From assembly GCF_021190955.1 (NCBI RefSeq), contig NZ_JAIOAO010000004.1:372001-436000 (forward strand): DNA of 64,000 nt. Direction: 5' to 3'. The notes beneath the pieces were generated by a model, which saw nothing but the letters and a program-made list of their open reading frames with translations, made no database searches and had not been told where the DNA came from. Shown here piece after piece: positions 1-64,000 of the stretch. The DNA comes from Parachryseolinea silvisoli (GTDB lineage: Bacteria > Bacteroidota > Bacteroidia > Cytophagales > Cyclobacteriaceae). How positions within the stretch are numbered: the first letter of the stretch is position 1; every line of letters starts with the position of its first letter. The translations under genes were made by a program, and so were the position numbers.

Positions 1-413
1 GACCGGCCGTTGAGGTGAACCATCAGTAGCGGCCACTCGTAGTTAAGTGGCGACAGCTCGTATTCAAAGTACATCACCTGCGAGGTATCCGGCCATAGAA
101 AAACTTCGATAGCGTCTTGTCTAAACAGCGGTTGAAAATCTTTGTCGTAGGTAGTGCTCAGCTTTTGATCAACGCAGTCAAACAGGAAATATAAACCCTT
201 GTCCGAATAGAGCGCTTTGATGCGCGTCAGGGGCGGTTCGCCCGATACTTCCTGTACGGGTAAAGTTACCCAATCGGTTTTATTCCAGGCCGTGGCGCGG
301 CCGTCGCCGGTAATAGTAAAGTCGGAAGTCTTAACAATGAACAGGCGTGACGTGTCCTGTGTCGACACCGCCTGTTGGGCCGCCAACCGGAAGGACCCGA
401 CAAAAAAGAGCAT
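1..413 (-). CDS. Exported CBM9-like carbohydrate-binding protein, partial (C-terminal part outside window)
   Basis: Reading the minus strand from 413 gives an open frame that runs off the window edge. It starts with a hydrophobic signal-like stretch ending in RLAAQQ, then about 115 residues that look like a family 9-type carbohydrate-binding beta-sandwich (a WNKTDW motif, then KALYSDKGLYFLFDC and DAIEVFLWPD). The ATG at 413 leaves a short signal peptide; an in-frame TTG at 455 would add 14 residues, so the start is uncertain. Such proteins in Bacteroidota are usually exported and bind or process polysaccharide. The same domain type forms the C-terminus of the sialidase-fold protein at 48745-50451. 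Function beyond sugar binding cannot be judged from this fragment. Confidence 0.7.
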   Translation of the reverse strand, partial: MLFFVGSFRLAAQQAVSTQDTSRLFIVKTSDFTITGDGRATAWNKTDWVTLPVQEVSGEPPLTRIKALYSDKGLYFLFDCVDQKLSTTYDKDFQPLFRQDAIEVFLWPDTSQVMYFEYELSPLNYEWPLLMVHLNGR

Positions 414-584
414 GATGAGATAGTGTCTGATAACAGTAGATGTTAGGGTTAACAATACGGTTCTGATGCTATTCCGTGATGGGTACGGTATAGCATGTTG
501 ATGATAGCTAAAATTCCGGTCGATCCGAATAGAAATTGTGATAAAACGCCCAGGACTTATATGAACGCGCAATCCCCCTCTTAA

Positions 585-618
585 GCTCACATGTGTGCGT
601 TCATGCACACATGTGAGC
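585..618. repeat. Perfect 14-bp hairpin
   Basis: GCTCACATGTGTGC at 585-598 is repeated as its exact reverse complement at 605-618 around a 6-nt loop. It lies between the ends of two minus-strand genes, 172 nt upstream of the CBM9-like gene and downstream of the DinB-like gene. There is no T-run on either side, so it is not a canonical intrinsic terminator. It may serve as an mRNA-end structure or protein-binding site. Confidence 0.7.
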
Positions 619-669
619 AGAGCGAGTGTGACGTGTGAGAGCGGCCACTCTTTTCTTCGCGCTCACACT
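613..669. repeat. GTGAGTGTGAGAGCG-type intergenic tract, copy 1
   Basis: This stretch holds GAGTGTGACGTGTGAGAGCG and then its partial inverse CGCTCACACTG directly after the DinB-like stop codon. Similar tracts follow stop codons at 36801-36824, 48573-48630 and 51527-51598. The common element reads roughly CAGYGTGAGTGTGAGAGCG. Confidence 0.6.
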
Positions 670-671
670 GA

Positions 672-1190
672 TTAATGTCTGTCCCAGAACGGTGGCGGCT
701 CGATGCCGAGTCCGCGCAGGTATACATACCCTTGACCGCGGTGATGGATCTCATTATCCATAAAATACATTGCTGCCCAATATACTGGACCTTCCCATTG
801 GCCAAATACTTTTTCTATTTCCTGAAAACGCTCCGCCGTGATCTGCGGCCAGTATTCATTGATCTCGTCTGTCGACTCGTCCCACAACTTCAGCAGTGCA
901 GCCTTGGTAGTCGCTCCCTGTAGTTTCTTCTGGACGTCGTCGTAAGAATCCCATTTGCCGAGTGCCAGGCCGCGTACGCCCGGACCCGCCATGGTCAACA
1001 TCTCAATGGCCAATTGCGCGAAAGGGCGCATGCCACCGATCGAATAGGTAAAGAGTTTATCTTCCGGGAAAGCTTCGATTACACGTCGGGTCAGTCCCCG
1101 GTGGCTTTGCCAGTGGTTCAGAAAAATTTGTGAAGTCAGCACCGTCGTTTCTGCAACAGCGGGTGATAGGGGGAATGTCTTGTTTTCCAT
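672..1190 (-). CDS. DinB-like four-helix-bundle protein
   Basis: This 172-residue protein has the length and helical make-up of DinB/YfiT-like putative metalloenzymes. The C-terminal part has the usual NEIHHRGQGYVYLRGLG signature, in which the His pair normally contributes to a metal site; the segment around residue 50 (IGGMRPFAQL) replaces the first His region seen in many members. Reactions known in the superfamily are thiol-dependent transfers (bacillithiol or mycothiol S-transferases), but this subgroup is not assigned. The next gene, ogt, is divergent. Family membership is fairly sure, activity is unknown. Confidence 0.8.
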   Translation of the reverse strand: MENKTFPLSPAVAETTVLTSQIFLNHWQSHRGLTRRVIEAFPEDKLFTYSIGGMRPFAQLAIEMLTMAGPGVRGLALGKWDSYDDVQKKLQGATTKAALLKLWDESTDEINEYWPQITAERFQEIEKVFGQWEGPVYWAAMYFMDNEIHHRGQGYVYLRGLGIEPPPFWDRH

Positions 1191-1331
1191 ACCGTGAGAA
1201 TTTATAATTGTTAAGCAAAGAAACGTAGGGGCTGTGTCAGCCCTATGTCAGGATGCCGCCGCCACGACAAACTTTTTTTAAAAAAAACTTTGCCTGGGCG
1301 CCGTGTGTTTACGTAGAGTACGGAAGTTACA

Positions 1332-1841
1332 ATGGAATATTATTACAAACGAATGTCCTCTCCCGTCGGCATGCTTAGGCTGATCGCTCACAACGACGAC
1401 CTGGCGGCGGTGCTGTGGGAACATGATACACCCGGACGGGCCCAGGGCGACGATGCGGCCATTCTACAGGAGGATCACCCCGTGCTGGGGGAGGCCGAAC
1501 GGCAATTGTCCGAATACTTCCGCGGTGAGCGTGAACAGTTTACCCTCAAGCTCTCTTTTGCGGGCACGCCTTTCCAGCAACAGGTGTGGCAGGCATTGTT
1601 AACCATTCCGTTTGGTGAAACACGCACGTATGGTGAAATGGCCCGGCAAGTCGGCAGTCAATGCGGTGGCCGCGCCATCGGCGGTGCCGTCAACAAAAAT
1701 CCCATTTCGATCATTGCGCCTTGTCACCGGGTGATTGGCGCCACGGGGAAACTGGTGGGGTTTGCCGGCGGCCTCGAAAACAAAGCGTATCTGCTCAAGC
1801 TTGAACACGAAAAAAGGAATCCATCACTATGGGGCGTCTAG
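1332..1841 (+). CDS. ogt: Methylated-DNA--protein-cysteine S-methyltransferase
   Basis: Repairs O6-alkylguanine (and O4-alkylthymine) by moving the alkyl group onto its own cysteine. The 169-residue protein has an N-terminal ribonuclease-like part and the C-terminal DNA-binding/active-site domain: helix-turn-helix region GETRTYGEMARQ (residues 95-106), the Asn-hinge/arginine finger GGRAIGGAVNKNP, and the active site PCHRVIG with Cys131. The start codon gives the expected N-terminus MEYYYKRMSSPVG. Its last 13 nt overlap the ATG of the next gene, an alkA-type glycosylase, so the two form a translationally coupled alkylation-repair operon. Confidence 0.95.
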   Translation: MEYYYKRMSSPVGMLRLIAHNDDLAAVLWEHDTPGRAQGDDAAILQEDHPVLGEAERQLSEYFRGEREQFTLKLSFAGTPFQQQVWQALLTIPFGETRTYGEMARQVGSQCGGRAIGGAVNKNPISIIAPCHRVIGATGKLVGFAGGLENKAYLLKLEHEKRNPSLWGV

Positions 1842-2531
1842 TCAAAACTACAACATCGCCGGTGGTCCCCACATTTTCTACCGGAAACTTTCAAACCCCT
1901 CTGCGACCACGTAGCCGCACGCGACAAAGACCTGAAAGCCATTTTAGAAGCATACGACTACCCGCCGATGTGGACGCGCCCCAACACGTTCGAAAGCCTC
2001 ATTCACATCATTCTCGAGCAACAGGTGTCCTTGGCGTCGGCATTGGCCGCACTAAACAAGCTGCGCGAGCGATTGGGGGAAATCACGCCGGCCAATCTCC
2101 TTGGCTTGACCGATGAAGAGCTAAAAGCCTGCTACTTCAGCCGGCAGAAGACCGTCTACGCGCGACACCTCGCAGAAGCCATCGAAAGCAAGAAGTTTAG
2201 TCTCAAAGCGATGGAAACGTTATCCGATGACGCCGTGCGCGAGAAGATCGTCGCGCTAAAAGGACTGGGCAATTGGAGCGCCGACATCTATTTAATGTTT
2301 GTACTACGCCGTACCGATCTATTTCCAGCGGGCGACCTGGCAGCAGTGAATGCACTAAAGGCGATAAAGAAATTACCGAAGGATGTTTCAAAAGAGAAGC
2401 TGGCTAAGGTCAGCCTACGCTGGGCGCCCTACCGTACCGTGGCCACAATGATTCTGTGGCATTATTACCTTTCCATACGCGCGAAGAAAACTTCGGCAAC
2501 GAATAAGATTGAAAAGGCAGTGATCCTGTAA
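1829..2531 (+). CDS. alkA: AlkA-like DNA-3-methyladenine glycosylase, apparent frameshift near the N-terminus (possible pseudogene)
   Basis: HhH-GPD base-excision glycosylase that removes alkylated purines. The helix-hairpin-helix LKGLGNWSADIYL and the catalytic-Asp loop FPAGDLAA are intact. The frame containing them has no start codon between the ogt stop (1841) and Met at 1968, yet it is open and homologous-looking before that Met (CDHVAARDKDLKAILEAYDY). The first 24 codons instead read well in another frame from ATG 1829 (ending FSTGNFQTP), which has an AAAAAGGA Shine-Dalgarno-like stretch at 1811. Removing one C from CCCC at 1896-1899 joins the two as NFQTLCDHVAARD, the sequence expected for the family. 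As given, only an internal start would give a shortened protein. The cause may be a real mutation or a base-calling error. Confidence 0.8.
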
Positions 2532-2534
2532 TGG

Positions 2535-3395
2535 CTAAAAGTGGAACTTTACAGGAAGGACAAACCTGCTTTTCACCGCCTGACCACGCTGAATGCCAGG
2601 GTTCCAGGGATTCATAAGCTTTAAAATGCGAATGACTTCAGCGTCGCATTCCGGATGGATGCCCTTTACGATCAAGAAATCCTGCAGCACACCGTCTTTA
2701 CCGACCACAAACGAGGCATAAACAGCCCCTTCGGTACGCGCCTTTCGCGCCGCGCGCGGGTATTTTACGTTAAGACTCAAGAAGCGCATCATGGCTTGCA
2801 TACCGCCGGGGTATTCAGCCTGTTGTTCGATGGGAAGGAATACAGTGTCTTGCGCCGACTTTATTTTGTAACAGGATTTAATATTGTATGCTTCGACTTT
2901 GCTGTAAATCACTTCGCCTGCATCGTTCGTATCCGTCATCACGCCATTTCCATCCGTGAGTAATTCATGGCCTTGCGTATCATATGCCTGTAGGTAACGG
3001 GGTTTGGGGTCGAATATGTTTTCGACACGCTCACGGGGCTTTCCGTTTTCGTAGTAATAGATAAACTCACCTTCAGGAATATTATTCTTATAAAAGCCTT
3101 CTCGCTTTATGTTGCCATTTTCGTAAAACTGAATTGTCTTGCCATCCTGCGTATGTTTTTCGTCATATTGACTATATTCTTCCATCGATCGAATCTGGCC
3201 GGAAAGCGTATATTCACGAACGATATAACAATAACATTTCTCATTGAGCTCGAGCGTACGGTAAGATTTCGCGATAGAGGAATCGGATACCGCCGAGCCG
3301 TTTTCGCTCACGTAGCTTATTTTCTTTTCTGCGCTTTGGCCCAGGGCGATGTTGCTGACCAAAATAGGCACTAGCAACAAGAGAAGGTTTTTCAA
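2535..3395 (-). CDS. TonB-family energy-transducer protein with YwqK/MORN-like repeats
   Basis: The 286-residue protein has a signal peptide ending in IALGQ. Residues about 75-135 hold YwqK-type repeats (GKTIQFYENGNIKREGFYKN, GEFIYYYENGKPRE), a motif common in Bacteroidota exported proteins. The last 90 residues form a TonB C-terminal fold (YPGGMQAMMRFLSLNVKYPRAARKARTEGAVYASFVVGKDG). There is no long Pro-rich periplasmic spacer or clear N-terminal membrane anchor other than the signal, so it is probably not a classical ExbBD-coupled TonB. Its stop is only 3 nt from that of the convergent alkA. A Bacteroidota-like -7 box (TATCTTTG) lies 26-33 nt before the start. Confidence 0.85.
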   Translation of the reverse strand: MKNLLLLLVPILVSNIALGQSAEKKISYVSENGSAVSDSSIAKSYRTLELNEKCYCYIVREYTLSGQIRSMEEYSQYDEKHTQDGKTIQFYENGNIKREGFYKNNIPEGEFIYYYENGKPRERVENIFDPKPRYLQAYDTQGHELLTDGNGVMTDTNDAGEVIYSKVEAYNIKSCYKIKSAQDTVFLPIEQQAEYPGGMQAMMRFLSLNVKYPRAARKARTEGAVYASFVVGKDGVLQDFLIVKGIHPECDAEVIRILKLMNPWNPGIQRGQAVKSRFVLPVKFHF

Positions 3396-3460
3396 GCAGT
3401 TAATTGTTATCTGTGAACCTCAAAGATAACGATTTTCTCCAAACCCGCGGCGTGTGATTA

Positions 3461-3916
3461 TTACTGCGTCGGAGTGGACTTATACTGCTTATTATCTGAA
3501 GTCGTATTCCGCTTCGCAATATCTTCAACCTGACGCATGACTTTCGAAATATTCTCATCCGAATATGTTCCATATGCATCTACCAGCGTACCCTTTGCGC
3601 CGTCATCGGTCCGAATAACATACAGCACCGACATATCAGCAGGATCGGTAATCCCTTCAAACCGGTAGAAGTTCATTACGTGAAGCTGCTCCGGGGTATA
3701 TTGCCTTGACGTTTCGAGGGACTTCAGCCCATCTTTGGTAGCTTGGAAGTTTTCTTTGTAGCCGTGTTCCACGGCTTTGGTCGTGCAGTAAGCCAGCGTG
3801 CGGAGCTCCGGCATCAACTTTTCAGCCTCAGTCAATAAATCTACTGTGCTCGGCGCGTCTTTTTCGGCCTTCTTGATTTCCCGCTGGTTGTGTTCTTTGA
3901 CGGTTTTCTGTGACAT
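3461..3916 (-). CDS. Conserved small protein of unknown function (often named phosphoribosylpyrophosphate synthetase)
   Basis: The ATG at 3916 (MSQKTVKEHNQ) is preferred over an upstream ATG at 4015, whose extra 33 residues are Cys/Arg-rich and do not resemble protein. The resulting 151 residues have a charged N-terminus and a core NFYRFEGITDPADMSVLYVIRTDDG followed by KGTLVDAYGTYSDENISK. This pattern is shared by short Bacteroidota proteins that databases call phosphoribosylpyrophosphate synthetase, although no PRPP-synthetase catalytic motif is present. I regard that name as misleading and assign no reaction. Confidence 0.65.
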   Translation of the reverse strand: MSQKTVKEHNQREIKKAEKDAPSTVDLLTEAEKLMPELRTLAYCTTKAVEHGYKENFQATKDGLKSLETSRQYTPEQLHVMNFYRFEGITDPADMSVLYVIRTDDGAKGTLVDAYGTYSDENISKVMRQVEDIAKRNTTSDNKQYKSTPTQ

Positions 3917-4404
3917 AGCTTTTTTAGAATACATCCATAAACAATTATGCCTGCATGCCCTCCTGGGTATGCCGCGACGTCCTGATTCCCAACAGGCGGC
4001 GAAAAATTTCCCCACAACACATACGGTCTTAAACCCGCCACGTGCTCACCACGAACAACCGTTTACCAACCTTCTATACTTCGTCATGTTTCTTCGAAAC
4101 GTTCCATTCTCCGTATCCCTCCTAAAAGTACAGCGCATCGTCGCATCTGCACGCAACCCTTGTTACTATCGCCACGTTCTTACCGCGCGAGCACGTCGGG
4201 CGGACGAGCGTATATTCTGAACGGTTTCAGCCAGTCTTAAGGAAGGTTTAAGCTTTTTTTAAGGCGTTCTTTATCAGGCGGTTGGGTTACATATAGAGCT
4301 TTCAAAGAATTTATGAAAAGATACATCAATGCAATCGTTCGTTACATGCGCTCACCCTTTGGATACTTGCCATTACAATCATCTTTCTATAGATTAGCGA
4401 CCCA
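3917..4404. other. Intergenic region with weak terminator-like element and a 31-codon reading frame
   Basis: No convincing gene of normal size. At 4234-4258 a short inverted repeat (CTTAA / TTTAAG) precedes a run of T, a weak plus-strand terminator candidate. From ATG 4313 a 31-codon frame (begins MKRYINAIVRYM) ends at TGA 4406-4408 and overlaps the ATG of the following gene as ATGA; both frames begin with the same 12 nt, ATGAAAAGATAC. It could be a leader peptide or chance. Confidence 0.4.
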
Positions 4405-4845
4405 ATGAAAAGATACTGGCTTACGTTGCTTCTTCTATTGAGCGCTGTCCTCTTCGGCAGCTTCGCTCAAGGGGCGACGTGCGCCGTATATAAAATGAAC
4501 ACCACGCACCGTGTTGTTCGCAAGATGCCCGGCACCACAACCCAGATGGATGCCGACATCGCTGTGCAAGGCCGATTGCAGGTAGATCGTCCCTACGATG
4601 CCGGCTCGAACCATGAGGTCCTCCGGGCGGAGGTTACCGAATTAGAAGAACGCGAAGAGGATGAGCACGAAAGCAATGCCAGCTCCCTCCGCAAGCACGT
4701 AGAAAGTGGTAAATATACCGCCGCCTTTCCGCTGCAAGACCTTCATTACTTCTTTAACAACGGCCAGAAGCTGTTCCTGTTTTCGCAACACTTTTCCGTT
4801 ACATCCTCAGATCGTTATCTCGTATTGTTAGTCATTCGGATCTGA
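4405..4845 (+). CDS. Small exported protein of unknown function
   Basis: The 146-residue product has a strong signal peptide (WLTLLLLLSAVLFGSFAQG) and a polar mature part with an acidic patch (EVTELEEREEDEHE, residues about 77-90). No family recognised. It stands alone between a small hypothetical gene and the RND operon, and is separated from the latter by 173 nt containing a palindrome. Confidence 0.6.
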   Translation: MKRYWLTLLLLLSAVLFGSFAQGATCAVYKMNTTHRVVRKMPGTTTQMDADIAVQGRLQVDRPYDAGSNHEVLRAEVTELEEREEDEHESNASSLRKHVESGKYTAAFPLQDLHYFFNNGQKLFLFSQHFSVTSSDRYLVLLVIRI

Positions 4846-4943
4846 TCCGTGTATCGCATTCGGGAAATTGACATTTCCTGGACCCTCAACAGAAGGATTT
4901 TTAGATTACTACACTAGCCTTTGGCGCCAACGCCATGGCTGCA

Positions 4944-4968
4944 CTAATGTGTCGTTTATACACATTAG
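4944..4968. promoter_or_regulatory. Operator-like palindrome upstream of the RND operon
   Basis: CTAATGTGT (4944-4952) and its exact reverse complement ACACATTAG (4960-4968) flank a 7-nt spacer, 51 nt before the adaptor start codon. A TTTG lies 20 nt upstream (4920-4923), so the palindrome would sit on the -7 region of a Bacteroidota promoter. The size and symmetry fit a TetR/MarR-type repressor site. No regulator gene is adjacent, so the partner is unknown. Confidence 0.45.
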
Positions 4969-5018
4969 ACTACTACGGAAGTACTCACAAACACATCTCG
5001 AAATATTAACTTATAGTC

Positions 5019-6098
5019 ATGAAGCAAGTAATGCTCATTGGTTTGTCGGCCTTGTTGTGCCTCTCAAGCTGTCATTCAGAAAAGAAAGGGAAAGAGGAGG
5101 AAGTAAAATTTTTGGTTACCAACCCGCTGCGTAAAGACACCGTAGCCATCCGGGAGTATGTATGTCAGATACATGCCATCCAACACATTGAAATGCGGGC
5201 GCTCGAAAGAGGTTATCTGCAAGAAATCTTTGTAGACGAAGGTCAGGCTGTGAAGAAAGGCCAGATGATGTTCCAGATCATGCCGCTGATGTATAAAGCA
5301 GAGCTGCAAAAAGCACAGGCCGAAGCTAAATTTGTGGAGATCGAATACCAAAATACCAAACGTCTGGCCGATAGCAACGTCGTGGCACCGAACGAGCTGG
5401 CGCTCAGCAAGGCGAAGCTCGACAAAGCAAACGCCGAGTTGGCCATGGCACAAGTACACTTGAGCTTTACGGAAATCCGCGCGCCCTTCAACGGTATCAT
5501 GGACCACTTCCAGGTACGGTTGGGTAGCTTGCTGGACGAAGGCGACCTGCTCACCACGTTGTCGGATAACAGCAAGATGTGGGTTTACTTCAACGTGCCC
5601 GAAGCCGAATACCTCGACTTCAGGGCGAAGGCCAAAGGCGACAGCCTCATGAAAGTAAACCTGATCATGGCCAACAACGAGAAGTTCCCACACATCGGTA
5701 TTGTAGAGACCATTGAAGCCGACTTTAACAACGAGACGGGTAACATCGCGTTCAGGGCTACCTTCCCGAACCCCAAAGGCCTGCTGCGTCACGGTGAGAC
5801 CGGTAACATACAGATGGTGGCACCGTTGAAGAACGCCATGCTCATTCCGCAGAAGGCCACATTCGAGGTGCTGGAGAAAAAATATGTCTATGTAATAGAT
5901 AAAGACAACAAGGTACGCTCGCGGGAGATTACTATCGCGGCAGAGCTGCCACACATCTTTGTGGTGAAAAGCGGTCTGAAAGACGATGACAAGATCCTTC
6001 TGGAAGGATTGCGTCAGGTGCGGGAAAACGAGAAGATCCACTTTACCGTGGCGAAACCTGACTCGGTCATCGCCCATTTAGACCTGTATGCCGAATAA
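5019..6098 (+). CDS. RND efflux periplasmic adaptor (membrane fusion) lipoprotein
   Basis: Links the inner-membrane pump to the outer-membrane channel. The N-terminus is a lipoprotein signal with lipobox LSSC (Cys about residue 18). It continues with a barrel-sandwich hybrid (ERGYLQEIFVDEGQAVKKGQMMFQI), an alpha-helical hairpin (residues about 90-150), a second lipoyl half (FTEIRAPFNGIMDHFQVRLGSLL) and a beta-barrel region (VWFYFNVPEAEY-type, LRHGETGNIQM). 359 residues is normal for AcrA/MexA-type adaptors. First gene of a three-gene operon; 23 nt separate it from the pump. Confidence 0.93.
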   Translation: MKQVMLIGLSALLCLSSCHSEKKGKEEEVKFLVTNPLRKDTVAIREYVCQIHAIQHIEMRALERGYLQEIFVDEGQAVKKGQMMFQIMPLMYKAELQKAQAEAKFVEIEYQNTKRLADSNVVAPNELALSKAKLDKANAELAMAQVHLSFTEIRAPFNGIMDHFQVRLGSLLDEGDLLTTLSDNSKMWVYFNVPEAEYLDFRAKAKGDSLMKVNLIMANNEKFPHIGIVETIEADFNNETGNIAFRATFPNPKGLLRHGETGNIQMVAPLKNAMLIPQKATFEVLEKKYVYVIDKDNKVRSREITIAAELPHIFVVKSGLKDDDKILLEGLRQVRENEKIHFTVAKPDSVIAHLDLYAE

Positions 6099-6121
6099 TC
6101 ATCTCCTAACCAGCGAAAGAC

Positions 6122-9100
6122 ATGTTTAGTAAGTTCATACGTAGGCCAGTCTTTGCGATTGTCATATCTATCGTAATAGTCTTTGTGGGGGTACTGGCCA
6201 TTAAGAAACTGCCCATCTCGCAGTTTCCGGACATTGCGCCGACCACCGTCAATATATTCATCGCGTACCCCGGCTCGAGTGCCGACGTGTTGGTAAAGTC
6301 AACGCTCATTACGTTGGAGCAGGCCATCAACGGCGTACAGGATATGCGTTACATCGCCACCGACGCCACCAGCGCGGGGGAAGCAACGCTTCGTATCATC
6401 TTCGAGCCCGGCACGGATCCAAACGATGCCGTCATCCGGGTAAAGACGCGTGTCGACCAGGTGATGCCGCTCTTGCCCGAGCTGGTACAACGCGAAGGCG
6501 TAATCATCACGCCCATCCAACCGAGTATGTTGATGTACGTCAACCTGTACTCCAAGGAAAAGAGCATGGACGAAAAATTCCTGTTCAACTATGCCACGGT
6601 TAAAATGATCCCCGAGATCCAACGGACCAAAGGTGTAGCCCGTGCGCAGATCCTGGGTAGCCGTCGGTACGCGATGCGCGTTTGGTTGAATCCGGAACGC
6701 ATGCGCGCGTACAAAATCTCCGTAGAGGAAGTCATGGACGCTATTGGTGAGCAAAGTATCATCGGTCGTCCTGGGCGTATCGGCCAAAGCTCGGGTATTG
6801 CAGCGCAGTCGCTGGAGTATGTGCTCACCTATAAAGGACGATATAACAAGCCGGAGGAATATGAAGGTATTATCATCCGCGCGAACTCGGAAGGGGAGAG
6901 CATTCACTTACGTGATATTGCCACAGTAGAGTTGGGAAGCGAGTTCTTCGATATCTACTCCAACCTGGACGGTCACGCGTCGGCCGCGATCGTATTAAAG
7001 CAGAACTATGGTAGTAACGCCAGTGACGTTATCGCAGAAGTAAAAGCCAAGCTGGAGGTAATGAAAGAATCTTTCCCTCCCGGCATGGATTACAAGATCA
7101 GCTACGACGTATCACAATTCCTCGACGCGTCTATCGAGCAGGTAATTCACACCCTGCGCGACGCCTTTATCCTGGTGGCCATCGTGGTGTTTGTGTTCCT
7201 CGGCGACTGGCGTTCAACCTTGATCCCCATCCTGGCGGTGCCGGTATCGTTGATCGGTGCGTTCTTCGTCATTCAGTTCTTCGGGCTCTCCATCAACCTG
7301 GTAACGCTCTTCGCGTTGGTGTTGGCGATCGGTATTGTGGTCGATGACGCGATTGTGGTGGTGGAAGCGGTGCACGCGAAGATGGAGGAAGAGCCACACC
7401 TCACGCCCTATAGTGCCGTTCGAAAAGTATTGGGTGAGATCAGCGGTGCGATCATCGCCATCACCATGGTCATGGTGTCGGTATTCGTGCCGATCTCGTT
7501 CATGTCGGGTCCGGTAGGTACTTTCTATCGTCAGTTCTCGATTACCATGGCGAGCTCGATTGTAATCTCGGCCTTGATCGCCCTTACGCTCACGCCGGTA
7601 TTGTGCGCCATGTTGTTGAAAAACCACCATGGACATGCCAGGAAGAAAAACTTTCTGACGAAGGGGCTCGATAAATTCAACAGCGGTTTTGAGAAAATGA
7701 CAGGCCGTTATGTAGGCTTGTTGAAGCTGATTGTTAACCGTCGCCTGGTGACATTCCTCATCCTGGCAGCGTTCTGCGCGGGCATATGGTATGAAAACCA
7801 GGTGGTACCGTCCGGCTTTATTCCCAACGAAGATCAGGGCACGATCTATGCGATCATCCAAACACCTCCCGGTTCTACACTCGAAAAGACGAACCAGGTT
7901 TCTCAACGCCTCCAGAAGATCTGCGAAGAGATCGACGGTGTGGAGTCCGTATCGTCACTGGCCGGTTACGAGATCATGACCGAAGGTCGTGGATCGAACG
8001 CCGGTACCTGTCTGATCAACCTCAAGCCCTGGTCGGAACGTCACCACACGGTGAAAGAGATCATGGAAGAGTTGGAAGAAGAATCGAAGGGCCTTGGTGC
8101 GGTTGTCGAATACTTCGAACCGCCGGCGATCCCGGGCTTCGGTACTTCGGGTGGTTTCTCGATGCGTATGTTGGATAAAACGACAGACACCGACTACCAC
8201 GAATTCGACGCAATCAATAAGCAGTTCATGGATAACCTGCGCAAACGTAAAGAGCTTACCGGCTTGTTTACATTCTTCGCGGCCAACTATCCGCAATACG
8301 AGCTGGAGATCGACAATAACCTGGCCATGCAAAAAGGTGTATCCATCGGCAAAGCGATGGACAACCTCAACATCCTGATCGGTAGTACCTATGAGCAAGG
8401 CTTCATCAAGTTCAACCAGTTCTTCAAGGTATATGTGCAGTCCGATCCAAAATTCAGAAGACTGCCGTCTGACCTGCTGAACCTGTTTGTGAAAAATGAC
8501 CGCGGCGAAATGGTGCCGTACTCGGCATTCATGAAACTGAAGAAAGGTCAGGGGCCGAACGAAATTACCCGTTTCAACCTGTACAACTCGTCGGCTATCC
8601 AGGGCCTTCCCGCCAAAGGCTACACCACGGCGGATGCCATCCAGGCTATACGTGAAGTAGCAAAAGAAACATTGCCGAAAGGATATGACATCGCGTTTGA
8701 AGGTTTATCGTACGATGAATCGATCCGCGGTAACGAAGCGCTCTATGTATTCCTCGTCGTGTTGTTGTTCGTATACTTTGTACTGGCCGCCCAGTACGAA
8801 AGCTTCATCATACCGTTGGCGGTGGTATTGTCGTTGCCTGTCGGAGTGTTCGGGTCGTTTCTCATGCTACAGATCATGGGGTTGGAGAATAACATTTACG
8901 CGCAGATAGGTCTTATCATGCTCGTGGGTCTCCTGGGTAAGAACGCCGTGCTTATCGTCGAGTTTGCCGTGCAGAAACGACAGCAGGGTGAAACCATTTT
9001 CAATGCGGCGATTGAAGGCGCGCGCGTACGTTTCCGTCCGATCCTCATGACGTCGTTCGCCTTCGTGGCCGGTCTGATACCCCTGATCCTAGCGCACGGC

Positions 9101-9331
9101 GCCGGTGCGATCGGTAACCGTACCATTGGTGGCTCGGCTCTCGGGGGGATGTTGTTCGGTACCATCTTCGGTGTAATCATCATTCCGGGCTTATACTACA
9201 TCTTCGCGAAGATGGCCGATGGTCGTCACCTGATTAAACACGAAGACGAAGATTCCCTGACCGACAACCTGGTTCACCAGATAGACAGTTTTCCTCAATC
9301 CACTGAAACGGACGATAATGATGGACATTAA
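6122..9331 (+). CDS. RND multidrug efflux pump, HAE-1 (AcrB) family
   Basis: Proton-driven inner-membrane exporter of hydrophobic or amphiphilic compounds. At 1069 residues it has the full twelve-helix architecture with two large periplasmic loops. The proton-relay acidic pair is present in GIVVDDAIVVVEAV (TM4) and the TM10 lysine in LVGLLGKNAVLIVEFA. The start MFSKFIRRPVFAIVISI is the classical N-terminus. The end overlaps the outer-membrane factor gene by 14 nt. Substrate cannot be read from the sequence. Confidence 0.96.
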   Translation: MFSKFIRRPVFAIVISIVIVFVGVLAIKKLPISQFPDIAPTTVNIFIAYPGSSADVLVKSTLITLEQAINGVQDMRYIATDATSAGEATLRIIFEPGTDPNDAVIRVKTRVDQVMPLLPELVQREGVIITPIQPSMLMYVNLYSKEKSMDEKFLFNYATVKMIPEIQRTKGVARAQILGSRRYAMRVWLNPERMRAYKISVEEVMDAIGEQSIIGRPGRIGQSSGIAAQSLEYVLTYKGRYNKPEEYEGIIIRANSEGESIHLRDIATVELGSEFFDIYSNLDGHASAAIVLKQNYGSNASDVIAEVKAKLEVMKESFPPGMDYKISYDVSQFLDASIEQVIHTLRDAFILVAIVVFVFLGDWRSTLIPILAVPVSLIGAFFVIQFFGLSINLVTLFALVLAIGIVVDDAIVVVEAVHAKMEEEPHLTPYSAVRKVLGEISGAIIAITMVMVSVFVPISFMSGPVGTFYRQFSITMASSIVISALIALTLTPVLCAMLLKNHHGHARKKNFLTKGLDKFNSGFEKMTGRYVGLLKLIVNRRLVTFLILAAFCAGIWYENQVVPSGFIPNEDQGTIYAIIQTPPGSTLEKTNQVSQRLQKICEEIDGVESVSSLAGYEIMTEGRGSNAGTCLINLKPWSERHHTVKEIMEELEEESKGLGAVVEYFEPPAIPGFGTSGGFSMRMLDKTTDTDYHEFDAINKQFMDNLRKRKELTGLFTFFAANYPQYELEIDNNLAMQKGVSIGKAMDNLNILIGSTYEQGFIKFNQFFKVYVQSDPKFRRLPSDLLNLFVKNDRGEMVPYSAFMKLKKGQGPNEITRFNLYNSSAIQGLPAKGYTTADAIQAIREVAKETLPKGYDIAFEGLSYDESIRGNEALYVFLVVLLFVYFVLAAQYESFIIPLAVVLSLPVGVFGSFLMLQIMGLENNIYAQIGLIMLVGLLGKNAVLIVEFAVQKRQQGETIFNAAIEGARVRFRPILMTSFAFVAGLIPLILAHGAGAIGNRTIGGSALGGMLFGTIFGVIIIPGLYYIFAKMADGRHLIKHEDEDSLTDNLVHQIDSFPQSTETDDNDGH

Positions 9332-10760
9332 GATGAAATTGAATTCCATAGTAGCGATAGGCTGTATCCTTTTCCTGGTAACAGCGTGTAGCGTACCACC
9401 TTCTCTGGTGCATCGATCAGAGAATAAAACAACTCCTGCGAGCTTCAACGGCTCGCAGGACACTACGAATACCGCGAAGATAAAGTGGCGGCAATACTTT
9501 ACCGATCCGAATCTGGTGGCGTTGATCGATACAGCGCTTAAGAACAACCAGGAGCTGAACATCACGATCCGTGAGATCGAGATCGCCCGCAACGAAGTGC
9601 GTGCACGCAAAGGCGAGTACCTGCCGTTTCTGGGCATCCGCGCCGGCGCAGGGTTTGAAAAGGTAGGCCGCTATACCAACATCGGTGCCAGCGAAGCTAC
9701 GACCGACATCAAGCCTGGTAAAGAGACGCCCGAGCCACTGCCCGACTTTATGGTCGCCGCCGTGGCGAACTGGGAGCTGGACATCTGGCAGAAGCTGCGC
9801 AACGCGAAGAAGGCTGCGGTAAGCCGCTACCTGTCTTCTGTGGAAGGCCGAAACTTCATGGTCACCAACCTGATTGCTGAAATCGCTAATTCGTACTACG
9901 AGCTACTGGCACTCGACAACCAGATGGCGATCCTCCAGCAGAATATCGAGATTCAAAGCAACGTGTTGCAGATCGTACGCATGCAGAAGGACGCAGCGCG
10001 GGTGACCGAGCTGGCCGTGCGTCGGTTTGAGGCACAAGTGCTGAACACTAAAAGTCAGCTGTTCCTTATTCAGCAGAGCATCGTCGAAGCGGAGAACCGC
10101 ATTAACTTCCTGTTGGGGCGCTACCCGCAGCCGGTGCAACGAAATGCCGAAAGCTTTATGACCCTGGTGCCCGACAGCATTCACACGGGGCTGCCGGCAC
10201 AACTGCTGGCCAACCGGCCGGACATTCGCCAGGCCGAAATGGACCTGGCTGCCGCCAAGCTGGATGTAAAATCGGCACGGGCACAGTTCTATCCTTCGCT
10301 GGGTATCTCTGCCGGCATCGGCTTCCAGTCCTTCAATCCGTCGTACCTGATCCGCACACCCGAGTCGTTGATTTACTCGCTGGCGGGCGACCTGGTCGCA
10401 CCACTGGTAAACCGGAATGCCATTAAGGCGACGTACTACAGCGCCAACGCGCGGCAAATACAAGCGATCTATAACTACGAGCGTACAATCCTCAACGCGT
10501 ACGTCGAGGTTGTGAATCAGCTGTCGAAAATCAACAACATGAAGCAAAGCTATGTATTGAAAGAGCGAGAAGTGCAGGCGCTTACCGTGTCGATCACGAT
10601 CTCCGACAACCTCTTCAAATCGGCGCGCGCCGACTATATGGAGGTGTTGATCACGCAACGCGACGCACTCGAGTCGCGCTTCGAGCTGATCGAAACAAAA
10701 AAACAACAGCTCAACGCCATGGTCAATATCTATCAGGCATTGGGCGGCGGCTGGAACTAA
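9318..10760 (+). CDS. RND outer-membrane factor lipoprotein (TolC/NodT family)
   Basis: Forms the outer-membrane channel of the efflux system. The 480 residues start with a lipoprotein signal ending LFLVTACS and contain two OEP repeats, including the typical NWELDIWQKLRNAKKAA and LLANRPDIRQAEMDLAAAKLDVKSARAQFYP segments. It overlaps the pump gene, so translation is coupled. The operon ends at the terminator at 10787-10821. Confidence 0.95.
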   Translation: MMDIKMKLNSIVAIGCILFLVTACSVPPSLVHRSENKTTPASFNGSQDTTNTAKIKWRQYFTDPNLVALIDTALKNNQELNITIREIEIARNEVRARKGEYLPFLGIRAGAGFEKVGRYTNIGASEATTDIKPGKETPEPLPDFMVAAVANWELDIWQKLRNAKKAAVSRYLSSVEGRNFMVTNLIAEIANSYYELLALDNQMAILQQNIEIQSNVLQIVRMQKDAARVTELAVRRFEAQVLNTKSQLFLIQQSIVEAENRINFLLGRYPQPVQRNAESFMTLVPDSIHTGLPAQLLANRPDIRQAEMDLAAAKLDVKSARAQFYPSLGISAGIGFQSFNPSYLIRTPESLIYSLAGDLVAPLVNRNAIKATYYSANARQIQAIYNYERTILNAYVEVVNQLSKINNMKQSYVLKEREVQALTVSITISDNLFKSARADYMEVLITQRDALESRFELIETKKQQLNAMVNIYQALGGGWN

Positions 10761-10786
10761 AATATCAACTTCCGTTGAGATGTGGG

Positions 10787-10821
10787 GGCTCCCCTTGGCT
10801 TCGGCCGGGGGAGCTTTTTTT
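10787..10821 (+). terminator. Intrinsic terminator of the RND operon
   Basis: GGCTCCCC and GGGGAGC form a GC-rich stem around a loop containing CTTCGG, followed directly by a run of seven T. It lies 27 nt after the outer-membrane factor stop codon. Confidence 0.85.
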
Positions 10822-10824
10822 ATG

Positions 10825-10856
10825 GTTGAAGTTACTTTGTTGAAATGTTATCTTAG
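10825..10856 (+). promoter_or_regulatory. Candidate Bacteroidota promoter of the YciI-like gene
   Basis: GTTG at 10825-10828 (for the -33 TTTG) and TATCTTAG at 10849-10856 (7 of 8 with TAnnTTTG) are separated by exactly 20 nt and end 17 nt before the start codon. The site directly follows the RND terminator. Confidence 0.45.
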
Positions 10857-10873
10857 AAAATAAAAGCACGCCT

Positions 10874-11176
10874 ATGTTTGTAATTAACTTGCATTATATC
10901 GTATCGCTCGACGCGTTGGACGCCCACATGAAAGAGCACGTGGCGTTTTTACAAAAGTATTACAAGGAGGAGGTCTTTATCGCCTCCGGCCGCAAGGTGC
11001 CGCGCACCGGCGGCATTATCCTCGCCGTGGGCCGCTCGAAGGAGGAGATCGAAGGAATTATGCAGGAGGATCCGTTTTGTACAAACGGCCTGGCAGAAGT
11101 TACGGTAACGGAGTTTCTAACGTCGCAGACCCATCCGGCCTTCAAAAAGCTGCTCAAAGAGGTGTTTAACAGCTAG
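10874..11176 (+). CDS. YciI-like protein
   Basis: The 100-residue product matches the ferredoxin-like YCII fold: FVINLHYIVSLDALDAHMKEHVAFLQKYYKEEVFIASG, followed by GGIILAVGRSKEEIEGIMQEDPFCTNGLAEVTVTEF in short form. The His in HMKEH and the Asp in QEDPF occupy the positions of the proposed His-Asp active pair. YCII proteins have been linked to dehalogenase- or dehydratase-like chemistry, but most have no known role. Monocistronic between a terminator and a TPR gene. Confidence 0.85.
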   Translation: MFVINLHYIVSLDALDAHMKEHVAFLQKYYKEEVFIASGRKVPRTGGIILAVGRSKEEIEGIMQEDPFCTNGLAEVTVTEFLTSQTHPAFKKLLKEVFNS

Positions 11177-11215
11177 CGCGTTTTTTTGTATCTTCACGGG
11201 CATCTACCTGTTTGT

Positions 11216-13159
11216 ATGAGGATCAAGGCTTTTCTCGCGTTGGTGTTGTGGAGCATTACACTTTGTCCGGCGTTTGCGCAGCTGGAATGGTTAGGAGATG
11301 CCATTCGCGACTTTTCTACCAGTCAGTTTTGGGAATTTGAGCAGCTTTCCGTCGATTGGAAAATGAACCCCGCCCTGCAGGCTGATTTTAACGAAGGATT
11401 AAATAATCTCCTGGAGGATAATCCCGGGATGGCGGAGACAAACCTGACGGCGGTGATCGAAAAAGATCCAGCTGCCTGGCAGGCCTACTACTTTCGCGCC
11501 GCCGCCCGGAAAAAAATACAGAACCTCAGCGCTGCTCGCGAAGACGTCTTGAAGGCCCTCACGTTACACGATAATTTCTACGAAGGCCTGGTCGAGCTGG
11601 CTAAAATTGAATACCTCCGTCGTCGGGTAGCCGAAAGCGAGCAGATTATTAACAAAGCCATCCGCCTCGACCGGTCGCGGGGAGCGGCCTATTACCTGAG
11701 AGGTGATATCAATCTCGCGCAGCAGCAACTCCGGCCGGCCGTCAATAGTTATAAAGATTGCCTGGCCGCGGACAGCCTTTACCACGATGCACGGATCAAG
11801 CTGGCCTTACTCGATGCCTTTGAAAAGAATGATATTACCAAAGCCCTCGCACACCTGAACAGGGTCGTGGTAAATGATTCGCTGCAGCGAACGGCGCTGT
11901 TGTTCCGAAGCATTCTGGGACGTGAAAAGAATATACGCCAGTCCATAAAAGATTTATCTACGCTGATCCGGTTGCGCCCCAACGATGAGATGCCGCGGTA
12001 TTACCACGGATTATTCCTGATCGATATCGGTGATTATGAAGGCGCATTTAATGATTTTCAGACCGTGGTGATCAACCGCTCCGCCGTGGGTGACAACCAG
12101 TTTACAGGAAAACAGCAGGGTATAGATCGGATCATCAACGTGCAAAACGTGGGGGCCTATATCGTGCGGCGGATCTATGGATTGCCCGATGCCGATGCCG
12201 CCCGGATCAAAGAGGCCTTTTGCTTGTTACTGGTCGAAAAACATGATAAATGTATTGCCGCACTCGACCAGGTATCCAATGGTATGAAAGAGCCCTCGGT
12301 GGTATACCTAAAGGCCGTGGCCTACGAACACGATAAGCAACATCCCAAGGCGCTGCAATACTATGGTATTGCACTGGGGCTGGACGACAAGCTTACCGAC
12401 GCCTACAAAAAGCGCGGCATCTATCGGCAGGAGATGCAACAATGGGATAAATCGGTCGAGGATTTTACAGCCTATATCAAGCTCTTTCCCGACGGCTATT
12501 TCATTTATCGTATCCGCGGGGTTTCCTATTATTACCTGAAGCGTTATCCGGAAGCCATTGCCGATTATACCGCCTACTTAAAGAAAGATAGTAGTAACGT
12601 CGAAGTGCTTGGCAATCGGGGCATGGCCTACCAGATGTCAAAGCAGTGGATGAAAGCATACGTCGACTTTGCAGCATCCGGTAACCTTCATGCCGTGAAT
12701 TTTTCCCAGGTGGAAAAGATAGTCGACTCTGTTTTGCATGTAAAAGATACAGTCCAGGCCTTGTTCTATCTCGATACGTTTGTTAAGGCTGCGCCGGGAT
12801 TTACAGAAGGATATATACAGAAGTTTAAAATACACATGGCGCGCAACGAGTGGGCGCTCATATCGCCAGAGGTAGCGTTGGCCGTCATCCATGCCCGCAG
12901 TGATATTTCCAAACCGACACGTTCGTATCTCATGACCATGAGCGCGCTGCTGCAGGCCCGGTCCAGCGACACCAGCGAAGCTGTCAAGTCCCTCAACGAA
13001 GCCATCAAGTTCGATCTTAAAAACGATCTGGCCTACCTGGAGCGCGGCCGTATATACCTGGCCATGGGCAAGACCTCCAAAGCCGAAAGCGATTTTAAAG
13101 AAGCCTCGGCACTGGGCAATCAGCAAGCGAAGCAACTGCTCGCCTCGATGGTGAAATAA
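11216..13159 (+). CDS. Exported TPR-repeat protein
   Basis: The 647-residue product begins with a signal peptide (RIKAFLALVLWSITLCPAFAQ). I take Met at 11216 rather than an ATG 30 nt upstream because it gives a canonical signal peptide. Tetratricopeptide-like repeats run through most of the protein: residues about 55-260 (NPGMAETNLTAVIEKDPAAWQAYYFRAAARKK and similar), a second block about 360-490, and two more at the C-terminus (LAYLERGRIYLAMGKTSKAESDFKEA). No catalytic domain seen; probably a periplasmic or outer-membrane scaffold for protein contacts. Partners unknown. Confidence 0.85.
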   Translation: MRIKAFLALVLWSITLCPAFAQLEWLGDAIRDFSTSQFWEFEQLSVDWKMNPALQADFNEGLNNLLEDNPGMAETNLTAVIEKDPAAWQAYYFRAAARKKIQNLSAAREDVLKALTLHDNFYEGLVELAKIEYLRRRVAESEQIINKAIRLDRSRGAAYYLRGDINLAQQQLRPAVNSYKDCLAADSLYHDARIKLALLDAFEKNDITKALAHLNRVVVNDSLQRTALLFRSILGREKNIRQSIKDLSTLIRLRPNDEMPRYYHGLFLIDIGDYEGAFNDFQTVVINRSAVGDNQFTGKQQGIDRIINVQNVGAYIVRRIYGLPDADAARIKEAFCLLLVEKHDKCIAALDQVSNGMKEPSVVYLKAVAYEHDKQHPKALQYYGIALGLDDKLTDAYKKRGIYRQEMQQWDKSVEDFTAYIKLFPDGYFIYRIRGVSYYYLKRYPEAIADYTAYLKKDSSNVEVLGNRGMAYQMSKQWMKAYVDFAASGNLHAVNFSQVEKIVDSVLHVKDTVQALFYLDTFVKAAPGFTEGYIQKFKIHMARNEWALISPEVALAVIHARSDISKPTRSYLMTMSALLQARSSDTSEAVKSLNEAIKFDLKNDLAYLERGRIYLAMGKTSKAESDFKEASALGNQQAKQLLASMVK

Positions 13160-13293
13160 CCGGATAGAGAAAGCAGCACGCAGCTGTATTTCGTATGCCC
13201 GCCCTGACTTTTCGTAGGGCGAACCAGGCTATCCGTGTTAAACGCATATTATAGCGGCTTTTATTTTGTAGTATTATTGGAGATTCGAGCGCT

Positions 13294-15456
13294 ATGAATT
13301 CACGTGCGGACATTTCCAGGAGAACATTTTTACGGCAAGCCGGCCTGTCCGGTGTGGCGTTGACACTCGGTTGTTATTGGCCTGCGACAGCCGCAAATAC
13401 CCGGGATGTCGTTCGGTTGGAAGGTCCTGCCTCCGCGGCCACGCAGCTCATGGCCTGGATCTCGATTGACGGCGCCGGCAAGGTCATGATCTTTTGCCAT
13501 CGTTCTGAAATGGGACAAGGTACCTGGCAGTCGATTCCGCAAATCATTGCGGAAGAGCTGGAAGTAAGCCTCGACGAGGTAACGATTCAATATGCGCCGG
13601 CCAATCCGCAGCAATATGGTCCCCAGCCGCAGGAGGGAAGCTTCTCCATCCGGGGATGGTATGAGCAATTGTTACGCGTCGGCGCTTCCGCCCGCGAGAT
13701 GCTGATCGAAGCCGCGTCCAGACAATGGAAGGTACCCGCAAGCGAGTGCCATGCCAAGCGTGGCATCGTCGTGCATCACCCCACAGGCAGAAAGCTGACC
13801 TATGGTGCCCTCGTACAAGAGGCGGCACAGCTGTCACCCCCGGAGCATGTTACGCTTAAAAATCGAAAAGACTATACCGTCATTGGCAAATCGCTTCGGC
13901 GAAAAGATATACCGGCCAAGGTAAACGGCAGCGCAATCTTTGGCCTGGATAAAAAACTGCCCGGCATGCTGTACGCCGTGGTAGAGCGCAGCCCCCGGTT
14001 CCGGGGGAAAGTAAAAAGCTTTGATGACGCCGCGACGCGGGCGATACCCGGTGTGAAGCATGTAGTCACCGTGCAGCGTGCGGTCTTCGGACTGCTCTAC
14101 GAAGGCGTCGCAGTAATAGCCGACTCGTTATGGACAGCCATGCAGGGCCGCAAGCAATTGAAGGTAGAATGGAACGATGAGGGCTTTGACCACCTCGACT
14201 CCGGGCAGATCACCGCCCGCATGCGCGAAGAGCTTAAGCGGCCGCCGCCGTCAGAGGCGTTTGAGACGGCGTGGACGGGGGCCGCCGCGTCCATCGAGGC
14301 CATCTACGAAACGCCCTATCAATCGCACAGCTGCATGGAGCCGCTCAACTGTACGGCCGATGTAAAAGAAAACAGCATCGAGATCTGGGGACCGATACAG
14401 GAAGCCAACTGGATACAAGCTGACCTGAGTGACCGCCTGAACATTCCAAAAGAAAACGTAAAGGTCAATATGACCTTTCTCGGCGGCGGGTTTGGACGGA
14501 AAGCATTCCCCGACTACCCCATGGAAGCCGCGCTTCTTTCGCAAGCCGTGAAGGCGCCCGTACAGGTAGTATGGACCCGCGAAGACGACATGACCGGCGG
14601 ACCTTTTCGCGCCGGCGCCCTGTACCATTGCCGTGGTGGTATCGATGCGCAGAAAAACATCTTCGCCCTTCAGGTAATTTCGTCATCGCAGTACATCGGG
14701 CAGGGAGAAGATAAAGTTGCCACACCGCAACCCGTCTCGACAAACTCAGGCGGGCTTGCCGGCCTGAGCACCGATTACTATAAAACAATACCGCACTATA
14801 GCTTCGGGGGTATACCCATCAAGTCGCCTATTCCCACCATGTGGTGGCGGGCGCCGATTGCCAACGTCGATGCCTTCGCTGGCGAAAGTTTTATAGACGA
14901 GCTCGCACACCTGGCAGAACAAGACCCCCTGGCGTTCCGCCAGAAACATTTTGTATCGCCGCGCTACCGGGCGTTGATGGAAAAATTGGCCACCGTCAGC
15001 CAGTGGAGCACGCGGCATAAAAACGAGGGCTGGGGTGTGGCGATCACCGATGCCTTTGCCGGTATCGTCGGGCAAGTGGTACGCGTATCGCGTCAGGCGG
15101 ACAATAAAGTAAAGATCGATAAAGTGTATGCTGTGATCGACTGTGGTTGGTATGTAAATCCCGATATCATTCGCGCCCAGGTAGAGGGGAGCATCATTAT
15201 GGGGATAGGAGCAGCGATCACACACGCTACACACTTCAAAGAAGGCAAAGCGGTGGAAAAGAATTTTAACACCTACCCCATGCCTCGCATCGGCGAAATT
15301 CCCGTCATTGAAGTCCACATCATGGAGAACGATGAAAAGGCCGGTGGCGTGGGAGAACCCGCCTTACCCGCCCTGGCCCCCGCGTTGTGCAATGCTATTT
15401 TTGACCTCACCGGCAAGCGTATCCGCACGCTGCCCTTTAAAATCAACGAAGTATAA
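13294..15456 (+). CDS. Tat-exported xanthine-dehydrogenase-family molybdopterin subunit (IorB/aldehyde dehydrogenase-like)
   Basis: Binds the molybdenum cofactor of a periplasmic hydroxylase acting on aldehydes or N-heterocycles. The N-terminus has a twin-arginine signal (SRRTFLRQAG). Mo-domain motifs include GQGTWQSIPQIIAEELE, the FLGGGFGRK loop and the C-terminal GGVGEPALPALAPALCNAI, in which the Glu of the GVGE segment is the likely catalytic base. The 720 residues fit the IorB type, which fuses duplicated Mo domains. IorB enzymes normally need a small 2Fe-2S subunit (IorA/CoxS) from an adjacent gene; none is present within the neighbouring 2 kb on either side, so the partner must be encoded elsewhere or be missing. 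Confidence 0.88.
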   Translation: MNSRADISRRTFLRQAGLSGVALTLGCYWPATAANTRDVVRLEGPASAATQLMAWISIDGAGKVMIFCHRSEMGQGTWQSIPQIIAEELEVSLDEVTIQYAPANPQQYGPQPQEGSFSIRGWYEQLLRVGASAREMLIEAASRQWKVPASECHAKRGIVVHHPTGRKLTYGALVQEAAQLSPPEHVTLKNRKDYTVIGKSLRRKDIPAKVNGSAIFGLDKKLPGMLYAVVERSPRFRGKVKSFDDAATRAIPGVKHVVTVQRAVFGLLYEGVAVIADSLWTAMQGRKQLKVEWNDEGFDHLDSGQITARMREELKRPPPSEAFETAWTGAAASIEAIYETPYQSHSCMEPLNCTADVKENSIEIWGPIQEANWIQADLSDRLNIPKENVKVNMTFLGGGFGRKAFPDYPMEAALLSQAVKAPVQVVWTREDDMTGGPFRAGALYHCRGGIDAQKNIFALQVISSSQYIGQGEDKVATPQPVSTNSGGLAGLSTDYYKTIPHYSFGGIPIKSPIPTMWWRAPIANVDAFAGESFIDELAHLAEQDPLAFRQKHFVSPRYRALMEKLATVSQWSTRHKNEGWGVAITDAFAGIVGQVVRVSRQADNKVKIDKVYAVIDCGWYVNPDIIRAQVEGSIIMGIGAAITHATHFKEGKAVEKNFNTYPMPRIGEIPVIEVHIMENDEKAGGVGEPALPALAPALCNAIFDLTGKRIRTLPFKINEV

Positions 15457-15605
15457 TTTTGTACAGGCTCGGTAAAACGCGCCTGATACATATCATACCA
15501 ATCACCGCTCATTTCTATTATCTTCCCGGGAGAATTGATAAACAGCCCTTTACTGTCTCAAAAGAGGGTTATAGACACAGCCTATGTATCGATAAAGACA
15601 ATCGA

Positions 15606-15637
15606 TTTGATCTATCTCGCTGAACTATGAACCTTTG
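15606..15637 (+). promoter_or_regulatory. Candidate katG promoter
   Basis: TTTG (15606-15609) and AACCTTTG (15630-15637; 7 of 8 with TAnnTTTG) are 20 nt apart, the preferred Bacteroidota spacing, and lie 46 nt before the katG start codon. Confidence 0.45.
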
Positions 15638-15679
15638 GCACGTGACATAAAAAGTGTATCACCAAACAATCAACCATAA

Positions 15680-17926
<2,247 letters not shown>

Positions 17927-17953
17927 GCGGGTCAACGATCGTGGATAATCGTA

Positions 17954-17986
17954 GAGGCTGCCTCCCGCCGGGGCAGCCTCTTTTTA
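17954..17986 (+). terminator. katG intrinsic terminator
   Basis: GAGGCTGCC and GGCAGCCTC form a 9-bp perfect stem with a 9-nt loop, followed by TTTTTA. It starts 28 nt after the katG stop. Confidence 0.9.
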
Positions 17987-17989
17987 TCG

Positions 17990-18020
17990 TTTCGGAACTG
18001 CCCGGATTTGCGTATCTTTG
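17990..18020 (+). promoter_or_regulatory. Candidate promoter of the CHU_C-domain gene
   Basis: TATCTTTG (18013-18020) is an exact match to TAnnTTTG, with TTTC 19 nt upstream at 17990-17993. Transcription would begin near 18027. This argues against the ATG at 18018 as the translation start and for one at 18057 or later. Confidence 0.5.
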
Positions 18021-18056
18021 AGGTTGGCCAGAGGGGTTGACGTTCAATACATCCTG

Positions 18057-21000
18057 ATGACGGCAATGATGAAAATGCTATCGAACCTACCACAGCCTTT
18101 TACCGCTTTTCGGGGCGCAATTCTGCTTGTTGTTTGCCTGGTGGCCATGTCTCCGGCGTCGGCGCAATGCAATACGGCATTAAAGAAACTGCTGGCCGAA
18201 AAATCCGTCAATAACGATGACCGCTTTGGCAGCGCCCTGGCGGCGAGTGAGCGGTACATGGTGGTCGGTGCCGAAAGCAGCGATACCCTCGGCATCCTAT
18301 ACGCCGGTGCAGCGTACGTATATGAAAAGACCCCTGCCGGTTGGGCTTACCGCGCGCTCCTGACGGCTTCCGACCCGGACGAATACGATTTTTTCGGCAA
18401 TGACGTCGCCATAGACGATACCGGCAATACAATCGTTGTCGTGAACAGGCGGTATACCAAAGGGACTGTCTATATCTTTGAAAAACCTGCGTCCGGATGG
18501 GAGTCGATGCACGAGACCGCCCGTGTTGTATTACCCGATTACCTGGAATATACTGCGGCAGTCGATATCACGGACGACGGTTCCAGAATCGCCGTAAGTG
18601 GTAATCAATATACGACCTCCGAATTTTATACGCTCGACAGGCCGGGTACACATTGGACCAGTGGCACTACGCCGCAGAAGACGGTGTTCGCTCCACCCGA
18701 CGGCACCAACATTTCGTCCTTTGGAATGGACATTGTCATCCAGGGCGAATATATCTATGCGTCCGCCGATAATGGCGACGTGGGCATCCACGTGTTCAAG
18801 CGCAATGGCACGACCTACCAGCACATTGCTAAGCTTTCCATTTCAGTGCCCTTCGGGCAGACCGGTTACTTCGGCCGGTATATAACGGTTCTGGGTGACC
18901 AGATTGCTACGACAGGTGCCGTCTCGGAGCTCGGAAATGCAGGGATGAAACTCTTCGTGTTCAAGAAAAACGGCGAGTGGGCGGATGCTGTAGAAACGGC
19001 ACAGATCAAAACGCTCGAAACGCGCCAGCCCTACTTTCCGGTTCAATTCATTTCGCCCACGGAGATCGCCGCCAGTATTTTTTATCAACCTGTCGGGGAG
19101 GAGGAGTATACCGGTGAGCTGCAGATCGTCACGACGCAAGATGGCACGTGGCAACATGTCAATACGGAGGTAATCTTTCAGCAGACCGGGTTGAATGCAT
19201 TTGCCGAGTTTGACGCGCAGTTAGCCTGGAGTGGAACGGACTTGATTCGCTCCATCAGCGCTGCTCCGACCGGGGGCGGCAGATCGGCCGCCGTGTCGCT
19301 TACGCGGAGTATGTCGCTGCCCGATGTGTGGGGCAGCCTGCAATACGTTTTGCTTCCGCGGCAAAGCAGCAGCAATGTTAACTTCGGCTCAGCCGTTCTC
19401 CGCACCCCCGAGGCCTTGTTTGCCAGCGCACCATACGATGACACGATGGGGAAGGATGCCGGTGCGGTGTACATCTATGAAAAGATGGGAGAGGACTTTG
19501 TCAAGACCCATACAATTTTTCCGTCTGCCCGGAAAACGCGGCCGACGGGCGGTTCTGACAACGGCTTTGGGTATAGCCTGGCAATCCACGACAAAGAATT
19601 GGCCGTCGGGGCAACCGGCTTTCGAAACAACGCCACACAATCCGGAAAGATCTTTTTATACCGGCGCACGGGCGCGTCATGGACATCCGCGACACTCTAT
19701 GACTCGTTGATCGCACCGCCGGCGCTGGAGCTGACGCGCGTCGGTACGGCGATGGTAATGAATGATACATACCTGTTCGCGTCGGCCTATAACAATTTTA
19801 ACGGCGAGCACACCAATGGCCTGCTGGTATACGAAAAGATCGCGGGCAAGTGGACGTTCCAACAGCTTTTGAAAATCGGGAGGCCCCTGGACAAATCGTG
19901 GCCTTCGCTGCGGTTGAGCCTCTACGAGAACCAACTCGTGGTGGGGAGCTATTTCACAGTAGCCGGCGGTGTGACGATCTTCGAAAAAAATCCGGGTACA
20001 GGCAACTGGGAACCGCAGCACTTCCTGCCGGGCGAAATCCCCTCCGGGTTTGGTGCCGATGTGAAGCTCGAGTCCGGTCACCTCTTTGTCGGCGTGCCTG
20101 CATACGACTTCCAGGGTGTGGCAAAATCCGGCGCCGTGTTTATCTATACCCGGTTGCCGGGTGAAACCTGGAACCAGGTAACAACGCCCTCGGCTATTGT
20201 CGGCGCGAAGGTGCCGGTTGAAGGCGGGTACTTCGGCTCGTCGCTGGACGTGATCGGCAATACACTTGTGGTGGGCGCTCCGGGAAAATTCCTGACCAAC
20301 GATAGCCAGGTTCGTACCGTGCCGGGAAATACATATGTCATCCAGGCGGAAGATTATTTTTGGACCCGGCAAAATCAATTCCTGATATTACAGGGCGACC
20401 GGTATGCCAGCCAGGAACGTGACCACTTTGGTGCAGACGTCGGCGTTGACGAAGAATACTTTTACATCGGCGCGCGGAATGAAAATTCAGCCACCGGTAT
20501 GTTCTCGGGTGCAGTCTACTATATTCCGACACCCCCTGTATTGTTTCTCCATCCTCCGGTGTGTATCGGCTCCGGACCAATACAACTGGAAGGCTACCCA
20601 TTTAACGGCACATGGACAGGTCCCGGCATCGAAGATCCCGCGGGAAGGTTTAACCCCGCCGTGGCGGGAGAGGGTATTAGTACATTGATCTATACAACGC
20701 CCAGCTGTCATCACCAGGGAACGATCCAGATTACGGTAACAACGCCGGCGGTGCTGCAGCAGTTGTCACCTGCAGCGGTAACGCTTTGTAATAATCCCGT
20801 GACGCTGCGGGTGGGGCCGTCGTCAACACCGGTACAGTGGTTCTATCAGCCTACTAACGGCGGTGGATATACCTCCCTGGGGGTGGGGGGACCATCGCGT
20901 CAGGTAACGAACCCCGGACAATATTACGCCCGTACGTCCGATGCCGAATGTCCCGTAGAGTCGGATATATTTACCCTGAGTATCGAAAACTTTTCCATTA

Positions 21001-21971
21001 CCCTGGGGCCGCAAGAGGTTATCTGCGACGCCAGCCAGGCCGTGTCGCTGAACACCTCGAACGCGGCAGGCACCTGGGAAGGACAGGGTGTAGCCGGTGG
21101 CCAGTTTAATCCTGCCGGATTGACGAACGGGACGTACAGACTGACCTACCGCATCACGACACCGGGCGGATGCTCCCTGGCCCTGAAAGACAGCGTGAAA
21201 ATAAACATCGTGGCACCGTTCGTGCTGACGCGTATTCCAGAAGACTATTGTGAAACGGGCGCAGCCACGTTGCAGGCGCAAACAGCAGAATCGCTTGACT
21301 ATACCTGGTACTATGGCGAAACGGTGGCAGATATGCAACCGGTCAACAAACCGCTGCAGGCTACGGCGGTAGTATATGATCCAGGCTATTACTATGCGTC
21401 GGCTACAAACGGCGAATGCACCGGTCAGAGCGATATCGTCAGCGTGGGTTTTAGCGACGATCTGTCGTATACACTGTTGCCGGAAGAAAACTCCACCGTG
21501 ACGCTCTGTAGTGCAGAGGAATTTACGCTGGCGGTCCAATCCCGTGCCGGTGTGCAGTATACCTGGGAATATAAAATACCGCAGGAGGATTCTTATCGCA
21601 TCCTTTCCGGTACGTCCGGGCCTGAAATGACAGTCCGCGAAAACGGTGTATACCGGGTCAACGGTCGGTACGGCTTCTGCTCATTTGCCTCCCAGCCCGT
21701 GTCTGTAGAATTTTCAGAAGATGTATTCTATGTGCCCAACGTATTTACACCAAACGATGATACCTATAACAACGTTTTCAAAGCAGAGACTACGTATGCT
21801 GTAACAAACCTCCGGATTATCAATCGATACGGGCAGGAGGTACACGCCAATGCCGCCGGTATATGGGATGGTGGGAATGTAGGCTCAGGCACTTACTTCT
21901 GGATAGTAACCTATACCGATTGTGAGCAGCGTGAGATGACAGCAAAAGGGTGGGTACAAGTAGTTAAGTGA
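18057..21971 (+). CDS. Large surface protein with FG-GAP/beta-propeller-like repeats and CHU_C (T9SS type B) C-terminal domain
   Basis: About 1300 residues. The signal peptide ends CLVAMSPASAQ; the chosen start lies downstream of the predicted transcription start, and Met at 18066 or 18069 is also possible. Residues about 30-820 contain repeated segments of the form DRFGSALAASERYMVVGA / GAAYVYEK, typical of FG-GAP or integrin-like propeller blades. Then come Ig-like/PKD-like stretches with paired Cys and WYYGE-type motifs. The last 85 residues, VPNVFTPNDDTYNNVFK to GTYFWIVTYTDCEQREMTAKGWVQV, are the gliding-motility-associated C-terminal domain that directs type IX secretion. Likely a cell-surface adhesin; ligand unknown. 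Confidence 0.9.
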   Translation: MTAMMKMLSNLPQPFTAFRGAILLVVCLVAMSPASAQCNTALKKLLAEKSVNNDDRFGSALAASERYMVVGAESSDTLGILYAGAAYVYEKTPAGWAYRALLTASDPDEYDFFGNDVAIDDTGNTIVVVNRRYTKGTVYIFEKPASGWESMHETARVVLPDYLEYTAAVDITDDGSRIAVSGNQYTTSEFYTLDRPGTHWTSGTTPQKTVFAPPDGTNISSFGMDIVIQGEYIYASADNGDVGIHVFKRNGTTYQHIAKLSISVPFGQTGYFGRYITVLGDQIATTGAVSELGNAGMKLFVFKKNGEWADAVETAQIKTLETRQPYFPVQFISPTEIAASIFYQPVGEEEYTGELQIVTTQDGTWQHVNTEVIFQQTGLNAFAEFDAQLAWSGTDLIRSISAAPTGGGRSAAVSLTRSMSLPDVWGSLQYVLLPRQSSSNVNFGSAVLRTPEALFASAPYDDTMGKDAGAVYIYEKMGEDFVKTHTIFPSARKTRPTGGSDNGFGYSLAIHDKELAVGATGFRNNATQSGKIFLYRRTGASWTSATLYDSLIAPPALELTRVGTAMVMNDTYLFASAYNNFNGEHTNGLLVYEKIAGKWTFQQLLKIGRPLDKSWPSLRLSLYENQLVVGSYFTVAGGVTIFEKNPGTGNWEPQHFLPGEIPSGFGADVKLESGHLFVGVPAYDFQGVAKSGAVFIYTRLPGETWNQVTTPSAIVGAKVPVEGGYFGSSLDVIGNTLVVGAPGKFLTNDSQVRTVPGNTYVIQAEDYFWTRQNQFLILQGDRYASQERDHFGADVGVDEEYFYIGARNENSATGMFSGAVYYIPTPPVLFLHPPVCIGSGPIQLEGYPFNGTWTGPGIEDPAGRFNPAVAGEGISTLIYTTPSCHHQGTIQITVTTPAVLQQLSPAAVTLCNNPVTLRVGPSSTPVQWFYQPTNGGGYTSLGVGGPSRQVTNPGQYYARTSDAECPVESDIFTLSIENFSITLGPQEVICDASQAVSLNTSNAAGTWEGQGVAGGQFNPAGLTNGTYRLTYRITTPGGCSLALKDSVKINIVAPFVLTRIPEDYCETGAATLQAQTAESLDYTWYYGETVADMQPVNKPLQATAVVYDPGYYYASATNGECTGQSDIVSVGFSDDLSYTLLPEENSTVTLCSAEEFTLAVQSRAGVQYTWEYKIPQEDSYRILSGTSGPEMTVRENGVYRVNGRYGFCSFASQPVSVEFSEDVFYVPNVFTPNDDTYNNVFKAETTYAVTNLRIINRYGQEVHANAAGIWDGGNVGSGTYFWIVTYTDCEQREMTAKGWVQVVK

Positions 21972-22006
21972 GGATGCTGCTGAAAAAAGAGTAACATAGA
22001 AATAAA

Positions 22007-22040
22007 GAGAGGTCGCCCGACGGTGACCTCTTCTGTTTTA
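22007..22040 (+). terminator. Intrinsic terminator after the CHU_C-domain gene
   Basis: GAGGTC and GACCTC pair around a loop CGCCCGACGGT, followed by TTCTGTTTTA. It lies 36 nt after the stop codon and between two convergent genes. Confidence 0.6.
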
Positions 22041-22065
22041 TAGCTATACCCGATATGGGGAATTT

Positions 22066-23634
22066 TCACCTCTCTCGTCTCCGGAACGGCCCGGACCGTG
22101 CCAGGTGTTGTTGTACTTCCGGCTTGCGTACACGCGTTGTAAAATGCTCGAAGCACGCCCGGCGGTCCGTATCGCCAATGGCAACCAGGGCTACGCGGAT
22201 GGCGCGATCGCGGCTTTGGAGGAACGTTAGCGACGCAGGGTCGGTGTTGAGCTTGTTGAATTGAGTGCCGTTGGTGCTATAGGTAACGATGGCTTCGCGG
22301 CCATCGCGCACCACAATGCGTACCATCACGCTGTCGGTTTTACGGATGAACCGCTCGGCCAGCAATATAGGGTGATGACCTTTGGCGATTTTCCACAACG
22401 ACACCTTACTGCCCACCAGCGTCGCGCGCAGCATGTTGAGGTCGTCGCTGACCAGGGCAATGCCCGACTCGGCCGTGCAGGCCGCGGGCTTCATTGTTAC
22501 CTCGGCTTCTACGTCCGTGGCATAAAGTTTCTGGGCCACGTAGGCGCCACACGGCGACGGCATGCTGTTCAACGTCAGCGCACCTTCGCCCACATTGTAT
22601 TGTGGTTTCTGAAAAGTGGAGTAACTCCATTGCGGCGCCAGATGGCCACCATCAAACGCGTCAATCAGGCGGGCAGGAATGGGGGCATCGTGGCCGTCCT
22701 GGGCCTCGAAGCGCAGCCAGCCGTCGTTGGTATATGTAAACTCCGACAGCACCCCCTGGCGTCCTGTAAAGGCGGTGTTGGCATCGTCGTGTGCATCGTG
22801 CAGAAAATAATAATGGCCGTTGCGTTCTACGGGTGTGCCGTGCCCCGGACCCTTCCAACGCGCGCCGGCTTCCAGTACCGGGTTGCCGCGATACTTTTGC
22901 CACGGTCCATGCAGGTTTCGCGAGCGGGCAATGCCGGTGGCATAAACGCAATCGCGGCCCTGGCAATTAGCCGCCGTATAGAACGCATAGAGATATTTTC
23001 CGTGGCGGGTGATCGACACACCTTCCACCAGGCTTTTTTCCCACGGCGCGTCGTTCTGAAAAAGTTTGAAAGGCTCACCGATTACGCCCGTGCGCTCAGG
23101 GGTGAGCTTGGCAGCCCAGATAGGAGTGGGCTTGCCGATGCTGTTGCCATGTTCCTTCCAGACCAGGTATAACGTGCCATCGTTATCGCGTACGGGAAAG
23201 GCGTCAATCGAGCCGGCGTCCTGGCACATAATGGGACCCAGGTCTTGATATGGGCCTTCGGGACCGTCGGCGCGGGCAATGCCCACACACAGGTTGCCAC
23301 CGCGTTTGCGGGCCGTATAATAAACATAAACACCCGTGCTGTCGTACGTGATCTCCGGTGCCCGAAAGTACGAATCCGCCCATTCCGGCAGTTGCGGAAA
23401 GACGTGTCCACGAAATTCCCAGGTTTCCAGGTCTTTGGATGCCAGCAACGGAAATGCGGGCGCCCAGTTTGCCGACGATGTAGAAGCCCAGTAGGTGTCA
23501 CCGATCTGAACGACCGATGGATCGGGAAAATCCCCCGGCATGACCAGGCGCTGGCCCATCACAGGCACGGCAAGGCAAAGCAACAACAATACGATGTATG
23601 CCGTCGGGAATGAAGTGCTGGGTGCAGGGGTCAT
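22066..23634 (-). CDS. Glycoside hydrolase family 43 enzyme with C-terminal beta-sandwich
   Basis: Acts on arabinose- or xylose-containing polysaccharides. After a signal peptide (IVLLLLCLAVPVMGQ), residues about 30-320 form a five-bladed GH43 propeller: catalytic base Asp38 in GDFPDPSV, the pKa-modulating Asp in DAGSIDAFPV and the general acid Glu in SLVEGVSI. Residues about 335-505 look like the DUF1349/concanavalin-like sandwich often fused to GH43 xylosidases or arabinofuranosidases. Stand-alone gene not linked to a SusCD pair, convergent with the CHU_C gene. Linkage specificity not predictable. Confidence 0.92.
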   Translation of the reverse strand: MTPAPSTSFPTAYIVLLLLCLAVPVMGQRLVMPGDFPDPSVVQIGDTYWASTSSANWAPAFPLLASKDLETWEFRGHVFPQLPEWADSYFRAPEITYDSTGVYVYYTARKRGGNLCVGIARADGPEGPYQDLGPIMCQDAGSIDAFPVRDNDGTLYLVWKEHGNSIGKPTPIWAAKLTPERTGVIGEPFKLFQNDAPWEKSLVEGVSITRHGKYLYAFYTAANCQGRDCVYATGIARSRNLHGPWQKYRGNPVLEAGARWKGPGHGTPVERNGHYYFLHDAHDDANTAFTGRQGVLSEFTYTNDGWLRFEAQDGHDAPIPARLIDAFDGGHLAPQWSYSTFQKPQYNVGEGALTLNSMPSPCGAYVAQKLYATDVEAEVTMKPAACTAESGIALVSDDLNMLRATLVGSKVSLWKIAKGHHPILLAERFIRKTDSVMVRIVVRDGREAIVTYSTNGTQFNKLNTDPASLTFLQSRDRAIRVALVAIGDTDRRACFEHFTTRVRKPEVQQHLARSGPFRRRER

Positions 23635-23724
23635 GGTAATGGATAGTTCGCGAAGATAACATAATTATCATGCCTGACCCACCGTTAAAACGACAAAAAC
23701 AGCCGACGAATGGAATAAGAATGG

Positions 23725-24306
23725 TCAAACCCGCACCAAACCCCGGAAACCGCGCGCCGCGTAATACGACTCGGCTCCGTTGTGGTACACAAAAACATGG
23801 TCATAGCGACGGTCGCAAAAGAGCGCACCCTTCAGTTTCCGGATCGGCGCCGGCGTTTTGATCCAGCTGGACGTCTTCAAATCGAACTCTCCCAAGGCTT
23901 GTAAAGCCCGGTATTCTTCTTCCGTCAGGATCTCAATGCCCATTTCTTCGGCCATGTCCAGCGCGCTGTTGGCAGGTTTGTGCTCCTTCCGCGAATCCAA
24001 TGCTTCCCGATCGTAGCAAAGGCTTCGGCGTCCTTTGGGGGTCTCGGCCGAGCAATCGTAAAACGTGTACTCGCCCGTCTTTTTATCGTAGCCCACCACG
24101 TCCGGCTCGCCGCCCGTGGTTTCCATTTCATCCAGCGACCACAGCCCGGCAGGGTGGGCCTCTAACCGTGCCTGCACATCTGCCCAGGCAATGCCCTTGT
24201 GGCGCTTCATGTTTTTCTCAAAGCGTTTTTGCAGCACGTCTAGTAGCGCCTCTGTTTGCTCGGCCGATAGCGACTGTTTGCTGCTTTGTTTTTTTGTTTT
24301 TGCCAT
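23725..24306 (-). CDS. DUF4256-family protein
   Basis: 193 residues with a Lys-rich N-terminus and the features of DUF4256: LWSLDEMETTGGEPDVVGYDKKTGEYTFYDCS in pieces, RSLCYDREALDSRKEHKP, and a C-terminal VFVYHNGAESYYAARGFRGL. Biochemical role unknown. Last gene of the ArsR-led operon, 12 nt after the YdeI-like gene. Confidence 0.88.
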   Translation of the reverse strand: MAKTKKQSSKQSLSAEQTEALLDVLQKRFEKNMKRHKGIAWADVQARLEAHPAGLWSLDEMETTGGEPDVVGYDKKTGEYTFYDCSAETPKGRRSLCYDREALDSRKEHKPANSALDMAEEMGIEILTEEEYRALQALGEFDLKTSSWIKTPAPIRKLKGALFCDRRYDHVFVYHNGAESYYAARGFRGLVRV

Positions 24307-24318
24307 GGCGTATGATCG

Positions 24319-24894
24319 TTAATCTTCTAATCCGAATCCGTCCAGAATCTTGGGTATATATTTTTCCACGCGGGCCTCGCGGGTCTTGGCTTGTTTGGCC
24401 GAAGAAAAGTAAAGCAGGTAGCCACGTTGCCGGCCTGGCGTCAGGGCGGTAAAGGCTTTCTTGAGACCCGGGCTACTTTGTAGTTTTGTCCGGAATTCTT
24501 CCGGCATCGTAAACTCGGTGGTCTTTTTCAATTCCACCTTCTGCCCGGATTTTTCCAGCGTCATGGCTTCTTTGATATACGTCTTCAACGCGCTTTTCAA
24601 CGTTGCGATTTCTTTGGCGTTGGTAAACCGTGCCTGGCGCGCCGCCTGAACGTTTTCGGTTTGTTGAATCAGGATACCTTTGGGGTCCTTCATCAACGCA
24701 CCTTTAAAAAACAGCACCGCACAGTATTCTTTAAAGGTGTGGATCAATACGACATTCTTTTTCTCCAGTGTGTAACACGGCACGCCCCACTTCAGCTCTT
24801 CATGCAGTCCACAGCTTAATACGATCTCTCGCAACAGCCGGGTCTCTTCCTGCCATGGCCCTTTGCCAAAAAAGAAATCAACTTTCGGATTCAT
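24319..24894 (-). CDS. YdeI/OmdA-like protein (DUF1801 fold)
   Basis: 191 residues from ATG 24894 (MNPKVDFFFGKGPW); an ATG eight codons earlier would overlap the upstream gene and is less likely. The N-terminal half has the DUF1801-type LKWGVPCYTLEKKNVVLIHTFKEYCAVLFFKGALMKDP in pieces, and the C-terminal half has the bacteriocin-protection/OmdA motif LTPGRQRGYLLYFSSAKQAKTREARVEKYIPKIL in pieces. Reported links of the family are to antimicrobial-peptide tolerance and iron handling; here the role is not known. Fourth gene of the operon, 4 nt after the DoxX-like gene. Confidence 0.88.
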   Translation of the reverse strand: MNPKVDFFFGKGPWQEETRLLREIVLSCGLHEELKWGVPCYTLEKKNVVLIHTFKEYCAVLFFKGALMKDPKGILIQQTENVQAARQARFTNAKEIATLKSALKTYIKEAMTLEKSGQKVELKKTTEFTMPEEFRTKLQSSPGLKKAFTALTPGRQRGYLLYFSSAKQAKTREARVEKYIPKILDGFGLED

Positions 24895-24898
24895 AACA

Positions 24899-25303
24899 TT
24901 ATGCGTTAGCGGTGACAACTTTTCTACTGGCCGGCCGGAAGTACCACGACAGCACCGTCAAGGCCAGCAACAACGCCGACGGAAACAATTCGGCCGGCGC
25001 ATGGTGGGTGGCGATGTGGGAATAAAGCGCGCCCGTCAGCAAGAAAATAAAACCGGCATAGGCCCACTCCTTCAGTAAAGCAAAGTTAGGAACAAGCATG
25101 GCGATTACACCCAAAATTTTCCAAACACCGATGATCGTCAGAAAATATACCGGGTATCCTAATTGTGTGATGCCATAGACACCGGGGGGTGACAACGCGC
25201 CGTCGGAGGGCAACTGCATCAATTGTGTAATGCCGGTAGCCACCATACCCAGGCAAAGCCAGAGCGTGGCAATCCAATAAATGATCTTGTTTCGTTTTGA
25301 CAT
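24899..25303 (-). CDS. DoxX-like integral membrane protein
   Basis: 134 residues with four membrane segments (about residues 9-29, 50-72, 76-96, 104-123) and the DoxX-like GVWKILGVIAMLVPNFALLKEWAYAGFIF in pieces. Often found beside SRPBCC and ArsR genes in Bacteroidota, as here. No reaction assigned. Confidence 0.87.
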   Translation of the reverse strand: MSKRNKIIYWIATLWLCLGMVATGITQLMQLPSDGALSPPGVYGITQLGYPVYFLTIIGVWKILGVIAMLVPNFALLKEWAYAGFIFLLTGALYSHIATHHAPAELFPSALLLALTVLSWYFRPASRKVVTANA

Positions 25304-25310
25304 GAGGATA

Positions 25311-25778
25311 TTATTTTAGTTGACTAACAATTTCTTGCAATCGGTTATGGGCCATGTTCAACCCGAACGCAAACGGCAACTTAAGTTGCGCGTCGCGCGC
25401 CGCGGTCGAACGAAATATACTTTGTATCGTCAGCTTGCTGGTGTCGTCGGTCAGCGCTTCAAAATCCAGGAACTCCAGCTGCGTGCCAAACGACGCATTT
25501 TCCATCTCCAACGTGCGCGTGATGTTTTTGTCAGGCACAAAAGAATGAATGACGCCGTTAAGCCGTACTACGACGTTGCCTTGCGGATCGCGGGTCTCAA
25601 ACTGGTAGCCGCCGTGCTTTTTGTTTTCCAGCTTGATCACGTTCGTGCCCATCCACTGCGCAACGATTTCCGGGACTTCATAAGCCTTAAAAAGCAACGC
25701 GACCGGCAAGTCAAACTCGCGGGTAATGATGATGTCTTGCTGGCCGTTTCCGGCCTGGACCTGTGTTTTGCGTTCCAT
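25311..25778 (-). CDS. SRPBCC (AHSA1-type) domain protein
   Basis: 155 residues of START/Bet v 1-like fold: ITREFDLPVALLFKAYEVPEIVAQWMG at the N-terminus and KLPFAFGLNMAHNRLQEIVSQ at the C-terminus. Proteins of this type bind hydrophobic ligands. Lies 1 nt after the ArsR gene, so the two are co-translated. Confidence 0.9.
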   Translation of the reverse strand: MERKTQVQAGNGQQDIIITREFDLPVALLFKAYEVPEIVAQWMGTNVIKLENKKHGGYQFETRDPQGNVVVRLNGVIHSFVPDKNITRTLEMENASFGTQLEFLDFEALTDDTSKLTIQSIFRSTAARDAQLKLPFAFGLNMAHNRLQEIVSQLK

Positions 25779-25779
25779 G

Positions 25780-26103
25780 TTATTTCTTGGCTTTATATTT
25801 TTTCATAATGGACTCGAGTTTTTGAAATCGGTCTTCCCACAGGTCACGATAAGGGTCGATGAACGCGGCGATCTCTTTCATTTTTTTCGGATTGAAGTGA
25901 TAATAGATCTCCCGTCCATTTTGCTCTTGCTTTAATAATTCACACTCCGTCAGAATCTGTATGTGCTTGGAAATCGTCTGTCGCGACGAATCGAAGTTCT
26001 CGGCAATGGCGCTGGGCGTCATCGCCTGCATCGCCACCAGCGCAATGATCGCCCGACGGGTCGGGTCGGCGATGGCCTGAAACACATCTCTTCTCAATTC
26101 CAT
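25780..26103 (-). CDS. ArsR-family winged-helix repressor
   Basis: 107 residues with the ArsR winged helix-turn-helix: [37 protein letters not shown] (recognition helix) and the wing [10 protein letters not shown]. The metal-binding CxC motif is absent, so it is the SRPBCC-associated, non-metal branch. It heads the five-gene minus-strand operon. A palindrome fills the spacer of its own promoter, pointing to autorepression. Confidence 0.92.
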
Positions 26104-26121
26104 TGTGCAGCTATTTGACTG

Positions 26122-26153
26122 CTAATTTACGCGCAGTTAAGTGACTGCGCAAT
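26122..26153 (-). promoter_or_regulatory. ArsR operon promoter with operator in the spacer
   Basis: On the minus strand, ATTG (26153-26150) and TAAATTAG (26129-26122; 7 of 8 with TAnnTTTG) are 20 nt apart. The spacer is almost exactly the palindrome GCGCAGT-N6-ACTGCGC (26131-26150, perfect 7-bp arms). A related half-site TGACTGC recurs at 26117-26123. The site lies 19-50 nt before the ArsR start codon, ideal for autoregulation. Confidence 0.6.
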
Positions 26154-26224
26154 AGGCTGCATGATTTTTTTTCAGGACAAGTGTTAAACGACGCTTATTG
26201 AAATGGAATAGGGGAAAAATCCGG

Positions 26225-26256
26225 CTTGTTAAAATGCAGGCGACCGGCTACTTTCA
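26225..26256 (+). promoter_or_regulatory. Candidate promoter of the eight-gene hydrolase/oxidoreductase operon
   Basis: CTTG (26225-26228) and TACTTTCA (26249-26256; 6 of 8 with TAnnTTTG) are 20 nt apart. Transcription would start near 26263, just before the hairpin at 26265, and 80 nt before the first start codon. Confidence 0.4.
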
Positions 26257-26264
26257 CGTGGAGA

Positions 26265-26325
26265 GGGAGCCCATCTACCCATCGTCTGCTCATAGCAGAA
26301 GATGCGGAGGTGGGCTCCCTTTTTT
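26265..26325 (+). terminator. Leader hairpin with T-run (attenuator-like)
   Basis: Left arm 26265-26290 and right arm 26294-26319 form a roughly 26-bp stem (perfect GGGAGCCCA / TGGGCTCCC base, mismatched middle, 9 of 10 paired top) with a CAT loop, followed by six T at 26320-26325. No plus-strand gene lies upstream for about 4 kb, so it cannot simply end an upstream operon. Its position at the 5' end of the predicted transcript suggests attenuation or the end of a very short RNA. Confidence 0.65.
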
Positions 26326-26343
26326 GTTAACGACACGACGCGC

Positions 26344-27360
26344 ATGGTAAACGAGTTTGAAACGATCTCCTTTTTAACACAGGATGGTGTTACCTGTAAT
26401 CTGAAACATTTAAAGCGTAGTAAGTCGGGTGGTGAACCGGTGTTATTGGTGCATGGCGCCGGTGTGCGGGGGAATATCTTCAATCCTCCCACGGCGAAGA
26501 ATCTCATCACAACACTCGCGGAAGCCGGCTACGATGTGTGGCTCGAGAACTGGCGCGGTAGTATTGAAGTAACGCCCAACGAATGGGACCTCGACAAGAC
26601 CGCACGCTATGACCATCCCATGGCGGTACGGAAAGTCGTCGAGCTGACCGGCTATAACTCCATCAAGGCCATCATACACTGCCAGGGCAGCACCAGCTTT
26701 ATGATCTCGGTCATGCTGGGGCTTGTGCCGCAAGTCAAGCTCATCATCAGCAATGCCGTGTCGCTGCATCCCATTGTGCCACCGTACTCTGTCTTTAAGC
26801 TCAACGTTTTTGTGCCCGTTGTAAAGCTGCTCTTTCGGTACCTCAATCCCCAGTGGGGGCTGAAGGCGCCGGGTATAAAAGAAAAGCTCTTGCGCCTGAT
26901 TGTCAAAGCCACACACCGCGAGAAGGATACGCTCGTCGGCAAGTTCGTCAGCTTTACGTATGGTGCAGGGTTCCCCGCACTCTGGGAGCTGGACAACCTC
27001 GACAAGCCGACCATGGACTGGATTCAACACGAGTTTGCAAACGTGCCGCTTACATTTTTCGCGCACATCACGCGCTGTGTAAAGGCGGGTGTGCTGGTGC
27101 CCAATCAAAACGATACGCCAACCACCTACGCACCCGATCTTCCGCCGCTGACCGCGCGGGTGGTGCTGTTTGGCGGCCGCAAGAACAAATGCTTCCTGGC
27201 CGAAAGTCAGGAGCGGTCGTTCGACTACCTGCAACGCGTCGATCCTGGTATTCACAGACTTTATATACTGGAACAATACAGTCACCTGGATGTATTCCTG
27301 GGAAAGAATGCGCATCACGATGTATTCCCCCTCATGCTCCAGGAGCTTAGTCAATTATAA
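26344..27360 (+). CDS. Alpha/beta-hydrolase (cholesterol-oxidase-associated type)
   Basis: 338 residues from ATG 26344; an upstream ATG at 26302 lies inside the leader hairpin and is rejected. It has the alpha/beta-hydrolase core: oxyanion loop LLVHGAGVRGNIF, nucleophile region AIIHCQGSTSFM with Ser116 (a HCxGS form rather than strict GxSxG), and a C-terminal YSHLDVFLGKNAHHDVFP containing the likely catalytic His. This HCxGS / HLDxxxGKxA pattern resembles hydrolases that accompany, or are fused to, cholesterol-oxidase-like GMC enzymes, and such an enzyme ends this operon. Probably an esterase acting on a hydrophobic ester; substrate unknown. Confidence 0.85.
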   Translation: MVNEFETISFLTQDGVTCNLKHLKRSKSGGEPVLLVHGAGVRGNIFNPPTAKNLITTLAEAGYDVWLENWRGSIEVTPNEWDLDKTARYDHPMAVRKVVELTGYNSIKAIIHCQGSTSFMISVMLGLVPQVKLIISNAVSLHPIVPPYSVFKLNVFVPVVKLLFRYLNPQWGLKAPGIKEKLLRLIVKATHREKDTLVGKFVSFTYGAGFPALWELDNLDKPTMDWIQHEFANVPLTFFAHITRCVKAGVLVPNQNDTPTTYAPDLPPLTARVVLFGGRKNKCFLAESQERSFDYLQRVDPGIHRLYILEQYSHLDVFLGKNAHHDVFPLMLQELSQL

Positions 27361-27380
27361 CCCTCTTAATTTCGAAAAAA

Positions 27381-28265
27381 ATGCCTCCCTCCAGAATCAA
27401 ACACTATACAGGCCGGTATGCCCTGGTCGATAACATTCCCTATCAAATGCCGGTCTTTGCCAAAGACTCGCCGGCGTTAATGGCGGGTTTTTCCTGCGAC
27501 TGGAAAAAAGCAAACGACCTGCTGCCCGGCAATGAAGTGCACGCCCTGAAGCTCCCCAATGGCCGGGCCGCGTTGCTCATCACCGTCATTAACTATGTGA
27601 ACACCAGCATTGGTAAATACATCGAGTACAGCATCGCGATCGGCTGCACCCACGGCCGCAAGCCCGCGCCGGCACTGCTGAATGTGATGTTCATGAAAGC
27701 CTATGGCGTGGGACAATATATTCTCGACTTGCCGGTCAGCAGTGAAGTGTCCGTAAAAGGTGGAAAGGGCATTTGGGGCATGCCCAAGCATAAGGCCAAC
27801 CTGGACTTCAACGTGAGCGACACCGCTGTCAGCGCCCAGTATGAAAAAGATGGTCAGTTCGCGTTTCGCATCGAGATCGATCGTCCCAAATCCGCTTCGT
27901 TGGGCCTCAAGGTTGGCACCACCAACTATTGCTGTTACCGCAACATGCTGATGGCGTCGTATATCTACTTCAATTCCAGGGCCGGCATAAACCTCTTTGG
28001 AAAAGCCAGCGGCCGCTTGTTTATCGGCGATCATCCCAACGTGTCGTACCTGCGTAACCTCGACATCAACCCCGATCCGTTCTTTACCATGTTTATGCCC
28101 AAAGCAAACGGCATACTCGACGATCATTTCCAATGTTGGTTTATGACGTACGACACGCCGCCGGCCACCATGCCCGAAGGGTTTGAAAGTGTCTTCCACC
28201 TGGGCAGAAACGAGGATTGGTTGCCCGCACCTGCCTTTACCGACTACGCAAAGTATAAGCTATGA
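27381..28265 (+). CDS. Acetoacetate-decarboxylase-family protein
   Basis: 294 residues with the acetoacetate-decarboxylase-like barrel. The segment SSEVSVKGGKGIWGMPKHKANLDF corresponds, in pieces, to the region holding the Schiff-base lysine and its partner Glu/Lys of the family, although the classical EKxxK spacing is not obvious, so decarboxylase chemistry is uncertain. Many distant members catalyse aldol-dehydration or retro-aldol steps instead. Second gene of the operon, 20 nt after the hydrolase; its last bases overlap the next start (ATGA). Confidence 0.82.
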   Translation: MPPSRIKHYTGRYALVDNIPYQMPVFAKDSPALMAGFSCDWKKANDLLPGNEVHALKLPNGRAALLITVINYVNTSIGKYIEYSIAIGCTHGRKPAPALLNVMFMKAYGVGQYILDLPVSSEVSVKGGKGIWGMPKHKANLDFNVSDTAVSAQYEKDGQFAFRIEIDRPKSASLGLKVGTTNYCCYRNMLMASYIYFNSRAGINLFGKASGRLFIGDHPNVSYLRNLDINPDPFFTMFMPKANGILDDHFQCWFMTYDTPPATMPEGFESVFHLGRNEDWLPAPAFTDYAKYKL

Positions 28266-28735
28266 AGACAGTATTGGTGTTAAACAAGGCACTACTGTTT
28301 GCCTGTGTGTCCATGTATTTTGGCACGGGCTGGTCGCTGGTGCTCTTTACGTTTCCCATCGCACCCAAGCTCACGCCCGATAACTACTACAACCAGTTTG
28401 TGCCGCAAGTAACGGCGGCCACGCACTTCTTCACCTATATGACTATGGTGATGATGGTTTGCAGTGTCGTGTTTATTATCGAGACGTGGCGCAGCCGCGA
28501 CAAGTGGTACCCCATCGTCGTGCTTTTGCTGGTGGTAGCCGCCACGTTGCTGACCATCTACTTTATCATCGCGTATAACGAGCGCATGGCGGCGGGCATT
28601 ACCGACCCCATCGAGCTCAACACCGTACTCGACAAGTGGATGTTCTTAAATATCATTCGCGTCAGCCTGTGGACCCTGCAATGGCTCACCATGATGCTCT
28701 ATTTTTCAGTAGCACTCAAAAGACAACGCGCATGA
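28262..28735 (+). CDS. Four-helix membrane protein, unknown function
   Basis: 157 residues with membrane segments at about 8-30, 52-73, 82-104 and 128-150; an external loop contains NERMAAGITDPIELNTVLDKW. It resembles DUF1772-type proteins in layout but I cannot confirm the family. Start and stop overlap neighbouring genes as ATGA at both ends, so it is a true member of the operon. Confidence 0.7.
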   Translation: MKTVLVLNKALLFACVSMYFGTGWSLVLFTFPIAPKLTPDNYYNQFVPQVTAATHFFTYMTMVMMVCSVVFIIETWRSRDKWYPIVVLLLVVAATLLTIYFIIAYNERMAAGITDPIELNTVLDKWMFLNIIRVSLWTLQWLTMMLYFSVALKRQRA

Positions 28736-29118
28736 ATCGCTTTCTAAACTTGCTGGTCGTCGGCATCTCGCTGGCGACCATTGTGTCCGGCCTGGCGCAA
28801 GTCGTGGCGCCGGCCTTTGTGCTGGGTGTGATCGGCGCCGGGATAACCCCCACGACCGCGCACTTCTTTGCCATTGTCGGCATGTTCATGGCGCTCTTCG
28901 GCGGGTTGATGCTGCATACCGTTTACGGTGCGCGTTCCGGTACAGTGGCCATCCTGTGGTGCGCCCTGCAAAAGCTGGGTGCGTGTGTAGCGGTAGGGGT
29001 AGGAATTTTGCAGGGCATCTTTTCGGAGATGGCGGCCGGTGTGGCGGCGTTCGACTTGTTGTCGGGCGTACTGTTTCTCTATTATCTTAAAACTATAAAG
29101 TCGGGTGAAAGCGCTTAG
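28732..29118 (+). CDS. Small membrane protein, unknown function
   Basis: 128 residues from ATG 28732, which overlaps the previous stop (ATGA); a longer frame from 28636 would overlap the previous gene by 100 nt and is rejected. Four hydrophobic segments (about 5-25, 41-63, 70-90, 100-118). The VSGLAQVVAP...FFAIVGMFMALFGGLML pattern recalls DUF4345-like proteins, but this is only a resemblance. Confidence 0.7.
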   Translation: MNRFLNLLVVGISLATIVSGLAQVVAPAFVLGVIGAGITPTTAHFFAIVGMFMALFGGLMLHTVYGARSGTVAILWCALQKLGACVAVGVGILQGIFSEMAAGVAAFDLLSGVLFLYYLKTIKSGESA

Positions 29119-29521
29119 TTATTTTTTGTTCTATACCTACATTGGGTTGGTGATACTGGCCGGATTCTGGGGCGCCTTTGTCGGGCCACGCCTGGACCAC
29201 GCCTGGTTGTTCCACCTCGATACGAGCACGCTGCCCGAATACAGCCGCGTCAACCTCATCAGCCAGTACCGCTTCCTGCGGGCGCTGGAGCTGGGGTACG
29301 GGTTGTTCGCCGTGCTGTTTACCAAAGAGATCTTCACCCACAAGACGTTCAACGGCCTCTTCCTGTTGATCATGTTCTCCGGCGTCCTGGCGCGCGTGGT
29401 ATCCCTCGTGATCGACGGCTCGCCTTCGTGGCTGTTTTATTTCTTCCTGGTCTACGAGCTGCTTGGTGTCGTCGTCATCTTTCTCTACACCCGCAAAACG
29501 ACGCTGTATTATGACTACTGA
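29105..29521 (+). CDS. Small membrane protein, unknown function, GTG start
   Basis: 138 residues starting with GTG at 29105 inside the end of the previous gene (14-nt overlap). Hydrophobic segments at about 5-25, 60-80, 82-102 and 108-128, with a polar stretch DTSTLPEYSRVNLISQYRFLR in pieces after the first. Third of three consecutive small membrane proteins in the operon. Weak resemblance to DUF4345; function unknown. Confidence 0.68.
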   Translation: MKALSYFLFYTYIGLVILAGFWGAFVGPRLDHAWLFHLDTSTLPEYSRVNLISQYRFLRALELGYGLFAVLFTKEIFTHKTFNGLFLLIMFSGVLARVVSLVIDGSPSWLFYFFLVYELLGVVVIFLYTRKTTLYYDY

Positions 29522-30950
29522 TTCGCTCCTGGCATCCGCCGGTACACCCGTAAAAAAGTCATTGATCCTGGCCGGGGGTGGCGTGCGCCTGGCGTACCAG
29601 GCCGGTGTGCTGCGCGCCTTGCAAGAGGCGGGGCAGCAATTTGTACATGTCGACGGTACGTCGGGTGGGATTTTTAATACCGGCATGCTAGCCTCTGGGT
29701 TAGCGCCCGACGAGATTGCCGGGCGATGGCGTACCCTCAAGCTAAGGTATTTTGTCTCGGCGTTGGGCCTGAAGAGCTATCTCAAGCCGTGGCAAATGGC
29801 GGGCATGGGCGATGCCGATGGCATTCGCAAGCATATATTCCCTTCGTTGGGCATAGACCTGGAAAAGATCCGGAAGAACCAGCGCGGCCAGTTCACCTTC
29901 AACGTCTGTAATTTCTCGCAGAAGACCATCGAGTCGATCCCACACACGCGGGTCACCGAAGACCATCTCATCGCCGGTGTATCGCTGCCCATCTTTATGC
30001 CGGCGTTGCCCATCGATGGCCACTGGTATACCGACGCCGTGTGGATCAAAGACGCCAACCTCCTGGAAGCTGTACAACGCGGTGCCGATGAGCTCTGGCT
30101 GGTGTGGGCCATTGGCAATAGCCAAACCTACCTGCCCGGCTTTTTTAACCAGTACGTACACATGATCGAGATCAGCGCCAACGGCGCCCTGCTGGAAGAA
30201 TATAAACAGATAGCCTACATCAATGAGGCGATCAAAAGAGGCGACTCCGCGTACGGCCAACGGAAGCCCGTCAAACTGTTTGTGATCAAGCCCGAATATC
30301 CCTTGCCCCTCGATCCCGACCTGTTCTTTGGCAAGGTCGATACGCGGTCGCTGATCAACATGGGCTACGCCGACGCCAAACGCTGCCTGGCCGCAATGCC
30401 CGCGGAGGGCGTGCCGATGAACCATACCACCACCCGCATGCGCGAGCCTGGCCATCGCCTGAACTTTCGCGGTACGTTTGAAGGTACCGTATCCTGGCAA
30501 GGCGTAAAAACAAAGATGACGCTGTATACCTATTTCTCGTACCACGATATGGCGGGGCAGCATGTGCTGAAGCTCTACGCCAGTCTTGAGGCGTCGGTGC
30601 TTGGACGGGAGATTTCCCTGTACGATCTTACCGCGTCGGCTCGTAAGGTCGGGAAGTATCAGGTGGTGGAGGCAACAGCAAAAGCCGATCACGGTGGGGG
30701 TACATACCGCATGCACATGACATGGCGATTATATTCGCCGATGGATTTTCTCCTGGGATTGGAGTTCAAACACGTAGCGGTGGTCATTCACCTGAACGAA
30801 TCTACTGTCGTAAAAGGCACACTCGACCAATCCATTCGCCACCGCCTGCGCAGCTGGTTTACCACCGGCGTCGCGACCGAAAAGGGGGGGATGGGTGGAT
30901 TGAAAAAACGTTATGATCTGATATCAAAATTACTTTCGAATGGAATTTGA
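29511..30950 (+). CDS. Patatin-like phospholipase
   Basis: 479 residues from ATG 29511, which overlaps the previous stop; the longer frame from 29463 is rejected because it lies inside the upstream gene. The patatin domain (residues 15-300) has the oxyanion loop LAGGGVRLAYQAG, the nucleophile elbow GTSGG with Ser51, and a candidate dyad Asp in YTDAVWI where most members have DGG or DGA. The C-terminal 150 residues (from about 320) form a beta-rich region reminiscent of lipid-binding or DUF3336-less accessory domains; unassigned. Likely hydrolyses fatty-acyl esters at the membrane. Overlaps the metallophosphoesterase gene by 11 nt. Confidence 0.9.
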   Translation: MTTDSLLASAGTPVKKSLILAGGGVRLAYQAGVLRALQEAGQQFVHVDGTSGGIFNTGMLASGLAPDEIAGRWRTLKLRYFVSALGLKSYLKPWQMAGMGDADGIRKHIFPSLGIDLEKIRKNQRGQFTFNVCNFSQKTIESIPHTRVTEDHLIAGVSLPIFMPALPIDGHWYTDAVWIKDANLLEAVQRGADELWLVWAIGNSQTYLPGFFNQYVHMIEISANGALLEEYKQIAYINEAIKRGDSAYGQRKPVKLFVIKPEYPLPLDPDLFFGKVDTRSLINMGYADAKRCLAAMPAEGVPMNHTTTRMREPGHRLNFRGTFEGTVSWQGVKTKMTLYTYFSYHDMAGQHVLKLYASLEASVLGREISLYDLTASARKVGKYQVVEATAKADHGGGTYRMHMTWRLYSPMDFLLGLEFKHVAVVIHLNESTVVKGTLDQSIRHRLRSWFTTGVATEKGGMGGLKKRYDLISKLLSNGI

Positions 30951-32679
30951 GAAACGCCCCATGGTGAATTGGTACGACGTTCAGCAACTGGCGTCTACCG
31001 GTTTGAAAACATTGATCTCCGGCATCTTTGGAAACTTTGCCGATAAGCGGGAGATGGAAGCCGCGCTTTCGCCCGGTGCTTCTTATTACAACGCCGCGGA
31101 CAAAGAAGCGCTGTGGGTCGACTATGTCTCCGACCTGGGCGACGGCTTTAACCCGACCTATACCGTAGCCTATTCCCTGGCACAGGCGAAGCTTTCCGTG
31201 GGCGGACAAGAGCTGAAGCAGGGCGACCTTCTCATCATGGGCGGCGATGCGGTCTATCCCACACCGGAGGCTGCCGAGTATGAGAACCGGCTGCAAGGGC
31301 CGTACAACGCCGCATTCCCGTGGAAAGACAAGCCGCATCATACCGTAAACGAGCCCTATACCCGACAGTTGTTTGTCTTGCCGGGTAATCATGACTGGTA
31401 CGATGGGCTGGGTAATTTTATCAAGCTGTTTTGTCAGAAGCGGGCGTTGGGTCGCTGGCTGACAGAACAGGACCGAAGCTACTTTGCCGTCAGGCTTCCG
31501 CATAAGTACTGGTTGATCGGCATCGATATTCAACTGAATGCCGACATTGACAAACCACAGATGGACTACTTCCGGAAGATTCTGGAAACCCCGGCGTTTG
31601 AAGCCGGCAGCAAGGTAATTCTTTGTACGGCGGAGCCGTCGTGGGTATATAATTCGTGGGACGACAAAAATAAGTCGCACGGCCGTATTCAGTTTTTTAT
31701 CGACCGGGTGTTGTACGGCGACGAGAAGTGTCCCTACTATGAAAAGAACAAGGACCTGCGCATCGCGGCGATCCTGACGGGCGACCTGCATCATTACTCG
31801 CGCTACGAGCAAGTACATACTCAAACAGGCCGGGTGACGCAGCTCGTCACGGCGGGCGGTGGCGGCGCCTTTGCGCATCCCACACATTTGCTGAAGGAGA
31901 AGATTACCCTGGAGGGCGGCTATGACGCTACACGCAAAAGCTCATTTCCCACGGCATCACAATCGAAACGCCTGGCCTGGTGGAACCTGCTCTTTCCGTT
32001 CTTCAGCTTACAGATGTGGTTCTTCCTCGGCGCCTTCCACTTGTTTACAACCTGGTTTCTGCAATCGGGAAGCCGCGATACCGAAACATTCCTGGATGCG
32101 GTAAAACGCACGCCTGATCTCGGCAAGTTGTGCGCGCTCATTTACAACCATATCCGGCATAGCCCGTCCGTGGTATTTCTGAACTTGCTGCTCCTGGTGG
32201 GCCTTACATTTTTTACCGACACCGCCACGGGAAAGAAGAAATGGAATTACATCGCCGGGGCGCTTCATGGCCTGTTGCAGCTGCTGGTATTTTACCTGGC
32301 CGTCTGGGCCTTTGCCGTGGTCAATATGCACCATCTTCAATTGGACGTGCGGTCAGGCTGGCAAATCATATTGTTTTCGGCCGAGATGATCATGATAGGA
32401 GGCTGGGCCAGCACGATGGTCTTCGGCATATACCTGCTGGTGAGCACACTCGTCGTACGAAACCATCCGACCGAAGCATTTTCCTCCTTCCGGTGGGAGG
32501 GGTATAAAAACTTCTTGCGCATAAAGATCACCCCGGGCGGAGCGACGATCTATGCCATCGGTATCAAAAAAAGTATTACCGATTGGGAGGAACAAACGGT
32601 CGACGAGCATGCGGCCAGGTTCCGTCCGAAACAAACTATCGAATACACCCTCATCGATGAAATTACGTTGAAACCATGA
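30940..32679 (+). CDS. Membrane-anchored metallophosphoesterase
   Basis: 579 residues. The calcineurin-like domain spans about residues 60-320, with SDLGDGF (65-70), GGD (101-103), GNHD (149-152) and the late GDLHHYSRY motif; the first metal-site DxH is replaced by DLGD. Residues about 345-520 contain several hydrophobic helices (LLFPFFSLQMWFFLGAFHLF, VFLNLLLLVGLTFF, LLQLLVFYLAVWAFAVV), so it is an integral membrane enzyme. Gene order suggests it removes a phosphate or cleaves a phosphodiester from a lipid processed by its neighbours; this is inference. Confidence 0.88.
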   Translation: MEFEKRPMVNWYDVQQLASTGLKTLISGIFGNFADKREMEAALSPGASYYNAADKEALWVDYVSDLGDGFNPTYTVAYSLAQAKLSVGGQELKQGDLLIMGGDAVYPTPEAAEYENRLQGPYNAAFPWKDKPHHTVNEPYTRQLFVLPGNHDWYDGLGNFIKLFCQKRALGRWLTEQDRSYFAVRLPHKYWLIGIDIQLNADIDKPQMDYFRKILETPAFEAGSKVILCTAEPSWVYNSWDDKNKSHGRIQFFIDRVLYGDEKCPYYEKNKDLRIAAILTGDLHHYSRYEQVHTQTGRVTQLVTAGGGGAFAHPTHLLKEKITLEGGYDATRKSSFPTASQSKRLAWWNLLFPFFSLQMWFFLGAFHLFTTWFLQSGSRDTETFLDAVKRTPDLGKLCALIYNHIRHSPSVVFLNLLLLVGLTFFTDTATGKKKWNYIAGALHGLLQLLVFYLAVWAFAVVNMHHLQLDVRSGWQIILFSAEMIMIGGWASTMVFGIYLLVSTLVVRNHPTEAFSSFRWEGYKNFLRIKITPGGATIYAIGIKKSITDWEEQTVDEHAARFRPKQTIEYTLIDEITLKP

Positions 32680-35027
32680 AAAAGCTATCAAGACCCTTTC
32701 CTGAAATAAAAACACACTACGACGTCGTAGTGATCGGTTCCGGCTACGGCGGCAGCATTGCCGCCTCGCGCATGGCGCGCTGTGGGCAGAAGGTATGTTT
32801 GCTGGAGAAAGGCAAAGAGTTTTTGCCGGGTGAATTTCCCAGCAACCTGCGCGAAGCGACCAAACAGATGCAGTTCAACAAAGGCACGCTCGAGGCGGGA
32901 TCGGAAAATGGTCTGTATGAATTTGTACTCGGCAACGAGATCAACGTATTTAAAGGATGTGGCCTGGGCGGTACATCGTTGGTCAACGCCAACGTCGCGA
33001 TCGAGCCCGACAGCCGCGTCATGGCGGATGCCAGCTGGCCCGCCGCGATTCGAAATAACCTGACCGGATTTCAGGAAGGCATCCGCCACGCGTGCGATAT
33101 GCTGAAGCCCAATCCGTACCCCGAGGGTAAAAATGGATACCCCGTGCTGCAGAAGACCGAAGCCATGCGCACGTCGGCAAAATTTATGTCCGAAGAGTTC
33201 CGGCTGCTGAACATCAACGTCAACTTCGAAGACCGGTACCCCAACCACGTAGGCGTCGACCAACCCAAGTGCCTGAACTGCGGCGATTGCGTGACCGGTT
33301 GCAACACCGGCGCCAAGAACACCACGGCGATGAACTACTTACCCGACGCCGTAAACTTTGGTGCCGAGATCTACACCGAGGTGGGCGTAAAACATATTGA
33401 GCGCGATGACGCCCGCAACCTATGGCGGGTATACTATAACGCCGTGAACAGTGGCCGTGATAAGTTCGATGCTCCGTCGCTGTTTGTGGAGGCGGCCATG
33501 GTCTTCGTTAGCGGTGGCTCGTTGGGCAGCACCGAAGTCCTGCTGCGTTCGGCCAAAAAAGGCCTGGCCCTCTCGCCGCAGCTGGGGCAGAAGTTTACCG
33601 GCAACGGCGACGTGCTGGGGTTTGGCTATAACAACGACGTACCCATCCATGGCGTCGGCAAAGGCGACACCCTCAAGCCCGGCGTCATAGACCAGGTCGG
33701 GCCCTGCATCACCAGCGTAATCGACATGCGCAAACGCACACCGTTTACCGAAGGCATGACGCTGGAGGAAGGCAGCATCCCGGGGCCTATACGCTCCATC
33801 CTGGTGTCGGCGCTCGTCACGTTCTCCCGCGTCATGGGCCGCGACTCCGACCGCGGCCTGGGTGACTTCTTTCGCGAAAAGTGGCGCGAGGTGGTGAGTA
33901 TCTTCCGCGGGCCCTTCAAAGGCGCGGTAGATCACACGCAAATATACCTGGTTATGACCCACGACGACGGCAACGGTGTCATCGGGCTCAGTGGCGACGA
34001 TGAAGTCAACATCCACTGGAAGGGCGTCGGCAAACAGAACATCTTTAAAAAGGTAAGCGGCGAGCTCACCGGCGCCACGGAGGCCCTGGGCGGAAACGTA
34101 GTCCCCAATCCCACCTGGACCAGGATTCTGAACTACGATCTCGTCACCGTTCACCCGCTGGGCGGCTGCCCCATGGGCGAAGACGCCAGCCAGGGCGTCG
34201 TAGACCACAAGGGGCAGGTATTCAAAGGCGCCACCGGCAGCGAGCTATACCCCGGTTTGTATGTTATGGACGGCGCAATCTTCCCGCGTCCCGTCGGCAC
34301 GAATCCACTGTTAACCATCAGCGCCCTGGCCGAACGCAACTGCAAGCTCATCGCGCAGGAGAAGGGCTGGTCGTTGTCGTATGACTTACCGCCGCGCGCA
34401 TCGTCGTCTAACGGTCAGTCAAAACCGGGTGTACAATTCACGGAAACCATGCGCGGCTATTTCTCGATAAACGAAACGGCAGACTATGGCAGAGGCTTCG
34501 AAAAAGGCAAGCAGGAGAGCTCGCCGTTTGAATTTACGCTCACCATCCGCTCCGAAGACGTGGAGACACTTCTTTCCGACAAAGACCACGACGCCCCCAT
34601 GATCGGCACCATGACCGCGCCGGCGCTTTCTGCCTATCCGCTCATGGCCTACAACGGCCGGTTTAACCTCTTTGTAAGAGACGCGCAGGACGCGGAAAAG
34701 AAAAAGATGGTATATAACATCTACTTACAAAGCCACGAAGGGAAGAAGTATTATTTCGAGGGGTTCAAAGACGTGCAAAACAACAAGGGGCTGGATGTGT
34801 GGAAGGATACCACGACGCTCTTCATCACGGTCTACGAAGAAAACGGCGCAGGCAAGGTACTTGGCAAAGGCCAGCTGATCATCGAGCCCAAAGACTTTGC
34901 TAAACAGCTGACTACTATGAAAGCCGTTAATACACATACGAAGTTGGAACAAATCAAAGCAGTGTCAAGCTTTGGTAAGTTCTTTGCAGGCAATGTATTT
35001 GAAACATACTTTAAGAAACTACGGTAA
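32676..35027 (+). CDS. GMC oxidoreductase, cholesterol-oxidase-like, with four-cysteine Fe-S motif
   Basis: 783 residues. The FAD-binding Rossmann motif is VVVIGSGYGGSIAA (residues 17-30), and the GMC C-terminal signature TVHPLGGCPMGEDAS carries the active-site His. Residues 199-209 read CLNCGDCVTGC, a Cys-x2-Cys-x2-Cys-x3-Cys arrangement expected to ligate an iron-sulfur cluster, a feature of the bacterial cholesterol-oxidase-like subgroup rather than of sugar-oxidising GMC enzymes. A 190-residue C-terminal extension (from about 590) is beta-rich and unassigned. No signal peptide, so cytoplasmic or membrane-associated. Its start overlaps the previous stop (ATGA); last gene of the operon. Substrate is probably a hydroxylated lipid. 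Confidence 0.9.
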   Translation: MKKLSRPFPEIKTHYDVVVIGSGYGGSIAASRMARCGQKVCLLEKGKEFLPGEFPSNLREATKQMQFNKGTLEAGSENGLYEFVLGNEINVFKGCGLGGTSLVNANVAIEPDSRVMADASWPAAIRNNLTGFQEGIRHACDMLKPNPYPEGKNGYPVLQKTEAMRTSAKFMSEEFRLLNINVNFEDRYPNHVGVDQPKCLNCGDCVTGCNTGAKNTTAMNYLPDAVNFGAEIYTEVGVKHIERDDARNLWRVYYNAVNSGRDKFDAPSLFVEAAMVFVSGGSLGSTEVLLRSAKKGLALSPQLGQKFTGNGDVLGFGYNNDVPIHGVGKGDTLKPGVIDQVGPCITSVIDMRKRTPFTEGMTLEEGSIPGPIRSILVSALVTFSRVMGRDSDRGLGDFFREKWREVVSIFRGPFKGAVDHTQIYLVMTHDDGNGVIGLSGDDEVNIHWKGVGKQNIFKKVSGELTGATEALGGNVVPNPTWTRILNYDLVTVHPLGGCPMGEDASQGVVDHKGQVFKGATGSELYPGLYVMDGAIFPRPVGTNPLLTISALAERNCKLIAQEKGWSLSYDLPPRASSSNGQSKPGVQFTETMRGYFSINETADYGRGFEKGKQESSPFEFTLTIRSEDVETLLSDKDHDAPMIGTMTAPALSAYPLMAYNGRFNLFVRDAQDAEKKKMVYNIYLQSHEGKKYYFEGFKDVQNNKGLDVWKDTTTLFITVYEENGAGKVLGKGQLIIEPKDFAKQLTTMKAVNTHTKLEQIKAVSSFGKFFAGNVFETYFKKLR

Positions 35028-35047
35028 TTGGAATGGAACGCAAATGG

Positions 35048-35242
35048 TTGCTGGCGCAAGTCTGAGGCCCGCCCCGGGCCGGAGACTTGTGACTGTCTCT
35101 GTAGCCAGTCTTAGACTGGCGGGGAGAACTGTTAATATAGCAGCCCCGCTTCGCGGGAACACGCCAGTCTAAGACTGGCCACAGTTTCAGTCACAAGTTC
35201 CGCACCTACGCTAACGCTTGGCGCTCAAACTTGCGCCAGCAA
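35048..35242. repeat. Nested palindromic intergenic repeat, copy A (full length)
   Basis: Outer arms TTGCTGGCGCAAG (35048-35060) and CTTGCGCCAGCAA (35230-35242) are perfect complements. Inside are ACTTGTGACTG (35085-35095) against CAGTCACAAGT (35188-35198), and two self-complementary units of the form GCCAGTCT-N-AGACTGGC (35104-35120 and 35163-35179) around a CCCGC-TTC-GCGGG hairpin. Closely related copies occur at 36562, 48653, 51608 and 52758. Confidence 0.85.
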
Positions 35243-35262
35243 GCCTTACAGGTATACAATAA

Positions 35263-36468
35263 CTACTGTATTCTCACCGACGACACCTGGTCATTCAACC
35301 CGGTAGTATTCGCAAAATTGGCATTATTCGCACTAAACGTCCATGACGTGCCCGTAAAGTTGTCATGTTGATAAAGGATTACCGACCACCCGCTCGGTAT
35401 CTGCACAGACGACGCCCAGTCATTCACAAAGCCGTAGGCTTGGAGTTGCGACAAAGTATAATTCCCCTTGGGAATAAAGCTGGTCGCGGTTCCCCCGTAG
35501 TTGCTGTTCTGGAAGAACTTCACACCGGTCGTGGGCGTGGTCCCACTCAGACCGTTGCGTATGGCCGTAGCGTACTGCGCGGCCATGCCGTTGCCTACCC
35601 ACTCGTCGTACAGCCACATCCAGCCGCCGGTGGTGTTGCAGGTATTTCTCCACGTGGTGAACTGCGACTGTACCGAGGCCGTCGAACCGCTCCAGCGGCT
35701 GCCATGCACCGGTATACCGCCAAAGTTCCAGCTACACGGGCTGTTGCCGCCACCGCCCGCATAACACTGCAGGTGGACCTGGTCAACCGTGCCCGGCCGC
35801 TGGTTGTTCACCTGCGACGCGACCGATGTCCAGAACGTGGAGTTGGTATAGGGACATAAAGCGACATTATACCCGAGGTTGCCCAGCATCACACAGAACT
35901 GTACCATGGTGCTCAGGTCGTAACAGTTTTCATCGTCGAGGTCAATGGCATCCGCGCCCGTGGCGGTCTTCAACGCCTGGAAATTTCGGTACAGTATACT
36001 TGTAGACCCGGTGCCCTGCGCATTGATCAGGTCGCGGATGTGCTGAAAGTCGCCGACGTTGGAAGAACCGATACTGAGGGTAACGCGGTTCACCGACGTT
36101 GTACCCGTCTTCAGGCTCTGCAAATCACTGGCAAAGTTCGGGTACATATTGGCGCCGGTATAGGTGCCGTTGGACGCTACGGGAAACTCGCCGTTGAAGT
36201 TCAGGTCACCCGCGGTGCTCACGGCGATATTCCATACGACTACTTCGGTGAAGCCCGAAGCTTTTAGTTCGGGAATGGTAACAGTTCTGTTTTTATAGAT
36301 GGGCCCACCGCCAAATACAGAGACAGTCAGGCCTGCTGGTAAGGCCGCGGCGTCGCCGTCGGCATCTTTTTTGACAACCGGATCTACTTCATTCGAGCAG
36401 GAACCGAGAATGATAACCAGGAGAAATGCCGACACCCAGCCGGCGTGTTTACGAAATGATAACTTCAT
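35263..36468 (-). CDS. GH18 lipoprotein with C-terminal beta/gamma-crystallin-like domain
   Basis: 401 residues. The lipoprotein signal ends ILGSCSNE (Cys24). The GH18 TIM barrel has the full DxxDxDxE motif as DAIDLDDE (residues 173-180, acid Glu180), so chitinase-type substrate-assisted catalysis is likely. From about residue 318 two Greek-key units (VKFFQNSNYGGTATSFIPKG; VILYQHDNFTGTSWTF) form a beta/gamma-crystallin-like module, usually calcium- or sugar-binding. It sits next to another GH18 gene in the same direction; a 357-nt repeat-rich gap separates them. Confidence 0.88.
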   Translation of the reverse strand: MKLSFRKHAGWVSAFLLVIILGSCSNEVDPVVKKDADGDAAALPAGLTVSVFGGGPIYKNRTVTIPELKASGFTEVVVWNIAVSTAGDLNFNGEFPVASNGTYTGANMYPNFASDLQSLKTGTTSVNRVTLSIGSSNVGDFQHIRDLINAQGTGSTSILYRNFQALKTATGADAIDLDDENCYDLSTMVQFCVMLGNLGYNVALCPYTNSTFWTSVASQVNNQRPGTVDQVHLQCYAGGGGNSPCSWNFGGIPVHGSRWSGSTASVQSQFTTWRNTCNTTGGWMWLYDEWVGNGMAAQYATAIRNGLSGTTPTTGVKFFQNSNYGGTATSFIPKGNYTLSQLQAYGFVNDWASSVQIPSGWSVILYQHDNFTGTSWTFSANNANFANTTGLNDQVSSVRIQ

Positions 36469-36561
36469 AGAATATATAAATTTAGGTTACGAAAATTTTT
36501 GTTGTTGATGGTAGGAGTAAAACCGTTGAATAGCAGGAGTAAAGGAGAACCAAACGGGTGA

Positions 36562-36776
36562 CTGGCGCAAGAGTTAGCACCGAGCGTTAGCGTAGGTGCG
36601 TCTCTTGTGCCTTGCATGCTGCCAGTCTTCAGACTGGCGTGTGGGGTGAGGGTGGTCGGGCAACCCCAGGTACATGTATGGTTACCCAGGTTACGACGTT
36701 CCCGCCTGGCAGTCGGAGACTGCCGCCATACTGGGCACGAGTCTCCGCCCCGAGACGGGGCTAAGACTCGCGCCAG
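36562..36776. repeat. Nested palindromic intergenic repeat, copy B (diverged)
   Basis: Starts with CTGGCGCAAGAGTTAGCACC, contains AGCGTTAGCGTAGGTGCG and a GCCAGTCT-TC-AGACTGGC palindrome (36621-36638), a second element CTGGCAGTCGGAGACTGC (36706-36723) and ends GACTCGCGCCAG. The right half has diverged more from copy A. Confidence 0.75.
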
Positions 36777-36800
36777 ATACTACGTTGGCAGCACCCCCCG

Positions 36801-36824
36801 CACTCACTCTCCACACTCACGCTG
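36801..36824. repeat. GTGAGTGTGAGAGCG-type tract, copy 2
   Basis: CACTCACTCTCCACACTCAC on the plus strand, i.e. GTGAGTGTGGAGAGTGAGTG on the minus strand, immediately after the stop codon of the GH18 gene at 36826. The junction CGCTGATTAAT matches the junction after the DinB-like gene at 669. Confidence 0.6.
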
Positions 36825-36825
36825 A

Positions 36826-38199
36826 TTAATTTCTATACAGTTCCCACTCCGCAAACTGCATGATCGACCCGCTCTGCACCGCGCTTACATTCAGTCGATA
36901 ATACGTATACGCCGTACTATTACTAAAGGTATACGTCTTCGTCAAAAACCGCGAAGCAAAGGTCTGATTCGTCTGGGTATTGATAGTCGTCCAGCTTGTT
37001 CCATTATTACTGCCCTGCAACGTCCAGTTCCGGGGGTCACGCGCCGGTACGTCGTTCGCCGACGTGATGGTATATTTATTCACAATATTGCTGGTGTTGG
37101 ACTGATACCGCACCCAGGCGGCCGCGTGCTGCGTAAGATACTTTGTACTGCTGCTATTATCGATCAGCTTGCTGATATCCTCCCCGCTGGGCCAATCCGT
37201 ATACTGTGAGGTGATCGTGCCGCCATAGTTTGTAATATCGGACCCCGCCGGGGGTGTGGTCGGCGTGAGCGCGGCAAAGATGGCATCCGTATACGTCTTG
37301 TTTTTATTCGCCGCAAACACCATGATGCCGGCTTTGTCGGGGGTCGGGTGTCGTTGTGCTTCGGTTATTGCGCTGGCCTGGGTGTTGTCGTCATACGACA
37401 TGCCTAACATGACCTTGGCATTGCCCAGTGTGTTGGCCCAGTAATTAAAGCGCGTGGTGTTGTTTTGAAAATAGCCCATGTCCATCACAAAGTTCAGGTA
37501 CTGACTGAGGGCGACTTCGCGGAAGATCGGGCCGGGGGCGCCGCCGGAATAAAAGGCGCCGATGTACATTTTGTTCGTGGGGTCTGACGACAGGGGGCCG
37601 AAGTAATCGCCGAGCTCGCCGATCAGGTTGCGGTAGTTGCTGTTGTCGGTGGCCCCGTGCTCCACGTCGAGCGAGATGCCGTCGAAGCCTACCGTGTTTA
37701 CACACGTGTTGATGAAGGCGGCAAACTGCTGATAATTATAGGCCGTGCCGTTGTACGTGGTAAAGGGTGTCGACGTGCTCCACGAGGGTGCATCGTCTAC
37801 GTTCATGAGCACTTTTATACCGCGGCTGCGCAACGTTTGGATGTCGGCCAGGATCTGGCGCTTGCTGTGGTAGTAAGCATTCTGCATCCAGCCGGAATTA
37901 TAATGCACCGTGTCGGCCAGTTCCCACAACGTACCTTCAAACACCACCACAATGTTGGCATTGTCGGTAAACGTGGTCATGGGCAATATGCCCTGGCCGG
38001 CGGGTGTAACATCGAAAACATAATAGGCTACTTTGTTCTGGCCCGCCGCAGGCAGAGCGAGTGGCTGAACGGAGGCGGGGGGCGCGACGTCGCGGGGCTG
38101 AAGCGATACGTCGTCGGGAGCGAGGCCTTGCATCGTGCACGAGTTCATCAGGCTGCACAACACGGCAGCCATGGAAAGCAAATAATACTTCTGTTTCAT
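36826..38199 (-). CDS. GH18 (endo-beta-N-acetylglucosaminidase-like) lipoprotein with F5/8C domain
   Basis: 457 residues. Lipoprotein signal with Cys21 (LMNSCTM). The barrel (about 55-315) resembles EndoF/EndoS-type enzymes; the catalytic motif reads DGISLDVE (173-180), so the general acid Glu180 and Asp178 are present but the second Asp of DxxDxDxE is Ser176. The C-terminal 120 residues are a discoidin-like (CBM32) module (SGEDISKLIDNSSSTKYLT, NWTLQGSNNGTSWTTI). Probably releases or binds N-glycans or chitooligosaccharides at the surface. Confidence 0.87.
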   Translation of the reverse strand: MKQKYYLLSMAAVLCSLMNSCTMQGLAPDDVSLQPRDVAPPASVQPLALPAAGQNKVAYYVFDVTPAGQGILPMTTFTDNANIVVVFEGTLWELADTVHYNSGWMQNAYYHSKRQILADIQTLRSRGIKVLMNVDDAPSWSTSTPFTTYNGTAYNYQQFAAFINTCVNTVGFDGISLDVEHGATDNSNYRNLIGELGDYFGPLSSDPTNKMYIGAFYSGGAPGPIFREVALSQYLNFVMDMGYFQNNTTRFNYWANTLGNAKVMLGMSYDDNTQASAITEAQRHPTPDKAGIMVFAANKNKTYTDAIFAALTPTTPPAGSDITNYGGTITSQYTDWPSGEDISKLIDNSSSTKYLTQHAAAWVRYQSNTSNIVNKYTITSANDVPARDPRNWTLQGSNNGTSWTTINTQTNQTFASRFLTKTYTFSNSTAYTYYRLNVSAVQSGSIMQFAEWELYRN

Positions 38200-38728
38200 A
38201 TAGAACGCTGGTTTTAAGTGGAAAGACTACGTTCGGTTATCGGTCACAACGTTGTTGCACACTGTCACTTCCATCATCACGCTCGCCGGGTGAAAAGTTG
38301 AGTTGAATATTCATTGCAATTCAACGGGCGGGTATCGCACAACGCCTTAGTATTAGCCAACTCGTATCAGACTACCGGTATACAGACACGGTACTGGTAG
38401 CCGCGTTTACGAATGTAAGCAGCGAATATACCATTTGCAAGTGTTGTTCTTACCTATTGCCCGGATCGCCTTCATTCGGCGGGCAGGACAAGGCTAATGG
38501 TCGCTCAATGGTTTTAATGGTCTTTATTCTGTATATTCAATCACCGGAAGCCGCATTCTTTGTGCCGGTTCAGCAGTCAGTGTAAAAGATTTCTTACCGC
38601 GGCGTTCTCCTTGTTTATTCTGATATACTAATGCACCGTGTGCAGGTCATGCCGTTGTTGTCCTGGAGTGAAACACGCGGTCTCTATTTGCAGGCGATAC
38701 ACAAAACGTTTACATAAATAAAATCTAT
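38200..38728. other. Gene-free intergenic region
   Basis: About 530 nt between divergently transcribed genes. No convincing reading frame, RNA gene or exact Bacteroidota promoter was found. The only structure seen is a 7-bp inverted repeat (GTTGAAT / ATTCAAC, near 38309-38330). It presumably carries the promoters of both flanking genes. Confidence 0.4.
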
Positions 38729-39208
38729 ATGAAGGCTCCTCCTAAACAATCGGTCACCATGCTTTTTGTCTTGCTGACCCTGCCACTCCTGGCGCAGAAA
38801 AATGAAATCGTGTCTTCTGCCGGCGATTCGTTCACGACAGAAGCCGGTCACCTCAGCTTTACGCTGGGTGAAGTTGCCATCGAGACGCTCCCGGCACGGC
38901 CGCACCGGCTTACGCAGGGATTTCACCAGCCCATGCTTTGGGTGCAAAGAATCGCACGCACCGAAGAAGCGAGAAGTCAGGTAACGGTGTTCCCCAACCC
39001 GGTAGGCGCCACACTATATATTCAAAGCCGCCACCCCGATGCGGCCCGGCGGTATACGGTGCTGGATCTGCGCGGCATAAAAGTCCGGGAGGGGATCGTC
39101 AAAGACCTCACCGAAATTTCCTTCGACGATCTGCCGGCGGCCACCTATACACTTCAGGTTAAGACGGGCGCTGCAAAGCAGCAGTCCTTTAAGATTGTTA
39201 AACAATAG
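38729..39208 (+). CDS. Type IX secretion (type A sorting domain) exported protein
   Basis: 159 residues: signal peptide (MLFVLLTLPLLAQ), a short domain with SSAGDSFTTEAGHLSFTLGE, and a C-terminal sorting domain from about residue 80 with VTVFPNPVGATLYIQ, YTVLDLRGIKVREG and TYTLQVKTG, the typical TCDs of T9SS cargo. Very short for T9SS cargo, so it may act as a small surface partner of the fibre protein that follows 20 nt later. Confidence 0.88.
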   Translation: MKAPPKQSVTMLFVLLTLPLLAQKNEIVSSAGDSFTTEAGHLSFTLGEVAIETLPARPHRLTQGFHQPMLWVQRIARTEEARSQVTVFPNPVGATLYIQSRHPDAARRYTVLDLRGIKVREGIVKDLTEISFDDLPAATYTLQVKTGAAKQQSFKIVKQ

Positions 39209-39228
39209 CAACCCCAACCCAGCAATCC

Positions 39229-41613
39229 ATGAAATCACTGTCTATCGTCCTATTTATACTGATGGTCCATACCGTCCTGGCGCAAGCGCCGGCAGGCTTT
39301 AAATATCAAGCCGTTATACGCGATGCCACCGGTGAAGTAAAGGCCAACGCGTCCATCGTCATCGGCCTAAGTATTTTACAAGGCAGCACCACGGGTTCGC
39401 CCGTCTATAGCGAGACACACCAGACAACGTCTACCGAAACAGGGCTCATCAACCTGACGGTCGGGGAAGGCAGCCACCGCGGCAGCAACCTGGCCGACAT
39501 CAATTGGCAGGCCGGTCCCTATTTCTTACACGTCACGATCGATGGTACATTCTTCGGCACAAGCCAGCTGCTGAGTGTTCCTTACGCGCTCTATGCGCTC
39601 AAGGCAGGAACGATCGAGTCGGCGGCCGCGGCGGGCAGCGACAGCCTTTGGAGTCTGTATGGCAACGCGGGCACGACGGTACAAAATTTCCTGGGCACGA
39701 CCGACAATCGCCCGCTCACCATACGTACGAATAATATACCGCGCCTTCGTATATCCACGCGTGGCCAGCTCGAGCCGCTGAATACCGGCGCTTCGGTTTT
39801 TATAGGAGAACAAGCCGGACAAAACGATACAGGCAACAACAATCAGAGCGTTTTTATAGGCTACCAGAGCGGAGCGCTCAACGAAGCGGGAAAGCTCAAT
39901 ACGGCGATTGGATACATGTCGCTGTATCGGAATAAAAGCGGTGGCACGAATACTGCCGTAGGCATCCGCAGCCTCACCAGCAACGTCACGGGAAACTACA
40001 ACAGCGCCCTGGGCGCCGACGCCCTGTACTCCAATACCACGGGCACAAACAATACGGCCGTCGGCAGCAGCGCGCTATACGACAATCAACAGGGCGGTGG
40101 TAATATCGCTGTCGGCGTGTCGGCGCTCATGCACAACACCACGGGAAGTTTTAACACGGCAATAGGCTACCACGCCATGCTCAGCAGTGGTACCGGGGGC
40201 TATAATACAGCGATCGGGCATGAGGCGCTCCTCATTGTGGGCACCGGCATAGGGAATACCGCTGTCGGCGCGGGCGCGCTGCACGGGACCGGTCCGGCAA
40301 ACTACAACACCGCGAATGGCTACCGCGCATTATATACGAACAGCAGCGGAGCCTCCAACACCGCGATGGGATACGAAGCACTCTATGCGAATACAACAGC
40401 AGCCTTCAATAGCGCCATCGGCTGGCGTGCGCTGCGAGCAAACACCACCGGTCAGTGGAATACCGCCCTGGGCGCGCTGGCGCTGACGGCAAATGAAGGA
40501 CCGGGCAACACCGCCGTGGGCTATAAAGCGCTGGCGGCAAACACCACCGCCGCCGATAATACAGCCCTGGGCAAAGAAGCGCTGACGATGAACACCGTGG
40601 GCAAACAAAACACTGCTGTTGGGTCCCGTGCACTGGCGGCCAACACCTATGGTGTAGATAATACGGCCATCGGCACACAAGCACTGGCGCTCCTTCAGAT
40701 GGGCGAGGCGAATACCGCCGTGGGGTCGCAGGCCTTGAGTAAAACAACCGATGCCTATGGGAACACCGCGGTCGGGAGTCAGGCGATGTTCAGTAACCAG
40801 CGTGGTCGGTCGAATACAGCCCTTGGCGTCGGTGCATTGCGCGCGAACACCAATGGAGAAATGAACATTGCCATTGGCGCGGGCGCCATGAGCGAAAACA
40901 CACTTGGTTCCATCAACATCGCCCTCCTTGGTCTCAATCATAATACCACAGGCGACTCGAATATTGCCATTGGGCACGCATCCCTGGGCAGCAACACCAC
41001 AGGCAGAGGAAACGTCGCCATAGGCCCCTATGCATTGTATAATGTAAAGACAGGGGGCGGCAACACCGCCGTAGGGAACGAAGCGCTCAATTGGAACCCT
41101 GGTTTTGGCAACACCGCGATTGGTGCCGGAGCGTTCAATGAGCTCGGCCTCGACCCTGTCTCCAATTCCACCGCCATCGGTAACGGCGCGCAGGTAACGG
41201 CCACGAACGAGATGCGCTTCGGCAACGCATCCGTGCGGAAAATCGGCGGAGAGGTGAACTGGAGCGCCGTGGCCGACAGCCGCGTACAAACCGGCCGGCA
41301 GGAAAATGTACCCGGGCTGGCCTTTATCACGCGCCTGCGACCGATCACATTCCAACGCCTGTACGGAGACGGGAAAACCTATACAGGCTTTTCCGGCCAG
41401 GAAGTATTGGAAGCCGCCGCCGCGATCGGATACGACTTCAGCGGCATAGATGCGCCCAGCATCGAGCGTTTGGGTGATATGTACAGCCTGCGCTATGCAG
41501 AATTTGTTGTGCCGTTGGTAAAGGCGTTACAAGAGCAACAAGCTATCATCGATGCCCTCACGCAACGAATCCAGGCGTTGGAAGCCGGCACCCAACGGAA
41601 GAATTCACAATAG
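39229..41613 (+). CDS. Trimeric fibre-like protein with 27 YadA-head-type repeats and S74-like C-terminus
   Basis: 794 residues. Signal peptide ends HTVLAQ. Residues about 20-125 form an N-terminal beta domain common in Bacteroidota fibre proteins (GFKYQAVIRDATGEV, SVPYALYALKAG). Residues about 200-655 carry 27 units of about 14 residues built on N(T/I)A(V/I)GxxAL, the left-handed beta-roll of trimeric autotransporter heads. The C-terminus has a tail-fibre/peptidase S74 chaperone-like part (NWSAVADSRVQTGRQ, GLAFITRLRPITFQR) and a final coiled coil (LVKALQEQQAIIDALTQRIQ). Likely a surface or secreted trimeric adhesin; co-transcribed with the T9SS protein upstream. Confidence 0.9.
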   Translation: MKSLSIVLFILMVHTVLAQAPAGFKYQAVIRDATGEVKANASIVIGLSILQGSTTGSPVYSETHQTTSTETGLINLTVGEGSHRGSNLADINWQAGPYFLHVTIDGTFFGTSQLLSVPYALYALKAGTIESAAAAGSDSLWSLYGNAGTTVQNFLGTTDNRPLTIRTNNIPRLRISTRGQLEPLNTGASVFIGEQAGQNDTGNNNQSVFIGYQSGALNEAGKLNTAIGYMSLYRNKSGGTNTAVGIRSLTSNVTGNYNSALGADALYSNTTGTNNTAVGSSALYDNQQGGGNIAVGVSALMHNTTGSFNTAIGYHAMLSSGTGGYNTAIGHEALLIVGTGIGNTAVGAGALHGTGPANYNTANGYRALYTNSSGASNTAMGYEALYANTTAAFNSAIGWRALRANTTGQWNTALGALALTANEGPGNTAVGYKALAANTTAADNTALGKEALTMNTVGKQNTAVGSRALAANTYGVDNTAIGTQALALLQMGEANTAVGSQALSKTTDAYGNTAVGSQAMFSNQRGRSNTALGVGALRANTNGEMNIAIGAGAMSENTLGSINIALLGLNHNTTGDSNIAIGHASLGSNTTGRGNVAIGPYALYNVKTGGGNTAVGNEALNWNPGFGNTAIGAGAFNELGLDPVSNSTAIGNGAQVTATNEMRFGNASVRKIGGEVNWSAVADSRVQTGRQENVPGLAFITRLRPITFQRLYGDGKTYTGFSGQEVLEAAAAIGYDFSGIDAPSIERLGDMYSLRYAEFVVPLVKALQEQQAIIDALTQRIQALEAGTQRKNSQ

Positions 41614-41628
41614 ACGACCGCGTGTAGT

Positions 41629-41665
41629 GTCGGCCACGGACGTTCTGTAAAGGTCGGTGGCCGAC
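41629..41665. repeat. Hairpin after the fibre gene
   Basis: GTCGGCCAC (41629-41637) and GTGGCCGAC (41657-41665) are perfect 9-bp arms around 19 nt, 16 nt after the stop. No T-run follows, so its role as a terminator is doubtful. Confidence 0.5.
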
Positions 41666-41729
41666 GCTGCACCCTCGTAAAAGATACCGCCGATAACGTT
41701 GCCGGTGCCGGCAAAATAATCTTCCTTGT

Positions 41730-41762
41730 ATTGCAAACGATTTAGATTATGTTTTACTTTTG
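41730..41762 (+). promoter_or_regulatory. Candidate promoter of the ECF sigma gene
   Basis: ATTG (41730-41733) and TACTTTTG (41755-41762, exact TAnnTTTG) are 21 nt apart, the end of the -7 box being 39 nt before the sigma gene start. Confidence 0.55.
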
Positions 41763-41801
41763 ATCACGGCGTGACGCAAGCCCACGTAACGCCGATGAAG
41801 C

Positions 41802-42386
41802 ATGCACCGGCCAGGCGACCAACTACCCGACGACAACACATTGCTCCGCGGCATCGCCCAGGGTGACCAACGGGCATTCGCGGTCCTCTTCGACCGTCAT
41901 TGGAAGGTACTATATACTAAAGCCGTTAACCTGCTCGAAGACCCCGACGCCGCCCAGGACGTTGTACAGGATTGTTTTATCTCCCTGTGGGAGAAAAGCG
42001 CCCACCAGCACATTGAAAATGTAGGAGGGTATCTTTACCAGTCTGTGCGCTACGCCTGCTTTATGCACCTGCGCTCCGGCGCCATCTCCCAAAAACACCT
42101 CGACCATATCAACCACCGTGCGGTGGAGATCAGCACCAGCACCGAGCAGGAATTCGACGCCCGGGAGCTCCAGGCCGTGCTCGACCAGTCCATGGACCGG
42201 TTGCCGGAGAAATGCCGCGAGATTTTTTACCTCAGCCGCTTTGAGCTGTTGCCCAATAAAAAGATAGCCGAGCAATTGCAGATCTCACCCAAAACCGTCG
42301 AAAACCAAATTACGAAAGCGCTGCGCATCCTCCGGCTTTCGGTCGATAAACTGGTCTCCTTCGTATTGCTCGCCGACCTCTTCTAA
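41802..42386 (+). CDS. ECF RNA polymerase sigma factor (FecI-like, Bacteroidota SusC-linked group)
   Basis: 194 residues with sigma region 2 (DQRAFAVLFDRHWKVLYTKAVNLLEDPDAAQDVVQDCFISLWEK, residues about 20-65) and region 4 (LPEKCREIFYLSRFELLPNKKIAEQLQISPKTVENQITKAL, about 130-175). It lies 74 nt before the FecR anti-sigma gene and ahead of a SusC with an STN domain, so it should respond to transport of a specific glycan through that receptor. Confidence 0.95.
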   Translation: MHRPGDQLPDDNTLLRGIAQGDQRAFAVLFDRHWKVLYTKAVNLLEDPDAAQDVVQDCFISLWEKSAHQHIENVGGYLYQSVRYACFMHLRSGAISQKHLDHINHRAVEISTSTEQEFDARELQAVLDQSMDRLPEKCREIFYLSRFELLPNKKIAEQLQISPKTVENQITKALRILRLSVDKLVSFVLLADLF

Positions 42387-42460
42387 TCCTTCTTTCTCTT
42401 TTTTCATTTTTTTTCATCGTGCCGTAGGGGATAATGCAATCGTATGCAACTACGGAGTAG

Positions 42461-43411
42461 ATGAACATAGACGAACAACATTTTAAGCGACTTCTCGACG
42501 CCTACCTCCGGGGCAGCGCTACGTCAGAAGAGAAGAAGCTGCTGGATGACTTCTTTGAGACCTATCCCGAGCTCCACCGGCCCTCGGCCAGTGCCGACCC
42601 GGCCACACGGGAAGTGATCTGGCGTCAGCTGGCGACCAATCTGCCTACCCGTGCACCACAAGGGAAGGGGAGAACCCTTCTGACGATCGGGTATTCCGTC
42701 GCGGCCGCCCTGGCGTTGTTCGCCGTATCGTGGTTCCTCATCGCGCGGTTTAGTCGCGATTCACCCGCACCAGCGGTGGCGCAGCTGCGGCAAGCCGTCA
42801 CCGATCGGGGCCAGAAACTGAAAATAGAATTGCTGGACGGCACACAGGTAACGCTCAATGCCAACAGTAAACTTGAATTCCCCGAGCAATTCCAGGGCGA
42901 CGTACGCGAAGTATACCTCACCGGCGAAGCCTATTTTCAGGTAGCACACGACGCGGCGCATCCGTTCATCGTGCATACGCCCGTGGCCAACACCCTCGTG
43001 CTGGGCACGTCGTTCAACGTCAGGCTTACGCCCGACAGTAGCGCCGAAGTAACGCTGGTAGAAGGAAAAGTAGATGTAGACGGGGTGATCCTGAAACCCA
43101 ATCAACAAGCCATTGCGCGCAGCCATGGCGAACCGGTGCACGTGCGCGATGTCGATGTCGCGGCATTCGTCGACTGGAAGGACAACATCCTGCGCTTTGA
43201 CAATATGCCACTGGCCGAGGCCGTCACGGTGCTAGAGAATTGGTATGGCGTAGAGATTACACTGGATGACGCGTTGGTCGCTTGTCCCATCAGCGCTACC
43301 TATCGCAAGGAGACCCTCAAAAATGTATTGAACAGTATCAGCTATACGCTCAAAATCACCTATCGGCAGGACGGCAACAAGATCGTGCTGCAAGGCCATG
43401 GCTGTAAGTAA
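42461..43411 (+). CDS. FecR-type anti-sigma factor
   Basis: 316 residues: an N-terminal cytoplasmic part (KRLLDAYLRGSATSEEKKLLDDFF), one membrane helix (about 72-90, TIGYSVAAALALFAVSWFLIA in part), a periplasmic FecR domain (about 115-215, DRGQKLKIELLDGTQVTLNANSKLEFPE in pieces) and a C-terminal STN-like domain (RFDNMPLAEAVTVLENWYGVEI). It holds the sigma factor at the membrane until signalled through the SusC plug/STN. Confidence 0.94.
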   Translation: MNIDEQHFKRLLDAYLRGSATSEEKKLLDDFFETYPELHRPSASADPATREVIWRQLATNLPTRAPQGKGRTLLTIGYSVAAALALFAVSWFLIARFSRDSPAPAVAQLRQAVTDRGQKLKIELLDGTQVTLNANSKLEFPEQFQGDVREVYLTGEAYFQVAHDAAHPFIVHTPVANTLVLGTSFNVRLTPDSSAEVTLVEGKVDVDGVILKPNQQAIARSHGEPVHVRDVDVAAFVDWKDNILRFDNMPLAEAVTVLENWYGVEITLDDALVACPISATYRKETLKNVLNSISYTLKITYRQDGNKIVLQGHGCK

Positions 43412-43594
43412 CTCCGCAGACCCAAAACAAACAAGTATATGAAACCGAAATCCTTTGATGCCTTGCCACCCTGATCGGGACGTGCTATATACTACTATAT
43501 AAAAAAAGTAGTCCGGGGAAGAGACATTTTGACCGATGGCTTCCCCAGACTACAGCCTGAGACTTATTGCGTAAACTCAAACCATAACAAACCT

Positions 43595-46500
43595 ATGAAA
43601 TTTTTACATAAGCTGCTCATGCTTATATCAAAATACACATGGCGTCTTTTTATCATACAGGTCGTTTGTATGAACCTCGGATTTGCGTCGGATATCAACA
43701 GCCAAAGCCTGGAAAAGGTAAAGGTGTCCGTCGCATGCCAGCACGCCACGTTGTCGACCGTATTCAAAGAGCTCGAAACAAAGACAGACTTTGTCTTTGC
43801 GTATTCGGGACAGCTGGATTCGCGCAACACCGTTACCCTGCATTACAAAAAAGCCACCCTGCGCCGTGTACTGGAAGACCTGTCGCGACAAGCCTCCGTC
43901 GAATTTCAGCTGGTAAACAAAACCATCTCGGTAACGGCCCGGGAGATAAAAACGCCCGCGCCCCGGCCGCCAGCCATTACGGTACGGGGCCAGGTAAAAG
44001 ATGAAGACAATACAGCACTGCCGGGCGTAAACGTACTGGAACGCGGCACCACCAACGGCACCACGACAGACGCTGACGGGAACTATAGCCTCGACGTAGC
44101 CGGTGAGAACAGCGTACTCGTCTTTTCCTTCATCGGCTATAGCAGCCAGGAAATTACCGTAGGCACGCAGACCGCTATCAACGTACAGCTCCTCGCCGAT
44201 GTCACCACCATTCGCGAAATCGTTGTGATCGGCTACGGCGAGCAGGAGAAGAAAGACCTGACCGGAGCCGTGTCGGTCATCAACAGTAAAAACATGGCCA
44301 ACGTACAGGCCGCTACCGTGGCGGAAGCCATCCAGGGGCTGGCCCCCGGTGTTAACATCCGCAACAGCGGTCGTGCCGGCAGCGAGTCGACCATCGAGAT
44401 CCGCGGCCTTGGTAACTTCTCCAACAACCAGCCGCTCTATGTTATCGACGGCGTGCCGACCATCGCCACACGCGACTTTAACTCCAGCGACGTAGAATCT
44501 ATCCAGATCCTGAAAGATGCATCCGCCGCGGCCATCTACGGATCGCGCGCGGCCAACGGTGTCATTATCATTACCACCAAGAAGGGTAAGTCCGGGCCGA
44601 TGAAAGTGGACATCAGCGCACGCTACGGCGCACAGACATTGCCGCGCTATGATTTTATGGATGCCGCCGATTTTAAAAAGTATAATACCATGGCCTACCG
44701 CGAGGCCATTGAAGTAGAAAAGTCCCCGGTGATTATCGGGCAGGGCTATCAGCAATATCCCGACGGCGTCGATACCGACTGGCAGGAAGAAACATTCCGC
44801 ACCGCGCAAACACAGGATTACAACGTGACGGTCTCGGGCGGAAATGAATTCGGAACGTACCTGGTATCGGGCAACTACTTTGGCAACACCGGCACCAGCG
44901 TGGGTTCGTCGTTCGAGCGCTATAGTTTCCGCGTGAATACGGAAGGCCGGCGCGGCCGCTTTAAGATCGGCGAGAATCTGTCCATTGCCCGTGGCGCGTC
45001 CGATGACCTGATCACAAATCCTTTCTGGGATATGTTGCGCATGCTGCCCACCATACCGGTACACGATGCGGCAAATCCCGGTGGCTTTGGGTATGGCAAT
45101 GAAGGCAAGGCCCGTACGTTTGGAACAAACCCCATCGCCCGTGAAGCGTTGGAGGAGACCACTAACGACAACCTGCGCCTGCGGGGTAATCTCTACGCTG
45201 AAGTGGAGCTCCTCAAACCGGGCGTGTTGACCTATCGCGTCAATGCCGGCCTGGAATCCAGCCAGGAACATTACAAGTACGTGCGCCGCGTCGGCAACTG
45301 GACGCTGAACCAGCCCTTCGATCCTTCGGCCGTGATTGAGAACCGTGGGCAGTATGTATCCACGTTGATGGAGAATACACTTCACTTCAATAAAGAATTC
45401 GGTAAACACAAAGTAGATGCCGTGGTGGGTACAACCTTCCAGCGGCAGCAGTACGATCAACTGTCGGGTACGAAACGCAATCTCTTGTTCATCGGCGGTA
45501 AATATTACGATGTGGTGGATGCCGGTACATCCGACCCCGAGTCGGGCGGATTCAACAACGAAGACGCACTGATCTCGTACCTGGGGCGCGTGAACTATTC
45601 GTATGGTGATAAATACTATCTCACCGGCACAGTCCGGCGCGATGGCTCGTCGCGGTTTGCCCGGGGAAACCGCTGGGGTAATTTCCCGTCGGTGAGCGCC
45701 GGCTGGCGTATCAGCGGCGAAGAGTTCTTTCAGGTGCCCTGGATAGACGACCTGAAGCTCCGCGCCAACATCGGTATGCTGGGTAATTCCAGCATCGGCC
45801 GCACGATTGGCTATAGCGGCAGCTTCTATAGCTCGAACATCTACAACCTCGGCAACTGGGATTATCTGTCGCAGGTAAACGCCACCATCATCTCGATCGT
45901 CGGCACAGATCAGCACCTGGTAAATGGTGCGGGCCAGGTAAAGCTGGCGAACGCCAACCTGCGTTGGGAAACCAAGAAACAGGTGAACTTTGGTACAGAC
46001 CTGGCCTTCCTCAACTCCCGCCTCGCCCTGACGCTCGAGTATTTCATATCCACGACGACGGACGTATTGACCGAAATGCCCATCCTGCTGTCTACCGGCA
46101 ACGACGGTGGCAACCCTTGGGTAAACGCCGCCAGCATTCGCAACAAGGGTATCGAGATCACCACCACCTGGAAGGACAATATACAGGGGTTGAAGTATAG
46201 CATCACCGCCAACGTATCGACCCTGCGCAACGAGGTGCTCGAGCTGGGCTACGGACGAAACGACGTCTTCACCGGCATTACCCGTACGAAGGTCGGCGAG
46301 CCCATTGGTATGTTCTACCTGCGCAAGACCGACGGATTGTTCCGCAGTGAAGAGGATGTATTGAACCACGTCAACTCGCAGGGCAAGGTCATTCAACCGA
46401 ATGCCAAACCGGGCGACATTCGCTATGTCGATTTCGACGATAGCGGCGAGATCAACGATGCCGACCGTCAGATCGTGGGCAACCCCTGGCCCAACTTCGA

Positions 46501-46984
46501 CCTGGGCCTGATCACCAACTTCGAGTATAAAAACTTCGATCTGTCGATGATCTGGTATGGCGCCTTTGGTCAGGATGTATACAACGGTTCCCGCGCGGCC
46601 GTCGAGCGTTTTGACGACAACTCGAACTACTTTGCCTTCGACGATGAAAAGCCATACCAGGAAGATCCCAACAGCGACTTTCCGCGCCTGCTGTACGGCG
46701 ACGATCGCAATGCCCGCGGCGACATCGACCGGTGGCTGGAAGACGGTTCCTACTTCCGCCTGCGCAATGTCACGCTGGGGTATAACCTCCCGCAGCCGCT
46801 CGCGCAGCGCCTGCACGTCAGCAACGCGCGTGTATTTGTCACGGGGCAAAACCTGGCGACGTTTACTAAATATACCGGCCTGGACCCCGATTTCACCGCA
46901 CCCGACATGTGGCGCCGCGGCTACGACGAAGTGCGTTATCCCAACGCGCGCTCATTCCTGGTAGGCCTGCAGTTTAATTTCTGA
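43595..46984 (+). CDS. SusC/RagA-type TonB-dependent receptor with N-terminal STN domain
   Basis: 1129 residues from ATG 43595 (MKFLHKLLMLISKYTW), chosen over an upstream ATG at 43529 because it begins a signal peptide. Domains: STN (about 40-100, ATLSTVFKELETKTDFVFAYSG), carboxypeptidase-regulatory-like (about 128-205), plug (SVINSKNMANVQAATVAEAIQGLAPGV ... IEIRGLGNFSNNQPLYVIDGVPT) and a beta-barrel with the usual terminal NARSFLVGLQFNF. It imports oligosaccharides with its SusD partner and signals to FecR. Paired with susD 18 nt downstream. Confidence 0.96.
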   Translation: MKFLHKLLMLISKYTWRLFIIQVVCMNLGFASDINSQSLEKVKVSVACQHATLSTVFKELETKTDFVFAYSGQLDSRNTVTLHYKKATLRRVLEDLSRQASVEFQLVNKTISVTAREIKTPAPRPPAITVRGQVKDEDNTALPGVNVLERGTTNGTTTDADGNYSLDVAGENSVLVFSFIGYSSQEITVGTQTAINVQLLADVTTIREIVVIGYGEQEKKDLTGAVSVINSKNMANVQAATVAEAIQGLAPGVNIRNSGRAGSESTIEIRGLGNFSNNQPLYVIDGVPTIATRDFNSSDVESIQILKDASAAAIYGSRAANGVIIITTKKGKSGPMKVDISARYGAQTLPRYDFMDAADFKKYNTMAYREAIEVEKSPVIIGQGYQQYPDGVDTDWQEETFRTAQTQDYNVTVSGGNEFGTYLVSGNYFGNTGTSVGSSFERYSFRVNTEGRRGRFKIGENLSIARGASDDLITNPFWDMLRMLPTIPVHDAANPGGFGYGNEGKARTFGTNPIAREALEETTNDNLRLRGNLYAEVELLKPGVLTYRVNAGLESSQEHYKYVRRVGNWTLNQPFDPSAVIENRGQYVSTLMENTLHFNKEFGKHKVDAVVGTTFQRQQYDQLSGTKRNLLFIGGKYYDVVDAGTSDPESGGFNNEDALISYLGRVNYSYGDKYYLTGTVRRDGSSRFARGNRWGNFPSVSAGWRISGEEFFQVPWIDDLKLRANIGMLGNSSIGRTIGYSGSFYSSNIYNLGNWDYLSQVNATIISIVGTDQHLVNGAGQVKLANANLRWETKKQVNFGTDLAFLNSRLALTLEYFISTTTDVLTEMPILLSTGNDGGNPWVNAASIRNKGIEITTTWKDNIQGLKYSITANVSTLRNEVLELGYGRNDVFTGITRTKVGEPIGMFYLRKTDGLFRSEEDVLNHVNSQGKVIQPNAKPGDIRYVDFDDSGEINDADRQIVGNPWPNFDLGLITNFEYKNFDLSMIWYGAFGQDVYNGSRAAVERFDDNSNYFAFDDEKPYQEDPNSDFPRLLYGDDRNARGDIDRWLEDGSYFRLRNVTLGYNLPQPLAQRLHVSNARVFVTGQNLATFTKYTGLDPDFTAPDMWRRGYDEVRYPNARSFLVGLQFNF

Positions 46985-47002
46985 TCCCTAACGCACAGCG
47001 AC

Positions 47003-48568
47003 ATGAAAAACATCAAATTCTATATACCTATACTCATTGCGGCCTTCGTCATGACCAGCATCCGCTGCAGCGAAGACCTGCTCGATATCGAGAACCCGAA
47101 TACACCGACGGTAGAAAGTTTCTGGAAAACAGAACAGGACGCCGAAATGGGTCTTAACGCGGCCTATAACATGTTCTATAAACCGTCTACCTGGACACGC
47201 TGGATCTACTTTCGCTATGACCTCACCTCCGACGAAGGGCATAGCACCAGCCCGTGGGGCGAGCTGGCCGACTGGACACGCTTTAAGTATTCCAACTATA
47301 ACTTCTGGGATGGCAACAACTGGCATTGGCGCGATTTCTACAAAGCGATCTTCCGCACCAACCAGGTGCTGACCTATGTGCCCCAAATTCCTTTTGACGA
47401 AGCCCGTCGCGACCGCATCCTGGCGCAGGCGCGCTTTATCCGCGCGCTGTATTATTTTCAGATCGCCCTGCTGTGGGAAGAGGCACCGATCGTATTGGAG
47501 ATCTCCAAACCCGATGATCAACCCGAGCAACGCACCGAGGCCGAAGTCTGGGCGCAGGTAGAAGAAGACCTGAACTGGGCCAAAGACCGGTTGCCCGAGA
47601 AATGGGATGACCCCAACATGGGCCGTGCCACGAAAGGCGCCGCGAAAGCGCTGCTGGCCCGCGCCTATGCGCAGCAAAAAAAATACCCCGAGGCCAAAGC
47701 CGAGCTGGACTGGCTCGTGGTGGGCGAAGGCAAACAATACTACGGCCTGATCGATAACTACCGCGAGAACTTTACCCATAACTTCGAGAACAACATCGAG
47801 TCGGTGTTCGAGATCCAGTTCAGCGATCGCAACAAGGGCGGTGACGGCGACAACCTCAGCGCGTCGATGGGCTTTCAACGTACGCAATTCTTTGCGCCGG
47901 GCGGCATCGGCTGGCAGGATGGTAAAGCCCGCGCCTGGCTGATCGACGAATACAAAAAAGAGAAAACGAAAGACGGTAAAAACGACAGCCGGTTGCTTAC
48001 CAATATATTCTACAAGCAAGCGTATAAGGACTTTCCGGAGGCCGCCAACAACGACACGTTGGTATACAACCGCCCCTGGAACAACGTCGACTGGGGCAAC
48101 GAAACTTTTATCAAAAAGTACTCGACGTATTATTACCGCGACCGCGAAGATTACCATGCTCCGAACAACTTCCGGTTTATCCGCTATGCCGACGTGCTGC
48201 TGCTCTACGCCGAACTGCTGAACGAGACAAACCAGACCGCCGACGCTTACCAGTATGTGAACATGGTACGTGAGCGCCCCAGCACCAACCTGCCCAAGCT
48301 GGAGGATGCTTACCCCGAAATCGGCACCGACTACAACCTGTTCAAAAAGCGCCTGCAAATGGAGCGCAGCCTCGAGCTCTGCTTCGAAGCCGTCCGGTGG
48401 ATGGATCTGAAACGTTGGGATCTGCTCACCACGCAGGCCGGCATCGACGAGCTGAAAACACGCGACCTGGACTTCAATAATTTTGCGTTAGGCAAAAACC
48501 ACCGCCTGCCCATTCCGCAGGTCGAAGTCGACAACAACGAACACCTGGACCAGAACAACCCCTACTAG
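47003..48568 (+). CDS. SusD/RagB-type surface glycan-binding lipoprotein
   Basis: 521 residues. Lipoprotein signal with Cys22 (TSIRCSEDLLDIENPN). TPR-based SusD fold: EQDAEMGLNAAYNMFY, ARFIRALYYFQIALLWEEAPIV, TKGAAKALLARAYAQQ and the C-terminal FIRYADVLLLYAELLNETNQ and LELCFEAVRWMDLKRW. Works as the lid of the SusC channel. Followed by a GTGAGTGTG-type tract and palindromic repeat copy C. Confidence 0.96.
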   Translation: MKNIKFYIPILIAAFVMTSIRCSEDLLDIENPNTPTVESFWKTEQDAEMGLNAAYNMFYKPSTWTRWIYFRYDLTSDEGHSTSPWGELADWTRFKYSNYNFWDGNNWHWRDFYKAIFRTNQVLTYVPQIPFDEARRDRILAQARFIRALYYFQIALLWEEAPIVLEISKPDDQPEQRTEAEVWAQVEEDLNWAKDRLPEKWDDPNMGRATKGAAKALLARAYAQQKKYPEAKAELDWLVVGEGKQYYGLIDNYRENFTHNFENNIESVFEIQFSDRNKGGDGDNLSASMGFQRTQFFAPGGIGWQDGKARAWLIDEYKKEKTKDGKNDSRLLTNIFYKQAYKDFPEAANNDTLVYNRPWNNVDWGNETFIKKYSTYYYRDREDYHAPNNFRFIRYADVLLLYAELLNETNQTADAYQYVNMVRERPSTNLPKLEDAYPEIGTDYNLFKKRLQMERSLELCFEAVRWMDLKRWDLLTTQAGIDELKTRDLDFNNFALGKNHRLPIPQVEVDNNEHLDQNNPY

Positions 48569-48572
48569 GAAA

Positions 48573-48630
48573 CAGTGTGAGTGTGGGTGTGAGAGCGGGA
48601 AATAGTGTGAGTGTGAGCGTGAGAGCGAAG
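48573..48630. repeat. GTGAGTGTGAGAGCG-type tract, copy 3
   Basis: Two tandem units, AGTGTGAGTGTGGGTGTGAG followed by AGCGGG (48574-48599) and AGTGTGAGTGTGAGCGTGAG followed by AGCGAAG (48604-48630), right after the susD stop codon. Confidence 0.65.
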
Positions 48631-48652
48631 AAAAAAAGGAATACCTGTTCGC

Positions 48653-48708
48653 TTGCTGGCGCAGGTGTTAGCACCAAGCGAAGCGTAGGTGCGCACCTGT
48701 GCCCAGTA
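48653..48708. repeat. Palindromic intergenic repeat, copy C (left half only)
   Basis: TTGCTGGCGCAGGTGTTAGC at 48653-48672, ACCAAGCGAAGCGTAGGTGC and CACCTGTGCCCAG follow the left part of copies B and D, but the CCAGTCT-AGACTGG core and right half are absent. Confidence 0.7.
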
Positions 48709-48744
48709 TGGCAGGGGGCTCCGACGTTATAAACTTTGCATAGC

Positions 48745-50451
48745 ATGGCAAACATACCGCTGTATTGTTTCTTTTGGATCGTGTCTTGTCTAACGCCCGG
48801 GATATCCGTTGACACGGCCCAACGGGAAGAGCCTGTCGAAGGCATCCGCATCGCGTGGGACCGTACCACCTTGCGCCAGCTTTCGCCAACGGCCCCGAAA
48901 TACGCCGGCTATGCCCGCATGATCGTACTGGACGACGGCAGTTTGTTCTGTGTCTATGACTGCCAGGGCGCGACCCAGGCCATTCGCAGCGTCGATCAGG
49001 GCAACACGTGGACGGCGCCCACCGTCGTCGCCGCCCCGGAGAACGGCATTGCCCGTGTCGTGCCGGAAGTGCTGCAGCTGCGCGACCACAGCATCCTCGT
49101 TTCCTACAACCTGCGCCCGCCGGGCAACAACACCGATTCCTCCAAACGTTTTGCCATCGAGGTCAGGCGCAGCGTTGACGGCCGGCAATGGTCGGCGCCC
49201 GTGCGCATCTATACCGCGGGCCATGAATTTATAAACGGCTGCTGGGAGCCCGCACAACTACAGCTGCCGACCGGCGAGATTCAATTGTTCACGGCCAACG
49301 AGGGTCCCTATACGCAAACCAACGAGCAGGAGATCACGCTCTTTCGCTCGCACGACAACGGCGCGCACTGGACGACCGGCGAAACGGTAAGCTTTCGCAG
49401 CAAGCACCGCGACGGCATGCCCGTACCGTTGCTGTTAAAGAATGGTCGGGAGATCGTCTATGCCACCGAAGACAACGGCATGAGCGGCGAGTCGTTTGTA
49501 CCCGTGATCATTCGCACACCGGCTACCGGCGCGTGGAAGAATGCGCCGGTGCTGGCGGCGAGCGCCGATCGCGCACAGGCCCTGGAAGCCCGCAACCGCG
49601 TGCCGGCATCTGCCTATGCCGGCGCACCGTATCTCCGCCAGCTGCCCTCGGGCGAAACCCTGCTCTCGTATCAAAGCACGGAGTGGCGCCGCCAGGCGCC
49701 GTGGGATCGCAGTGACATGGTGGTGGCCATCGGCGATGATGAGGCCCGGAACTTCAACCGTAAGTCACGGCCGTTCTACTTTCCCGACTCGACGAAAACC
49801 TGCCTCTGGAATTCCGTCACCGTGCTAAACGACACCACCGTGGTAGCGCTCGGGTCCACCAACGGCTTTGGCCCGAACACCGCCGTGTGGATGATCAAAG
49901 GCTATGTCGTTCCGCCGGTAACAGCACCGCGACATACCGCGCGCGTAAAGCATCCGTTGTTCATCGGCGGCTACGGCCCCACGCAGGCGCGCATGGGACT
50001 AACCTGGGACGATCGGCAACTTTATCTCCAGGCCACGGTAAACGATGCGGATGTCGTCGACAACCAAAAGTCGAATGATGGACTGCGATTTTACCTTGAC
50101 CCCGGCAATCAATCTTCGGCAGCACCCGTAAACGGAATTTTCAACATCTCGATAGACGCCGCAGGAGTGCTGACGCTCGAAGAAGGGGAGAAGGGGAAAT
50201 GGACCACCCGGAAACCCGCTTCGATAGACAAGACCGTCACGCGCATATCCGGCGGCTATCAGATCGACGTGCGCATACCCTGGTCCGTGCTGCGGGCAAA
50301 ACCAGGCGCGGCAATCCGCTTCCATGCTGTATTGAATGACGTCGCCACCAACGGCCAGGCATATACTGAACCGTTGTCGGGCAACGATCGTGAGAAGCCC
50401 TATACATGGTCTTCCGTAAAACTGGTTACCGCCAAAAATGAACATCCATGA
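48745..50451 (+). CDS. Exported sialidase/BNR-fold glycosidase-like protein with C-terminal CBM9-like domain
   Basis: 568 residues from Met 48745 (MANIPLYCFFWIVSCL), giving a short signal peptide. Residues about 30-395 form a six-bladed BNR propeller with Asp-box motifs (SVDQGNTW, SVDGRQW, SHDNGAHW). The fold is shared by sialidases (GH33) and exo-arabinanases (GH93); the sialidase Arg triad is not obvious, and two arabinanase-type GH43 genes follow, which favours GH93-like activity as inference. The C-terminal 170 residues resemble a CBM9-type domain (GLTWDDRQLYLQATVND, YQIDVRIPWSVLRA). Overlaps the next start (ATGA). Confidence 0.78.
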   Translation: MANIPLYCFFWIVSCLTPGISVDTAQREEPVEGIRIAWDRTTLRQLSPTAPKYAGYARMIVLDDGSLFCVYDCQGATQAIRSVDQGNTWTAPTVVAAPENGIARVVPEVLQLRDHSILVSYNLRPPGNNTDSSKRFAIEVRRSVDGRQWSAPVRIYTAGHEFINGCWEPAQLQLPTGEIQLFTANEGPYTQTNEQEITLFRSHDNGAHWTTGETVSFRSKHRDGMPVPLLLKNGREIVYATEDNGMSGESFVPVIIRTPATGAWKNAPVLAASADRAQALEARNRVPASAYAGAPYLRQLPSGETLLSYQSTEWRRQAPWDRSDMVVAIGDDEARNFNRKSRPFYFPDSTKTCLWNSVTVLNDTTVVALGSTNGFGPNTAVWMIKGYVVPPVTAPRHTARVKHPLFIGGYGPTQARMGLTWDDRQLYLQATVNDADVVDNQKSNDGLRFYLDPGNQSSAAPVNGIFNISIDAAGVLTLEEGEKGKWTTRKPASIDKTVTRISGGYQIDVRIPWSVLRAKPGAAIRFHAVLNDVATNGQAYTEPLSGNDREKPYTWSSVKLVTAKNEHP

Positions 50452-51515
50452 AAAGCATGAAAAATACCTGCATGGCCTTCTTGTTGATGGCCTGTTTTAT
50501 ACAATGCAACAACAATAGCGACACCGGGGTTGACGAAGGGGAGGGAGACGTACCCGAAGGATACTATAAAAACCCTGTCTTTATACCCACCTTCGCCGAC
50601 CCCACCGTGATCAAGGCCAACGACGGATATTTTTATGCCTACGCCACCGAAGACGGCTGGGACTACGGCAAGCCTGCGCACATCGTACCCGTGATCCGCT
50701 CCCGCGACCTGGTCACCTGGGAGTTTGTACGCGACGCCTTCGACACCAAGCCCGCGTGGAAGAACCCCGCCTTTGTCTGGGCACCCGACATCAACCACAT
50801 CAACGGAAAGTATTATTTATACTACTCGTTGTCCCTCTGGGATGATCCCAACCCCGGCATTGGCCTGGCCGTAAGCGACTCGCCCGCCGGCCCCTTTGAA
50901 GACCGCGGCAAAATACTGCTGAGCGACGAGGTCGGTGTGCAAAACTCCATCGATCCCTTCTACTACGAGGAGGGCGACAAAAAGTACTTGTTCTGGGGCA
51001 GCTTCCGCGGCATCTACGGCATCTCATTAACTACCGATGGCACAGCCATCACCGGCGACAAATTCCAAATTGCCGGCGACTGGATGGAAGGCACCTACAT
51101 CTTAAAACGCAACAACTACTACTACCTCTTCGGCTCCAACGGCCACTGCTGCCTGGGCCGCGAGACGCCGTATAACGTGATGATCGGAAGAGCCTCATCC
51201 ATCGAAGGCCCCTACGTAAACCAACAAGGCCAATCGCTCCTGACGCACACCGGCAACGCATTCCTCAAAGGCGATCCGTCGCCCGGCGTAACAACAGGTT
51301 TCGCCGGCCCCGGCCACAACGCCGAGATCATCACCGACGAAGAAGGCACCGACTGGTTCCTATACCATGCCGTCGACAAAAGCCGCCCGCTACTCCCCAA
51401 CGGCGCCACCCGCCGCCCCCTCATGCTCGACCGCATTGAGTGGGCAAACGACTGGCCCCAGATCGCCAACACCACCCCAAGCGACACCGCGCAACGCAAA
51501 CCAAAAACAGAGTGA
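50448..51515 (+). CDS. GH43 lipoprotein (endo-arabinanase-like)
   Basis: 355 residues. Lipoprotein signal ending CFIQCNN (Cys20). Catalytic residues of the five-bladed propeller are visible: Asp51 in FADPTV, Asp in QNSIDPFYYE and Glu in WMEGTYILK. The sequence NGHCCLGRETPYNVMIGRASSIEGPY in pieces and the conserved GPGHN segment fit endo-1,5-alpha-L-arabinanase-like members. Start overlaps the previous gene's stop as ATGA, so both are in the utilisation operon. Confidence 0.9.
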   Translation: MKSMKNTCMAFLLMACFIQCNNNSDTGVDEGEGDVPEGYYKNPVFIPTFADPTVIKANDGYFYAYATEDGWDYGKPAHIVPVIRSRDLVTWEFVRDAFDTKPAWKNPAFVWAPDINHINGKYYLYYSLSLWDDPNPGIGLAVSDSPAGPFEDRGKILLSDEVGVQNSIDPFYYEEGDKKYLFWGSFRGIYGISLTTDGTAITGDKFQIAGDWMEGTYILKRNNYYYLFGSNGHCCLGRETPYNVMIGRASSIEGPYVNQQGQSLLTHTGNAFLKGDPSPGVTTGFAGPGHNAEIITDEEGTDWFLYHAVDKSRPLLPNGATRRPLMLDRIEWANDWPQIANTTPSDTAQRKPKTE

Positions 51516-51526
51516 GCGCGATAAAA

Positions 51527-51598
51527 CAGCGTGAGTGTGAGAGCGAGAGCGAAGAAGCGTATATTCCCCGCACTAGCAACAGAGTGCGTGTGAGAGCG
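51527..51598. repeat. GTGAGTGTGAGAGCG-type tract, copy 4
   Basis: Contains CAGCGTGAGTGTGAGAGCGA near 51528-51547 and AGAGTGCGTGTGAGAGCGAC at 51581-51600, starting 12 nt after the GH43 stop codon and running into palindromic repeat copy D. Confidence 0.6.
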
Positions 51599-51607
51599 AC
51601 GAAACGG

Positions 51608-51690
51608 TTGCTGGCGCAAGTATTAGCACCAAGCGTTAGCGGAGAGGTGCGGTACTTGTGCCTAAAACTGCAGCCAGTCTCCAGACTGGC
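51608..51690. repeat. Palindromic intergenic repeat, copy D (left half plus core)
   Basis: TTGCTGGCGCAAG at 51608, then TATTAGCACCAAGCGTTAGC, TACTTGTGCC and one GCCAGTCT-CC-AGACTGGC palindrome (51673-51690). The right half with CTTGCGCCAGCAA is absent. Confidence 0.75.
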
Positions 51691-51728
51691 GTGGAGAAAG
51701 GTTACAATAAAGTATAAATAGCAATGAA

Positions 51729-52727
51729 ATGACTAATCGTATAATTCTTCTCATATTCTTCCTGGCGTGCCTGCTACCCTCGACCGCCCAAACCTTCACC
51801 AACCCCATTCTCCCCTCCGGCGCCGACCCCTGGGCCATCTACCACGAAGGTTATTACTACTACACCCACACCCTCGGCAACCGCCTCGCCCTCTGGAAGA
51901 CAAAAGACCTGACAGCACTAAAAGACATCACCCCCCAAACCATCTGGACACCGCCATCAGCCGGCCCAAACTCCAAAGCCATCTGGGCCCCGGAGCTACA
52001 CCGCCTCGACAACAAATGGTATATATACTACACCGCCACCGACAAAGCGAACGACGGCGACGCCAACCGCTACGTCTTCGTACTGGAAAATACAGCCGCC
52101 GACCCGTTACAAGGCACCTGGGTAGACAAAGGCAAAGTCAACACCGAACACGCCGGCCTTGACGGCTCCGTCTTCGAACATCGCGGCACCCGATACTTTC
52201 TATACTCCGCCTATGTCGGCCCGCAAAGCGTATTGGTCATTGCCCGGATGAAAAACCCCTGGACACTCGAAGGAACACAAACCATCATCGCCGCCCCGAC
52301 ACACGCCTGGGAAAAATTCGGCGGCCGCCAGATCCTCGAAGGCCCCGAATTCCTCGCCGGTAAAAAAGACGAAGTATTCATCGTCTACTCCGCCAGCGCG
52401 TGCTGGGCCGACGAATATGCCCTCGGCATGCTCGCCGCCAAAACCAACGCCAACCTGCTGGACCCACGCACCTGGACCAAGGTATCCACGCCCGTATTCC
52501 AACAATCCCCCGCCCACAACGTCTATGCCACGGGCCACAACGCCTTCGTCCAATCCCCCAATGGCAAAGAAAACTGGTTATTATACCACGCCAACACCGG
52601 CCCCGGCCAGGGCTGCGACCACCGCCGCTCACCTCGTTTGCAATCCTTCACCTGGACAGCAGACGGCCGCCCAGATTTCGGGCAGCCCGTGAAAGCCGAT
52701 TCAGTACTGCAAATACCAGCGCGCTAA
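51729..52727 (+). CDS. GH43 exported enzyme (exo-arabinofuranosidase-like)
   Basis: 332 residues with signal peptide IILLIFFLACLLPSTAQ. Single GH43 domain: Asp33 in PSGADPWAIY, Asp in GLDGSVFEH and Glu in ILEGPEF. The short one-domain form and the NPILPSGADPW start are typical of arabinan-active exo-type GH43 members. Separated from the preceding GH43 by a repeat-rich 213-nt gap, so it may have its own transcript. Confidence 0.9.
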   Translation: MTNRIILLIFFLACLLPSTAQTFTNPILPSGADPWAIYHEGYYYYTHTLGNRLALWKTKDLTALKDITPQTIWTPPSAGPNSKAIWAPELHRLDNKWYIYYTATDKANDGDANRYVFVLENTAADPLQGTWVDKGKVNTEHAGLDGSVFEHRGTRYFLYSAYVGPQSVLVIARMKNPWTLEGTQTIIAAPTHAWEKFGGRQILEGPEFLAGKKDEVFIVYSASACWADEYALGMLAAKTNANLLDPRTWTKVSTPVFQQSPAHNVYATGHNAFVQSPNGKENWLLYHANTGPGQGCDHRRSPRLQSFTWTADGRPDFGQPVKADSVLQIPAR

Positions 52728-52757
52728 TTCGTGCGTGTATAGGCGCCTCTATGGAAA

Positions 52758-52942
52758 TGCTGGCGCAAGAGTTAGCGCGCAGCGCGTCTCTTGTGACTGA
52801 AACTGCCGCCAGTCTTAGACTGGCGGGGAACATTTTAATGCAGCCCCGCTTCGCGGGGCACACGGCAGTCTAAGACTGCATACAGTTTCAGTCACAAGTA
52901 CCGCACCTACGCTAACGCTTGGTGCTAATACTTGCGCCAGCA
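52758..52942. repeat. Palindromic intergenic repeat, copy E (full length)
   Basis: Outer arms TGCTGGCGCAAG (52758-52769) and CTTGCGCCAGCA (52931-52942); inner arms CTTGTGACTGAAACTG (52790-52805) and CAGTTTCAGTCACAAG (52883-52898), both perfect. The core has GCCAGTCT-T-AGACTGGC (52808-52824) and the CCCCGC-TTC-GCGGGG hairpin, as in copy A. It fills most of the 369-nt gap between the GH43 and GH2 genes. Confidence 0.85.
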
Positions 52943-53001
52943 ACACCGGAATGCCCTGTGCTCGGCAACACACTCCATTCATCCAAAAATCGACCTTCTT
53001 C

Positions 53002-53033
53002 ATTGCATTATAGCCCAATTGTCGTTTCATTTG
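53002..53033 (+). promoter_or_regulatory. Candidate promoter of the GH2 gene
   Basis: ATTG (53002-53005) and TTCATTTG (53026-53033; 7 of 8 with TAnnTTTG) are 20 nt apart, the end of the -7 box being 63 nt before the start codon. It suggests the GH2 gene can be transcribed separately from the rest of the locus. Confidence 0.4.
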
Positions 53034-53096
53034 CTAAAACGATTAACTAAAACCTAAGCAGAATTCGCCCGACGCGCCTCTGAGCCTTCATATACC

Positions 53097-56000
53097 ATGC
53101 AGACATTCAAACACTTGTTCATCAGTATGGCCCTAGCCATGCCGTTGCTCACGCATGCACAAACCGAAACAATCCCGCTAAACAGCGCCGATACCGAATG
53201 GCAGCTAACACCCCAGGCCGATGTACACAGCGCCGGCACCGAAATCGCCACCCCCGGCTATAAATTTTCCACCGCCGTCAAAGGCGTCGTCCCCGGCGTA
53301 GTCTTCACGGCCTACGTGCAAGCGGGAAAAGTACCCGATCCCAACTACGCCGACAATATTTGGAAAGTCGATGAGTCGTTCTACAATCGCCCCTTCTGGT
53401 ATAGAACTGAATTTGCGCTGCCGCCGTCGTTTGTAAAACGCGGCCGGATCTGGCTGCATTTCGACAACACCAACCGCTACGCAGACTTCTATTTTAACGG
53501 AACAAAACTGTCCGGCACGAAGACATCGACGCGGGACGTCAGCGGCCACATGCTTCGAACAAAATATGATATAACCGACCTGATCCGCGAACCCGGTAAA
53601 AATGCCATCGCCGTATTAATTACCGATGCGGATCAGAAGAAACATCGTACCGATAAAGAAGGCTTTGGCGTGACCGCCAGCCCGACCTATCTCTCCGCCG
53701 CAAGCTGGGACTGGATGCCCTACGTACCCGGGCGGCTGGCCGGCATCACCGGCAATGTATACCTGACCGTCACCGGCGACTTGACGATGCAGGACCCCTG
53801 GGTCCGGTCGGAACTGGAATCGAACGAGTTTGCATATCTAAGCCTTTCCTCCGCTATAAAAAACTCATCGGCCTCCAGGCAGGAAGCAGTGCTGGCCGGC
53901 GTGATTCAGCCCGGCAACATCGGGTTCTCAAAGAAAATAACGCTGGACCCACACGCTACCGCAACCGTATACATCGACCGAAAAGAATTTTCACAGCTCA
54001 TCGTGCGTCACCCCAAACTATGGTGGCCCAACGGCTATGGCGAGCCCAACCTGTATACCTGCACGTTAACGTGCTCGGTGGACGGTAAAACGTCGGATGT
54101 AAAAGAAATTACATTTGGTATCAAGAAGTATGAATATCAGTTCACAAAAAATGCCGCGGGGTGGCCCGTGATGACCTTCTACATCAACGGGCAGAAATTA
54201 TTCCTCAAGGGCGGCAGCTGGGGCATGGACGAATACCTGCTGCGTTGTCACGGTAAAGAATATGAAACAAAGATCAGGCTCCACAAAGACATGCACTACA
54301 ACGTGATCCGCCTCTGGACGGGCTGTGTCACCGACGACGAGTTTTATAACTATTGCGACAAGTATGGCATCATGGTATGGGACGACTTTTGGTTGTACGT
54401 GGCCTACAACGACGTAGCCAGTGACGAAGACTTTAAGGCCAATGCCCTCGACAAAGTAAAGCGTCTGCGAAATCACCCCAGTATCGCGCTGTGGTGCGGC
54501 GCCAATGAAACGCATCCCAAGCCTGCGCTCGACGACTACCTGCGCACCATTGTGGCCCGCGAAGATCACAACGATCGCCTGTATAAATCATCGTCCAACC
54601 AGGACGGCCTGTCGGGCAGCGGTTGGTGGGGCAATCAACCGCCGAAACATCACTTCGAAACATCGGGCAGCAACCTGGCCTGGAACAATCCGCCATACCC
54701 CTATGGCTCCGATCGCGGCTATGGCATGCGCTCCGAGATCGGCACCGCGACCTTCCCGACGTACGAGAGTGTCATCCAGTTTATTCCAAAGGACAAACTG
54801 TGGCCGCTGCCCACGGACGAGCAATTGAAAAACGAAGATGACAACGTCTGGAACAAACACTACTTCGGAAAGGAAGCCTCGAACGCCAATCCGATACACT
54901 ATAAGACGGCGGTAAATACTCAGTTCGGCGAGTCATCGGGGTTGGAAGCATTCTGCGAAAAGTCGCAGTTCATCAACATCGAAGTAATGAAAGGCATGTA
55001 CGAAGCGTGGAACGACAGGATGTGGAACGACGCATCAGGGTTGCTGATCTGGATGAGCCAGTCGGCGTATCCGTCCTTCGTCTGGCAGACCTATGATTAT
55101 TATTATGACGCCACGGGCGCCTACTGGGGCGCCAGGAAAGCCTGCGAGCCGGTACACATTCAGTGGAATGCCTCGAGCAACAGTATAAAAGCTATTAACA
55201 CCACTGCGACTGATCTGAACGGTGCGATCGCAAAAGCCAGGGTCTATACCCTGCAGGGTAAGGAAGTGTCGCAGTTTAGAAAAGAGAAAACGGTCGATGT
55301 TGCGTCCAGCAACATAGCCGAAGCCTTCACGTTGAACTTCAACCCCTCTAATCTGGCGTACGGCAAAACCATCGCCGCATCCTCTGCTCTTCAACCGGCC
55401 GCCCTGGCGACAGACGCCGGCGCCGGCAGCCGCTGGGAAAGCGAATATAGCGATGCGCAGTGGCTCTACGTTGACCTCGGTCAAAAGCAAAAGATCCAAA
55501 CCGTCGTGTTAAAGTGGGAAGTCGCCTGCGCCAAAGAATATACGCTCGAAATCTCCGACGACGCCAAAACCTGGAAGACCGTTTACAAAACCACGGACGG
55601 CAAAGGCGGAACCGAAGAAATTGCCATCAAGCCGGTATCGACGCGGTATGTCCGCATGCTGGGCCTAAAGCGCGCAACACAATTCGGTTATTCAATCTAT
55701 GAAATGGAAGTATACGGACAAGACAGATCCATTCAGGACATGACCCCGCTTCACTTTATCAAGCTGGAGCTGACAGATGCCAAAGGAACCTTGCTGTCCG
55801 ATAACTTCTATTGGAGAAACGGCGTAAAAGACCTGGACTATACGCCGCTTAACACACTACCCGCCGCGGACATAACGTGCGCGCTCCGGAGCAAAGAAAC
55901 CGGTAAACTTCACATGGCCATCAAAAACAATTCACAAACCGTAGCCTTCGGCAACCGCCTGCGCCTGGTAAAACAAAATACCCAGGAGCGCATCCTACCC

Positions 56001-56150
56001 GTCATCCTTTCGGATAATTATATCACCCTCATGCCCGGCGAGGAAAAACTCATCATCATCGAAGCCGACGCAACGCAGCTCCAGGGCGGCGCTGATATTT
56101 TACTAAAACAATACGGCCACCCCGAACAGAAAAAGCTATCGGTGCAATAA
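53097..56150 (+). CDS. GH2 enzyme (exo-beta-glucosaminidase/mannosidase-like) with F5/8C domain
   Basis: 1017 residues with a signal peptide (MALAMPLLTHAQ). N-terminal sugar-binding jelly roll (about 70-220, FYNRPFWYRTEFALPP, LHFDNTNRYADFYFNG), Ig-like domain, then a TIM barrel with acid/base Glu in LWCGANETHP (about 473) and nucleophile candidate Glu in MRSEIGTATFP (about 549). The KGGSWGMDEYLLR segment is typical of the CsxA/mannosidase-like branch. Residues about 765-885 form a discoidin domain (ATDAGAGSRWESEYSDAQWLYVDLG in pieces). Predicted to remove terminal beta-linked sugars. Confidence 0.9.
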   Translation: MQTFKHLFISMALAMPLLTHAQTETIPLNSADTEWQLTPQADVHSAGTEIATPGYKFSTAVKGVVPGVVFTAYVQAGKVPDPNYADNIWKVDESFYNRPFWYRTEFALPPSFVKRGRIWLHFDNTNRYADFYFNGTKLSGTKTSTRDVSGHMLRTKYDITDLIREPGKNAIAVLITDADQKKHRTDKEGFGVTASPTYLSAASWDWMPYVPGRLAGITGNVYLTVTGDLTMQDPWVRSELESNEFAYLSLSSAIKNSSASRQEAVLAGVIQPGNIGFSKKITLDPHATATVYIDRKEFSQLIVRHPKLWWPNGYGEPNLYTCTLTCSVDGKTSDVKEITFGIKKYEYQFTKNAAGWPVMTFYINGQKLFLKGGSWGMDEYLLRCHGKEYETKIRLHKDMHYNVIRLWTGCVTDDEFYNYCDKYGIMVWDDFWLYVAYNDVASDEDFKANALDKVKRLRNHPSIALWCGANETHPKPALDDYLRTIVAREDHNDRLYKSSSNQDGLSGSGWWGNQPPKHHFETSGSNLAWNNPPYPYGSDRGYGMRSEIGTATFPTYESVIQFIPKDKLWPLPTDEQLKNEDDNVWNKHYFGKEASNANPIHYKTAVNTQFGESSGLEAFCEKSQFINIEVMKGMYEAWNDRMWNDASGLLIWMSQSAYPSFVWQTYDYYYDATGAYWGARKACEPVHIQWNASSNSIKAINTTATDLNGAIAKARVYTLQGKEVSQFRKEKTVDVASSNIAEAFTLNFNPSNLAYGKTIAASSALQPAALATDAGAGSRWESEYSDAQWLYVDLGQKQKIQTVVLKWEVACAKEYTLEISDDAKTWKTVYKTTDGKGGTEEIAIKPVSTRYVRMLGLKRATQFGYSIYEMEVYGQDRSIQDMTPLHFIKLELTDAKGTLLSDNFYWRNGVKDLDYTPLNTLPAADITCALRSKETGKLHMAIKNNSQTVAFGNRLRLVKQNTQERILPVILSDNYITLMPGEEKLIIIEADATQLQGGADILLKQYGHPEQKKLSVQ

Positions 56151-56177
56151 ATAGTCGTCGTGAACACCGAAAATACA

Positions 56178-56257
56178 GCCCTGAAAGGGCGTAATACAAT
56201 AGCCCAGGCCTTCGCTATCGCTCCAGCCTGGGCTATTATGTCACACCCCTTCGGGGC
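56178..56257. repeat. Three-hairpin intergenic repeat (different family)
   Basis: GCCCT-GAA-AGGGC (56178-56190), AATAGCCCAGGC (56198-56209) with its perfect complement GCCTGGGCTATT (56226-56237), and CCCC-TT-CGGGG (56247-56256) lie in series after the GH2 stop codon. The layout resembles short palindromic repeats that occur in many copies in Bacteroidota genomes. Also a possible transcription end between two convergent genes. Confidence 0.65.
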
Positions 56258-56277
56258 TTCAAATCGTCTTCGAACCG

Positions 56278-57288
56278 TCAGTCAACTCTCACCACAACCT
56301 TTCCCACATGACTCCCGCCCTGCATATACCGAAACGCCTCCTGCACCTTCTCCATCGGAAACACCTGACTAATCACCGGTCGTAAACCATTCACTTCCAC
56401 CGCTCGCGCCAAATCTTCAAAGTCTTCCCGCGTTCCCACCGAGATCCCTTTCATCCGTACAGTATAAACTACCGATCGAAAAAAATCCACCGGCAGCACC
56501 GGCCCGCCGAGGAATCCCACCAGGCCCACAAAGCCTTCCATCCGCAGTGACCGGATGGAGCTGTCGATGCTTTCAGCGCCGCCGATGTCGAGCGTAGCAT
56601 CGGCGCCTTCCTGTTGCGTAAGACGGAGTACCTCTTCGTGCCACTTCGGATATTTTTTATAGTTGATCACCTCATCGGCACCAAGCTTTTTGAGCGTGTC
56701 GAGCTTGTGGTCGCTGCCCGAGGTGGCGATGACGCGGGCGCCGGCGATCTTGGCAAGTTGCAGGGCGAAGATCGAGACACCACCGGTGCCCTGGGTGACG
56801 ACGGTCTGTCCGGGCTTGAGGCCGGCATGTACAAACCATCCGTTCCACGCGGTTACACCGGCGATAGGCAACGTACAGGCTTCTTCGGCCGTGAGGTTCG
56901 CGGGTGTTCTGACAAGCGCCTCTTCAGCAACGCAGGCGTATTCCACCATCAGGCCAGGCGTGGCCTGACTGGTTTGGCTCTCGGCGTTTTGCAGCGTGCG
57001 CCTGCCGCCGATCCATTGCTGATAGAAATTTACCATCACGCGGTCGCCTTTTTTCCAGCGAGTTACTTCGCTGCCGATACGTTCGATGGTGCCGGCGCCG
57101 TCAGAGGCGGGTATGCGGGGCAGCGTGAGCGATGGTTTATAGGTGCCCGATATCAGGGCGATGTCCAGGTAATTCAAGGCTACGGCTTCGATGCGCACCA
57201 GCACTTGGTGTGGGCCGGGAGTGGGAATTTTTTCATCGGCCAGCTGCAGGTTTTCGATACCGAACTGTTTTAAATGAATTGCTTTCAT
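56278..57288 (-). CDS. Zinc-free medium-chain dehydrogenase/reductase (quinone oxidoreductase-like)
   Basis: 336 residues of the MDR superfamily: GroES-like N-terminus (MKAIHLKQFGIENLQL, VRIEAVALNYLDIALISG) and NAD(P)-binding TQGTGGVSIFALQLAKIAGARVIAT in pieces. The catalytic-zinc Cys/His ligands and the structural four-Cys loop are absent, as in quinone or enone reductases. Divergent to an HxlR regulator, a common pairing for quinone-stress genes. Confidence 0.9.
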   Translation of the reverse strand: MKAIHLKQFGIENLQLADEKIPTPGPHQVLVRIEAVALNYLDIALISGTYKPSLTLPRIPASDGAGTIERIGSEVTRWKKGDRVMVNFYQQWIGGRRTLQNAESQTSQATPGLMVEYACVAEEALVRTPANLTAEEACTLPIAGVTAWNGWFVHAGLKPGQTVVTQGTGGVSIFALQLAKIAGARVIATSGSDHKLDTLKKLGADEVINYKKYPKWHEEVLRLTQQEGADATLDIGGAESIDSSIRSLRMEGFVGLVGFLGGPVLPVDFFRSVVYTVRMKGISVGTREDFEDLARAVEVNGLRPVISQVFPMEKVQEAFRYMQGGSHVGKVVVRVD

Positions 57289-57360
57289 GTCATTTTTGTT
57301 ATGACGGCAAAACTGGCGGCCCCGGCCCCTGTAATCAAGTATGCACTTTTCCGTTCCCTG

Positions 57361-57376
57361 CTTACCAAAAGGTGAG
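57361..57376. promoter_or_regulatory. Possible HxlR operator
   Basis: CTTACC-AAAA-GGTGAG is a 6-bp inverted repeat with one mismatch lying midway between the divergent oxidoreductase and HxlR genes. On the minus strand it covers a TTTTGG that could be the -33 element of the oxidoreductase promoter. Confidence 0.3.
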
Positions 57377-57425
57377 TAATGCTGAGGATGAGGAAGAAAA
57401 AATTTTGAACGATATAAAGAACGAT

Positions 57426-57836
57426 ATGAAAGAAACTACCCCGCCTGCACCGATCTGTTCCGTTGACTATGCCTTTCAACGCATCGGCGGCAAATACAAA
57501 GGTCGCATCATCTGGCAACTTGGCACCGGCACACGCCGGTATGGTTCGCTGCGCAAAAGCATCCTGGGCGTCACACACAAGATGTTGACGCAGGCGCTGC
57601 GTGAGCTGGAGCAGGATGGCCTCATTACCCGCCAGGCGTTTGCTGAGCTGCCACCACGCGTAGAGTATACACTCACGTCCACAGGTCAGGGCCTTATTCC
57701 GTTCATCACCATGCTCAACGAATGGGCCATGCAGCAAATGGATGCCCTCGGTGTTCCGCGCTACTATAAAACGTCGGAACACGATCTCGTTTGTGCACCC
57801 AACGCGGGACGTGTCACCGCGACAACCGACCGATAA
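57426..57836 (+). CDS. HxlR-family regulator with N-terminal Cys
   Basis: 136 residues from ATG 57426; a longer frame from 57132 runs through the divergent gene and its promoter and is rejected. HxlR winged helix: YAFQRIGGKYKGRIIWQL, RRYGSLRKSILGVTHKMLTQALRELEQDGLI in pieces, and wing PRVEYTLTSTGQGL. Cys11 in APICSVDY sits where redox-sensing relatives (YodB, QorR) keep their reactive Cys, so quinone or thiol-oxidant sensing is plausible. Confidence 0.9.
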   Translation: MKETTPPAPICSVDYAFQRIGGKYKGRIIWQLGTGTRRYGSLRKSILGVTHKMLTQALRELEQDGLITRQAFAELPPRVEYTLTSTGQGLIPFITMLNEWAMQQMDALGVPRYYKTSEHDLVCAPNAGRVTATTDR

Positions 57837-57922
57837 CGGTCGCAGCGGACACCCCGAAAAAAAACTTTCCATTTTCTGTTACCTTTTGCAACGAACCGTA
57901 GTCTTTATGCAAAGCTTGGGTT

Positions 57923-60289
57923 ATGTTCAAAAATTACTTCCTGGTCACCCTGAGAAACCTGTTCAAAAACGGGTTCTATTCGTTCATTAACATTGCCGGT
58001 CTTTCTACCGGCATTACCTGCAGCATCCTGATCTTGTTGTGGGTCAACGACGAAATGTCATACGACAAGTTCCTGCCGAAGGCCGACCGGCTCTACCAGG
58101 TGTGGGCCAACGCGAAGTTTGACGGCAAGATTCAGTCGTGGACCTCCGTGCCGCTGCCCACCTACGAGGCCATGAAAACTGCCGACAGTCACATCAAGCG
58201 GGCTGCGGTGACAGACTGGGGTGGTGACCACCTGCTGACGGTAGGAGAGAACCGGCTGACCAAGCGCGGTTACTATACCGGTGAGGATTTCCTGCAGATG
58301 TTTGAGTTTCCGCTGTTGATCGGCCAGGCAAACCAGGTCATGGCAGACCCCCGTTCGATCGTCATTACCGAGGCCACGGCCAAGGCATTGTTTGGAGACG
58401 AAGACCCGATCAACAAAGTAATCCGCGTCGACAACGAACATGATTTGAAGGTGACCGGTGTACTGCGCAACGTGCCGTCAAGCTCAAGCTTCCAGTTCGA
58501 TTTCCTGATGACCTGGAAATTCCACGAGCAAGCCGAGGAGTGGGTGCGGCGTAACACCACCAATTGGGGCAACTATTCCTTCCAGGTATTTGTCGAGCTG
58601 AATGACCCTGCCCATCACGCGGCGGTGGAAAGCCGGGTGAAGATGATGCTACAGGAACATGGCGAAAAGGATACCAAGCCCGAATTCTTTTTATACCCCA
58701 TGCTGCGCTGGCGCCTGCAATCATCGTTCGACAACGGCGTAGAATCGGGCGGCATGATCGAATATGTACAGCTCTTTACAATCATTGCTGTGTTTGTCCT
58801 GATCATCGCCTGTATCAATTTTATGAACCTGGCCACGGCGCGGTCTGAGCGGCGTGCGCGCGAGGTGGGTATACGCAAGAGCATAGGCTCCCGTCGACGG
58901 GAGCTTGTGTTGCAGTTCATCGGCGAGTCTACCTTCATATCGTTTATCGCATTCACCATTGCCGTATTGGCGGCGCAATTGCTGTTGCCGTACTACAACG
59001 ACATGGTGGAGAAAAAACTGACGATACCGTACCTGTCGGGTGAATTCTGGCTATTTTCACTGGGACTTATCCTGATCACCGGACTGGTGGCAGGCAGCTA
59101 TCCCGCGTTCTATCTTTCTTCCTTCCAGCCGGTAAAGGTGTTGAAAGGAAAACCTACCGCGGGTAAAGGCGCCAGCTTGCCGCGCAAAATATTGGTGACG
59201 TTGCAATTCGGCTTCTCGATCCTGCTCATCATCGGCACGCTGGTAATATACCAGCAGATCCAGCTTGTCAAAGGCCGTACACTCGGCTATGATCAGGAAA
59301 ACCTCATGACGGTAAATTATACCAACGAGGTAAAAAAGAATTACCGGCCGTTGAAGCTGGACCTGCTGGCATCGGGCGCGGTCGAGGCCGTGACCAAATC
59401 CAACAGCGCGATCACGGAAATCAACTCCAATAACTTTCTCGGTTGGCCCGGTAAGCCTGAAGAGCTGCGGGTGATCTTCACTACCATTGCCACCGAATAC
59501 GACTGGACGAAGACCATGGGGATCAAAATCCTGGAAGGGCGTGACTTCTCGGAAGATTTCAAAAGCGATACCGCGTCGATCATCATAAACAAGACTGCGC
59601 TGCAGCTCATGAACCTGAAAGACCCCATTGGCACCGAGCTGCCGCTGTGGGGCGGCAAACGCAAGCTGATCGGTGTTGTAGAGGATGTATTGATGGGTTC
59701 ACCGTCCGACCCTGTAAAGCCGATGTTTGCCATACTGGATCCTGAGTGGAGCAATGCCGTCACCATTCGCCTGAAGAAAACCAACGACCTGCAGGCATCG
59801 ATCAACACCGTCAAGACCGTCTTCGAAAAGCATGCGCCGGCATACCCGTTCGAATATCGATTTGCCGATGTGGAGTTTCAGAAGAAATTCACAACCATCA
59901 ACCTGACGAGCCAACTGGCCAGTCTCTTTGCAACGCTCACCATCCTGATCACGGGACTCGGGTTATTTGGCCTCGCATCGTTTACCGCGGAGCAACGTAC
60001 CAAAGAGATCGGCATACGCAAGGTGCTCGGAGCCAGTGTGCCAAGCATTGTACAAATGATCTCGCGCGATTTTTCTATTCTGGTGATTATAGCCTTTACG
60101 ATATCTTCACCCGTCGCCTGGTGGCTGTTGACGAAATACCTGGAGCGTTATGCCATTCGTACATCGATCGAATGGTGGGTATTTCCGGCAACCGGTATCG
60201 TATCCTTGGTATTTGCGTTGATCATCGTCAGCACACAAGCCTTGCGCGCGGCACATGCCAATCCCGTAAACTCCTTGCGGAGTGAATAG
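57923..60289 (+). CDS. MacB/FtsX-type ABC transporter permease
   Basis: 788 residues. N-terminal helix (SFINIAGLSTGITCSILILL), a MacB periplasmic core domain (about 50-240), three helices around 285-400 with the FtsX pattern ATARSERRAREVGIRKSIGSRRREL, a second periplasmic domain (about 425-650), and a terminal three-helix FtsX repeat (ERTKEIGIRKVLGA-like EQRTKEIGIRKVLGASVPSIV). This duplicated form is very common in Bacteroidota and pairs with separate ATPases; none is adjacent. May move lipoproteins, peptides or act in mechanotransmission. Convergent with the sulfatase, 3 nt apart. Confidence 0.93.
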   Translation: MFKNYFLVTLRNLFKNGFYSFINIAGLSTGITCSILILLWVNDEMSYDKFLPKADRLYQVWANAKFDGKIQSWTSVPLPTYEAMKTADSHIKRAAVTDWGGDHLLTVGENRLTKRGYYTGEDFLQMFEFPLLIGQANQVMADPRSIVITEATAKALFGDEDPINKVIRVDNEHDLKVTGVLRNVPSSSSFQFDFLMTWKFHEQAEEWVRRNTTNWGNYSFQVFVELNDPAHHAAVESRVKMMLQEHGEKDTKPEFFLYPMLRWRLQSSFDNGVESGGMIEYVQLFTIIAVFVLIIACINFMNLATARSERRAREVGIRKSIGSRRRELVLQFIGESTFISFIAFTIAVLAAQLLLPYYNDMVEKKLTIPYLSGEFWLFSLGLILITGLVAGSYPAFYLSSFQPVKVLKGKPTAGKGASLPRKILVTLQFGFSILLIIGTLVIYQQIQLVKGRTLGYDQENLMTVNYTNEVKKNYRPLKLDLLASGAVEAVTKSNSAITEINSNNFLGWPGKPEELRVIFTTIATEYDWTKTMGIKILEGRDFSEDFKSDTASIIINKTALQLMNLKDPIGTELPLWGGKRKLIGVVEDVLMGSPSDPVKPMFAILDPEWSNAVTIRLKKTNDLQASINTVKTVFEKHAPAYPFEYRFADVEFQKKFTTINLTSQLASLFATLTILITGLGLFGLASFTAEQRTKEIGIRKVLGASVPSIVQMISRDFSILVIIAFTISSPVAWWLLTKYLERYAIRTSIEWWVFPATGIVSLVFALIIVSTQALRAAHANPVNSLRSE

Positions 60290-60292
60290 TGC

Positions 60293-61864
60293 CTATTTCG
60301 GTTGCAGCGTGACGGCAGGCGTTTGTTCTAAAAGTTTCAGCGCCTCGTCGTCCTGATACTTCAGGATCTGCGTGCGCAGCGCTTTCTTCAGGGAAGCCGT
60401 AACCTTTTCGTAGCCCTTCTGGCCGTACAGGTTAGTTAGGTTGTGCGGGTCCTTTTTGATGTCGTAGAGCTCCCAGAAATCATCGGGTCCATAGAATCGC
60501 GCCAATGTATACTGTTCCGTGCGGATCCCGAAATGCGGGGCGACGCGGTGCGGACGCGGATATTCGTAGTAGTGATAGTATGCCGCGGTTCGCCATGGCA
60601 CCGGCTTCCCGCTGACGATGGGCAGGAATGATTCGCCCTGGATCTCCCGCGGTATCGTGGTGCCGGTAATATCCAGGATCGTTGGCGCCCAGTCGATGTT
60701 TGAAATGAGCCGGTCTACTTTGGTGCCCGGCTTGATCACGCCCGGGTACCGAATCACAAACGGTGTCTTCAGCGACTCTTCATACATAAACCGCTTGTCA
60801 AACCAACCGTGCTCGCCCAGGTAAAAGCCCTGGTCGGAAGCATAAATCACGACGGTGTTCTCCGACAGTTTCGTTTGATCCAGGTAGTCTAGCAACCGCC
60901 CGATGTTACGATCGAGGGAATTGGCCGTAGATAAATAATCGCGCAGGTAACGCTGATACTTCCATTCGGCGAGCGCCTTGCCCGTAAGCTTCTTCTCATC
61001 GAACTCCTTGCTTACTTTCTTTTCGTAATAGTTGTAGTACGCCGCCCGTTGTTCGGCGGTAAACCGTGTGTAGGGATTATAGCGTCGGGTACCGGTACTG
61101 CTGTCGTAGTCAGCGTGCACCTTCAGGTCCGTCATCAGTACCATCGTGCTGTCGATGGTCATGTCCTGCTTCCGTGCGGCAATCCGGTTTTTATAGTCGT
61201 CGTAGAATGTCGCGGGTATCGGGAAGGTAACGTCGTCATATGCACCGAGGTCTTCGAGGGCGGGCAGCCACTCGCGGTGCGTGGCTTTGTGGCCTACTAC
61301 CAGGAAGAACGGCTTGGAGCGATCGCGCGTGTCAAGCCATTCCTTCGACAACTGGGTGATGATATCCGTTACATACCCGGTATACGTCTCCGTTTCATTT
61401 TTACTATTGATAAAGTCCGGATTATAGTACGAGCCTTGTCCCGGTAAGACATGCAGGTAATCGAAGCCGTGGGGGAGTGCCCCCAGGTGCATCTTGCCGA
61501 TCCAGGCGGTCTGGTATCCGTTCTTTTGCAGCTGCTCGGGAAAGACCGGCTGGGCAATGTCGAAGCTGCGTTCGTTCAGCTTGTAGCCGTTCAGGTGACT
61601 ATACTTCCCCGTGAGCAGCACCGCGCGGCTCGGGCCACAGATCGAGTTCGTCACCACGTTGTTGTACAACAGCGCGCCGCCGTTGGCAATGCGATCGATG
61701 TTCGGCGTCTTCGTCAGCTTGCTGCCGTATGCGCTGATGGCCTGGTAGGCGTGGTCGTCAGAGAGAATAAAAATGACATTCGGGCGTGCCGCCGTTTTCT
61801 TTTCCTGTGCCCGTATCGACCCCGTGAGGGCCAACGCGGCAATCATCAGAACGATTTTTTTCAT
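60293..61864 (-). CDS. Exported Cys-type sulfatase
   Basis: 523 residues with signal peptide (IVLMIAALALTGSIRAQ). The sulfatase signature SICGPSRAVLLTGKY carries Cys76, which must be converted to formylglycine; the metal-binding LSDDHAY near the N-terminus and the ASDQGFYLGEHGW segment are present. Large insertions (residues about 200-300) resemble mammalian-type heparan/choline sulfatase-like family members. Substrate probably a sulfated glycan. The maturase gene is not in this window. Confidence 0.93.
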   Translation of the reverse strand: MKKIVLMIAALALTGSIRAQEKKTAARPNVIFILSDDHAYQAISAYGSKLTKTPNIDRIANGGALLYNNVVTNSICGPSRAVLLTGKYSHLNGYKLNERSFDIAQPVFPEQLQKNGYQTAWIGKMHLGALPHGFDYLHVLPGQGSYYNPDFINSKNETETYTGYVTDIITQLSKEWLDTRDRSKPFFLVVGHKATHREWLPALEDLGAYDDVTFPIPATFYDDYKNRIAARKQDMTIDSTMVLMTDLKVHADYDSSTGTRRYNPYTRFTAEQRAAYYNYYEKKVSKEFDEKKLTGKALAEWKYQRYLRDYLSTANSLDRNIGRLLDYLDQTKLSENTVVIYASDQGFYLGEHGWFDKRFMYEESLKTPFVIRYPGVIKPGTKVDRLISNIDWAPTILDITGTTIPREIQGESFLPIVSGKPVPWRTAAYYHYYEYPRPHRVAPHFGIRTEQYTLARFYGPDDFWELYDIKKDPHNLTNLYGQKGYEKVTASLKKALRTQILKYQDDEALKLLEQTPAVTLQPK

Positions 61865-61905
61865 GGCGGAATATACGCCTATTGTGGCGAACGTCCACGT
61901 AGCGG

Positions 61906-62025
61906 TTAGCTACACTGCCCGAGCGCCACCCAGATGATAATAAAAACAACGATCGTACCCAGGCAGCCGCCGCCTAACTTTTTTGCGCCGTACCCGGCGA
62001 TAAGTCCTCTGAAAAGATTATTCAT
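61906..62025 (-). CDS. 39-residue membrane peptide
   Basis: Reading 62025 to 61906 on the minus strand gives MNNLFRGLIAGYGAKKLGGG followed by a hydrophobic helix of about 16 residues (GTIVVFIIIWVALGQ) and a stop. The positive, Gly-rich N-terminus plus single helix is a coherent membrane peptide, and similar short AGxGAKKLGGGC peptides are familiar from Bacteroidota. It lies 41 nt upstream of the sulfatase start in the same direction. Confidence 0.65.
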   Translation of the reverse strand: MNNLFRGLIAGYGAKKLGGGCLGTIVVFIIIWVALGQCS

Positions 62026-62062
62026 GTGATTTATGTGGATTGATAGACGAAGGCATAAAATA

Positions 62063-62116
62063 CCGTGCCCGGTTATCAGGAGCCCTTTTACAAGAGGATT
62101 CCCGAACCGGGCACGG
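62063..62116 (-). terminator. Hairpin after the DapA-like gene
   Basis: CCGTGCCCGGTT (62063-62074) and AACCGGGCACGG (62105-62116) are perfect 12-bp arms around 30 nt. On the minus strand it lies 26 nt after the DapA-like stop and is followed by the weak T-rich stretch TATTTTAT, so it may end the cupin-dapA transcript. Confidence 0.55.
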
Positions 62117-62141
62117 CGTTATACCAGTTTGATGAAGTTGC

Positions 62142-63020
62142 TTAAACGCGGCTCAGCATAGTGGAAAGCTCCGCGACTTCACCCGGTGTGAGGGGCTGTA
62201 GTGGCGCGCGCAAGTGACCTCCGTCCTCTCCCAAAAGATGGAGCCCCGCTTTAACGGCCCGGGGAAGTCCTTTGGCAACCATAAATTTCAGCAAGTCAAG
62301 TTGCTGGTAAAATACATGTTGCGCCAGGACCAAATCATTTTTTACAATAGCGTTATACAACGCGACCGTTAGTTCCGGAATAAGGTTCGGTGCGGCCGTA
62401 CACCAGCCGTTCGCGCCCGCCGAAAATGCCGCTAATGCCAGCGGATTCGAACCGTTGTAGAAAGCAACGTCTTCGCCCAATTCCTTTCTCAGAAAATGCA
62501 TCCGCTGAATATCGCCCGTACTTTCTTTTATCATCGTTACATTCGGGATTTCAAGCAGGCGCTTTAACAACGCGGGCGACATATCGACACCACCCGTAGC
62601 GGGGTTGTTATAGGCCATGATCGGTATGGATATTTTCGAAGCGACCGTATCATAGTGCTTTACGATCTCGTCGTCCGTTAGTTTCCAATAGCTCATCGGG
62701 ATGATCATAACCGCCGTAGCACCGGCTTTTTCGGCAAACCGCGCATGATAGAGTGTTCGCTCTGTCGTCAGGTTCGACACACCCACCAACGTGGGAACAC
62801 GGTTTGCTACCTGCTGAAGGGTGGCGGTGGTAACGGCTTCCTTCTCTTCGTCTGTCAGGTAGGGCAACACCCCGGTGCTACCCAGGGGAGCAATGCCGTG
62901 CGCGCCCGACGTGATCAGTCGTTCTACCAATCGCTTGAATAAAGGGATGTCCACCGTCCCATCCGCGGTAAACGGTGTAATGGGATAGGCAATGATACCT
63001 GCAAAGGGAATATGTTTCAT
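62142..63020 (-). CDS. DapA/N-acetylneuraminate-lyase-family class I aldolase
   Basis: 292 residues. Schiff-base Lys165 in VTMIKESTGD, catalytic Tyr137 in YNNPA, and the GSTG loop at 47-50 followed by Val where DapA has Glu (GSTGE). That and the divergent context argue for a catabolic keto-acid lyase or dehydratase (neuraminate, hydroxyproline or sugar acid) rather than lysine biosynthesis. Co-directional with the cupin gene, 21 nt upstream. Confidence 0.9.
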   Translation of the reverse strand: MKHIPFAGIIAYPITPFTADGTVDIPLFKRLVERLITSGAHGIAPLGSTGVLPYLTDEEKEAVTTATLQQVANRVPTLVGVSNLTTERTLYHARFAEKAGATAVMIIPMSYWKLTDDEIVKHYDTVASKISIPIMAYNNPATGGVDMSPALLKRLLEIPNVTMIKESTGDIQRMHFLRKELGEDVAFYNGSNPLALAAFSAGANGWCTAAPNLIPELTVALYNAIVKNDLVLAQHVFYQQLDLLKFMVAKGLPRAVKAGLHLLGEDGGHLRAPLQPLTPGEVAELSTMLSRV

Positions 63021-63041
63021 GTTATTTTCTATATAGATGGA

Positions 63042-63515
63042 TTAGAGATCTCTTCCTTCCTCTTCACGAAGTGCCACGCCGAGATTTTGCAGCTGGGGCG
63101 CATTTTCACAGGCGATATATTTGGCGGATTCACGGTCGCTCAGATTCTGATGCCGATGCCAGGCCCAGGCCGGTATATATACGGCATCGCCTTTCTGCCA
63201 CTCCACTTTTTCACCCTCGATCTCGGTATAACCTTTTCCTTCCAATACATAAAGTACGGTTTCATAGGTATGGCGATGTTTATTGGTGATCTGACCGGGC
63301 AGAAGCCCGCCGATGGTCATGCTCACGTTCCGGCTGGGCAGGTCTACAAAGAATACGGGGTGTTTACGCTCCGTCGAAAACTGCGTGTGCTCGCCCGCGT
63401 TCTCTACATTGCGATGGATCAGGTAGGCGGCTTTTTGATACTGGGGTCGCGCGAATGTCTGATGAAAATCTTTGGAGCTAAACGGTGTTTGCTCATTTTT
63501 TGTGTTGGTAGCCAT
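63042..63515 (-). CDS. Cupin-domain protein
   Basis: 157 residues with both cupin motifs: HRHTYETVLYVLEGKGYTEI and GDAVYIPAWAWHRHQN, with His/Glu residues for one metal site. Likely an isomerase, sensor or dioxygenase-like partner of the adjacent DapA-like enzyme; specific reaction unknown. First gene of the minus-strand pair under probable control of the divergent MocR. Confidence 0.9.
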   Translation of the reverse strand: MATNTKNEQTPFSSKDFHQTFARPQYQKAAYLIHRNVENAGEHTQFSTERKHPVFFVDLPSRNVSMTIGGLLPGQITNKHRHTYETVLYVLEGKGYTEIEGEKVEWQKGDAVYIPAWAWHRHQNLSDRESAKYIACENAPQLQNLGVALREEEGRDL

Positions 63516-63566
63516 GATTAGAATTTTTTTGGTTTGCAGTATTGCTTCACAAAAATGCCGTAATAT

Positions 63567-63610
63567 TGGACTGCCTTAGTGGTACAGAAATAACAAAATC
63601 AGGTAGTCCA
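63567..63610. promoter_or_regulatory. MocR-type operator candidate
   Basis: TGGACTGCCT (63567-63576) and AGGTAGTCCA (63601-63610) are inverted with 9 of 10 positions matching and 24 nt between, in the gap between the divergent cupin and MocR genes. Widely spaced half-sites suit a dimeric MocR regulator. Confidence 0.45.
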
Positions 63611-63611
63611 G

Positions 63612-64000
63612 ATGCTTAGACCCTGGGAGTTTCAGATTACGCTCTCCACACGTGGAGACAAAGCGGCCTATATCCAGATTGCCGACGCGATCATACACGC
63701 TATCAAGACCGGCAAACTACACGGCGGGGATGCCTTGCCGGGTAGCCGGCAACTGGCCGCCAAACTAAAAGTAAACCGCAACACCATTGTCGAAGCGCTG
63801 GACGTGTTGTTGGCCGAAGGTTGGCTGGTCTCAAAAGAACGGAAGGGCACGTTCGTTGCCGGGCGTCTACCCACCTTGCCAGAAATAAAACGCGAGGTTC
63901 CCAGGCCCGCCGAAAAAACGGTGGCCAAAAAACCGAACATCATCTTTGACGACGGCCTTCCCGATAGCCGCATTGCCCCCATCAACGAGCTGGCCGGCGC
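63612..64000 (+). CDS. MocR-type GntR/aminotransferase regulator, partial (3' end outside window)
   Basis: The frame from ATG 63612 runs open to the window end (129 codons). It has a GntR winged helix (AYIQIADAIIHAIKTGKLHG, LPGSRQLAAKLKVNRNTIVEAL, SKERKGTFVAG) and then the start of a fold-type I aminotransferase domain (IIFDDGLPDSRIAPINELA). MocR proteins use PLP or a PLP adduct as effector and usually control the divergent operon, here cupin-dapA. Confidence 0.9.
   Translation, partial: MLRPWEFQITLSTRGDKAAYIQIADAIIHAIKTGKLHGGDALPGSRQLAAKLKVNRNTIVEALDVLLAEGWLVSKERKGTFVAGRLPTLPEIKREVPRPAEKTVAKKPNIIFDDGLPDSRIAPINELAG

What the first reader, a model, noticed from the sequence alone, without database searches (positions are those of the whole stretch)
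26225..35027. Eight-gene coupled operon: hydrolase, ADC-like, three membrane proteins, patatin, phosphoesterase, GMC oxidase
Seen: eight plus-strand genes with ATGA or 11-14 nt overlaps at six of seven junctions. Known: HCxGS-type alpha/beta hydrolases occur with or fused to cholesterol-oxidase-like GMC enzymes; patatins cut acyl esters; metallophosphoesterases remove phosphate. Inference: the set could deacylate, dephosphorylate and oxidise a membrane lipid or sterol-like alcohol, with the acetoacetate-decarboxylase-like protein acting on a later keto product. I know of no described pathway with this gene set. No sterol biosynthesis genes are seen here, so the substrate could be hopanoid-, isoprenoid- or environmental sterol-derived.
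Basis: partly seen in the sequence, partly recalled or inferred. Interest (0 to 1): 0.78.

Follow-up and report, generated by a model that had tools for sequence, protein, structure and literature searches.

The report
Conserved uncharacterised eight-gene lipid-redox operon
A tightly packed set of eight genes, carried together by some bacteria of several phyla, looks like an undescribed, membrane-associated pathway that trims and oxidises a lipid, with an oxidising enzyme that seems built to pass its electrons on rather than to oxygen.

Summary
Eight + strand genes lie at 26347-35027, with overlaps of 4, 4, 14, 11, 11 and 4 nt at six of seven junctions. Orthologues of the ADC-like gene were found at 45 other loci; 34 of the 45 carry all five enzyme families together (6 of the other 11 are cut by contig ends) and 17 carry all eight genes. 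They come from Bacteroidota, Acidobacteriota, Pseudomonadota and one actinomycete plasmid. The set is rare and patchy: 2 of 7 genomes of the genus, 4 of 395 of the phylum.

New points. (1) The GMC enzyme carries CX2CX2CX3C (38 of 42) or CX5CX3C (4 of 42), the ligand spacing of the 3Fe-4S cluster of FAD-glucose dehydrogenase, so it is probably a dehydrogenase rather than an oxidase. (2) The hydrolase has the fold of gastric/lysosomal acid lipase with Cys in place of the catalytic Ser. (3) A beta-rich domain without a Pfam family sits on GMC or on patatin. (4) GMC, this domain and a hydrolase paralogue are one protein elsewhere.

Most likely function: deacylation, dephosphorylation and oxidation of a lipid, with processing of the keto product; substrate and order of steps are unknown. 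Nine searches of open-licence papers found no described pathway.

The parts
26263..26325 (+). Leader hairpin followed by a T-run, terminator-like, upstream of gene 1; possible attenuator
   Evidence: Fold of 26225-26345: -52.4 kcal/mol, z -4.96, 0 of 200 shuffles as good; same hairpin with compensating stem changes in Dawidia soli L010; not seen by eye in 14 other leaders printed; single copy in the genome; coordinates
26347..27360 (+). g1 ABH: acid-lipase-fold alpha/beta hydrolase with Cys112 nucleophile (HCQGS)
   Evidence: HCQGST plus a downstream N-x-C-F motif in 45 of 45 orthologues, window included; AlphaFold2 model pLDDT 89.8; Foldseek best hits gastric and lysosomal acid lipases, E 4e-19 to 3e-17; profile alignment puts Cys112 on the lipase Ser of the H-S-Q-G motif
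27381..28265 (+). g2 ADC-like (acetoacetate decarboxylase superfamily), keeps candidate Schiff-base Lys136
   Evidence: PF06314 51.1 bits, cut-off 29.8; GMPKH in 46 of 46 orthologues, window included; Lys136 and Glu82 also kept in three ADC-family proteins of 20-21% identity
28262..28735 (+). g3 TMa: small membrane protein, weakly anthrone-oxygenase-like
   Evidence: PF08592 matches 13 of 19 members at E <= 0.01; window member below cut-off; alignment A6
28732..29118 (+). g4 TMb: small membrane protein, no Pfam match in the window copy
   Evidence: 2 of 17 members match DUF4345 weakly; alignment A7
29105..29521 (+). g5 TMc: DUF4345 membrane protein, GTG start; absent at a number of related loci
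   Evidence: PF14248 54.1 bits, cut-off 26.5; alignment A8; absences
29511..30950 (+). g6 patatin-like lipase/acyltransferase with a C-terminal extension of about 170 aa of unknown kind
   Evidence: PF01734 71.1 bits, residues 19-180; (G/A)-x-S-G-G in 42 of 42, window included
30940..32679 (+). g7 calcineurin-type metallophosphoesterase with C-terminal hydrophobic segments (by eye)
   Evidence: PF00149 24.2 bits, cut-off 21.5; 15 of 15 aligned members match; alignment A4
32676..35027 (+). g8 GMC flavoenzyme, cholesterol-oxidase-like, with a predicted Fe-S cysteine motif (Cys199, 202, 205, 209)
   Evidence: PF00732 and PF05199 above cut-off; Cys motif; HPLGG and GTNP regions align with cholesterol oxidase
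34398..35027 (+). C-terminal beta-rich domain of g8 (no Pfam family); found on the patatin instead in the Pseudomonadota and Acidobacteriota loci
   Evidence: Pfam 0 of 19; model pLDDT 88.8, no PDB match at E <= 0.001; position per locus

Best explanation
The eight genes encode one inherited, membrane-associated pathway that remodels an acylated, phosphate-bearing lipid. Proposed working: the patatin removes (or moves) an acyl chain and the metallophosphoesterase a phosphate, exposing an alcohol; the GMC flavoenzyme oxidises the alcohol and sends the electrons from FAD through an Fe-S cluster to the membrane, probably to the quinone pool through one or more of the three small membrane proteins; the ADC-like protein acts on the resulting keto product through a Schiff base on Lys136 (decarboxylation or aldol/dehydration); the Cys-nucleophile acid-lipase-fold hydrolase moves or releases the acyl group. 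The beta-rich domain that sits on GMC or on patatin is taken as a shared lipid-holding or docking part. Shown here: linkage, co-inheritance, family assignments, conserved catalytic residues, the Fe-S ligand pattern, domain swapping and fusion. Inferred: presence of the Fe-S cluster, electron route, substrate class, intracellular location (no export signal seen by eye; not tested). Guessed: order of steps.
For: Conserved unit in four phyla with rearranged orders. Pairwise distances of ABH, ADC, MPE and GMC correlate 0.80-0.94 and of PAT with the others 0.62-0.65 over 32 loci (pairs not independent, no permutation). CX5CX3C in 42 of 42 GMC proteins, 38 with the fourth Cys; the spacing equals Cys212/218/222, the 3Fe-4S ligands of Burkholderia FAD-GDH (PMC6719666, passages); three further GMCs of the own genome also have CX5CX3C. 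Intact catalytic motifs. GMC, domain and ABH paralogue in one ORF, with a g7-family metallophosphoesterase gene beside it in Azospirillum. In G636 and G644 a metallophosphoesterase-type ORF that does not match the g7 profile follows GMC, suggesting that this place has been filled more than once.
Against: No substrate evidence. L026 lacks all three membrane proteins and the patatin; L061 lacks MPE and GMC; L042, L059, L060 and L061 lack the membrane proteins at the locus, so an electron route through them is not obligatory. None of the eight genes is a cytochrome by Pfam, unlike FAD-GDH. The phosphoesterase has D-x-G-D in place of the textbook D-x-H (recalled motif), so its activity is unproven; of the two extra phosphoesterase-type ORFs only one has a Pfam match, just under the cut-off (21.4 against 21.5 bits). 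The model of the beta-rich domain matches nothing in the PDB at E <= 0.001, so lipid binding is only a guess.
Confidence: 0.35

Rival explanations
1. Sterol or triterpenoid ester use: the hydrolase frees an esterified polycyclic alcohol, the GMC oxidises its 3-OH and the ADC-like protein removes a beta-keto carboxyl, as in a C4-demethylation-like step.
For: Closest structural neighbours of the hydrolase are gastric lipase and lysosomal acid lipase/cholesteryl ester hydrolase; closest solved relatives of the GMC are cholesterol oxidases.
Against: GMC far below NCBIfam's cholesterol-oxidase cut-off, 145.7 against 850 bits; Cys instead of Ser in the hydrolase; role of patatin and phosphoesterase unexplained.
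Confidence: 0.17
2. Acyl-transfer pathway: the Cys hydrolase acts as a PHA-synthase-like acyltransferase or thioesterase, the patatin as an acyl donor, and the set builds a storage or envelope lipid rather than degrading one.
For: Cys nucleophile in 50 of 50 hydrolases examined, 45 orthologues and 5 distant paralogues; PHA synthase among the five PDB relatives at E <= 0.01 (E 4.6e-4); a distant paralogue lies between thioester-reductase and crotonyl-CoA carboxylase/reductase genes on a Rhodococcus plasmid.
Against: Apart from the eight genes and ORFs antisense to them, the only neighbours recurring in more than six of 32 loci are one three-gene block, with no ketosynthase, ACP or ligase; neighbours recurring in six or fewer loci were not annotated. 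GMC and ADC not obviously needed.
Confidence: 0.2
3. Specialised-metabolite pathway making a small redox-active aromatic or quinone-like compound, with TMa as an anthrone-oxygenase-like enzyme.
For: TMa matches anthrone oxygenase weakly in 13 of 19 members; patchy, accessory distribution.
Against: No PKS, NRPS or terpene synthase among the eight genes or the one widely recurrent neighbour block; TMa below the Pfam cut-off in the window member.
Confidence: 0.1
4. Unrelated neighbours held together by chance or general operon packing.
For: Dense overlaps are common in bacteria (general knowledge).
Against: Same families linked in four phyla, rearranged but kept together; in the genus, ADC and hydrolase are present or absent together, 2 of 7 genomes, while the upstream flank is in all 7.
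Confidence: 0.02

Closest known systems
GMC-domain-hydrolase fusion proteins on Rhizobium, Azospirillum and Bernardetia plasmids (annotated 'alpha/beta fold hydrolase' or 'GMC oxidoreductase'; no functional description found)
   Same: GMC with CX2CX2CX3C, same beta-rich domain, Cys-elbow hydrolase paralogue; g7-family metallophosphoesterase gene beside it in Azospirillum
   Different: One polypeptide; no ADC, patatin or small membrane genes detected in the 20-kb regions taken; hydrolase part only about 28% identical
FAD-dependent glucose dehydrogenase (Fe-S GMC dehydrogenase, PMC6719666, passages read)
   Same: GMC family, CX5CX3C cysteine ligand spacing
   Different: It has a multihaem cytochrome c subunit and a hitchhiker subunit for export to the periplasm; neither is among these eight genes. 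Most members here have a fourth Cys
Cholesterol oxidase (PDB 4u2l, 1b4v and others)
   Same: Closest solved sequence relatives of the GMC; HPLGG and G-x-NP regions conserved
   Different: No cysteine cluster in the aligned stretch and no C-terminal domain (about 500 aa); uses O2 (recalled)
Gastric lipase and lysosomal acid lipase (1hlg, 1k8q, 6v7n)
   Same: Fold and N-terminal sequence of the hydrolase
   Different: Cys in place of catalytic Ser; different domains of life
Acetoacetate decarboxylase superfamily (PF06314)
   Same: Pfam match above cut-off; conserved Lys and Glu
   Different: Own subfamily with GMPKH; no PDB sequence matched at E <= 0.1

Membership tests
Cholesterol oxidase | NCBIfam cholesterol oxidase model at its cut-off | tested here: not met
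   NF058674 145.7 bits against cut-off 850
Cholesterol oxidase | GMC family with catalytic His and Asn (roles recalled) | tested here: met
   HPLGG and GTNP aligned with cholesterol oxidase 4u2l
Cholesterol oxidase | Oxidises 3-beta-hydroxysterols with O2 | not testable with these tools
   Needs enzyme assay
Fe-S GMC dehydrogenase (FAD-GDH type) | CX5CX3C cluster ligands | tested here: met
   42 of 42 GMC proteins, spacing of Cys212/218/222; no direct alignment with FAD-GDH over the motif was made
Fe-S GMC dehydrogenase (FAD-GDH type) | Multihaem cytochrome c and hitchhiker subunits encoded alongside | tested here: not met
   None among the eight genes by Pfam; rest of the genome not searched
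Fe-S GMC dehydrogenase (FAD-GDH type) | Bound Fe-S cluster | not testable with these tools
   Needs EPR or iron analysis
Acid lipase family | Fold | tested here: met
   Foldseek E 4e-19 to 3e-17, next hits from 2.6e-11
Acid lipase family | Ser nucleophile | tested here: not met
   Cys112 aligned with the lipase Ser; 45 of 45 orthologues
PHA synthase | Cys nucleophile in the lipase box (recalled) | tested here: met
PHA synthase | Matches a PHA synthase family model | tested here: not met
   None in Pfam or NCBIfam scans at E <= 0.01; one weak PDB profile match
Acetoacetate decarboxylase superfamily | PF06314 at cut-off | tested here: met
   51.1 against 29.8 bits
Acetoacetate decarboxylase superfamily | Schiff-base lysine (recalled as Lys115 of the Clostridium enzyme) | tested here: inconclusive
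   Lys136 invariant in 46 of 46 orthologues and three distant relatives; no solved ADC could be aligned and the Clostridium plasmid was not held
Patatin-like phospholipase | PF01734 at cut-off and the (G/A)-x-S-x-G elbow | tested here: met
   71.1 against 27.7 bits; 42 of 42
Calcineurin-like metallophosphoesterase | PF00149 at cut-off; GNHD and terminal HH motifs | tested here: met
   24.2 against 21.5 bits; GNHD in 6 of 6 and GD-x-HH in 5 of 6 loci examined, the miss being the Azospirillum protein
Calcineurin-like metallophosphoesterase | First motif D-x-H (recalled) | tested here: not met
   D-x-G-D-G in 6 of 6 loci examined
Anti-phage defence gene | PADLOC model match | tested here: not met
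   0 of 5 enzymes scanned; the three membrane proteins were not scanned

The most novel reading that the evidence does not exclude
A previously undescribed bacterial lipid pathway in which an Fe-S GMC dehydrogenase couples oxidation of a membrane lipid alcohol to the quinone pool through dedicated small membrane proteins, with a thiol-based acid-lipase-fold enzyme and a Schiff-base keto-acid enzyme making or breaking an unknown class of membrane lipid; the set spreads horizontally between lineages.
Probability: 0.3. Interest if true: 0.82.

Novelty: new variant of a known kind. Interest (0 to 1): 0.62.

Why it matters
A cluster found together in four phyla, shuffled but not dispersed, most likely does one job, and none is described for it in the papers searched. 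It offers testable chemistry: a lipid-type GMC enzyme that may be a respiratory dehydrogenase rather than an oxidase, an acid-lipase fold turned to thiol chemistry, and a new domain shared between a lipase and an oxidoreductase. It would also help annotate GMC-hydrolase fusion proteins.

Tried and rejected
Rejected: chance linkage; single-strain oddity; anti-phage defence for the five enzymes; a wider conserved cluster: apart from the eight genes and ORFs antisense to them, the only neighbours recurring in more than six of 32 loci are a DUF4230/DUF4230/N-acetylmuramidase block in 14 loci, on the opposite strand in the locus examined (L012), taken as flanking synteny.

Led nowhere: PDB sequence matches for the ADC-like protein, alone, as a profile or through relatives, and for the phosphoesterase; profile link between the beta-rich domain and the Bacteroidota patatin C-terminus (hhalign probability 0.5 percent: not supported, so I do not claim that the window patatin carries that domain); PDB fold match for the domain (best E 0.035); hairpin conservation beyond the closest relative.

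Limits: loci were collected mainly through the ADC-like gene, so clusters without it are under-sampled (searches show that partial sets exist). The tree has long branches outside Bacteroidota and open forks inside it, so direction of transfer is unsure. Gene starts in relatives were set by the start codon nearest to the expected place, so single junction lengths may be off. In L032 the phosphoesterase is split in two frames and in L021 the GMC is cut by a contig end; both are counted as present.

Full report
Observation. The window holds eight + strand genes from 26347 to 35027. The patatin start is ATG 29511; the first gene most likely starts at 26347, since the 26302 ATG lies inside a strong leader hairpin and relatives align from 26347. 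The window lies in a 619-kb contig of a 7.9-Mb genome. A congener's contig (G1275 C78, 246,534 bases) has the same length as the Dawidia soli contig of L010, so the host is probably a close relative of Dawidia (inference).

Conservation. A scan with the ADC-like protein returned 35 loci. Profile searches and a recount give 45 loci with an ADC orthologue outside the window. Of the 45, 34 have hydrolase, ADC, patatin, phosphoesterase and GMC together (in L011 and L021 the GMC is cut by a contig end) and 17 have all eight genes. Of the other 11, six are cut by contig ends (L017, L020, L022, L036, L040, L041). L026 lacks the membrane proteins and patatin. L059 and L060 lack the g7 orthologue but have another ORF after GMC: in L060 it matches Metallophos at 21.4 bits (cut-off 21.5), in L059 it has no Pfam match but is 55.5% identical to the L060 one. 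L061 has only hydrolase, ADC and patatin; L080 lacks the phosphoesterase. Two main orders occur: ABH-ADC-TM-PAT-MPE-GMC in most Bacteroidota loci, and MPE and GMC before ABH in L065, L078 and the Arthrobacter plasmid (L080 has only GMC there, L062 only MPE, with GMC at the far end). So [MPE, GMC] and [ABH, ADC, TM, PAT] behave much like two blocks.

Rarity. Genomes with a match to the ADC-like protein or profile: 8 of 291 of the order, one of them weak; 4 of 395 of the phylum; 2 of 7 of the genus; 4 of 398 of the phylum of the Lysobacterales locus L042; 2 of 199 of the phylum of the Acidobacteria locus L041; seed genomes included. The hydrolase is in the same 2 of 7 genomes of the genus and absent from the same 5; the other six genes were not searched there. 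All six other congeners have at least part of the upstream flank, while the downstream flank is found only in the two carriers. In the five non-carriers homology to the window stops between about 26120 and 26170; the genes that follow, read for four of the five, are not the operon and are of three kinds. The set is therefore accessory.

Tree. A tree of ABH+ADC places Marinilabiliaceae and Prolixibacteraceae rows among Cytophagales rows with open forks, and puts G281, of the window's order, with Sphingobacteriaceae and Chitinophagaceae rows with full support but on a long, flagged branch. This suggests transfer without proving it.

Co-inheritance. Over 32 loci with all five enzymes (window included; L011, L021 and L032 left out as incomplete or split), pairwise protein distances of ABH, ADC, MPE and GMC correlate at 0.80-0.94 (Spearman); patatin is looser, 0.62-0.65. 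Pairs are not independent and no permutation test was made.

GMC enzyme. Its nearest solved relatives are cholesterol oxidases (E 5.5e-15 as a single sequence, 8.6e-37 as a profile). It differs by a cysteine motif. Of 42 GMC proteins with at least 200 bits (window, 36 other loci with an ADC orthologue, L063, and L086-L089, which have none), 38 have CX2CX2CX3C; the other four (L062 and L063 from Acidobacteriota, Arthrobacter L085, Pseudonocardia L086) lack only the second Cys and keep CX5CX3C. The crystal-structure paper of Burkholderia FAD-glucose dehydrogenase states that its 3Fe-4S cluster is held by Cys212, Cys218 and Cys222 and passes electrons from FAD onward (PMC6719666, passages read): the same spacing. 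The three other GMC proteins of this genome also have CX5CX3C. I therefore predict an Fe-S dehydrogenase. This is sequence inference; no metal has been shown and no residue alignment with that enzyme over the motif was made.

Hydrolase. The AlphaFold2 model (pLDDT 89.8) matches gastric and lysosomal acid lipases far above all else (E 4e-19 to 3e-17, next 2.6e-11). A profile search of PDB sequences gives the same three, plus PHA synthase and a putative esterase, at E <= 0.01. In that alignment Cys112 sits on the lipase Ser. HCQGST and a following N-x-C-F are in 45 of 45 orthologues, window included; five distant paralogues also have Cys. The third triad member could not be checked, as model coordinates were not among the script files. 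Invariant Asn280 is a candidate, by position only.

ADC-like protein. Above the Pfam cut-off. Lys136 and Glu82 are invariant even in ADC-family proteins of 20-21% identity. Their match to Lys115 and Glu76 of the Clostridium enzyme is recalled, not tested.

Beta-rich domain. GMC residues 575-783 form a domain without a Pfam match (0 of 19 members) and with a confident model (pLDDT 88.8). The patatin ORF carries it in L042, L059-L063, L065, L078 and L080; L065 and L078 have it on both proteins. In Rhizobium, Azospirillum and Bernardetia, GMC, this domain and a hydrolase paralogue form one open frame of 1,164-1,178 aa.

Other parts. The patatin elbow (G/A)-x-S-G-G is intact in 42 of 42. The phosphoesterase has GNHD in 6 of 6 and GD-x-HH in 5 of 6 loci examined, but D-x-G-D-G instead of D-x-H. 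The membrane proteins are conserved families, one weakly anthrone-oxygenase-like, one DUF4345.

Reading. The simplest account is one pathway that deacylates and dephosphorylates a lipid, oxidises the exposed alcohol with electrons going to the membrane, and processes the keto product. The general reading (one lipid-directed redox pathway) I hold at about 0.7; the full mechanism at 0.35. Sterol-like, acyl-transfer and specialised-metabolite readings remain open. Nine paper searches found no paper on this gene set (for member combinations; 50, 83, 104, 105 for related enzymes and fusions; some searches listed papers, of which I read passages of one, PMC6719666). Only open-licence papers are held in that library.

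Noticed in passing
window 26263-26325: Terminator-like hairpin with T-run in the operon leader, shared with Dawidia soli L010 with compensating stem changes, not seen by eye in 14 other leaders; possible attenuator.
   Followed up: partly
window 35200-35242 and about 36549-36786: Short dispersed repeats with dozens of matches in this genome and in congener G1275 (67 and 43 matches to the query, own place included) and none in the five other congeners.
   Followed up: no
window 56177-56232, minus strand: Acido-Lenti-1 RNA match, 41 bits against a gathering score of 37.
   Followed up: no
L090 (Rhodococcus sp. PD04 plasmid) 1-11497: Distant hydrolase paralogue next to thioester-reductase and crotonyl-CoA carboxylase/reductase genes, suggesting a thioesterase-type role for the wider family.
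   Followed up: no
L012 17666-20882, minus strand, and 13 other loci: Two DUF4230 proteins and an N-acetylmuramidase recur near the operon in 14 of 32 loci.
   Followed up: partly
G000:C6:1189544, C7:1055387, C6:1601804: Three further GMC proteins of the genome with CX5CX3C, possibly of the sugar-dehydrogenase type.
   Followed up: no
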